The translations under genes and the position numbers were made by a program. From positions 1-24,678 of IMG/VR virus record IMGVR_UViG_3300032291_003076: a stretch of DNA of 24,678 bases, one strand, 5' to 3'. This DNA is from a virus. This document shows, one piece after another, positions 1 through 24,678 of this stretch. Under the pieces are notes generated by a model, which saw nothing but the letters and a program-made list of their open reading frames with translations, did not search any database and was not told where the DNA came from. How positions within the stretch are numbered: the first letter of the stretch is position 1; each line of letters starts with the position of its first letter.

Positions 1-18
1 ACGCTCATGCTGTACGTC

Positions 19-27
19 AGTATAGCA
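19..27 (-). promoter_or_regulatory. Extended -10-like sequence (TGC-TATACT) after the last tail gene
   Basis: On the minus strand the short gap after the gene ending at 37 contains TATACT (24 to 19) preceded by TGC, an extended -10 pattern. Similar sequences occur in the gaps at 6993 and 13698. No convincing -35 box is seen. Any transcript would serve a gene beginning at or beyond the left edge of the window. Confidence 0.3.
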
Positions 28-36
28 GGCCGGGCG

Positions 37-468
37 TTACTTGCCGCCGGTTTTTCGGGCGTTCGCAATCGCCCGCCGCACAAGCATCCGGCCCGCTAGG
101 TCAAGGAACGGCAGGCCGCGTGCGGCGGCCTCGGCCCGCATGACGGCCACGACCTCGTCTATCCTCTCCGGCCTGCTCGCCTCGTCGCAGCCCCATGCGT
201 CCATGTCTGCTGCCTTTTCGCGGCAGGCGCAGGTCGGTGTTGGCGAGATGCCGAAGCGTTTTAAGAGCTTGGAAAGCTCGGTGCCGGGGCCGCTCGTCGG
301 CATCGGTGCCGGCTCCGGCAGCCGCGACACTCTCGGATAGAACTCGCTGTCTGTGTCAATCGTCCACTCGTCGCCGTCCTGTGCGACGACGCACGGCAGC
401 ACCTCGTCGAGCGTGTAGCCACGCTCGCGGCAACGCTGCTCAAGGTGTGTGCGGTGAGTGGTAATCAA
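37..468 (-). CDS. Small phage protein of unknown function at the end of the tail module
   Basis: The protein has 143 residues. The chosen start is TTG at 468, which forms a TTGA overlap with the stop of the upstream gene; no better ATG or GTG precedes the conserved-looking N terminus. Residues about 3-45 (RTHLEQRCRERGYTLDEV, then DGDEWTIDTD) resemble a short recurrent phage segment that I recognise only as unnamed. The C-terminal half is charged and helical, with a CAC pair near residue 80. There is no signal peptide or membrane segment. As the last gene of the tail series it may be a tail accessory or assembly protein, but no function can be assigned. Confidence 0.7.
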   Translation of the reverse strand: MITTHRTHLEQRCRERGYTLDEVLPCVVAQDGDEWTIDTDSEFYPRVSRLPEPAPMPTSGPGTELSKLLKRFGISPTPTCACREKAADMDAWGCDEASRPERIDEVVAVMRAEAAARGLPFLDLAGRMLVRRAIANARKTGGK

Positions 469-1181
469 GGTAGCGGGTTTTTAGACAGCCATGCCTGTGG
501 AGAAGTCTGCGTAACCTCCCCGTGTGACGCAAGGTATGAGCCTATGTTTCCTAGATACATATCTTCTTGCCTTGTTGAGTCGCACAGCCAGCAGAGCTTG
601 TAACCAAGCCTAACAATGTTTACATCAAAAGTGTCGCACCCGCAATTTGACCCAGGGTAGTAGTCTCTATAGAGAAGCTGGCCGTTGAAGTATTGGCTGT
701 CCAAGGAACCAGACAAACCGAAGGGCGGCGATTCAAGAAATGGTCCGCAAGAAGAACCACCAGCAAAAAAATCTGGGAAACTGCATCCCACAGTCCCGGT
801 TCTTGCCCCCAATCGCAACGACGCAGGGACGTCGTACCTGTTCGTGGACTCGTTGTACTCAAGAGGAAACGTCCTGTTGAGCGTTACACTGCCAGTTCCT
901 TCAAATCGCAGGTATATGGTCGCTGGTTGCAATCCGGTATTGCATCTGCCAATCCCCACATTTGCGCCCGGGCAACACGGATTGGTCAAACACGTCGTGC
1001 CCACGCCCTTGAACGTCTTGTCTGCGCCCTGGCACTGACACTGCGGCTTGACGCTGCACGACGTGCCCTCGCAGCACGCGCCTTCTTGGCAGGCTTGGTT
1101 GCACTCGGCCTCGGTGCGGTAGCCCGTGCGACCTGTGGTCGTGACGCCGCCGGGGAGAGTGGTGGATTGGTAGCAGGGCAT
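465..1181 (-). CDS. Cysteine-rich virion/tail protein with a GACC-type disulfide module
   Basis: The protein has 238 residues. The first 80 hold twelve cysteines (3, 27, 31, 36, 37, 42, 48, 50, 64, 69, 70, 80). The pattern from about residue 34 (GACCEG, then spaced Cys, then GVGTTC and PCC) resembles a disulfide-rich module that I associate with extracellular proteins of Planctomycetes and related bacteria. The remainder looks beta-rich, with a second cluster of Cys (about 180-200). There is no signal peptide, as expected for a virion protein. It sits downstream of the tape measure with the other distal tail genes, so a tail-tip or receptor-contact role is inferred. Its stop overlaps the next gene's TTG start. 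Confidence 0.75.
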   Translation of the reverse strand: MPCYQSTTLPGGVTTTGRTGYRTEAECNQACQEGACCEGTSCSVKPQCQCQGADKTFKGVGTTCLTNPCCPGANVGIGRCNTGLQPATIYLRFEGTGSVTLNRTFPLEYNESTNRYDVPASLRLGARTGTVGCSFPDFFAGGSSCGPFLESPPFGLSGSLDSQYFNGQLLYRDYYPGSNCGCDTFDVNIVRLGYKLCWLCDSTRQEDMYLGNIGSYLASHGEVTQTSPQAWLSKNPLP

Positions 1182-1859
1182 TTATTTGAACGTCACTGCG
1201 AATTGGAGTCTGCCGGATGGCGCGTCGTCCCCGACGGACTGTATTGTTGTAAGAGTCCCAAGCGGTTTCCTGTCGAACCCATACACACTTGTGTTTGGAA
1301 ATCTAATCGGACTTGTCCCGTCGAGCGTCGAAGGAATTGGGCCGCACAATCCACCCGTAGCGTAAGCATAAATGCTATCATCCAGCGACGTGTCAAACTT
1401 AAGCGTGCCCCGAACCTCCGGCCTTGAACGCGATCCAGTAGTCACGCCAGTGCAGGAAATTTGGCTAGCTGTTTTATATTGCTCGTCCCACTCAGAGTAA
1501 AATGCAAAAGTCCTAAACTGGACAGCTCCGTTGACCGTCACGGGGGCTTCTGGGGACGTTGGAGGAACTACATTAAACTCTATCGACAAGTCTCGGCATC
1601 CGCTGCCGACTCTTACCCATTTGTTTGTGCCCCCACGACTTAGCGAGTACGTTCCAGACAATGAGCCACCGGCCACGGCCACAGAAACGTATTGCTCAAG
1701 GTTCCACGGACTGTATTGGCTCCAGTGCGTCTGCCGGAGAAACTCTGGAATTGTCACAGTGGCGGTGACGCTTGCAATGGTGTCCGACGCACACGCAGGA
1801 TCGGCACAGCAATACCAACCCTCGCAGCACGCCGAGCACTCGCCGCCAAGCATTGCCAT
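1182..1859 (-). CDS. Tail-region protein with a short cysteine-rich N terminus
   Basis: The protein has 225 residues, beginning at ATG 1859 (a second ATG lies at 1853). Residues 8-23 contain six cysteines (8, 11, 12, 17, 18, 23). After this comes a Thr/Ser/Gly-rich, probably beta-sandwich body of about 190 residues with scattered Cys. It follows the previous gene's stop by three bases and is directly followed by another cysteine-rich gene. Position and composition suggest an exposed distal tail protein. No family was recognised, so this is inferred from context. Confidence 0.7.
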   Translation of the reverse strand: MAMLGGECSACCEGWYCCADPACASDTIASVTATVTIPEFLRQTHWSQYSPWNLEQYVSVAVAGGSLSGTYSLSRGGTNKWVRVGSGCRDLSIEFNVVPPTSPEAPVTVNGAVQFRTFAFYSEWDEQYKTASQISCTGVTTGSRSRPEVRGTLKFDTSLDDSIYAYATGGLCGPIPSTLDGTSPIRFPNTSVYGFDRKPLGTLTTIQSVGDDAPSGRLQFAVTFK

Positions 1860-1862
1860 CGG

Positions 1863-2585
1863 TCAGCACTCCGCAGCAATGAGAATCCACTCGGTGCCAA
1901 CATAGGCTATGGAACACGCCTTGCTGCCGGTGCCGCTAACCGAGGCAAAGTAGTTCTTGACGTCGGCGTATGTCGTGCCGCTCGTTACCGCATCAGTGAC
2001 GGTCTTGGTACTCCCCTTTGTCCACGGTGCCGTAAAGGTGCCACGCACGATGCCAGCGTCAGCCCCGCCGCTGGCTAGGCGAACCAACGCCCACTTGTTG
2101 CTGCCAGTGCCGCTTTGCTTCCAGAGAATCAGCCCGTCGCCTTTGACGCCTGTTTTCAGCCCGCCGCTCGAGCACGCGACAAACTTGTCATCGACCTTGT
2201 CTACCTCGACCTTGGCCTGCACCACCCCGTCGATGGCCGCCCGGCCGAACTTGCCGGCCGCGATCGGCTCCACTGTCACAACGAACTTACCGGCCGTCGT
2301 GTCCGATGGCGTTGCGCCCTCGAGTATCGGCACGTCCTGGAACTGCGAGAGGCTGGATGCTCCGGCGGTCGGGTCGTTTGCGATCCCGGTGATTGCCAGC
2401 ACTCCCCACTTCGGCACCGTCGAGCTGGTCGTGTTCTTGATTTGCACCATGTGGCACGGGCGACCGAACCCTGGATTCTGGCCGACGAATGTCGGCCGTG
2501 TGCTCACTGTTTCGAGCACTCGATTCCACGATTTGGCCGTGATTTTGAGCGGTTGGCCCGGCCGAACTTTTTGGTAGTCGGTCAC
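1863..2585 (-). CDS. Putative tail protein, beta-rich
   Basis: The protein has 240 residues and starts with GTG at 2585, one base after the preceding stop. The N terminus (KVRPGQPLKITAKSWN) resembles the opening of other phage tail or fibre-type proteins with an attachment segment followed by beta-rich repeats. The middle (about 95-160) alternates short beta-like strands with Gly/Val/Lys-rich turns (GVVQAKVEVDKVDD). Only a few Cys are present, unlike the two genes downstream. A role as an accessory tail, tip or fibre component is inferred from position only. Confidence 0.65.
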   Translation of the reverse strand: MTDYQKVRPGQPLKITAKSWNRVLETVSTRPTFVGQNPGFGRPCHMVQIKNTTSSTVPKWGVLAITGIANDPTAGASSLSQFQDVPILEGATPSDTTAGKFVVTVEPIAAGKFGRAAIDGVVQAKVEVDKVDDKFVACSSGGLKTGVKGDGLILWKQSGTGSNKWALVRLASGGADAGIVRGTFTAPWTKGSTKTVTDAVTSGTTYADVKNYFASVSGTGSKACSIAYVGTEWILIAAEC

Positions 2586-2586
2586 G

Positions 2587-3576
2587 CTACATCACATTCT
2601 TTTGAGCTGGGTCAAGCGGATGCGTGAACTTGGAATTGTCCGGAGGATTTAGCCAGACCTGCGGCCAATTAGTTCCGATGCCGAGGCCCGTGACAGGGTC
2701 CGTGAAATCGACGTGCTCGTAAACTCGCGCGACGTACACGTATCGCGGCTTTCGTATCGCGACACTACCGCCTGCCGAGTCGGTCTCGTACTCTACCCAG
2801 AGATACTCCCATCCGTATTTGTAGATATTCTCTATGCCGCCCACCTCGAAGTTCAGTCGATTGAGCCTTGCGGAAAATGTAAACGTCACCGCAACCATCG
2901 TTTGTGATCGCGACGTGTCAAGCCGAGCACCGAGGAACAGAACTTCGCCAGTCTCGAATATGCGAAACTTTTTTGAGTTTACCTTTCCGGTCATGTTGTA
3001 AATGTTCTTGATTGCCGGATTTGCTCCCGACAACAAGTAAGAAGCTGGTGCCATCCACGTTTCTGTGAATTGCATACTTGGCACGGTAATGTCCACGCCC
3101 TGCACGGAATCGGCGTTTGCGTTGATAGCACCCTTGGGGTCTGGAGCCTCCCCCTCGTATGCGTACCGATTGACGTATGCCGATGGGTCTGATGAATCGG
3201 TCCACGCCTGCGTGATGTGCTCCGATCCTCCGGTGGTATCAAATGACAGCGTCCCGGGAGCGAAAACAATGTCGTTCCCATCTCGGACTGTTGTGATCCC
3301 GGTGCCCTCGTACTGATTCAGCCCTGCATTGCCGTAGGCGGCCGTCGCCTCATACCAACCGTTGCCAAGGTTTTGAACGTCAAGCCTGGTGCGCCTGTGG
3401 CCCGAGTAGTAGAGCGGGCACCCCTCAATGGCGTGGGCTTCGGCGGCCGCGTAGCCACTCATCCACTGAAACAGCCATTTGACCTCGACCTCGCGGGCTA
3501 TCAGCCCATCGGACGAGGTGGTCAGCGACCCGCTGCCGGAATCAAAACGCTCGATATTGTCATCTGGCCGAATCAT
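2587..3576 (-). CDS. Putative distal tail / baseplate-like structural protein
   Basis: The protein has 329 residues and starts at ATG 3576, shortly after the tape measure stop. It is rich in aromatic residues and Gly and looks beta-rich throughout, with no signal peptide or membrane segment. In siphoviruses the gene after the tape measure usually encodes the distal tail protein or an equivalent hub, which fits this place and size. I see no motif that identifies the family, so the role is positional inference. The segment around residues 195-240 (YNMTGKVNSKKFRIFETGEVLFLGA) reads like a tail-tip fold but is not diagnostic. Confidence 0.65.
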   Translation of the reverse strand: MIRPDDNIERFDSGSGSLTTSSDGLIAREVEVKWLFQWMSGYAAAEAHAIEGCPLYYSGHRRTRLDVQNLGNGWYEATAAYGNAGLNQYEGTGITTVRDGNDIVFAPGTLSFDTTGGSEHITQAWTDSSDPSAYVNRYAYEGEAPDPKGAINANADSVQGVDITVPSMQFTETWMAPASYLLSGANPAIKNIYNMTGKVNSKKFRIFETGEVLFLGARLDTSRSQTMVAVTFTFSARLNRLNFEVGGIENIYKYGWEYLWVEYETDSAGGSVAIRKPRYVYVARVYEHVDFTDPVTGLGIGTNWPQVWLNPPDNSKFTHPLDPAQKNVM

Positions 3577-3582
3577 GGCTTG

Positions 3583-5487
3583 TTAGGCGAACGCCGCTCC
3601 GCTTGGTTGTTGTTGCAGTATTTGTCGCAGAATGGCGACCGCCTTTTCTGTGGCAATCGCCGTGCGCTCGGAGACGGAAACCAACTCCCGCTCCGAGCTA
3701 GCGGCCACGCCGCCAATCGCCGGAGAAGGGTTCGAGACGCCGCGGGCCAGCGCGGTGGCGGATGGAACCGACCGACCACCGGTCGGTCGGCTCATGGCGA
3801 CGAGCTGCTCGACGCCGTCAGCCGTCCGTCCGGTTGCGTCCGCGATCTTGGCCTCATTACCTAGCTTGGGTCCGATGCCGAGCTGCCCGGCTATGCCGCC
3901 CGCGAACGTGCCGATCGTGTCGCCGCGGGCCGGCTTGTCGGCACCTGCTGCCATCGGTTGCTCGAGGGCCTGGCGGAACTCGTCGCGCTTGATGCCGCCT
4001 TTCTTGGCGGCGGCTTTCTGCTGGCCCTTAGTGCCCGACATCATGTACGCCACGCCGGCCCCTGCGGCTGCGCCTACTGCCAGCACGGCCGCAATCTGGC
4101 CGAATAGGGGCAGAGCCAAGAACGCCACTCGTAGGGCCGTCAGGGAGGCCGTGAGGCCAGCGGCCGCGCGAGACATAACGGCACTCACGGCCTGGAACGC
4201 CGGGCCGGCCTTAATGAAACCGCGGATTCCAAAGTTCACGGCAGTCAACGCCCACCCCACCGACACCATCGCCACGCCAAGGCCAACGGCCGAGGCCGTC
4301 AACGCCGCGAGGATTGGCGACAAGATAGGGATACCGCCAAGCAACCACGAAAGCAGGTCAATCACCATGGCGATGCCGTGAGAGGCGACCGCTAGGGCAG
4401 GGGACAGGCCAGTGCCGAAGGCAATCGACAGCCGCTCGATGGCGGACTGCATCCGCTCGAACGCCCCCGTAATCCCCTCCATCATGATCTTGAACTTCTC
4501 GGCTACCGTTCGCTGCGATTCCATTTCCTGCGCTAATCGCTCGAACCCTTCTACCCCCATGTCCGCGAACGCGCCGATGACCTTGATGCCGCGATCACCG
4601 AACACGTCCACGAGGGCCTTGTCGGCCATGATGGCCGAGCGGGCATCGACAGACATTCCCTTCATGGCGTCCGACAAGAGGCCGACAATCTGCACCATCG
4701 GCAATAGTTTGCCGTCTACATCGCGGAAGCTAGCGACCGATAGCCCCAGCCGCCCAAGGGCTTTCTCGGCCTCCTGCGAAGGGGCCACGAGCCGAGACAG
4801 GAGCACCTTGATTCCAGTGCCGGCTTCCTCACCCTGGATGCCGTAGCGGGCAAGGGCCGCGAACCCCTGCGCCACGCCGAACAGGGTTTGATCGAACGTC
4901 TTGCCGGCGGACCCCACGAGGCCGAACGCCTCGACCATGTGGGCAATGTCGGTTTCGCTGGCGTCGGCGGCCGCCGACAGCGTATCGACCGCCTCGCTCG
5001 CGCTTGTTCCGAACACGTTCATGCTGACCTTCATGAACGTAGCCGCCTGCTGGGCTTCCACGCCGGACACGCGGCCGAACTCGACGGCCGACTGAGCTGC
5101 CCCGGCCATGGCTTCCTCGACACTCATGCCGGCCTTTACGAGCAACGCAAACGACTGAGCAATTTTGGCGGGAGCCACGCCCATGGCCTTGCTCATGCGG
5201 ATCGACTCGTTGCGAACGGCCTCGAGCTGCTTGGGGGATATGTCGCTCACCGACCCCTTCAGCTCGAGCAGGGCGTTTTCAAACTCGGCCGCCTTCCTCG
5301 CGGCCAGCACCATCGGCAGGCCGAGGGCCGCCCCGCCGAGAGCCAGCGTCGTGCCGGTCTGCCGGAGCGTCTGCGACAGGGCCGCCATTCTGTTATGGAC
5401 ACGCTTTACCGCCGCCTGGAACTTCGTATCGTCTGCCGAAATTTCGACATACGCCTTGCCGGCTTTAATTGCGGATGCGGTGCTCAT
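3583..5487 (-). CDS. Phage tail tape measure protein (TP901 type)
   Basis: The protein has 634 residues. It starts at ATG 5487 in an ATGA overlap with the gpT-like frame. Residues 1-60 (AYVEISADDTKFQAAVKRV, then a helical heptad stretch) and the following region (AEFENALLELKGS, QSFALLVKAGMSVEEAM, AAATF-like repeats of about 40 residues) match the N-terminal core of TP901-family tape measures. Several long hydrophobic segments (about 365-420 and 455-485) are the usual membrane-active region. The protein sets tail length and takes part in DNA entry. By the usual rule of about 0.15 nm per residue, the tail would be near 95 nm. The chaperone frames lie directly upstream, as in lambda-like phages. 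Confidence 0.92.
   Translation of the reverse strand: MSTASAIKAGKAYVEISADDTKFQAAVKRVHNRMAALSQTLRQTGTTLALGGAALGLPMVLAARKAAEFENALLELKGSVSDISPKQLEAVRNESIRMSKAMGVAPAKIAQSFALLVKAGMSVEEAMAGAAQSAVEFGRVSGVEAQQAATFMKVSMNVFGTSASEAVDTLSAAADASETDIAHMVEAFGLVGSAGKTFDQTLFGVAQGFAALARYGIQGEEAGTGIKVLLSRLVAPSQEAEKALGRLGLSVASFRDVDGKLLPMVQIVGLLSDAMKGMSVDARSAIMADKALVDVFGDRGIKVIGAFADMGVEGFERLAQEMESQRTVAEKFKIMMEGITGAFERMQSAIERLSIAFGTGLSPALAVASHGIAMVIDLLSWLLGGIPILSPILAALTASAVGLGVAMVSVGWALTAVNFGIRGFIKAGPAFQAVSAVMSRAAAGLTASLTALRVAFLALPLFGQIAAVLAVGAAAGAGVAYMMSGTKGQQKAAAKKGGIKRDEFRQALEQPMAAGADKPARGDTIGTFAGGIAGQLGIGPKLGNEAKIADATGRTADGVEQLVAMSRPTGGRSVPSATALARGVSNPSPAIGGVAASSERELVSVSERTAIATEKAVAILRQILQQQPSGAAFA
3768..3790. 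repeat. 10-bp perfect inverted repeat inside the tape measure gene
   Basis: The arms CCGACCGACC (3768-3777) and GGTCGGTCGG (3781-3790) are perfect and separated by three bases. They encode the Arg-Pro-Thr-Gly-Gly-Arg-Ser stretch of the tape measure C-terminal region. No T-run follows on either strand. Confidence 0.6.
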
Positions 5488-5894
5488 TGGTCAAACAGGC
5501 CGGCCACCTGGTCGGCCATCACGACCGAGGGGGCCGCCTTTTCCCTCATTGTCATGGGGTGGATTTCGTTTGCGTCGTATGGCCGTGGCCGTTTTTTCGG
5601 GTCGCGGTGGACCTCCGCGATCTGCGCGATGAGTGAGGCAGTATGGTTCCACTGGTCGCGCTGGCGGCCATTGACTGCCCACTGCAGCTCTCGGAGTGAC
5701 CAGTGGTCGGGTCGGACGCCGATGATGCCGGCCAGCTCGTAGCCGAGTCGCCATACGTCAAGCGGTCGATCATTTGATCGACCTCTCGCTCCATCGCCGG
5801 GAGCATCCGCTCCACCTGGCTGACCGCTTTCGCCTCGGCCTCCCGAACCTTCCGGTACGCTAGTTCGAGGTACGCCCTCTGGTTCGGATGGCAA
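5484..5894 (-). CDS. gpT-like tail assembly chaperone, expressed by frame change from the gpG-like gene
   Basis: This frame is open from a TTG at 5894 to the stop at 5484. Only the part from about 5770 downward looks coding. It contains the pattern SLRELQWAVNGR, W-x-HTA, then HRDPKKRPRPYDA, which is typical of gpT-like tail assembly chaperones. The upstream 40 residues are Gly/Pro/Ser-rich, with poor third-position bias. No ATG, GTG or TTG with a ribosome site lies near the start of the convincing part. The frame is -1 relative to the gpG-like gene, so production as a gpG-gpT fusion by -1 frameshift (or by slippage on a run of nine T) is inferred. Its end overlaps the tape measure start. Confidence 0.7.
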   Translation of the reverse strand: MPSEPEGVPRTSVPEGSGGRGESGQPGGADAPGDGARGRSNDRPLDVWRLGYELAGIIGVRPDHWSLRELQWAVNGRQRDQWNHTASLIAQIAEVHRDPKKRPRPYDANEIHPMTMREKAAPSVVMADQVAGLFDQ

Positions 5895-6184
5895 AAAAAA
5901 ATCATCTCGCTGACAAGCGCATCGTGCGCCTCGTGCGCCACGGTGCCGTCGAAGGCACCGTAGAACCCTTCCGGCGTGACATCACGCTCGACTGCCTGCG
6001 GCTCGATCATCGTCCACAGGACCGCACCGAGCGTCATCGGGTCCGCGAGCTGCGTAAGGCTGGCACGATCCTCGGTGGTAATGTCGTAGAGCTTGACGCC
6101 CGTGGCCGCCCGCACCCGGTCGTAGGTCAAATAGTCCCCCTTGAGGAACCACTCCCGCCCGGCGTTGTCTTTAAAACTGTGCAT
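5552..6184 (-). CDS. gpG-like tail assembly chaperone
   Basis: The frame encodes 210 residues from ATG 6184, which forms TAATG with the upstream stop. Residues 1-140 look coding: HSFKDNAGREWFLKGDY, then TLGAVLWTMI, then an FF-containing segment and a helical KVREAEAKAV stretch. This resembles the N-terminal chaperone (gpG) of lambda-like tail gene pairs. From about codon 140 (near 5770) the sequence becomes Ser/Thr/Arg-rich with poor codon bias, while the overlapping -1 frame becomes convincing, so the last 70 residues are probably only the unshifted tail. It would act with the gpT-like product to load the tape measure for tube assembly. Confidence 0.78.
   Translation of the reverse strand: MHSFKDNAGREWFLKGDYLTYDRVRAATGVKLYDITTEDRASLTQLADPMTLGAVLWTMIEPQAVERDVTPEGFYGAFDGTVAHEAHDALVSEMIFFCHPNQRAYLELAYRKVREAEAKAVSQVERMLPAMEREVDQMIDRLTYGDSATSWPASSASDPTTGHSESCSGQSMAASATSGTILPHSSRRSRRSTATRKNGHGHTTQTKSTP
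5764..5783. repeat. Palindrome at the point where coding switches frame
   Basis: The arms GGTCGATCA (5764-5772) and TGATCGACC (5775-5783) are perfect with two bases between them. The sequence lies where codon bias moves from the gpG-like to the gpT-like frame. It could form an RNA stem, but the loop is very tight. Confidence 0.5.
5893..5901 (-). other. Run of nine T: candidate slippery site
   Basis: In the gpG-like frame the codons ATT TTT TTT precede TGC, giving a perfect T-TTT-TTT heptamer. A -1 slip here enters the gpT-like frame at TTG CCA. Such a homopolymer is unusual in this G+C-rich sequence. Part of it may simply encode the Ile-Phe-Phe of the family. Confidence 0.5.
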
Positions 6185-6567
6185 TACTCAAACTGCTTGA
6201 AGGTAAACCGTGGAAGCACTAGGCCGTCGAGCGGCTCGTCGCCCTCTATGTCGGACACCGTAAACGTCGTGTCGATCAAGAACAGGCCGCCGGCCAGCGA
6301 AATCCGGAGCACGTTAGGAACGGCGAACGGGCCGTTTGCTTGCACCCGATTGTCCGCTATGCTTCGAGCCACCGAAATGTCAGCGATCGTCGCCTGGATT
6401 TCGTAGCTGCGATGCGTTGCGATTGAGCACTGGACGGCACTGCCGAACTTGGTGGCCTCGACCTCGTTTGTCGTCTCGCGAACAATCACGTCCTGCGCGG
6501 AGCTGATGAGCTGGAACTCGATAAAAAGCCGGCAGTTCTTTCCTAGCGCGTAGCTACTGATTGGCAC
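6184..6567 (-). CDS. Putative tail tube / minor tail protein
   Basis: The protein has 127 residues. The start is GTG 6567, with AGGAG six bases upstream. It is beta-rich, with motifs such as RLFIEFQLISSAQDVIV and LPRFTFKQFE at the end, and no export signal. It lies between another beta-rich tail candidate and the gpG-like chaperone; in siphoviruses this slot is usually the major tail tube protein. Either this gene or its upstream neighbour (6583-6945) could be the tube protein, and I cannot decide which from sequence alone. Confidence 0.68.
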   Translation of the reverse strand: MPISSYALGKNCRLFIEFQLISSAQDVIVRETTNEVEATKFGSAVQCSIATHRSYEIQATIADISVARSIADNRVQANGPFAVPNVLRISLAGGLFLIDTTFTVSDIEGDEPLDGLVLPRFTFKQFE

Positions 6568-6582
6568 GGCCGGCTCCTAGTG

Positions 6583-6945
6583 TCAGGCCGAAGCGACGTA
6601 CCTTCTCAGGCTAATCGTCGTTTCGATCACGCCGTCGATTTCCTGCGGCTCACCGATGTTGTTGACGTAGAACGTGCCGGTGTAGCCGCCGCTAGAGCCC
6701 GAAATCGTCACCGTGCCGTTCGCGTGCAGGGTGCAGGAGTGGTCGAGAACCACGACCTCGATCGTCGTGTTCTTGCGAATCGGAACAAATTCCTGTTCGC
6801 TATCGCTTCCCCGTGTCGTGACCTCTCCCTCGGCCGACGTCTCTTGAGTGATCGTGACGGACTTCACATCTTTGTTGACGATCATAGTCCCGAACGTGAA
6901 CGTCTGGTTTTTGCCGAGATGGTACTCGTGAGTGACGGGGGGCAT
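6583..6945 (-). CDS. Putative tail protein, beta-rich
   Basis: The protein has 120 residues. The start at ATG 6945 was chosen because GGAG lies eight bases upstream; the longer open frame to 7002 would run through the probable promoter at 6993. The sequence alternates polar and beta-branched residues (VKSVTITQETSAEGEVTTRG, TIEVVVLDHSCTLHANGTVTISG), which suits a small all-beta virion protein. It is the first gene after a 69-bp gap that holds an extended -10 sequence, so it may begin its own transcript. A tail tube or tail-associated role is inferred from position. Confidence 0.66.
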   Translation of the reverse strand: MPPVTHEYHLGKNQTFTFGTMIVNKDVKSVTITQETSAEGEVTTRGSDSEQEFVPIRKNTTIEVVVLDHSCTLHANGTVTISGSSGGYTGTFYVNNIGEPQEIDGVIETTISLRRYVASA

Positions 6946-6992
6946 TGCTGTGCTCCGGGGCGCGAGTTTGCGAAATTGGCTTGCTGAACACC

Positions 6993-7002
6993 AGTATACC
7001 AA
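6993..7002 (-). promoter_or_regulatory. Extended -10 promoter candidate ahead of the tail tube region
   Basis: On the minus strand ATTGGTATACT (7003 to 6993) contains TATACT with an upstream TG one base away. It lies in one of the few real gaps of the late region, about 50 bp before the gene starting at 6945. No clear -35 is visible. Confidence 0.42.
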
Positions 7003-7014
7003 TAGACTCGTAGG

Positions 7015-7836
7015 CTAAACGGACACGCGGCCCCGGAACGCCTTGGCTATGTCGCCGTTGGCAATGGCCTTTTCGAGTGCCGGCTTCATGAATGGCCGCT
7101 TGGGGTACGGGAAGATTCGTGTAATGTCGGTCGGCCGCCACTTGGACGAGTTGAACGGCCGCCTTCCCGTAGGCAGCCATCGAAATATTCGTTTGACCTG
7201 GCGGGCCTTTTGGTACTGCCCCTGCCACCGGCTTGAATCGCCGCGCGTGTCGCGGACGATTCGGTCCATCGTTTTCTTGCCGACCAGCGGGTACTTGTAG
7301 TTCAGCTCCCACGCTGCTTTCTGAATCTTTCCGCCGACTTCGTGGAGATGCGGGATGCCCCACTGCGCCCCCTTCTTGGATGGCCCCACCACGGCCGTAT
7401 GGGTCCGCAGGTCGTAGGCGTTGTAGAGATTGCGGCGGAACCCGAGCATGTGCCCGTAGGGAACGTGCGTGAACGGGGGCGTCCCGGCCGGCGATCCTTT
7501 CGGCGTCAGTATTTCGCTGATGCGTTGCCGGAGTTCTCGCTGCACGCTGGCCGGCACCCCCGGCATCGCGGCCATCTCCGCGAGCGTCTTGCCCGGGTTG
7601 TCTTTCATGACCTTGAGCTGCGGCTTCGCCATGCCCCGCTTTTTGATGGACCGCTTGGCGTAGTCCTTCACCCGCATCGACGCCTTCGAAAGCCCGTCGT
7701 ATTCAATCTGCGACAGGGCGGTTTTGATGGCGGCCCGGTCGAAAAACATATCGACCGTGACGCGGGTCGGTATACCGGGAACTTTGAAGCCGCGGCCGAA
7801 CGGGTTCTTATTGAACGTGGCCCCGAAAGCCTTCAC
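7015..7836 (-). CDS. HK97 gp10-like / phage morphogenesis (neck) protein
   Basis: The protein has 273 residues. The start is GTG 7836 in a GTGA overlap with the upstream gene. It is very basic (many Lys and Arg), with segments such as SMRVKDYAKRSIKKRG, SPAGTPPFTH and HEVGGKIQKAAWELNYKYPLVG. The pattern of an amphipathic N-terminal part (AALSQIEYDGLSKA) followed by PAGTPPFTHxP and HEFGG-like elements matches gp10-like head-tail joining or minor tail proteins. It is longer than the usual 110-170 residues because of insertions in the second half. It would act at the head-tail junction. The family call is by pattern and position. Confidence 0.68.
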   Translation of the reverse strand: MKAFGATFNKNPFGRGFKVPGIPTRVTVDMFFDRAAIKTALSQIEYDGLSKASMRVKDYAKRSIKKRGMAKPQLKVMKDNPGKTLAEMAAMPGVPASVQRELRQRISEILTPKGSPAGTPPFTHVPYGHMLGFRRNLYNAYDLRTHTAVVGPSKKGAQWGIPHLHEVGGKIQKAAWELNYKYPLVGKKTMDRIVRDTRGDSSRWQGQYQKARQVKRIFRWLPTGRRPFNSSKWRPTDITRIFPYPKRPFMKPALEKAIANGDIAKAFRGRVSV

Positions 7837-8297
7837 GCCGTCACCTTGGCCTGGCTGCGCCGGTATGTGACGGCAATATCCGCCAGAAAAATGCTCTGGT
7901 TCATCAGCGTGTCGCGGTCAAACGTGACGTTGTTGGCGATCCCGAACCAGTTGGTCCCGGCCGGCATGGCGGGCGTAGCCGCGGGCAGGGCATTGGAACG
8001 GATGCGGTCGGCAATCTGCGTCCGCAGGTTCACGAGCGCGTCCAAGTCGGCGGTGCCGGTGAACCGCTTGGCGACCGTGACGTGGACCTCGAACTCGAAC
8101 AGGTCCGACCCGTGCGTTATCTGCGTGATTTCCACGTTGCCCGGGATCACGGACACCCTGAGCGCGTCCATGTCGGCACCCTCAAACTCCGGCGTATACG
8201 CCCGGGCTGCGGTAATCGACGTATAGGTGCCGGTGTAGGTCGCGGCCGTCAGACTGGCGGCCAGAGCATCGGCAACGAGTATTTCGATAGCTTCCAC
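7833..8297 (-). CDS. Putative tail terminator / completion protein
   Basis: The protein has 154 residues and starts with GTG 8297, with AGGAG about nine bases upstream. Its fold reads as alternating helices and strands: a helix near the start (ILVADALAASL), a central VHVTVAKRF strand region, LDALVNLRTQIADRI, and a closing strand (SIFLADIAVTYRRSQ). This is the layout of tail terminator proteins that cap the tail before head joining. It lies between neck candidates and the gp10-like gene, the usual place for this function. The start region carries one copy of the repeated GAGTATTTCGAT motif. Confidence 0.6.
   Translation of the reverse strand: MEAIEILVADALAASLTAATYTGTYTSITAARAYTPEFEGADMDALRVSVIPGNVEITQITHGSDLFEFEVHVTVAKRFTGTADLDALVNLRTQIADRIRSNALPAATPAMPAGTNWFGIANNVTFDRDTLMNQSIFLADIAVTYRRSQAKVTA
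8277..8288 (+). repeat. Dispersed motif GAGTATTTCGAT, copy 1
   Basis: In minus-strand sense it encodes Ile-Glu-Ile-Leu (ATC GAA ATA CTC) at residues 4-7 of the tail terminator-like gene, using the rare ATA codon. Confidence 0.6.
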
Positions 8298-8324
8298 GAA
8301 CTAGGCTCCTGGGTTTGCGAGAAC

Positions 8325-8480
8325 TCACGTCCCGGTCGGCTCGTCAGGCGGAACGAACACATCGGCCTGCTCGTCGTAGCGGTAGCCGCCCCGGCCGTAG
8401 GCCGCCTCGTGCGACGGGTATTCGTCCGCTGTAGAAAACGGCACGATGGGCGCGATGACGTTGGTGCCGGGTGCGGTCAT
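8325..8480 (-). CDS. 51-residue protein with a head-fibre-like YPSHEAAYGRGGYR motif
   Basis: The gene starts at ATG 8480 in an ATGA overlap with the gene above and ends at TGA 8325. The product reads MTAPGTNVIAPIVPFSTA, then DEYPSHEAAYGRGGYR, then an acidic Pro-rich end. I recall a similar Y/F-P-T/S-H...YG-x-GG-Y/F-R segment near the N terminus of phage head-fibre or fibre-like proteins, where it precedes a longer body that is missing here. The gene fills what would otherwise be a 180-bp gap in a tightly packed region. Function is unknown; a structural or anchoring peptide is inferred. Confidence 0.65.
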   Translation of the reverse strand: MTAPGTNVIAPIVPFSTADEYPSHEAAYGRGGYRYDEQADVFVPPDEPTGT

Positions 8481-9172
8481 GCGACCCCTATCGAAATACT
8501 CCCCGTGACGGGGTAGAGGGATCGGTAGATGCGGTAGTCTCTTGCCGCCTGGCCGTCAAACGTCATGGACCGCACCGTCACCTGCCATGCCGTCACCCGC
8601 AAGCCGTTGACCTCGATGGCCGGCTCGCCAAAGCTGGCCGGCAGGACGATGTAGACGTACTGCGAGGCCGCCACCACCGTCCGCGTGAGTGCCCGCGACG
8701 ATTGCAGCTCGGCCGTCAACTGGGATTTGATTTGCGGGTCCGTGATGGCCGTAGCGGCCGACGCGCCGATGCACACCACCAGCAGCGTCGAGGCGGCGGC
8801 CGGCGTTTTGGTGGTTGCCATCGTGTGAATCCGCCGCACCTTTTGGGACCGGTCGGCCCATTGCCAACAGAACTGCGACCCCTCTGGAATTGACACAACG
8901 TAGGACTGACTCGCACCGTTCTCCGTCACCGTCACCTTGTCGCCGCGTTTTGGGTCCGCCGGCAGTTGGTCGCGGTGAATGAAGAAGTCTCTCGTCTCCG
9001 ACCGAATCATTTGGCCGGCGGCGTCCACCGCCTGCCACCGGCCGACCACCAGCGTTGCGTGACAGGTGCGCGACAGCAGCGATCCGGTCGGCAGATATTC
9101 CACGAACACAGAGAGATGATCCCGCCGCTTCTGCTCGAACCACGCTTCCCCGGCGGCGATCATGTCCTGCAT
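8477..9172 (-). CDS. Neck / head-completion-like protein fused to a C-terminal beta domain
   Basis: The protein has 231 residues. ATG 9172 was chosen because GGAG lies seven bases upstream. Residues 1-117 (GEAWFEQKRRDHLSVFVEYL, ESRDFFI-like SETRDFFIH, KRGDKV, then CWQWADRSQKVRRIHT) resemble a small neck protein seen ahead of tail completion genes. An internal Met at 118 begins a second part (ATTKTPAAAS), ending in SQYVYIVLPASFGEPAIEVNG and DYRIYRSLYPVTGSISI, a pattern I associate with C-terminal domains of phage head-fibre or tail proteins. The gene therefore looks like a fusion of two units that are often separate. Confidence 0.62.
   Translation of the reverse strand: MQDMIAAGEAWFEQKRRDHLSVFVEYLPTGSLLSRTCHATLVVGRWQAVDAAGQMIRSETRDFFIHRDQLPADPKRGDKVTVTENGASQSYVVSIPEGSQFCWQWADRSQKVRRIHTMATTKTPAAASTLLVVCIGASAATAITDPQIKSQLTAELQSSRALTRTVVAASQYVYIVLPASFGEPAIEVNGLRVTAWQVTVRSMTFDGQAARDYRIYRSLYPVTGSISIGVA
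8490..8501 (-). repeat. Dispersed motif GAGTATTTCGAT, copy 2
   Basis: It lies near the 3' end of the neck-like gene and is read there as Ser-Ile-Ser-Ile, a different frame and orientation from copy 1. Confidence 0.6.
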
Positions 9173-9182
9173 CGAAATACTC
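9171..9182 (-). repeat. Dispersed motif GAGTATTTCGAT, copy 3
   Basis: This copy spans the ribosome site and the first bases of the start codon of the gene starting at 9172, so it is outside coding sequence apart from its last two bases. Confidence 0.6.
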
Positions 9183-9198
9183 CATGGAGGGGCCACCG

Positions 9199-9238
9199 GG
9201 GCCGGGCGGCGAGGACAATCCCATCGGCCGCCCGGCCC
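9199..9238 (-). terminator. 12-bp GC hairpin downstream of the decoration protein gene
   Basis: The arms at 9199-9210 and 9227-9238 are perfectly complementary over 12 bp with a 16-base loop. They lie in the 83-bp gap after the DUF2190 gene. No T-run follows, so it may be an RNA-stability or weak termination element rather than a classical terminator. Confidence 0.5.
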
Positions 9239-9255
9239 GAATCAGCCGGCCCCGA

Positions 9256-9585
9256 TCAACCCTGGTTGATGAGGACCTTGACCGTCGTATCGCCCGTAGC
9301 CGCAGCCTCGGCGGCCTTGCCGGCCCGCTTGTTGCTGGTCGAGGTCGTCGTGATGTTGCCGGCCGTAGCGTCCCAGTAGACGATCGCGCCCTGGCCGATG
9401 GCACCGCTGGCCTTGGGCAGGATATAGCCGCCCTCGACCGAGAGAGCACCCTTGCGGTTGGCCGGGATCGCCACCTCCGCAACACAGAACAGGTCGTTGA
9501 GAACCACCACGTCGCCAACGGCCACAGCCGAGGACGGCGTGTAATCAATCTTGCAGTCGCCTTGATAGGCAGAAGCAGTACCCAC
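9256..9585 (-). CDS. DUF2190 family capsid decoration (cement) protein
   Basis: The protein has 109 residues. The start is GTG 9585, with an AGGTG ribosome site. The features of DUF2190 are visible: an early Gly-Asp segment, then the VAVGDVVVLNDLFCVAEVAIPAN stretch, GALSVEGGYILPKASG, GQGAIVYWDATAG and a closing TTVKVLIN strand. Members decorate and stabilise the capsid surface. It directly follows the major capsid gene, the expected place. It is bracketed by strong hairpins on both sides, which could set its high expression apart from its neighbours. Confidence 0.88.
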   Translation of the reverse strand: MGTASAYQGDCKIDYTPSSAVAVGDVVVLNDLFCVAEVAIPANRKGALSVEGGYILPKASGAIGQGAIVYWDATAGNITTTSTSNKRAGKAAEAAATGDTTVKVLINQG

Positions 9586-9637
9586 TAGATCACCTACTTT
9601 CTTGGTTTCGCGGAAAGGAAAAATCGTTGTTCGTCAC

Positions 9638-9666
9638 GCCGGGGGCGGGTTTCGCCCGCCCCCGGC
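9638..9666 (-). terminator. 12-bp GC hairpin between the capsid and decoration genes
   Basis: The arms GCCGGGGGCGGG (9638-9649) and its complement (9655-9666) are perfect, with a five-base loop. On the minus strand the run TTTTT comes about 16 bases after the stem, too far for a standard terminator. Partial termination or protection of the capsid mRNA 3' end is plausible. Confidence 0.55.
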
Positions 9667-9695
9667 TACGTTCTGCAATCGTCAGGCCGCTAGGT

Positions 9696-11612
9696 TCAAG
9701 CGGTCGCCACGCGGTAGGCGGCGAGGCTTTCGGCCTTGGACACGCCGAAATCCATGTAACCCCTCATCTGCACGCCCAGCAGGCTGTAGTCGGCCTGCAC
9801 CTGCTCGATGGTCGGAACCTGCTGACCGTTGAGAAACACCACGTCGAGGGCAGGCAGGTCCAGAGCATCGGCCATCAGCCACCACGTCGAGGACGAGCTG
9901 AGATAGGCACTCGTCACGACCCGGTAGCGACCGTTCATCACGTTCGCGTTGGGGGCCGCCGTCGTGTTGCCGGAGATCAGCAACGCGCTGGTCATCAGCT
10001 CCGCGGCGGTCAGCTCCAGCTCGGGCGGAACGAGCAGCACCCGCGGCGCGATGCCGAGGGGGTTGCCGTCCGGGTCTTTCAGCCGCCGCCATGCGGTCGA
10101 GGCCGACTTGAGGCTCGACAGGGAGAGGGCATTGCCCGCCGCTGCCGTGGCCGCCTGGTAGTAGCTGGCGTTGGACGCCTCGAACTCGGCCCAGATGGAT
10201 TCGTTCAGAGACAGAGCAGCACCACGACCGATCCTCTGCGGAATCTGCGACAGGGCGTTGGCATCGTCGTTGATGATGTCCTGCCGGGTGAGGCTGGTCT
10301 GGATGCCCCAAGTGTCGGCCGAAACCGAACGCCTGGTGTCCGAACCCTGCGCCACCTTCAACTCGCCGCCGTTGCCGACTTTCTGGAACTTGAAGCTGCC
10401 GTTGAGACGGAGCAAGTTGATGTTCTTGAAGTCGCTGACCGAACGAACCGCGGAAATGTTCTTCCACGTATCTTCGACCGACGTGAACCCCGCGAGCAGG
10501 AACTTGTTGACGAGGGCCGCCAGCAGGTTGCTCACCTCATGGGTCGCGAAGGCCGCCTGAAGAACCGGGCCGAGGTTGCCGCTCGAAAGCCGGTCGCTGC
10601 CGGTGTAGCTGTTGGCCTTGGCAGCCTTGAGCAACACCTGGCCCACGCTCACGTCTCGCCGGGCCTTGTCGGCCGCCTCGAGCACGCGGGCGTCGTACAC
10701 CTTCTCGATGTTTGGGAGCCCGCTCTGCATTGCGAGGGCGGCCTCCACCACCTTGCCGGAATCGACCTCCGGCTGCGAAACATGGATGCCGACCCCGCCG
10801 CGGCTCATCCGCAGCTCGGCCAGCTCCATCCGCTTCGCGAGGGCCTCGCGGGCCTCCCGCTCGGCCTTCAGCTCGGCCTTGAGGGTTTCGGTCGCACCGG
10901 GGGAATGGTCATCCACCGCTGCGCCGTCGCCGCCCTTGGCGTTGACGATGTTGGTGATAGGTTCCACGGCACCGTTCGCCGCGGCTTCCACCTTGTCGGT
11001 GGGCGAGAGATTGGCGTCGTGCGCCATATCGGTATCCTCGGTCGCCTCGGCGGCGATTGCCGCGGACGTTTGGGCGTCCGCTCCCATCAACACAATCGAG
11101 GTTTCGCGGAGCGCGGAACCACGAACAACGGAGATAGGGCCGTTGAACTCACGGCCGTTGACGGTCACGGACTGCCCGGCCGCCACGTTTTCGATGTTGC
11201 TGGTATCCGCGCCGATGGACGCCTGGAACCGCATCCCCTTGCGGGCGAGGGCGATCACCTTCTGTGCCGTGTCGCCTTCACCGATCAGTTCGCCGGAGAC
11301 GATGAGCTGCTGGCCGTCGTTGACGATCCTCGTGGACTGCCCGAGCACTGAGTCGATGCTGGCGTCGTGCCCCCACAGAATCGGGATCGACTGCCGGCTG
11401 TTGTCCATGCCCGACAGGTCAACCACGAGCGGGTTGCGGGACCACGACTGCCGGATCGACCGGCCGGTGTACGCCACCAGCTCGAACGCTGGCGTCATGC
11501 CGGCGTCGTCGGCGGCCTTGATCGAGAACTCGGCTTCGATGGCACAGATGCGGCCGGGGGCGGCTGACATTTTGTTCATGGCCTTGGTAGATGGTTGGTT
11601 TTTCTGTTTCAA
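9696..11612 (-). CDS. Prohead protease - scaffold - major capsid fusion protein
   Basis: The protein has 638 residues from TTG 11612, which overlaps the portal stop (TTGA) and has GAGG seven bases upstream; ATG 11579 is the alternative. Residues about 20-180 are an HK97-type protease: SIPILWGHD (His 82) and GMRFQASIGA (Ser 132) supply the catalytic His and Ser. Residues about 241-269 form a charged coiled coil (KAELKAEREAREALAKR), a scaffold-like delta segment. The last 290 residues resemble Mu gpT-like major capsid proteins (EDTWKNISAVRSVSDFKNIN, GIQTSLTRQDIINDD, PPELELTAAEL). One chain thus carries maturation protease, scaffold and shell subunit; how separate products arise is not visible. 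Confidence 0.85.
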   Translation of the reverse strand: MKQKNQPSTKAMNKMSAAPGRICAIEAEFSIKAADDAGMTPAFELVAYTGRSIRQSWSRNPLVVDLSGMDNSRQSIPILWGHDASIDSVLGQSTRIVNDGQQLIVSGELIGEGDTAQKVIALARKGMRFQASIGADTSNIENVAAGQSVTVNGREFNGPISVVRGSALRETSIVLMGADAQTSAAIAAEATEDTDMAHDANLSPTDKVEAAANGAVEPITNIVNAKGGDGAAVDDHSPGATETLKAELKAEREAREALAKRMELAELRMSRGGVGIHVSQPEVDSGKVVEAALAMQSGLPNIEKVYDARVLEAADKARRDVSVGQVLLKAAKANSYTGSDRLSSGNLGPVLQAAFATHEVSNLLAALVNKFLLAGFTSVEDTWKNISAVRSVSDFKNINLLRLNGSFKFQKVGNGGELKVAQGSDTRRSVSADTWGIQTSLTRQDIINDDANALSQIPQRIGRGAALSLNESIWAEFEASNASYYQAATAAAGNALSLSSLKSASTAWRRLKDPDGNPLGIAPRVLLVPPELELTAAELMTSALLISGNTTAAPNANVMNGRYRVVTSAYLSSSSTWWLMADALDLPALDVVFLNGQQVPTIEQVQADYSLLGVQMRGYMDFGVSKAESLAAYRVATA

Positions 11613-13369
11613 CTGAGAACCTCGTTGTCTGCTGCCCACTCGGCTTGAGCCCGCTCGTAGACCGATTCGGCAAACCGTCTCCCGGGGTCTCCCCCCCACA
11701 ATCCCCACGCGATCCTGCCGGCCGATGGGTAGCCCTTCTCGCCTGGCGAGAATCCTTGGCCCTTCTTGTCAACTTCGTGACGGGCGAAATAGCTCACCAT
11801 CCGGCCGATCGTGTCGAGACTGAGCGACTTCCCGTTGGCTATGTCGCGAGCGCGGGCCACCCCCACGGCCGTGCCGCCGCGGTTGAACTCGCGCCGCCAC
11901 TCCAACGCCCTCGCCGCCTCGGCCTGCGCGTCCTTGGGAGGGACGTAGCCGTCCGCTGCCTGCGTGCGCTCCGCGGCGGCCGGGGCCGCGGGCGTCGGCT
12001 GCGCTACTTCCAGCTCCAGCTCACGCATGAGCGTTTTCTCGGCGGCCCGCTGCCTGAGGATTTCCCGCCAATCGGTCCCCACCTTGCTGCACTCGTCGGC
12101 CAGCGTCGTCGTGTTGTTCGCGAGGCGGATCGTCTGAGCGTCGGCTTCCTTGGTCGGATCGACGTGCTCCCATCCCTGCCAAATCCAACGCCAATTCCAT
12201 TCGACGACCGGCGGTAGACCGTCCGGCAGGAGGCCCTTGATGAGGGCGGCCTCGTCCAGCCAATCCACGAGCAGGGGGTCGAGAATGTTCCGCTCCAAAT
12301 CCTCGCGGAGGCAATTCACGCTCTTGCGATAGACGAGGTAGTCGCCACGCATGGAGCTGTAGGACGCCTGCGATGAATCGAGGGCCGCGACGATGTAGGG
12401 CAAATTCAAACAGCGGGCGATTTGGTTGAGTAGTCGCTTTTCGAAATCGCTGTAGGTCGAAGTCGGATGCTCCGGCCGCATCTGCGTTGCATCCCACCCA
12501 TCGGGCAGGCTCATTGCCATGCCGCGAACAATCGGCATCGTGTCCCACGCCGGCATGGCGGCCGTGCCGGAGTCGCCGGCCGGGGCGTTCGTGTGAATCA
12601 AGGCGGCGAAGTCGGCGGCCGTCTCGGCCGCCTGGACGGTCGCGAGCGTGAACCGCCGGAGCATCGCGAACAGCTCGAGGGCCGGGACGATTTCCCCTAC
12701 CCCCCGATGCTGACCCGGCCGGACCTTGTTGGCCCAGTGCAGAATCCGGTCGGAGCTGACCCACTCGCCTGTGTAGCTCGTCCACGTCAGCGAGCCGGGA
12801 TGGTGTTCGAGAATGTGCCACTCGACCACGTTGCCCGATTCGTCCAACTTGATGCCGTCGATTTGGCCTAGTTGCAGAATCCACTGCGGATTCGCCACCT
12901 GGTCGGCCTCGAGCAGCTCGATGTCGAGCTGAACGCCGTCGAGCTTGCGGTTGGTTTTCTTGCGGGCGAACACTTCGCCGTCCACCGCGCGAGCCCGCCG
13001 CATCACGCGGAGCTTGGCCGCTAGGTCGATAGAACGAGCCCACTCGTGGACGTTGTGCTCCACGCCGCGGACGTTGGTATCCTCCGGCTGGACGCCCGGG
13101 ATGATGAGCTGCAGCCGGGGGCCGGTGCCCACCAAATCGGTCGCGAGCGTCGAGAGCATCCCAGACAGATACGAGTTGTTGTCGGCCTCGTACCGTGCCC
13201 GAGCCCGCAGCGTCCGGCGGACCCCGGGGTGCAGGGCCGCGTCGGCACTCCACCAATCGGATTGTGCCCAATGCCGCTGATTGTTCGGCGTCGTCTGTGC
13301 GGCGTCGTACCGGGCCTGCACAGGTGCAGGCTGAACGGGTTTACGCGAGAAAAAAGACGGCAGCTTCAC
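11609..13369 (-). CDS. Portal protein (lambda gpB type) with an additional C-terminal domain
   Basis: The protein has 586 residues. GTG 13369 was chosen because the frame above it overlaps the gene ending at 13377. Residues about 10-460 show the lambda-type portal pattern: YDAAQTT, RRTLRARARYEADNNSYLSGML, then EVFARKKTNRK, PYIVAALDSSQASYSSMRGDYLVYRK near 320-345, and ERNILDPLLVDWLDEA. Residues about 483-575 carry a separate module (LEWRREFNRGGTAVGVARARDI, MVSYFARHEVDK, GEKGYPSAGRIAWGLWGGD) that I have seen in other phage head proteins but cannot name. The portal forms the dodecameric DNA entry ring. Its stop is coupled to the protease-capsid start. Confidence 0.88.
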   Translation of the reverse strand: MKLPSFFSRKPVQPAPVQARYDAAQTTPNNQRHWAQSDWWSADAALHPGVRRTLRARARYEADNNSYLSGMLSTLATDLVGTGPRLQLIIPGVQPEDTNVRGVEHNVHEWARSIDLAAKLRVMRRARAVDGEVFARKKTNRKLDGVQLDIELLEADQVANPQWILQLGQIDGIKLDESGNVVEWHILEHHPGSLTWTSYTGEWVSSDRILHWANKVRPGQHRGVGEIVPALELFAMLRRFTLATVQAAETAADFAALIHTNAPAGDSGTAAMPAWDTMPIVRGMAMSLPDGWDATQMRPEHPTSTYSDFEKRLLNQIARCLNLPYIVAALDSSQASYSSMRGDYLVYRKSVNCLREDLERNILDPLLVDWLDEAALIKGLLPDGLPPVVEWNWRWIWQGWEHVDPTKEADAQTIRLANNTTTLADECSKVGTDWREILRQRAAEKTLMRELELEVAQPTPAAPAAAERTQAADGYVPPKDAQAEAARALEWRREFNRGGTAVGVARARDIANGKSLSLDTIGRMVSYFARHEVDKKGQGFSPGEKGYPSAGRIAWGLWGGDPGRRFAESVYERAQAEWAADNEVLS

Positions 13370-13376
13370 GCTATTT

Positions 13377-13664
13377 TCACCCGTAGGGTGGATACCCGGG
13401 AAGCCCGGCCATGCCGGGGGGCGGGTATACGCTGGTGGTTGCCGGATCGGGAGCACCCGATGCGTTTGGCGATACGGTTTGCGCGAACCGTAGGGCAGCG
13501 AACGGAGAGCGATTGGTGACGGCCGCCATCTGGATGGCGAACTTCGCCGCGGCCACCTGCTGGTCTAGGTCGTGCTGCTCGACTTCACCGGCATCGGTGC
13601 GGGCGCGCTTGGGCTGCGCGAGATTCGCGGCGATTGCTGCCAGAATGTCGTCGGTCGCGGACAT
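13377..13664 (-). CDS. gpW-like small head protein (putative)
   Basis: The protein has 95 residues from ATG 13664, with GGAG six bases upstream. Its first 45 residues (DDILAAIAANLAQPKRARTDAGEVEQHDLDQQVAAAKFAIQ) have the helix - short strand pair - helix layout of lambda gpW, a head-to-tail joining protein that likewise lies just before the portal gene. The C-terminal 30 residues are Pro/Gly-rich and probably disordered. It is the first gene of the head module and follows a gap with an extended -10 sequence. The gpW assignment is by pattern and place and is not secure. Confidence 0.62.
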   Translation of the reverse strand: MSATDDILAAIAANLAQPKRARTDAGEVEQHDLDQQVAAAKFAIQMAAVTNRSPFAALRFAQTVSPNASGAPDPATTSVYPPPGMAGLPGYPPYG

Positions 13665-13697
13665 AGGTACTCCGTGCGAGGGCGGTGCCCTAGCATT

Positions 13698-13707
13698 AGT
13701 GTACCAA
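13698..13707 (-). promoter_or_regulatory. Extended -10 promoter candidate ahead of the head module
   Basis: ATTGGTACACT on the minus strand (13708 to 13698) matches the 6993 site at ten of eleven positions. It lies 34 bp before the gpW-like start. A TTGACC exists upstream, but at an over-long spacing of about 22 bases. Confidence 0.42.
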
Positions 13708-13727
13708 TGTTCACACGCCCCAACGGG

Positions 13728-13808
13728 TCAAAGGAACTCGATCAGCAGCATTTCCTCGACCTCGGCGTCCAGATCGTCAAAGAAATCGGATTCGTCCGCG
13801 GTCCACAT
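13728..13808 (-). CDS. 26-residue acidic small ORF
   Basis: ATG 13808 has a strong ribosome site (GGAGG, six bases away) and the frame stops at 13728. The product is very acidic (MWTADESDFFDDLDAEVEEM, then a hydrophobic end LLIEFL). It fills the centre of a 234-bp gap between the small-protein cluster and the head module. The strong ribosome site and the all-acidic composition argue for a real peptide. No function is known. Confidence 0.5.
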   Translation of the reverse strand: MWTADESDFFDDLDAEVEEMLLIEFL

Positions 13809-13898
13809 GACGCACCTCCGAAAGCCGGGTTGATGCCGTCATTTTATTTGGCGGTAGCCGGCGTCCGGCGGGCGGATGCCCAGCGGCCCGATCGTCTG

Positions 13899-14105
13899 CT
13901 AGAGCGTTTCGGGCCTCGTGTCGAGTACCTCGAAGTGCCGCATGACCTCGCGAACACGAGGCCCCTCGTAGATGAAGTCGAGAGCGTAGACGTGAATGAC
14001 AAGGCCGGCGGCCAGCGGCATCGTCTCGCAGCCGTTTATCACTGGTCGGATCGCACCGTCGAGCGGCCCGCCGATAAACTCAAGGCGTCGAACGTCCGCG
14101 GTCAC
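13899..14105 (-). CDS. Small phage protein with a GGPLDGA motif
   Basis: The protein has 68 residues from GTG 14105, which shares a base with the upstream stop (TAGTG). The N terminus (RRLEFIGGPLDGAIRPV) shows the F-x-GGPLDG motif found in many short unnamed phage proteins. The rest is beta-like with a YEGPRVREVMRHF segment. There is no membrane segment. It is the last member of a cluster of five short overlapping genes after the terminase. The function is unknown. Confidence 0.65.
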   Translation of the reverse strand: MTADVRRLEFIGGPLDGAIRPVINGCETMPLAAGLVIHVYALDFIYEGPRVREVMRHFEVLDTRPETL

Positions 14106-14251
14106 TAGCCCCTCGCCGTCAGGTAGAGCCCCACGTTGGCGGCCGCATATCCAAGGTACGCAATAGCAAGGCCGTGCCGGCCCGCCATATACAAGTCAAC
14201 GGCCACTACGAGATAGATCACGCCGGTAAAGGCAATCAGCCACGGGCTCAT
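14105..14251 (-). CDS. 48-residue membrane protein with two helices
   Basis: The start at ATG 14251 forms an ATGA overlap with the gene above. The sequence has two hydrophobic spans, about residues 3-22 (PWLIAFTGVIYLVVAVDLY) and 26-45 (HGLAIAYLGYAAANVGLYL), joined by a short basic turn (MAGRHG). This is the topology of very small inner membrane proteins, including some holins. The neighbouring lipoprotein and exported protein make a lysis or envelope-modification role conceivable, but nothing in the sequence proves it. Confidence 0.6.
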   Translation of the reverse strand: MSPWLIAFTGVIYLVVAVDLYMAGRHGLAIAYLGYAAANVGLYLTARG

Positions 14252-14502
14252 GACGCCTCCACCCACGCGGCCGCTTCGAGCAACCACGCGGCCAGCTTGC
14301 GGAGCTGCTTGCCGTCGCCTTCGTCAAAGCACAGCAGTTCGACCTCAACGGCCTTGCCGCACTCGTGCGTTTCGTCGTCGTCCTGGAGCTTGACCGACCA
14401 CTGGGTGCAATGGGCCGCGGCCGACGACAGCTCGCCGCCGGGGTACCGCATGTTCCGGCCCATCCGCAACGGCCGCGGCTTACTGACCTTCGACTTTGTC
14501 AT
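14248..14502 (-). CDS. Hypothetical small protein
   Basis: The protein has 84 residues from ATG 14502, with a GGAG element; it overlaps the lipoprotein gene by 23 bases. The N-terminal 30 residues are basic (MTKSKVSKPRPLRMGRNMRYPGGE). The middle is acidic with two Cys (VELLCFDEGD), and the end is an Ala/Trp-rich helix (LRKLAAWLLEAAAWVEA). No family was recognised. Its coupling to the membrane protein below suggests they are made together. Confidence 0.6.
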   Translation of the reverse strand: MTKSKVSKPRPLRMGRNMRYPGGELSSAAAHCTQWSVKLQDDDETHECGKAVEVELLCFDEGDGKQLRKLAAWLLEAAAWVEAS

Positions 14503-14719
14503 GACGCTCCGGCAGGACTCGCCTGCGTTTGGTGCATGGGCAATCGGGATGGTGCTCTAGGGCTGTGATTTGGAACACACCGTAGACGGCCGCGACCCAT
14601 GTGTGGCCGTCGTGCTGGATGTTCTGCAGGAGCATCGTGTGGGGCGGTCCAGCGTCCGGCTGCAAGGAGGAACAGCCGGACGCCAGAGCCACCACCACCA
14701 GTAGTGCGGTAGGCCGCAT
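14480..14719 (-). CDS. Small lipoprotein
   Basis: The protein has 79 residues from ATG 14719, sharing a base with the upstream stop (TAATG). Residues 1-15 form a lipoprotein signal (MRPTALLVVVALASGC) with the lipobox LASGC, so the mature N terminus would be a lipid-modified Cys. The short mature part holds a CPC pair and ends basic. In the phage context a small lipoprotein next to an exported protein and a membrane peptide recalls Rz1-type spanin or lysogenic envelope genes, but the mature part is not Pro-rich as in Rz1. Confidence 0.68.
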   Translation of the reverse strand: MRPTALLVVVALASGCSSLQPDAGPPHTMLLQNIQHDGHTWVAAVYGVFQITALEHHPDCPCTKRRRVLPERHDKVEGQ

Positions 14720-15018
14720 TAGCGGTATCTCACAACGGCGTACCAGCCACGCGCGCCGCGGGCCACGCCAATGTCGATTGGGGTTCGCCGTCCCCAGTAA
14801 CAACAATTGGAAATGGCTTTTTGCTCCGAAACGGTTGAGAAACCTATGCCCTCTGTCTGGCCGCATCCGGTATGGACGAGGGCACCCCGGCGGGCGAGAA
14901 CGACAGCGGCGTCCTGGGCGGACTGAACGACAACGGCACGGCGAGTGACGATGACGTTATCGGCCGAGGCCGTGACCGCGGACAGAGCGACGACAAGGGC
15001 AAGCAGAAGGGAACGCAT
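14719..15018 (-). CDS. Exported small protein with a signal peptide
   Basis: The protein has 99 residues from ATG 15018, with AAAGGA upstream. Residues 1-19 are a classical signal peptide (MRSLLLALVVALSAVTASA) with probable cleavage at A-D. The mature 80 residues include three Cys (one in HTGCGQ and two in SNCCYWG), which may form disulfides outside the cytoplasm. No enzyme motif is visible. It is the first gene after the terminase and is coupled to the lipoprotein gene. It could take part in lysis, superinfection exclusion or surface change, but the sequence does not say which. Confidence 0.68.
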   Translation of the reverse strand: MRSLLLALVVALSAVTASADNVIVTRRAVVVQSAQDAAVVLARRGALVHTGCGQTEGIGFSTVSEQKAISNCCYWGRRTPIDIGVARGARGWYAVVRYR

Positions 15019-15090
15019 GGAGCATCCTTTCGTTTGGGGGATCGGACCTCCCGCAGACTGCCATGCCCGGCATTAGCGTCAACCCACTTT

Positions 15091-17211
15091 CTACCGGCCC
15101 ATCCTCGCGAGCAGCTCGGCCCGCTTCGCCGCCATATCCTCTTTCGAAATACTCTTGCGCTCCCCGGCCGGTTTGGCCGCGGCCCCTACCGCCGAGATCC
15201 CGGTGTACGAGGCCGCCACCGCCGACCCCACGACACAGTCCCACAAATGATTGTCGCGGCCCGGGATCAGCTTCCACTCGTCCACGACCCGCATCTTGGA
15301 TTCGACGCGGACGGGAACCTCGCTCGCCATCTGCTCCGCGAGCATATCGTGACCCTGCCCGCCGTGGATCGTGAACGTCTGCACGTCACCGACCGGCAGC
15401 TTGCATCGTGACGCCACGAGCGTTTTCCATGCGTTCGTGTCGTAGAGGACGTGCCGCTGGCGTTGGATCGTGCTCGTCCGCCAGTTGGCCCCGACCCGCT
15501 CGCCCCGGTCGGGACTCTTGTCGCTGATGGTCGCGCCGCTGGCACCGACAAACCGGCCGTGCGTCGGCAGCACCCGCGGCCCCCACTTCGACCGGCGGGC
15601 AAAGTCCCTGACCACTCCCTGCGTCTGCGCCCAGTTGGCATCGACAAAGAGCTGGCCGACCCGGAGCACGGCGTCGTCGCTCTCCCGGGAGAACTCCCGA
15701 TCCAAGAGCATCGCGGCCACCGCCTCAAGGCCCGCGTGGATCCCGGCCTCCACACCCTCAACCCCGGCCGCCTTCGCAAGCGTTTTCTTGGCGTCCCGCA
15801 AAGAAAAGTACGCGCGGCCTTGGTCCGGGTAGGCTCCGTAGGCGACGAGATGCCCACGGAGCTGGTTGCCCCACGCCACCACGGCCCAGTAGAGCAGGGT
15901 TTGCTGAACGTCCACGAACGCGGTGAGTGTGTCGAGGCCCCGTGGCACGATCCACCTGGGCACTTCGATGACGCGGCGGCGCAGGTCGTCCGGCACGAGC
16001 CCCTGGCTGTTGGCCTCGTTCTTCAGCGGGCTCTGCTGGAACTCGCTCGCGAACACGTCCGCCCCGTCGTCAATGAGGGCGTTGTAGGCGTGTTGAATCG
16101 AACTGATTTCCGTATCGGGATCGAAGCAGCTCGCCCACGACACTTGGCACCCGGCGTCCATCGCGTTCCGGTTGTTGGCGTAGTAGGCGTTGGCTTCCTT
16201 GTGTGCTCTCGCCTGGTCGCCAACCAAATCTTTTGCGAACGAGCAACGCAGCTCGCGGTAGGTGTTCATCCACATTTCTTCATGGGCATCCGCGAACTTG
16301 CGGACCATCGGAATCCGCTCGCCTTGCCACGCGGGGTATTTCCCCTGGTCGAGCAACTGGTCAACCATGTCGTCGGTCTGGATGACCGTTGCGTTGACCA
16401 CGCAGGCCATTTGCTTGGTGTGCCCGGCCAGCTTGATGACACTCTTCAAGAGTATTTCGAGCCGGGCCTGGCACTGGACCGGCGACCGGGCCGACTCGCG
16501 GGTCTGCGGATCGTCCACGATGGTGAAGTCTGGCCGGAGCTGCTTGCCGTCCGGCGTTTTCCACCGGAGGCCAAGGATCGAGCCGGTGAGGCCGCGGCTG
16601 GTGAGGATCGACCCGGCCGACACACTGCCGTCGATCGCGGGGAACACGAGCGTGTCTTTCTTCCACCCGATATGCGTCCGCTTGCCGTTGTGCGTCTGGC
16701 TGTTGCATCGCTGCGGCTTTCCCTCAAGGGCGCGGATCGCATGGCAGACTTCGGGGAAATCCTCGTAGAGCAGGTCGTTGTCGGATAGCTCGGTGCGGAT
16801 CGAGTTAATGGCCTTGGCGGCTAGATCCGCCTCGGCCGCGAATATCGCCCCGAACTTCCGATGCCCGTAGAGCACCGCCCACAGCAGGGCGTTTTCCGAA
16901 ATGGTCGATTTGGCGAATCCTCTGTAGACCGCGTTCGTGAACCGGCCGCCCCGGAGGATGCAGTCTTGAATCCGGCCGATAACCCGCTTGTGGTCGTCCG
17001 AGAACGGCGACAGGCCGGTGGAGAAGGGGAAGTAGGTCGTGAGGAACAGCTCGAGGTTAGAGCGGCAGCTCTCCCGCCGGTCGGGGTTGGCGACCTTGGG
17101 TATCTCGCCAATGTCCGAACCCTTGCGGGTCCGCTCCCGCGACCGCTCAATGTCGGCCAGCCGTTTCGATTCTGAGGCCCCTAGCGGGTCCGTAGAGGGC
17201 TTACGGGGCAT
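15091..17211 (-). CDS. Terminase large subunit
   Basis: The protein has 706 residues. ATG 17211 was chosen because GGAGG lies seven bases upstream. The packaging ATPase is at about 60-260, with a Walker A-like RGFAKST (97-103) and a Walker B-like FTIVDD (228-234). The nuclease domain follows at about 425-670 with acidic residues in the three expected places: Asp 434 (TAFVDVQQ), Asp 524 (LFVDANW) and Asp 658 in NHLWDCVVGSA. It pumps DNA into the prohead and cuts the concatemer. The length fits large gpA-like terminases. No small subunit gene was recognised upstream; a RuvC-like gene overlaps its start by 11 bases. Confidence 0.88.
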   Translation of the reverse strand: MPRKPSTDPLGASESKRLADIERSRERTRKGSDIGEIPKVANPDRRESCRSNLELFLTTYFPFSTGLSPFSDDHKRVIGRIQDCILRGGRFTNAVYRGFAKSTISENALLWAVLYGHRKFGAIFAAEADLAAKAINSIRTELSDNDLLYEDFPEVCHAIRALEGKPQRCNSQTHNGKRTHIGWKKDTLVFPAIDGSVSAGSILTSRGLTGSILGLRWKTPDGKQLRPDFTIVDDPQTRESARSPVQCQARLEILLKSVIKLAGHTKQMACVVNATVIQTDDMVDQLLDQGKYPAWQGERIPMVRKFADAHEEMWMNTYRELRCSFAKDLVGDQARAHKEANAYYANNRNAMDAGCQVSWASCFDPDTEISSIQHAYNALIDDGADVFASEFQQSPLKNEANSQGLVPDDLRRRVIEVPRWIVPRGLDTLTAFVDVQQTLLYWAVVAWGNQLRGHLVAYGAYPDQGRAYFSLRDAKKTLAKAAGVEGVEAGIHAGLEAVAAMLLDREFSRESDDAVLRVGQLFVDANWAQTQGVVRDFARRSKWGPRVLPTHGRFVGASGATISDKSPDRGERVGANWRTSTIQRQRHVLYDTNAWKTLVASRCKLPVGDVQTFTIHGGQGHDMLAEQMASEVPVRVESKMRVVDEWKLIPGRDNHLWDCVVGSAVAASYTGISAVGAAAKPAGERKSISKEDMAAKRAELLARMGR
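15143..15154 (-). repeat. Dispersed motif (GAGTATTTCGA), copy 4
   Basis: In the terminase 3' end it is read as Ser-Ile-Ser-Lys. The last base differs (GAGTATTTCGAA). Confidence 0.55.
16450..16460 (+). repeat. Dispersed motif GAGTATTTCGA, copy 5
   Basis: Inside the terminase gene it encodes Leu-Glu-Ile-Leu on the opposite strand, again using ATA. Confidence 0.55.
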
Positions 17212-17671
17212 TGGGGGCCTCCACACCCGTACAGTAGTCCGCAACGGCCAGAGCGGCCCATACATGCGACCGGACGCCGTACAGCGGGCCGGGCCTGCCC
17301 TTGGTGCCGACCGGGCCGTACTTGTCGAGCAACGCCTGGCGGATGTTGGCGTCCTTGGCCCGGGGGCTCCCGCAGAGGTGCAGTTTCACGTCCTTGCGGT
17401 ACACCAGCCGGTGAGGGCCGCGGTGCGCCTGCAGGAAGCGGCCGATCCACACGCACGTCTCGAACACTTCCCGGCCGACCGCCATGCCGTAGCTGGCGAT
17501 CATCTCGCAGGCGAGGTAGTTGCTGTTGATTTGGCACGAGGGCAGTTGGCCGCACTCGAGTATTTCGATAAGCCTGGGATTGGGCACAATCTCGGAGTCG
17601 AGCACCCGCTTGCCGTCCCACAGGACGTAGGCGGATTGAGTCGTGCCGGGGTCGAGGGCGAGGATTCTCAT
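17201..17671 (-). CDS. RuvC-like (RNase H fold) Holliday junction resolvase-type nuclease
   Basis: The protein has 156 residues from ATG 17671, in an ATGA overlap with the replication gene. The RuvC pattern is clear: MRILALDPGTTQSAYVLWDG with Asp 7, then an acidic residue in the second strand region (ACEMIASYG, Glu 56), then a C-terminal helix with His 136 and Asp 145 (SHVWAALAVADY). These supply the metal-binding residues of the RNase H-like fold. Length is near that of RuvC. In phages such enzymes resolve branched DNA before packaging, and the overlap with the terminase gene fits this. Confidence 0.82.
   Translation of the reverse strand: MRILALDPGTTQSAYVLWDGKRVLDSEIVPNPRLIEILECGQLPSCQINSNYLACEMIASYGMAVGREVFETCVWIGRFLQAHRGPHRLVYRKDVKLHLCGSPRAKDANIRQALLDKYGPVGTKGRPGPLYGVRSHVWAALAVADYCTGVEAPNAP
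17558..17569 (+). repeat. Dispersed motif GAGTATTTCGAT, copy 6
   Basis: In the RuvC-like gene (minus sense) it encodes Ile-Glu-Ile-Leu at residues 35-38, with the same four codons as copy 1 in an unrelated gene. Confidence 0.6.
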
Positions 17672-18498
17672 GCGACCGCCTCCCTCTGCTTCGCCTTCAA
17701 CTCCGCGAGCATCCGCTTGCGGGCTTCCTCGTCGGCCCCGGTCCACTCCCGGGGAGGCGGCTTGTCGTCCGGCCGGGGCGGGCCGGCGGCCCGCTTGGCG
17801 GCCTTGGGGCCGTCGTACTGGCCGCCGAGCAGACGCTCGACAAACCCCGGCTTGACGAACTGGATCAGCGTCACGGGGCTATCGAAATACTTCGCCCCAC
17901 GGAGACGGCCGAGCGCGGCGGGAACCTGCTCCCACCATCCAGGTTCCGCTAGGCGGTCCTCGGAACCGTCCGGCAGCTTGTGCGGCGACCACTTGGCACC
18001 CGGCCCCTTGTTCCATGCCTCCCGAAGTTCTGCGCAGCTCGCGCGGGGAGGAGGAGGAATTTCTTCTCTCCTAGTTCTTATCTCCTCTAGTGCGCTTTCG
18101 CGCACGGGGCCGTGCGCAGGAGCGCACGCACCCGTGCGCTGTTGCGCACCGTCACGGCTTGCGGCGGCCCGATCTGCATGATTGGCCCGTGTTTTGGCAC
18201 TTTTCGAGAATCTGCGCTCCCAGCCGGGGATTTCTACAGATTGCCCATCCTCCCCAAACGATAGCCAGCCGACAGATTCGACGGCCTGCCAGAAATCGGG
18301 GGTGCCGCCGAACATTCGACAGAGCCGCGGCATTGTCATGCGGGCGGTGCCGCCGTCCGCGTTGAGTCCGGCCCACGTCCAGAATCCGACGATCCGGCCG
18401 ACGATGAGGTAGCGATCCTCGCCGGTCAGGTCGATTAGTTCCTCGACCTCCGGCTTGCTCGCTAGGTTGCAGTCAATTTGAATCCACTCTCCGGCCAT
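17668..18498 (-). CDS. Putative phage replication initiator / replisome organiser
   Basis: The protein has 276 residues. ATG 18498 was chosen over the upstream frame because GGGAGGG lies eight bases away. The N-terminal 100 residues (GEWIQIDCNLASKPEVEELIDLTGEDRYLIVGRIVGFWTWA, then a beta-wing-like end SVEIPGWERRF) resemble winged-helix N domains of phage replication proteins. Residues about 108-155 form a low-complexity linker, and within its DNA lie three palindromic iterons. The C-terminal part (LREAWNKGPGAKW, WWEQVPAALGRL) is helical and ends in a basic Lys/Arg-rich tail. Such proteins bind the origin and recruit the host helicase. The iterons in its own gene, as in lambda O, support the call. 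Confidence 0.75.
   Translation of the reverse strand: MAGEWIQIDCNLASKPEVEELIDLTGEDRYLIVGRIVGFWTWAGLNADGGTARMTMPRLCRMFGGTPDFWQAVESVGWLSFGEDGQSVEIPGWERRFSKSAKTRANHADRAAASRDGAQQRTGACAPAHGPVRESALEEIRTRREEIPPPPRASCAELREAWNKGPGAKWSPHKLPDGSEDRLAEPGWWEQVPAALGRLRGAKYFDSPVTLIQFVKPGFVERLLGGQYDGPKAAKRAAGPPRPDDKPPPREWTGADEEARKRMLAELKAKQREAVA
17881..17892 (-). repeat. Dispersed motif (AAGTATTTCGAT), copy 7
   Basis: It encodes Lys-Tyr-Phe-Asp in the replication gene, a third reading register for the motif. The first base differs from the consensus. Confidence 0.5.
18058..18089 (-). other. A+T-rich, purine/pyrimidine-biased tract beside the iterons (probable unwinding element)
   Basis: Twenty-one of these 32 bases are A or T in a G+C-rich surrounding. 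The plus strand is almost all pyrimidine apart from a few A and one G. It directly adjoins the first iteron, the relation seen between lambda iterons and their unwinding region. Confidence 0.55.
18090..18149. repeat. Three palindromic iterons, GTGCGC-N4-GCGCAC, 22-bp period (probable replication origin)
   Basis: Units lie at 18090-18105, 18112-18127 and 18134-18149. Each is a perfect 6-bp inverted repeat around four variable bases (TTTC, AGGA, TGTT), and spacers are six bases. The 22-bp step puts all units on one helix face. They lie in the linker region of the initiator-like gene. Confidence 0.82.
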
Positions 18499-18574
18499 TC
18501 CTTGGCCCTCCCTTCTGGATTCCGCCCCGCCGCGTCGAAGCGGCACCGTGCCTATCACGAGGGGCGGCTTGTGT

Positions 18575-18982
18575 TCACGATTGCGGGGAATCCCACTGGG
18601 CTTGCTTGTCCTCGCTGGCCGTCGCCACGCGGGTTGCGGCGTCCGCGATCAAGTCGAGCGAGCTGGCGATCCGCTCGAGCAGACGCTCGACCCGGTCTAT
18701 CGCGTCAGATTGCGGCGGCGCGTCGAACATCGGGCGAGTGTCTTGGCGGCCCTTGGCCGGGCCGACACTGCGGATTGACCGAATCGCAATGTCTCGGTCT
18801 ACCCACACCGGGCCGGAGTGATCCTTGGCCGTCCGCATGAGCTTGACCGCCGGCACGAGGCCCTCGCCGTGGAGCTTGCTGATCGTGCTTGCGGCGTTCT
18901 TATCGGAAGTCAGCTCCGAGATTCGAACGTAGCCAGCCGGCACTTGCGTCTCGTCGGTAATCACCATTGTGGAATACTTCAT
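18575..18982 (-). CDS. Hypothetical early protein, possibly DNA-binding
   Basis: The protein has 135 residues from ATG 18982, with AAAGGA upstream. Residues about 16-60 (GYVRISELTSDKNAASTISKLHGEGLVPAVKLMRT, then VWVDRDIA) could form a small winged-helix-like unit that reads like an excisionase or MerR-like start. The C-terminal 50 residues form a helix (DAIDRVERLLERIASSLDLIADAATRVATA), perhaps for oligomer formation. It follows a 70-bp gap in the early operon and precedes the replication gene. A regulatory role or a replication-partner role is possible. No family is certain. Confidence 0.65.
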   Translation of the reverse strand: MKYSTMVITDETQVPAGYVRISELTSDKNAASTISKLHGEGLVPAVKLMRTAKDHSGPVWVDRDIAIRSIRSVGPAKGRQDTRPMFDAPPQSDAIDRVERLLERIASSLDLIADAATRVATASEDKQAQWDSPQS

Positions 18983-19052
18983 GTCGCAATTCCTTTAAAA
19001 AACAACCAATCCATCCATGCCGCCGTCCCGCACGGGACTGCCGCGGAATCTG

Positions 19053-19328
19053 CTACCACTCGCCGCCATAGCGGCCGTTCATCGAATCAATGTGCTCGTC
19101 CTCGCGTCCGGCCGCGTAGGCGGCCGCCGCGTGATGCGAGCCGGGCTTAATCACGATTGGCGTCCTGCACTCCGGCGGAACCCTGCACGGCTCGACCGGA
19201 ACTAGGCTCAACCGGTCGGCTTCCTCTTGTTCCTCCGCGAGTAGCTGGTTGTGCTCGCGGATTCGTCGTAGCCGAGCTTGGTTGGCCCAGTACGGGCTCA
19301 GTGTCGTGGCAATGGGCGGCCTACTCAT
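19053..19328 (-). CDS. Hypothetical small early protein
   Basis: The protein has 91 residues from ATG 19328, in an ATGA overlap with the gene above and with GGGAGG upstream. There is a charged helix at about 18-45 (RLRRIREHNQLLAEEQEEADRL), then a Pro-rich stretch with two Cys. The end is HHAAAAYAAGRED. No motif was recognised, and context says only that it belongs to the early operon. Confidence 0.62.
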   Translation of the reverse strand: MSRPPIATTLSPYWANQARLRRIREHNQLLAEEQEEADRLSLVPVEPCRVPPECRTPIVIKPGSHHAAAAYAAGREDEHIDSMNGRYGGEW

Positions 19329-19606
19329 GCTGGCACCTCCCTGCTTGCGTCCTCTTTGTCGGCCGTCGTTCGCAGCAGGGACGCCTGGACCCGCAGAAGG
19401 TCCGCCAGAGCCTCGGCCTTCTTGGCTACGTCGCGAATGGCATCGCCCCTCGTCTCTCGCCACCCGTCGTCCTGCGGCACCAGAGACGTGCCGACGCGAA
19501 CGTAGGGCGTCCCCTCGACAATCACCTTTTCACCGAACTGAACGAAGTGCCGCAGCCCCGCCGCGTCAACGGCTTCGAGCGTGTGGGCGTGATAGACACG
19601 GCTCAT
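19325..19606 (-). CDS. Hypothetical small early protein
   Basis: The protein has 93 residues from ATG 19606, in an ATGA overlap with the ssDNA-binding-like gene. The first half is a compact beta-like unit (HFVQFGEKVIVEGTPYVRVG). The second is a helical stretch (DAIRDVAKKAEALADLLRVQASLLRT). It is translationally coupled on both sides. No family was recognised. Confidence 0.62.
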   Translation of the reverse strand: MSRVYHAHTLEAVDAAGLRHFVQFGEKVIVEGTPYVRVGTSLVPQDDGWRETRGDAIRDVAKKAEALADLLRVQASLLRTTADKEDASREVPA

Positions 19607-20184
19607 GCACCACCGCCGATCACAGCAATCGCCAGCGGCACTAGCCACAGGAACGGAATGTCGTCGCCGCCGCCGTTGGCTTCCTTGAACGAGGCCCATT
19701 CCTTTTCTGGCTGCGTTCGCCTTTTTTTGGCGGGCTCCTGAGCCTCCGGGGCTTCGGCCGGCTGGTGACGCTTGGGAACCCAGTTGTTGATGCAGGCCTT
19801 TTCAGCTCCGGCGTTCTTTCCGCGTTGCGGGATATAGGTTCCCGTCTCAACGTAGACACGCTCGCCTTCGAGTTCCTTCTCGTCCCAATCTGCCTGCCCC
19901 GGCTGCGGGCCGGGGACGCCGGCACAATCGGCTATCGCCATCAATTTTTTGGTCCAGTTAGTCGCAACGTCTGCGAACACTCGCTTGCTGGTGCCGTTGT
20001 CGTCGCAGTCCACCCAAATCGAAAGGCAGTCGCCGCACGGGTTTTGAGCCGTCACGCTCCACCCGGCTTTTTCTTCCACCTTTTTGATGGTGCCCCAATA
20101 GGTGCCCGGGGCCAGCGGCGTCCGGTCGTACTCGGCCGCCTTGGCCGGCGGGGCGTCATCGAATTTGTCCCAGCTCACTTTCAC
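19603..20184 (-). CDS. Phage ssDNA-binding-like protein carrying an internal SSB tip motif and a hydrophobic tail
   Basis: The protein has 193 residues from GTG 20184, in a GTGA overlap with the gene above. Residues 1-137 (VSWDKFDDAPPAKAAEYDRTPLAPGTYWGTIKKVEEK, then KRVFADVATNWTKKL and RVYVETGTYIPQRGKNAG) resemble the DUF669-type phage ssDNA-binding fold. After a basic, Pro/Ala-rich linker the protein reads DDIPF at 174-178, which equals the conserved end of bacterial SSB. Here it is followed by 15 mostly hydrophobic residues (LWLVPLAIAVIGGGA). It lies beside the Sak4-like ATPase, so a role in recombination or replication is likely. Confidence 0.72.
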   Translation of the reverse strand: MKVSWDKFDDAPPAKAAEYDRTPLAPGTYWGTIKKVEEKAGWSVTAQNPCGDCLSIWVDCDDNGTSKRVFADVATNWTKKLMAIADCAGVPGPQPGQADWDEKELEGERVYVETGTYIPQRGKNAGAEKACINNWVPKRHQPAEAPEAQEPAKKRRTQPEKEWASFKEANGGGDDIPFLWLVPLAIAVIGGGA

Positions 20185-20390
20185 GATTCAATCTCCGGTT
20201 TGTGGGTTTTGTGTCCGACGCGGACCACGCGGGCCGCGTCACCGTCGAGCAGTTCCTCAATCTGTGCCGTGGCCTTCCGAAAGCTGACCTGCCCCGCGGA
20301 AAAAGACTCGGCCACCGTGCGGATGGATTCCATGACGTGCTGCTCCTGGTCGCGCCGCACCGTCCACGGCGTTTTGTCATGCGCCGACAT
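20181..20390 (-). CDS. Hypothetical small early protein
   Basis: The protein has 69 residues. ATG 20390 was chosen for its GGAGG six to seven bases upstream; it overlaps the end of the ATPase gene by 14 bases. It is mostly helical and charged (RRDQEQHVMESIRTVAESF, then KATAQIEELLDGDAARVVRV). No motif was recognised. It is encoded between the ATPase and the ssDNA-binding-like protein and may assist them. Confidence 0.62.
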   Translation of the reverse strand: MSAHDKTPWTVRRDQEQHVMESIRTVAESFSAGQVSFRKATAQIEELLDGDAARVVRVGHKTHKPEIES

Positions 20391-21318
20391 TGGCAACCTC
20401 CCCGCCAAGGGCCTTGTCCCGGGACTCGATGGACGCCTGGAGCTTTGCGAGCTGTGCGTCTGTCAGCTCGCCGCGTTCGTTGGCCTCGGTGGCCTCGTCA
20501 AGGATCGTCGCGAGCTGCTCGCTCGTGGCGGCCGCGGCCACCCGCTCCGTCCACAGCGGTTTGCTGGCGACCGGGGCAGGGGAGTTAACCGGCGTCACGC
20601 CCTCGAACACGCTCGCGAGCGCGTCGATCGTCATGGGCATTTCGGCCGGCAGGCCCATTCTGTTTTTGGCGTCAAATGCAGCCGACCGTTCGGCGTACAT
20701 GACCCTTTCTTTCCCCCCGCGGGCCTTCATTCGCCCGTCCGACCCCTCGACCAGCTTGGTTTTGTAGCTGCAAAACAGCAGCGCATCGCTCCACTCCTTG
20801 AACAGCGGAGAAACCTGCTTCGTCAGCTTCAACTCCCATCGGTCGTATCCGTCCGTCTGGTCCGGCGGCGACGTGCGGACCACCTTGGAGTGGGCGACGA
20901 ACACGACGTGGATGCCACTGCGAACGAGGGCGTCCGCGGAGGCAAGGAATCTCGCGGCGTGCTCTTGCAGCATCGTGTAGCCCTTGCCGAAACCGAAATC
21001 CTCGATGCTTTTCTTGCCAGACTGTTCAAGCAACCACTCCACCAGCAGCTTTTCCGCCCAATCTGCGGAGTCGATCACCACCGTCCGAAACCCCTGCGAG
21101 TTGACGGCCAGCTCTTTCATCGCCAACGTCAGGTCGCGCCACGACGTGGCGGTAGACCGAGCACAATCCAAATGCTTCGTGCCGTCCTCGGTGTCGAGAA
21201 TCAGCGGGTTTGGAAACTGGGATGCGAGGGTCGTCTTGCCGATGCCCTCGTCTCCGTAAATCGTGAACCGCTTGGCAGACGGTTGCTTTCCTCGAGTGAT
21301 CTTGAGAACGCCGCTCAT
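20377..21318 (-). CDS. AAA ATPase, Sak4-like recombinase
   Basis: The protein has 313 residues from ATG 21318, in an ATGA overlap with the gene above. The RecA-like core has Walker A at 22-29 (GDEGIGKT) and Walker B at about 79-86 (TVVIDSAD). It also has KGYTMLQEHAARFL at about 111-124 and VVFVAHSKVV at about 136-145. This is the AAA_24-type nucleotide-binding protein found in phages, often called Sak4, which acts in strand annealing or exchange with an SSB. The C-terminal 70 residues (WTERVAAAATSEQLATIL, then ELTDAQLAKLQASIESR) form an added helical part. The ssDNA-binding-like gene two positions down is the likely partner. Confidence 0.85.
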   Translation of the reverse strand: MSGVLKITRGKQPSAKRFTIYGDEGIGKTTLASQFPNPLILDTEDGTKHLDCARSTATSWRDLTLAMKELAVNSQGFRTVVIDSADWAEKLLVEWLLEQSGKKSIEDFGFGKGYTMLQEHAARFLASADALVRSGIHVVFVAHSKVVRTSPPDQTDGYDRWELKLTKQVSPLFKEWSDALLFCSYKTKLVEGSDGRMKARGGKERVMYAERSAAFDAKNRMGLPAEMPMTIDALASVFEGVTPVNSPAPVASKPLWTERVAAAATSEQLATILDEATEANERGELTDAQLAKLQASIESRDKALGGEVANVGA

Positions 21319-21533
21319 AGCAATCCTTCCTTTTTGAGAATGGCCGCCGCCTTATCCAGTGCCGCATCAAGGCACAGAGTGTCGGCGGGTTCCTGTTGGT
21401 AAATCCGTTGACCGACCCGCGATGCCCCCGCCCGCAACACTCGTGCGGCGCGGAACACTCGCAACAAATGAACCACCACGTCAGCCTGGCGGGCTTCTCT
21501 CGCCACCACTCTTGCAGCCGTGTTCACGCTCAT
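21315..21533 (-). CDS. Hypothetical small basic protein overlapping csrA
   Basis: The protein has 72 residues from ATG 21533, with GGAGGG upstream. It overlaps the csrA 3' end by 53 bases in another frame and couples to the ATPase gene by ATGA. It is helical and Arg/Ala-rich at first (NTAARVVAREARQADVVVHLLRVFRAARVLRAG), with a Leu/Ala helix at the end (LDAALDKAAAILKKEG). No family was recognised. The good ribosome site supports translation despite the overlap. Confidence 0.6.
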   Translation of the reverse strand: MSVNTAARVVAREARQADVVVHLLRVFRAARVLRAGASRVGQRIYQQEPADTLCLDAALDKAAAILKKEGLL

Positions 21534-21714
21534 AAAATCCCTCCGTGAGAACTCGCGGCGCATTGCTTTTGCAATCGTCGCGAACGATGACCACATCCCC
21601 GGGCGCGGTGAATCCGAGCTTCACCTGGTCGGGGCGAATCGAAACCACTTCGATTTCAATGCCGTACTTGGGGACAAAAATCTTCTGCCCCACCTTCCGG
21701 CCAAGAACCAACAC
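21481..21714 (-). CDS. csrA: CsrA/RsmA-type translational regulator
   Basis: The protein has 77 residues from GTG 21714, with AAGGAGG five bases upstream. The CsrA pattern is present from the first residue: MLVLGRKVGQKIFV, then IEIEVVSIRPDQVKLGFTAPGDVVIVRDD. Both RNA-contact arginines of the family are in place (Arg 6 and Arg 45, equivalent to Arg 44 of the E. coli protein). CsrA dimers bind GGA motifs in mRNA leaders, often over ribosome sites, and block or stabilise the message. The C-terminal 30 residues are a variable extension. As an early gene it may control host or phage mRNAs after infection. Confidence 0.88.
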   Translation of the reverse strand: MLVLGRKVGQKIFVPKYGIEIEVVSIRPDQVKLGFTAPGDVVIVRDDCKSNAPRVLTEGFYEREHGCKSGGERSPPG

Positions 21715-21742
21715 GAAAGCCTCCTTGCCGTCTCCGGCTCAT

Positions 21743-22171
21743 CTACCTTGATTTGCCGGACCTCTGCCGCTTCGTCTCCCGTGCGTCCGTGCGCGGGTGT
21801 TCCTTGCGTTTCCATCGAACTAGCGGCGACACACTTTCCCCGTAACGCTGCTTGGCAGAACGCAGTGCGTGAAGGCGGTCGAGCGTGTCGGTCGATTCAA
21901 CGAGCAACGTGCCGATCTTCTCGCGAAGGTCGTTGAGCTGCTCGCGGGCCTCGACAATGGCGTCGTAGATTGCTTCGCGGTCGCCAGCGGCGATCCGTTC
22001 GTCAATCGTCAGGTCGTCCGCCTCGTCAACGGTCAGCCGCGTCGTGGCGTGAACAGAGTTGAACGCTTGTCCCCACAGCGTCCACGCCACGCGGCTTACT
22101 TGGTTGACTAGCGAGACGAGAGCATCAGCATGGACAGCCCCGCCGGGCAGTGCGGGGCCTGCCAACGCCAT
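21743..22171 (-). CDS. Hypothetical early protein with a coiled coil
   Basis: The protein has 143 residues if it begins at ATG 22171; the longer frame above is low-quality and runs antiphase through the neighbouring gene. It overlaps the preceding gene by 64 bases. Residues 15-45 are hydrophobic and helical (LVSLVNQVSRVAWTLWGQAF). A charged coiled coil follows (EAIYDAIVEAREQLNDLREKIGTLLVESTDTLDRLHALRSAK). The C terminus is strongly basic (RWKRKEHPRTDARETKRQR), suited to nucleic acid contact. No family was recognised. Confidence 0.6.
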   Translation of the reverse strand: MALAGPALPGGAVHADALVSLVNQVSRVAWTLWGQAFNSVHATTRLTVDEADDLTIDERIAAGDREAIYDAIVEAREQLNDLREKIGTLLVESTDTLDRLHALRSAKQRYGESVSPLVRWKRKEHPRTDARETKRQRSGKSR

Positions 22172-22341
22172 CGGGCAAGTTGCCGACGCAGGTGTTTGGC
22201 CTGCGCTCGATGCGAGCGGTGGATTTCCAGCATGGCCTGCCGGATTTCCAACTGGGTTGGATCGTTGGGCTCGCGATCCGATTCGGCATCCGCGTCCATC
22301 GCAAGCTGCTGCTGAGTGATCGTCGTGATTTCGCCGTCCAT
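22108..22341 (-). CDS. First gene of the early operon: small hypothetical protein
   Basis: The protein has 77 residues from ATG 22341, with AAGGAGG seven bases upstream, one of the best ribosome sites in the window. The N terminus is acidic (DADAESDREPND) and a helix follows (QLEIRQAMLEIHRSHRAQAKHLRRQLARWRWQ). Its promoter candidate is at 22451-22479, giving a leader of about 100 bases. No family was recognised; early phage genes in this place often encode regulators or host-takeover factors. Confidence 0.65.
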   Translation of the reverse strand: MDGEITTITQQQLAMDADAESDREPNDPTQLEIRQAMLEIHRSHRAQAKHLRRQLARWRWQAPHCPAGLSMLMLSSR

Positions 22342-22450
22342 GGCTACCTCCTTGATTGCGAAGGATTGCCGCCGGCTTCCGCTTCGTTGCCATCTGGCGT
22401 TCCTTCGCCCTGTGGTTCCCGTCAACCGCGGTGGCTGACGTTGCGGCGGG

Positions 22451-22479
22451 ATATTACCCCTCGGGGGAAAATTAAGCAA
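22451..22479 (-). promoter_or_regulatory. Early leftward promoter
   Basis: On the minus strand TTGCTT (22479 to 22474) and TAATAT (22456 to 22451) stand 17 bases apart, a near-consensus sigma70 arrangement. The -35 box lies in the loop of a 12-bp inverted repeat whose right arm fills the spacer, as expected for a repressible promoter. Confidence 0.72.
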
Positions 22480-22495
22480 GAAGAATTTTCCCCCG
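22462..22495. promoter_or_regulatory. 12-bp inverted repeat, operator candidate
   Basis: The arms CGGGGGAAAATT (22462-22473) and AATTTTCCCCCG (22484-22495) are perfect with ten bases between them. They overlap the leftward promoter and lie just upstream of the rightward ferritin promoter candidate. A binding site for the HTH repressor at 23031-23279 is inferred. Confidence 0.65.
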
Positions 22496-22496
22496 G

Positions 22497-22526
22497 TTGC
22501 ATAAATCAAGAAAATGCTGATTATTG
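22497..22526 (+). promoter_or_regulatory. Rightward promoter candidate for the bacterioferritin-like gene
   Basis: TTGCAT (22497-22502) and TTATTG (22521-22526) are 18 bases apart, with TG one base before the -10. It is weaker than the leftward promoter. Confidence 0.42.
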
Positions 22527-22566
22527 TAGGCTCTGATGGTCGATTTCATTACGCAAAGGAGTAGCT

Positions 22567-23034
22567 ATGCCCACCGCCCCGACCGACGTTGTTGATGCTC
22601 TGCAAGCAAGTTGCCGCCTGCACTTGACCGCGGTTGAGCATTACACGAGCTTGGCCGCCCACCTTGAGCGATGGGGCTACAGCTTGGGGGACCGCTACCG
22701 CGTGGACGCAGACGAGGAAGCCGAGCACCTGCAGCGGGTCATGGGCCGGCTGGAATACTTCGACGTGGCCCCGTCACTGGACCACAAACTGCCAACGTGG
22801 CCGCGGCACGACTACGCTGGCATCTTGAACGCGAACCTTTTGCTCGAGACGGCGGCCGCGGCCGTCGAGCGGGCGAATATCGCGGTCTGCCGCGAGGCCG
22901 GCGACGAACAAAGTGCGCTCGTGTTCGTTGAACTGCTGGCCGGCAGCGAGGCGTCGATCAGTCGTATTGAGGCGACTCAGAAGGTTATCGAGGAAATCGG
23001 CCTCGACAACTACCTCGCGACGTTTGCCGACTAG
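22567..23034 (+). CDS. Bacterioferritin-like protein with an incomplete di-iron site
   Basis: The protein has 155 residues from ATG 22567, with AAGGAG six bases upstream. It aligns along its length with bacterioferritin: HLTAVEHYTSLAAHLERWG, then DEEAEHLQRVMGRL, LLLETAAAAVERANIAVC, and the family ending EEIGLDNYL. By comparison with E. coli Bfr, Glu 51, His 54 and Glu 94 are kept, but Glu 127 and His 130 are both Ser here. Glu 18 is replaced by His 19, and the haem Met 52 is Ala. Ferroxidase activity of the usual kind is therefore doubtful. The four-helix fold may still form a cage or serve another role. It is the only plus-strand gene besides the integrase and looks like a moron or lysogeny gene. 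Confidence 0.8.
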   Translation: MPTAPTDVVDALQASCRLHLTAVEHYTSLAAHLERWGYSLGDRYRVDADEEAEHLQRVMGRLEYFDVAPSLDHKLPTWPRHDYAGILNANLLLETAAAAVERANIAVCREAGDEQSALVFVELLAGSEASISRIEATQKVIEEIGLDNYLATFAD

Positions 23035-23279
23035 CCCACCAGCTTGGTCACGGTGACGTTAAGGGCCTTGGAAAGCCGCAAGGCGGTCCCAAGGCTTGGG
23101 CTTGTGTGCCCTACGAGAATCTTCCACAGAGTGCCGTAGGTGACTCCTGCCTCTGTGGCGAGTTGCCGCCTGTCCATGCCCCGTTTCGCCGCCATGGTTT
23201 CCAGCTTGCGGCCGAACTCGCATATCTCGACGCTACGCGGCCGTCCTGCCCGCGAACGTGTCTTGTTGCTTGCAACCAT
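23031..23279 (-). CDS. Cro/C1-type HTH repressor
   Basis: The protein has 82 residues from ATG 23279, with GGAGG five bases upstream. Residues 22-80 form a small XRE-type five-helix domain with the helix-turn-helix at about 38-57 (RQLATEAGVTYGTLWKILVG), then PSLGTALRLSKALNVTVTKLVG. The N-terminal 15 residues are basic (NKTRSRAGRPRS). There is no C-terminal peptidase domain, so LexA/RecA-type cleavage is not expected. Position beside the attachment region and integrase suggests the lysogeny repressor. Its stop overlaps the stop of the convergent ferritin-like gene at CTAG. Confidence 0.82.
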   Translation of the reverse strand: MVASNKTRSRAGRPRSVEICEFGRKLETMAAKRGMDRRQLATEAGVTYGTLWKILVGHTSPSLGTALRLSKALNVTVTKLVG

Positions 23280-23291
23280 CCGTTCCTCCGT

Positions 23292-23314
23292 GATTCACGC
23301 CAATCGCTTGAATC
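23292..23314. promoter_or_regulatory. Inverted repeat upstream of the repressor gene
   Basis: GATTCA (23292-23297) and TGAATC (23309-23314) face each other across 11 bases, 13 bp upstream of the repressor start. An operator for autoregulation is possible. Confidence 0.35.
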
Positions 23315-23315
23315 G

Positions 23316-23347
23316 CCGCCACTCCCCCCGTAAGGTGGGAGTGGCGG
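23316..23347 (-). terminator. 11-bp hairpin after the tRNA 3' end
   Basis: CCGCCACTCCC (23316-23326) and its perfect complement (23337-23347) enclose ten bases. In minus-strand sense it follows the tRNA fragment by five bases, like a tRNA gene terminator, though without a T-run. Confidence 0.48.
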
Positions 23348-23352
23348 ACGAA

Positions 23353-23403
23353 TACACCCCGCTGGGCTCGAACCAGCAACCTTCGGTTCCGTAGACCGAT
23401 GCC
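23353..23403 (-). other. 3' part of a tRNA-Arg(ACG) sequence: probable phage attachment core
   Basis: In minus sense this folds as an anticodon arm (TCGGT / CTACGGA / ACCGA, anticodon ACG), a five-base variable region (AGGTT), a T arm (GCTGG / TTCGAGC / CCAGC) and the acceptor 3' strand GGGGTGT plus A. No matching acceptor 5' strand (ACACCCC) or D arm lies upstream, so it is not a complete tRNA. tRNA 3' halves are the usual crossover region for tyrosine integrases, and the integrase gene is 220 bp away. Confidence 0.72.
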
Positions 23404-23446
23404 GCACCGGAGCCGTAGGCAGTGACTACTGGAACCGTAGGCCGTG
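23385..23446 (+). repeat. Three related direct repeats with CCGTAG core (arm-site candidates)
   Basis: Copies start at 23385, 23409 and 23431. The last two match at 14 of 16 bases (GGARCCGTAGGCMGTG); the first, inside the tRNA part, is weaker. The spacings of 24 and 22 bp are about two helical turns, consistent with integrase or excisionase binding. Confidence 0.5.
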
Positions 23447-23463
23447 TTTACGGAACTGAAGCG

Positions 23464-23485
23464 ACCCACCCGTTAAATAGTGGGT
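23464..23485. repeat. 6-bp inverted repeat with ten-base A/T-rich centre
   Basis: ACCCAC (23464-23469) and GTGGGT (23480-23485) enclose CCGTTAAATA. It lies between the att region and the integrase start and could be an operator or a leader hairpin for the integrase message. Confidence 0.4.
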
Positions 23486-23624
23486 TTGTGCCGGTTGTCT
23501 GGGGGGGTTTATTCGTCTACCGGCCAAACGGACTATTGGCCCACCCTATCCACTCCATGAAGGAGCGAGGCAGGCGTCGGAGGGATCGCAGGAGCAAGCC
23601 CCCGGCACAACAAAATGCGTATCA

Positions 23625-24524
23625 ATGTATTCACGAAATGGGCCGCAGACGCTTGGAGCGTATGCGGCGAATTACAGTCTCTTACGAGACGTGCGGCCGG
23701 AAACGGTTCGCCAGTATCAGATCACCGCCCGCCTTTACGAGCGGTGGGCCGGCGGCCCCGCTCGGCTTGACGAGCTGGACGAGCAGAGCATTTCCGCCTG
23801 GCTTCGCGACTACGCCGCCAGCGGCGTCGAGCCGGAGACGGTTCGCAGCAAAAAGGTCGGGCTGTTGGCCTTGTGGCGGGCCGCCGCGGATGAAGGTTTG
23901 TGCGACCCCCCGACTCGCCGCGTCCGCTCAGTGAAGGTGCCGTACAAGGCACCCACATGCTGGGATTGGAACGAGATTACGATGCTGCTGGACGCCTGCC
24001 GGTCGCTCAAGCGGTGGCACCGGACGGGCCTGCGGCGGTCGGCATGGTTTGATTTGGCTATCCGCATTGCTTGGGACACTGGGCTACGGCAAGGGGACCA
24101 GTGGGCACTGCCGGTTTCGATGGTCCGGCCGGACGGCACCATCGCCATGTCACAGAGTAAGACGGGGAGGGCCGTCATGTGCCAGCTCTCGCCGTCCACG
24201 ATGGCCGCGGTGCGGCAGTCGCTCGAGGTCGCCCCCCGCGAGCTGCTGACGCCGTGGATGGCTTCACACGAGACTTTTGACGACCAGTTCAAGCGGCTGG
24301 TTGGAAAGGCGGGCATCCGGCCCGGGACGTGGAAGTGGGTTCGGCGGGCTTCGGCCACGGACGTCGAGATTCAGACGCCGGGATCGGCGTCGGCCCACTT
24401 GGGCCACGTTCCCGGCTCGCGGATCGCGGAGCGGAATTACCTCGACCCCGCGCAGCTCCGGCGGAATGTCGCGACCCCTCGCGAGCTTGTGCTTTCCGCG
24501 TTTCAAAATAGGGGCGGGGCATAG
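23625..24524 (+). CDS. int: Tyrosine recombinase integrase
   Basis: The protein has 299 residues from ATG 23625. An N-terminal SAM-like core-binding domain is at about 8-95 (LGAYAANYSLLRDVRPETVRQYQITARLYERW, then a VRSKKVGLLALWR helix). The catalytic domain follows at about 110-285, with Arg 155 (DTGLRQGD), Lys 179 (QSKTGR), Arg 240 (KWVRR), His 261 (LGH) and Tyr 272 as nucleophile. The first His of the HxxR motif is Lys 237 here, a change I associate with integrases of planctomycete elements. There is no good ribosome site near the start. It would recombine the tRNA-like core at 23353-23403 with the host tRNA-Arg gene. Confidence 0.9.
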   Translation: MYSRNGPQTLGAYAANYSLLRDVRPETVRQYQITARLYERWAGGPARLDELDEQSISAWLRDYAASGVEPETVRSKKVGLLALWRAAADEGLCDPPTRRVRSVKVPYKAPTCWDWNEITMLLDACRSLKRWHRTGLRRSAWFDLAIRIAWDTGLRQGDQWALPVSMVRPDGTIAMSQSKTGRAVMCQLSPSTMAAVRQSLEVAPRELLTPWMASHETFDDQFKRLVGKAGIRPGTWKWVRRASATDVEIQTPGSASAHLGHVPGSRIAERNYLDPAQLRRNVATPRELVLSAFQNRGGA

Positions 24525-24570
24525 GGATGGGCAGGGCAGGGCGGTCGGGTTGACGTATGTCAAGCGACCG

Positions 24571-24610
24571 GCTGTGACGGCTCCTGACGGCTCCTGACGG
24601 TCTGTGACGC
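24571..24610 (+). repeat. Four TGACG repeats in 10-bp phase downstream of the integrase
   Basis: TGACG occurs at 24575, 24585, 24595 and 24605, and again in phase at 24635; the two middle 10-bp units are identical (CTCCTGACGG). A TTGAC-GTAT-GTCAA inverted repeat lies just before (24550-24563). Binding of a protein on one helix face is suggested. Confidence 0.55.
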
Positions 24611-24678
24611 TGCCGCGAGCAGCGGCGGCGGCCTTGACGCTACGGGGGCCTTCGGGAGAGATTCGGGCCTTGGGTGGA

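Follow-up and report, generated by a model that had tools for sequence, protein, structure and literature searches.

Why does one short DNA word recur on both strands and in several reading frames of a single phage genome, and what might read it? We addressed this question in a stretch of 24,678 bp (the window), which is the IMG/VR viral record IMGVR_UViG_3300032291_003076 and has a GC content of 62.8%. The window encodes a portal protein, a terminase large subunit (GpA type), a RuvC-like resolvase, a replication-initiation protein, Sak4-like, CsrA-like and ferritin-like proteins, a Cro-like HTH protein and a tyrosine integrase; this gene content indicates that it is part of a temperate phage. 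The gene for the CsrA-like RNA-binding regulator (PF02599) occupies 21481-21714, and CsrA-like genes were found in relatives too. The ferritin/Dps-like gene (PF00210; 22567-23034) lies between the CsrA and integrase genes and also occurs in the relatives L001, L003 and L004.

We counted the 9-mer GTATTTCGA and found seven exact matches over both strands (8279+, 8491-, 9172-, 15144-, 16452+, 17560+ and 17882-), compared with a mean of 0.07 and a maximum of 1 in dinucleotide shuffles. Six of the seven extend to GAGTATTTCGA, and four to GAGTATTTCGAT. When words of k = 8-12 were ranked by over-representation in the window, those overlapping GTATTTCGA (AGTATTTCGA-type) came first. The initial annotation had reported seven copies with six and four longer forms, where well under one copy was expected; our recount and the shuffles agree with this, and its positions were right within 2 bases. 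The excess also held under codon-preserving shuffling of the window (6 coding copies; mean 0.39, maximum 2). The copies had further been said to form two groups (8.2-9.2 and 15.1-17.9 kb), but their clustering was no greater than under random placement.

As a whole-length query, the window gave no match among phage records. A terminase search provided 66 viral loci as relatives. The sites of the window compare with relatives as follows:

8277-8288, plus strand: GAGTATTTCGAT, running antisense across codons 4-7 (I-E-I-L) of gene 7833-8297 (minus strand); kept in L039
8490-8501, minus strand: GAGTATTTCGAT, at a gene junction, where 8477-9172 ends and shortly before 8325-8480 starts; kept in L039
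9171-9182, minus strand: GAGTATTTCGAT, filling the spacer from Shine-Dalgarno to ATG of gene 8477-9172; kept in L001, L039 and L056
15143-15154, minus strand: GAGTATTTCGAA, towards the 3' end of terminase, at alignment column 698; kept in L001, L039 and L056, absent from L002-L004
16450-16461, plus strand: GAGTATTTCGAG, antisense within the terminase gene (alignment column 259); lost in L039, core kept in L001-L004
17558-17569, plus strand: GAGTATTTCGAT, antisense within the RuvC-like resolvase gene; core kept in four relatives (L001-L004), flanks differ
17881-17892, minus strand: AAGTATTTCGAT, sense within the replication-initiation gene (Y-F-D); kept in L001-L004
7179-7190, minus strand: GAATATTTCGAT, a one-mismatch variant; not kept in L039
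7507-7518, plus strand: CAGTATTTCGCT, a two-mismatch variant; not kept in L039

Recount and gene context bore out the early observation that the copies lie in both orientations and in different frames. The copy described as covering a ribosome site is the one at 9171, between the Shine-Dalgarno sequence and the start codon of gene 8477-9172. Copies were found at RBS-start positions in other records too, several of them exactly filling the spacer between Shine-Dalgarno and ATG. The 8277 site has a counterpart in six records (G007, G008, G009, G010, G011 and G014), whose homologous gene has the word at the same position close to its start, and the counterpart of the 17881 site in other relatives has an identical core with altered flanks. 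The initial annotation had also listed the variants at 7179 and 7507. Neither is preserved in the closest relative, L039, unlike the perfect copies at 8277, 8490, 9171 and 15143, and GAATATTTCGAT and CAGTATTTCGCT are probably non-functional copies.

In many of the terminase-related loci, the top enriched word has the same core, and its flanks are lineage-specific (GAGTATTTCGAT or GGTATTTCGAT). The word was present in 26 of 27 whole records, with a maximum of 15 copies (in 41 kb) and none in the reversed-pattern controls; record G020 was the one with zero copies. The consensus is G-R-GTATTTCGAT-R-G (GRGTATTTCGATRG), which is asymmetric. In 15 records (478 kb), the 10-mer had 87 exact copies, compared with 0-8 for each of its 30 single-substitution neighbours and 0-1 for the reversed controls. 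Neighbours exceeding 4 copies were restricted to the last two positions, so that the specificity of the word in these records is nearly all-or-none. The open literature searched contained no mention of the motif string as a phage site. The scattered GTATTTCGAT copies look like the binding sites of a phage-encoded DNA-binding protein not described so far.

Codon-preserving shuffles of 11 records gave a mean of 6.3 coding copies (maximum 13), far below the 65 copies observed, so the word exceeds this null over related phages as well as in the window. When 67 terminase genes were aligned by codon, the word was found at columns 259, 423, 509, 550 and 698, and once at column 324; most of these positions are lineage-confined. 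At least one copy was present in 41 of 58 long terminase genes, whereas 1.7% would be expected to carry one. At column 259, 15 terminase copies have the site, with ATA. At the motif columns generally, ATA stands in the genes that have the word, where motif-free relatives mostly have ATC or ATT; this accords with the remark of the initial annotation that the copies often use the rare ATA codon. At column 509 even the amino acids differ, RVAIEIL being found with the motif and AVAAMLL in many other sequences. Because the sites occupy alternative positions in homologous terminases, bring ATA codons and go with altered amino acids, they turn over, so selection acts on DNA and not on protein. Judged from the alignment, the site is maintained somewhere within a region rather than at one codon. 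We regard selection for the sites themselves as established, with very little doubt. As this turnover takes place inside conserved genes, alignments make it possible to measure how strongly the sites are maintained.

The layout across genomes was studied in 57 dereplicated dispersed sites, with genes taken from a simple codon-usage caller. Fourteen sites were intergenic, and those within genes showed no strand bias (24 with the gene, 19 against; p = 0.54). Twenty of the 57 were located at most 30 bp from a gene start (9.3% expected; p = 1 × 10−7). Spacing along the genomes could not be distinguished from random. We also considered a composite of hairpin and motif for the dispersed copies and rejected it, with a 5' stem of at least 5 bp at 27% of sites versus 18% of controls; many of the hairpin-flanked sites belong to a GC-rich array (see below). 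The motif had originally been attributed to selection on DNA or RNA. Selection on nucleic acid rather than protein is strongly supported by the codon shuffles, the terminase alignment and the conservation, while an RNA role is disfavoured, because copies within genes use both strands. Among the functions listed at that time, a putative binding site is the best reading of the evidence.

The sites have a second form of organization beside the attachment site. The two features of the window that concern it are:

23625-24524, plus strand: tyrosine integrase gene, product 95% identical to the integrase of the array-bearing relative L158
24525-24678, plus strand: integrase-side attachment region; the record ends with ...TTGGGTGGA and matches L158 up to the core

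In relatives, two to four copies of the word are grouped in noncoding DNA past the integrase gene, 75-200 bp from the attachment core (approximately TTCGNAGCCGG) and 250-400 bp upstream of a gene that we call HTH198. In L158, the shared end is followed by the core GTTCGAAGCCGGGG, the array (1548 and 1592) and the HTH198 gene (1871-2467), in that order. Since the end of the window matches L158 up to the core, the window's own array would lie about 150-200 bp outside the window. The last window position, 24678, falls exactly at this core, and the contigs of many relatives also break there. These breaks suggest that integrated and free forms were mixed in the source samples, or that prophage edges were trimmed.

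The array repeats are direct, adjoin the core and stand 2-5 helical turns apart. Their spacings group at 21-22, 32-34, 43-44 and 54-55 bp, with some outliers, and the periodicity of about 11 bp was significant against uniform spacing (p = 2 × 10−4; dereplicated, with ancestry not fully corrected). Variants exist: some arrays carry GTATTTCGCAAG, and L035-type arrays have inverted pairs, AGTATTTCG-ATTC-CGAAATACT. In G018 the array carries GTATTTCGCAAG and most dispersed copies retain GTATTTCGAT. Of 2.9 million viral contigs scanned for the array-pair pattern, 32 matched, and 27 of these are GC-rich contigs of the same phage family. In cellular genomes the pattern gave 63 matches in 257 billion bases, which resembled simple repeats or chance. 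The arrays could be taken for arm-type sites of the integrase, but the match to the core-binding SAM-like domain begins at residue 13 of 299. The window integrase thus apparently has no N-terminal arm-binding domain, by its sequence, and arm-type sites were ruled out for this reason.

HTH198, a protein of 190-200 residues, is encoded by the first gene past the attachment site; in L010 this gene occupies 1452-2036. Its gene adjoins nearly every array long enough for judgement, on the downstream side; in the relatives L209 and L210, a weak array lies about 3.8 kb away from it. The C-terminal part resembles HTH_17 and excisionase profiles, with matches below the curated Pfam cut-offs. The AlphaFold model (mean pLDDT 88.5) combines helices in the N-terminal part with a winged helix. 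In a Foldseek search, the match covered only the winged helix, with Xis of mycobacteriophage Pukovnik as nearest neighbour (best E 0.07, target TM-score about 0.7) and BldC, RacA and Tn916 Xis also among the hits. The modelled fold hints that HTH198 is an excisionase-like winged-helix protein. We then compared 51 new loci with full-length HTH198 and 21 loci in which the C-terminal part alone is alike, both from an alignment-based scan. The word occurred 2.43 times per 10 kb in the former and 0.25 times in the latter, although ancestry partly confounds this co-occurrence, as loci lacking full-length HTH198 are also more distant phages. In nine C-terminal-only loci with a related integrase, one copy was found in 124 kb. 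The word therefore goes with full-length HTH198 and not with integrase, Sak4 or Rep. Where the array variant changes, a wing residue of HTH198 changes as well, on 2 independent occasions only. Small Cro-like or MerR-like HTH genes beside the integrase are unlikely binders, because they are exchanged between clades while the word stays.

Several features around the HTH198 gene were noted on the side. Read by eye, the DNA ahead of the gene has a conserved element similar to TGCCAAGTGTCCA as well as an A/T tract and a sigma-70-like promoter (L158, about 1780-1870; L010, about 2040-2200; L035, about 1000-1150); together these are possibly the operator of a lysogeny repressor. Lineage-specific tandem repeats of 7-8 bp are located upstream of HTH198 in L286 (211-302), L249 (328-448) and L255 (4-67). 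Directly after HTH198, L158 has an ArdC-like anti-restriction gene (2571-3512).

Few phages have known networks of dispersed operators, namely P1 and the cluster A mycobacteriophages. The P1 C1 repressor has 22 asymmetric operators of 17 bp dispersed over the genome (PMC8546580). The present sites are likewise asymmetric, numerous and dispersed over a temperate phage genome; however, they differ in sequence, in their near-invariant core, in the array at the attachment site and in the excisionase-like candidate binder. Stoperators of cluster A mycobacteriophages are asymmetric 13-bp sites bound by a monomeric repressor, and they are oriented with transcription in short intergenic spaces (PMC6550527, PMC9283540). 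The two systems have in common that asymmetric sites are scattered over a temperate phage, some of them near gene boundaries, and that the candidate binder has two domains. In contrast, the GTATTTCGAT sites have no orientation bias and are mostly inside genes; since they neither follow transcription nor sit mainly in intergenic gaps, we do not class them as a stoperator system. Phage 186 Apl is an excisionase that binds at att, is the first early gene product and also regulates transcription; the repeats bound by known excisionases are spaced by roughly one helical turn, and their binding to single sites is weak (PMC7498355). The Apl/Cox type and the HTH198 system share an excisionase-like protein with a winged helix, whose gene adjoins the attachment site, and helically phased direct repeats next to that site. 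They differ in repeat distance (one turn versus 2-5), in the extra helical N-terminal domain and in the dispersed sites over the whole genome. P1 C1 operators and Apl may serve together as working analogies for the GTATTTCGAT network.

We tentatively propose that GTATTTCGAT, recognised as double-stranded DNA, may well form a distributed operator network of a phage-encoded binder, most likely HTH198, that would control the switch between lysogeny and lytic growth. Taken separately, the identification of HTH198 as the binder is somewhat favoured, and repression as the outcome of site occupancy is possible, at a slightly lower confidence than the network itself. HTH198 would occupy the array at the attachment core cooperatively, with all contacts on one helix face. 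It would also bind singly at about 5-12 dispersed prophage sites. At the array it would shape the excision complex, and at the dispersed sites it would block transcription or translation starts as well as transcription elongation; dispersed sites may also be bridged to the array by HTH198. The switch would be controlled through both kinds of site. Speaking against HTH198 are the scattered single sites, which differ from the targets of known excisionases, the distance between gene and weak array in L209/L210 relatives, and the G018 array with GTATTTCGCAAG where most dispersed copies have GTATTTCGAT. A broader proposal, which we consider rather unlikely, is that a protein of the excisionase type, extended by a helical domain, has become a genome-wide regulator and ties excision and silencing together in one nucleoprotein structure. 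Such a regulator would nucleate on the phased array and contact strict, orientation-free sites that relocate. If true, this would extend excisionase-type proteins to genome-wide control. The GTATTTCGAT network belongs to uncultured phages whose nearest cellular terminase relatives are in Planctomycetota. It is visible from sequence alone, and it offers one candidate protein, HTH198, for expression and testing.

Other readings of the same sites have to be weighed against this network. The sites could organise replicating or prophage DNA rather than control genes, with nucleation at a centromere-like array and secondary sites in the dispersed copies, as with N15 partition sites, Noc and RacA. 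Strict sites that work in either orientation and are tolerated at any position within a gene agree with segregation or nucleoid organisation, and RacA is among the structural neighbours of HTH198. However, the phages carry integrases, no ParA-like gene was noticed in an unsystematic look at the window and the array loci, and the gene-start enrichment would be unneeded, although it could result from spacers being cheap places for a site. Centromeres of the ParB/parS type have palindromic sites with a parAB operon; the consensus here is asymmetric, and L035-type arrays have inverted pairs. Overall, we consider this reading unlikely, more so than the broader proposal above. Less probable again is that the array serves the attachment site alone, through excisionase binding, and that the dispersed copies belong to a separate process with the same protein. 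Such a division agrees with the excisionase-like fold of HTH198 and with the position of the array, which in the loci read stands 75-200 bp away from the core, but by itself it leaves unexplained the 65 selected coding copies far from the attachment site.

A host factor could also read the word, with the phages exploiting a Chi-like hotspot or similar. DNA uptake sequences and Chi are short strict words that occur on both strands and inside genes, turn over in position and are enriched in the cellular genome. A strict, asymmetric word on both strands with turnover has this look of an enzyme-read word. In the host direction, a terminase search of genome contigs returned no relative, and 53 of the 392 Planctomycetota genomes sampled contained distant terminase relatives, which reached 47% across most of the protein. 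Unlike uptake and Chi words, GTATTTCGAT was not enriched in the planctomycete genomes sampled (5 and 392), although the actual phage host may be different. GAGTATTTCGA occurred about once per Mb in five of these genomes versus 243 per Mb in the window, and the 14-mer GAGTATTTCGATAG was present in 5 of the 392. A phased array at the attachment site would also be unexpected. The recombination-stimulating word put forward by the initial annotation is thus disfavoured, and a host-encoded reader is improbable, with the caveat that the host may lie outside the sample. Slightly more improbable still is a packaging or replication signal, that is, binding sites of the terminase or of the replication initiator. 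The cosB R sites and iterons are arrays of direct repeats, which the present arrays resemble; yet the spacing is not even, and the word is absent from loci with related Rep, Sak4 or even terminase that have no full-length HTH198. The least probable of these readings is an RNA-level element, acting in translation control or as structured RNA at start codons. The exact fit of several copies between Shine-Dalgarno and ATG and the CsrA encoded by the phages speak for it, and against it are antisense copies about as numerous as sense copies and only modest enrichment of adjacent hairpins.

Gene leaders in related loci show a uniformity of another kind. Many early genes share the leader AGGAGCCCGAACCC-ATG in L254 (8937-13498), L259 (2431-6720) and L260 (1193-4807). 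The leader is CCACAACC in L202 and L208 and CCCCGAACGTGGAAAC in L209 and L210, and it is uniform within each lineage.

Follow-up and report, generated by a model that had tools for sequence, protein, structure and literature searches.

A putative replication origin inside a phage initiator gene, with palindromic iterons that co-vary with an initiator helix

The window, as we call the whole 24.7-kb virus record analysed here, carries terminase, portal, capsid, tail tape-measure and integrase genes, and it very probably has its replication origin inside its own initiator gene, in an arrangement like that of lambda ori, which lies in gene O. Computation revealed an array of palindromes in this gene, conservation of the array at the DNA level in a large family, an adjoining tract, co-variation between one initiator helix and the palindrome half-sites, and natural swaps of a cassette holding both. 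On balance, we also favor the view that this large family uses a single basic helix as a modular, nearly readable code for the palindromic iterons just downstream in the same gene. A helix and iteron cassette of ~120 bp would be exchanged, or would mutate in matched steps, the smallest involving a single residue and a single base in each half-site. Origin specificity would shift as a result, possibly allowing escape from origin competition or origin-targeting defences.

The palindrome array and adjoining tract in the window

Table 1. Features of the initiator region in the window
Feature	Position	Strand	Description
Replication initiator gene	17668..18558	-	Longest ORF, 296 aa; PHROG matches
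Winged-helix domain	18208..18453	-	Residues 36-117 of the 296-aa ORF; AlphaFold2 pLDDT about 87-97
Basic helix region, proposed recognition helix	18145..18210	-	Residues 117-138, RFSKSAKTRANHADRAAASRDGA; pLDDT about 55-75
Iteron 1	18134..18149		GTGCGC-TGTT-GCGCAC (+ strand); exact match
Iteron 2	18112..18127		GTGCGC-AGGA-GCGCAC; exact match
Iteron 3	18090..18105		GTGCGC-TTTC-GCGCAC; exact match; abuts the purine tract
Purine tract on coding strand, proposed unwinding element	18058..18089	-	TAGAGGAGATAAGAACTAGGAGAGAAGAAATT
Pyrimidine run after the tract	18043..18057	-	CCTCCTCCTCC; can pair with the tract in single-stranded DNA
C-terminal domain, proposed replisome-recruiting part	17827..18042	-	Residues 173-244; pLDDT about 79-91
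Terminase large subunit gene	15091-17265	Same as initiator	Just downstream of the initiator gene

A preliminary description of the window had remarked that the N terminus encoded by this gene resembles a replication initiator. Profile searches bear this out: the ORF, whose likely start codon (ATG at 18498) would give a product of 276 aa, matched PHROG 2509 (E=1.2e-21, over residues 21-168 in the N-terminal region) and PHROG 9474 (E=6.4e-16), both annotated as 'replication initiation protein'. A Pfam search with the same protein gave no match at E<=1. The basic helix following the winged-helix domain is present in both AlphaFold2 models, at residues 119-138 of 296, with moderate confidence, and its residues co-vary with the iteron half-site among relatives (see below).

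In structural searches with Foldseek and VIA, the winged-helix domain matched other winged-helix proteins, some of them N domains of plasmid initiators (Z about 6.6), which is not decisive. VIA-align returned common winged-helix matches only, plasmid initiators among them, and the best E-value of Foldseek against the PDB was 0.11. Matches in BFVD included proteins annotated as replisome organizer, replication initiator and primosomal protein (best E from 2e-9 to 8e-4, with low TM-scores). Among the top structural matches were the Rep/initiator N-domain structures 5kbj and 4pql, which we take to be RepA_N proteins. Since their Z-scores (6.6-6.8) are tied with those of CRP-type winged helices, homology to RepA_N is not established by this match, and no Pfam profile match to RepA_N (PF06970) was found in the window initiator or in the relatives tested. 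No helicase or loader gene was recognised among the searched genes of the window. Elsewhere in the record, the early gene region encodes a CsrA-like regulator (21481-21714, minus strand; Pfam CsrA E=4.6e-14, PHROG 9500), and a 155-aa ferritin-like protein is encoded near the integrase gene (22567-23034, plus strand; Pfam Ferritin E=1.3e-8, no PHROG match).

The three perfect copies of GTGCGC-N4-GCGCAC that the preliminary description had placed inside the gene at a 22-bp step are present exactly so (Table 1), and a scan of the window allowing up to two mismatches found no further copy. In dinucleotide shuffles, matches at up to two mismatches averaged 5.4. A single mismatched palindrome is therefore unremarkable in such GC-rich DNA, and the significance of the array lies in its three perfect, evenly spaced copies. 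When the linker was synonymously recoded 20,000 times, three copies of one perfect palindrome arose in none of the recodings and two copies in 59. We considered chance palindromes in GC-rich DNA as the source of the array and rejected them. A protein-coding repeat, already doubted in the preliminary description, is likewise ruled out: the encoded residues do not repeat, and a step of 22 bp, which is not divisible by 3, places each of the three palindromes in a different reading frame, so that no protein repeat accounts for them. The array thus shows the features of an iteron origin, namely repeats at helical-phase spacing (three copies in the window) with one half-site and a variable centre.

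Directly after the array, the coding strand reads TAGAGGAGATAAGAACTAGGAGAGAAGAAATTCCTCCTCCTCC, purines and then pyrimidines. The purine tract had been described as A+T-rich and strand-biased. The strand bias is confirmed, with 81% pyrimidine on the plus strand, whereas the A+T content is only moderate, at 66% against about 38% for the window. A change of GC skew at the array, suggested as a check in the same description, was not seen, as the 24.7-kb fragment has no extremum or turning point there. As single-stranded DNA, the region comprising array and tract (18040-18150) folds far better than shuffled sequences, with z about -6.6 for one strand and about -6.2 for the other. Such a fold is expected from the palindromes, although array and tract might conceivably act as single strands.

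Conservation of the layout among relatives

Scanning IMG/VR by DNA alone, with two GTGCGC-type palindromes 22 bp apart required, returned 44 contigs, some of them near-copies of each other, so that they do not amount to 44 independent lineages. In 44/44 of them, the gene that contains the array is homologous to the window initiator, as identified with phmmer. Half-sites are constant throughout this set, the N4 centres vary and the tract follows the array. Copy number in relatives is 2-4 and the steps are mostly 22 or 23 bp. Homologues lacking GTGCGC nearly all bear other palindromic iterons at the same position, with the same kind of tract after them. Their half-sites include CTGCGC, CGGCGC, CGACGC, CGATGC, CCGCGC, GGGCGC, ACGCGC and TTGCGC, and layouts vary too (CCGCGC with N4 and a step of 23; GTGCGC-N5; GGGCGC-N3; ACGCGC-N3; TTGCGC-N5). 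Homologues that keep the linker and lose the palindromes, which the preliminary description had named as the pattern contrary to an origin, are thus not what the family presents. Scans of GTDB genomes found no match to the palindrome pattern and no relative of the window subfamily. Locus L009 has an odd array at 4348-4420, with GTGCGC..GCGCAG..GCGCAC units at 34 bp and not 22.

A tract of the AGAGGAGA or AGAGAAGAGAAG type follows the array in nearly all homologues. It is translated in a different phase from gene to gene, giving EEIRTRREEIPPPP in the window, RGDRGDRGEVPPPP in L058 and GEDINSSSS in L109, which argues for selection on the DNA and not on the protein. In a small number of relatives the array or the tract is not clear, and in L312 the automatic test detected neither of them.

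The same layout extends to cultured relatives. Iterons of the GTAACGC type occur in Escherichia phage ZX5, phage CBW1004C-Prop1 and ctnlZ23, those of the GTCCGC type in Salmonella phage 66FD and Cobetia phage Carin1, and GTCACA..TGTGAC in Vibrio phage 1.211.A. By automatic count, the 149 distinct linkers of the cultured-type clades comprise 68 of GTAACG type, 78 of GTCCGC type and 3 of neither; 134 pass a strict test for the purine tract, which 13/68 GTAACG-type genes fail. To judge from these comparisons, hundreds of related phages have the same layout. In two cultured-type relatives (L215 and L218) the gene after the initiator encodes a helicase loader, P-like (PHROG 109) or DnaC-like (PHROG 50), and none was recognised among the tested genes of L026 and L035. 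Four genes of cultured relatives have an extra copy of their iteron palindrome far upstream, in the winged-helix coding part (nt 148 of the gene in L215, L216 and L219; nt 65 in L217), which could be a distal binding site.

Plasmid iteron initiators often serve both replication and autoregulation, and a winged-helix protein on tandem palindromes would be equally in keeping with an operator, through which the initiator or another regulator would control transcription of the replication genes, replication starting elsewhere. However, some 350-400 bp of coding region separate the array from the start of the gene, a long way from the usual place of promoter and operator, and the purine tract that consistently follows it has no obvious use in an operator; we regard this explanation as improbable. 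The array might also be a DNA-packaging (cos/pac) or recombination site, given that the terminase large subunit gene lies close downstream on the same strand. This we consider highly improbable and have rejected, because the half-site tracks the initiator helix and not the terminase; moreover, the neighbours of the arrays in cultured relatives are genes for a repressor, methylase, resolvase or helicase loader, and the flanks that were retrieved carry no terminase annotation.

Known systems and a proposed origin mechanism

Origins within genes are already known, as is the exchange of an initiator DNA-binding domain together with its origin (lambda O types; pSK41/pPR9 Rep, PMC5703833; PLE RepA, PMC8263062). 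Lambda O is a dimer whose binding sites, the iterons, lie midway along its own gene, and it opens an adjoining AT-rich tract (PMC7466680, PMC6022878). Lambda ori and gene O, like the O proteins of Stx phages, share with the window iterons placed mid-gene in the initiator beside an AT-rich tract that is needed for unwinding, and lambda O shares an N-terminal DNA-binding domain, a linker and a C-terminal partner-binding domain (PMC7466680, PMC6022878). The likeness to lambda ori with unrelated iterons drawn in the preliminary description is therefore apt for the in-gene iterons and the strand-biased, A+T-richer tract, and right in calling the iterons unrelated. In contrast to lambda, the window family has perfect palindromes rich in GC as iterons and a purine/pyrimidine tract of moderate A+T content, and many iteron types occur within one initiator family; the Pfam profile Phage_rep_O found no match in the window protein at E<=1, nor in 18 relatives at E<=5.

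Two further systems bear comparison. The RepA_N-type Rep of the staphylococcal plasmid pSK41 has four Rep boxes, central in the rep gene and bound by the N-terminal winged-helix domain; the ori encodes the linker, the C-terminal domain is thought to be host-specific, and the chimeric pPR9 Rep differs from pSK41 by a swap of N domain and ori of about 500 bp (PMC5703833). Here, in contrast, the gene belongs to a phage and not a plasmid, and specificity appears to sit in the helix after the wing. In the RepA_N replicons of PLEs, satellites in Vibrio cholerae, the iterons are semi-palindromic, and the DNA-binding domain of RepA co-varies with the origin, the two being exchanged together as one module, a diversification that an origin-targeting nuclease may drive (PMC8263062). 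The PLE origin lies in a noncoding region, whereas the array studied here is intragenic, and a unit of about 120 bp can suffice for the exchange. The PHROG 2509/9474 initiators of Uetakevirus and similar phages are the same protein family by profile, and their cultured members have the same in-gene layout; they differ in their iterons (GTAACGC, GTCCGC, GTCACA) and in having other C-terminal domains.

By analogy with lambda O and pSK41 Rep, we infer DNA binding, dimer stoichiometry, unwinding, helicase recruitment and origin activity for the window initiator. The winged-helix domain and the following basic helix would bind the palindromic iterons, probably as one initiator dimer per 16-bp palindrome. 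As a 22-bp step is about two helical turns, successive dimers would lie on one face of the DNA. The assembled complex may then open the adjoining purine tract, and the C-terminal domain would recruit the replisome, bringing in host or phage helicase machinery. Sequence specificity would come mainly from the basic helix. Its coding sequence lies no more than about 100 bp from the iterons, so that the two could behave as one exchangeable or co-evolving cassette, and exchange or co-evolution of this cassette might give closely related phages different origin specificities. The gene thus looks like a self-contained start site, with recognition rules partly readable from its sequence.

Co-variation of helix and half-sites

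The comparison of relatives indicates that the iteron sequence switches with the basic helix C-terminal to the winged-helix domain, a relation missed by the preliminary description. Helix positions are numbered from p1, the first residue after an invariant AK-x-R; for a few genes (L005, L008, L009 and degenerate third copies) the automatic caller mis-registered the half-sites, which we then assigned manually. In the Q-type subfamily (52 sequences), the more two helices differ, the more their half-sites differ (r=0.54; partial r=0.56; 0/1000 permutations), and half-site distance shows no such correlation with winged-helix distance (r=-0.003). The association of glutamine at p10 with T at site position 2 holds in 52/52 tips, and 8/8 inferred changes fall on the same branches. 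The 90-residue tree is weakly resolved. The branch P values are descriptive only, since they weight all branches alike and the rules were picked post hoc. The columns with the best mutual information are p10, p3, p18, p7, p11 and p4, mostly helix positions; p18 lies in the linker.

Similar associations hold in other subfamilies. In the L/M/N-type subfamily, A, H and N at p7 correspond to GTGCGC, GGGCGC and ACGCGC in 29/29, 28/28 and 4/4 sequences, and in the cultured-type clades T at p3 accompanies GTAACG (68/68), and D or E at p3 accompanies GTCCGC (77/78), rules that were derived from the same data on which they were tested. With identical helices excluded, a nearest-neighbour prediction of the half-site was right in 85% of cases from six helix-face residues, 77% from the whole helix and 54% from the winged helix; exclusion of winged-helix neighbours of at least 90% identity gave 79% vs 42%, against 17% by chance. 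We also fixed out-of-sample predictions before fetching the loci. The prediction for L298 agreed. That for L538 failed until p7 was used; the rule that 'LH means GTGCGC' failed on this gene, which implies that p7 matters in that subfamily. The rule that p3 alone sets site position 3 was dropped, since L209 and L207 (p3=Q) keep G and L005 (p3=N) keeps GTGCGC; in the window's own subfamily, to which the last case applies, p3 is not decisive. The half-site rule appears to need p3 together with p8, p7 and p10.

Natural swaps also occur. L006 and L007 are 97% identical in DNA upstream and downstream, and the main difference between them is a block of ~120 bp, in which the later half of the helix and every iteron are encoded, with CTGCGC in one gene and CGACGG/C in the other. 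L213 provides a second case when compared with L208, L201 and L209. In L107 and L089 the helix is identical except for H/Q at p3, and the half-sites are CGGCGC and CGACGC.

Since such swaps carry helix and iterons together, and the mutual information of linker position p18 (0.40) is close to that of p3 and p7, the co-variation might arise from block linkage and recombination alone, the helix playing no part in recognition. We think this unlikely, while accepting that part of the co-variation, as the sequences present it, reflects physical linkage. Position p10 has the top mutual information even though p18 is closer to the iterons; p3, p7, p10 and p11, the informative residues, share one helix face; a matched single change exists in L107 and L089 (p3 H to Q, CGGCGC to CGACGC); and more than one winged-helix background shows the same residue-base associations. 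These observations argue for a helix that contributes to recognition of the half-site.

In the open-access literature we found no account of iterons in PHROG 2509/9474-type initiators, nor of a residue-level correspondence between one helix and iteron sequence. Which residues of a lambda-O-like initiator set origin specificity, and how initiator and sites change jointly without a dead intermediate, are hard questions to approach with a few classical phages. The family assembled here offers well over a hundred distinct natural pairs of initiator and putative origin, with about a dozen iteron types, and its near-isogenic swaps and matched single-residue, single-base pair make the specificity question testable with short synthetic DNA. 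Array and tract together may also serve as a sequence signature for locating phage origins in metagenomes.

A chimeric gene was also observed in L008 (4001-4888). Both of its ends are near identical to the window gene (17668-18558), and between these shared ends its N domain, helix, iterons and C domain are different from those of the window gene.
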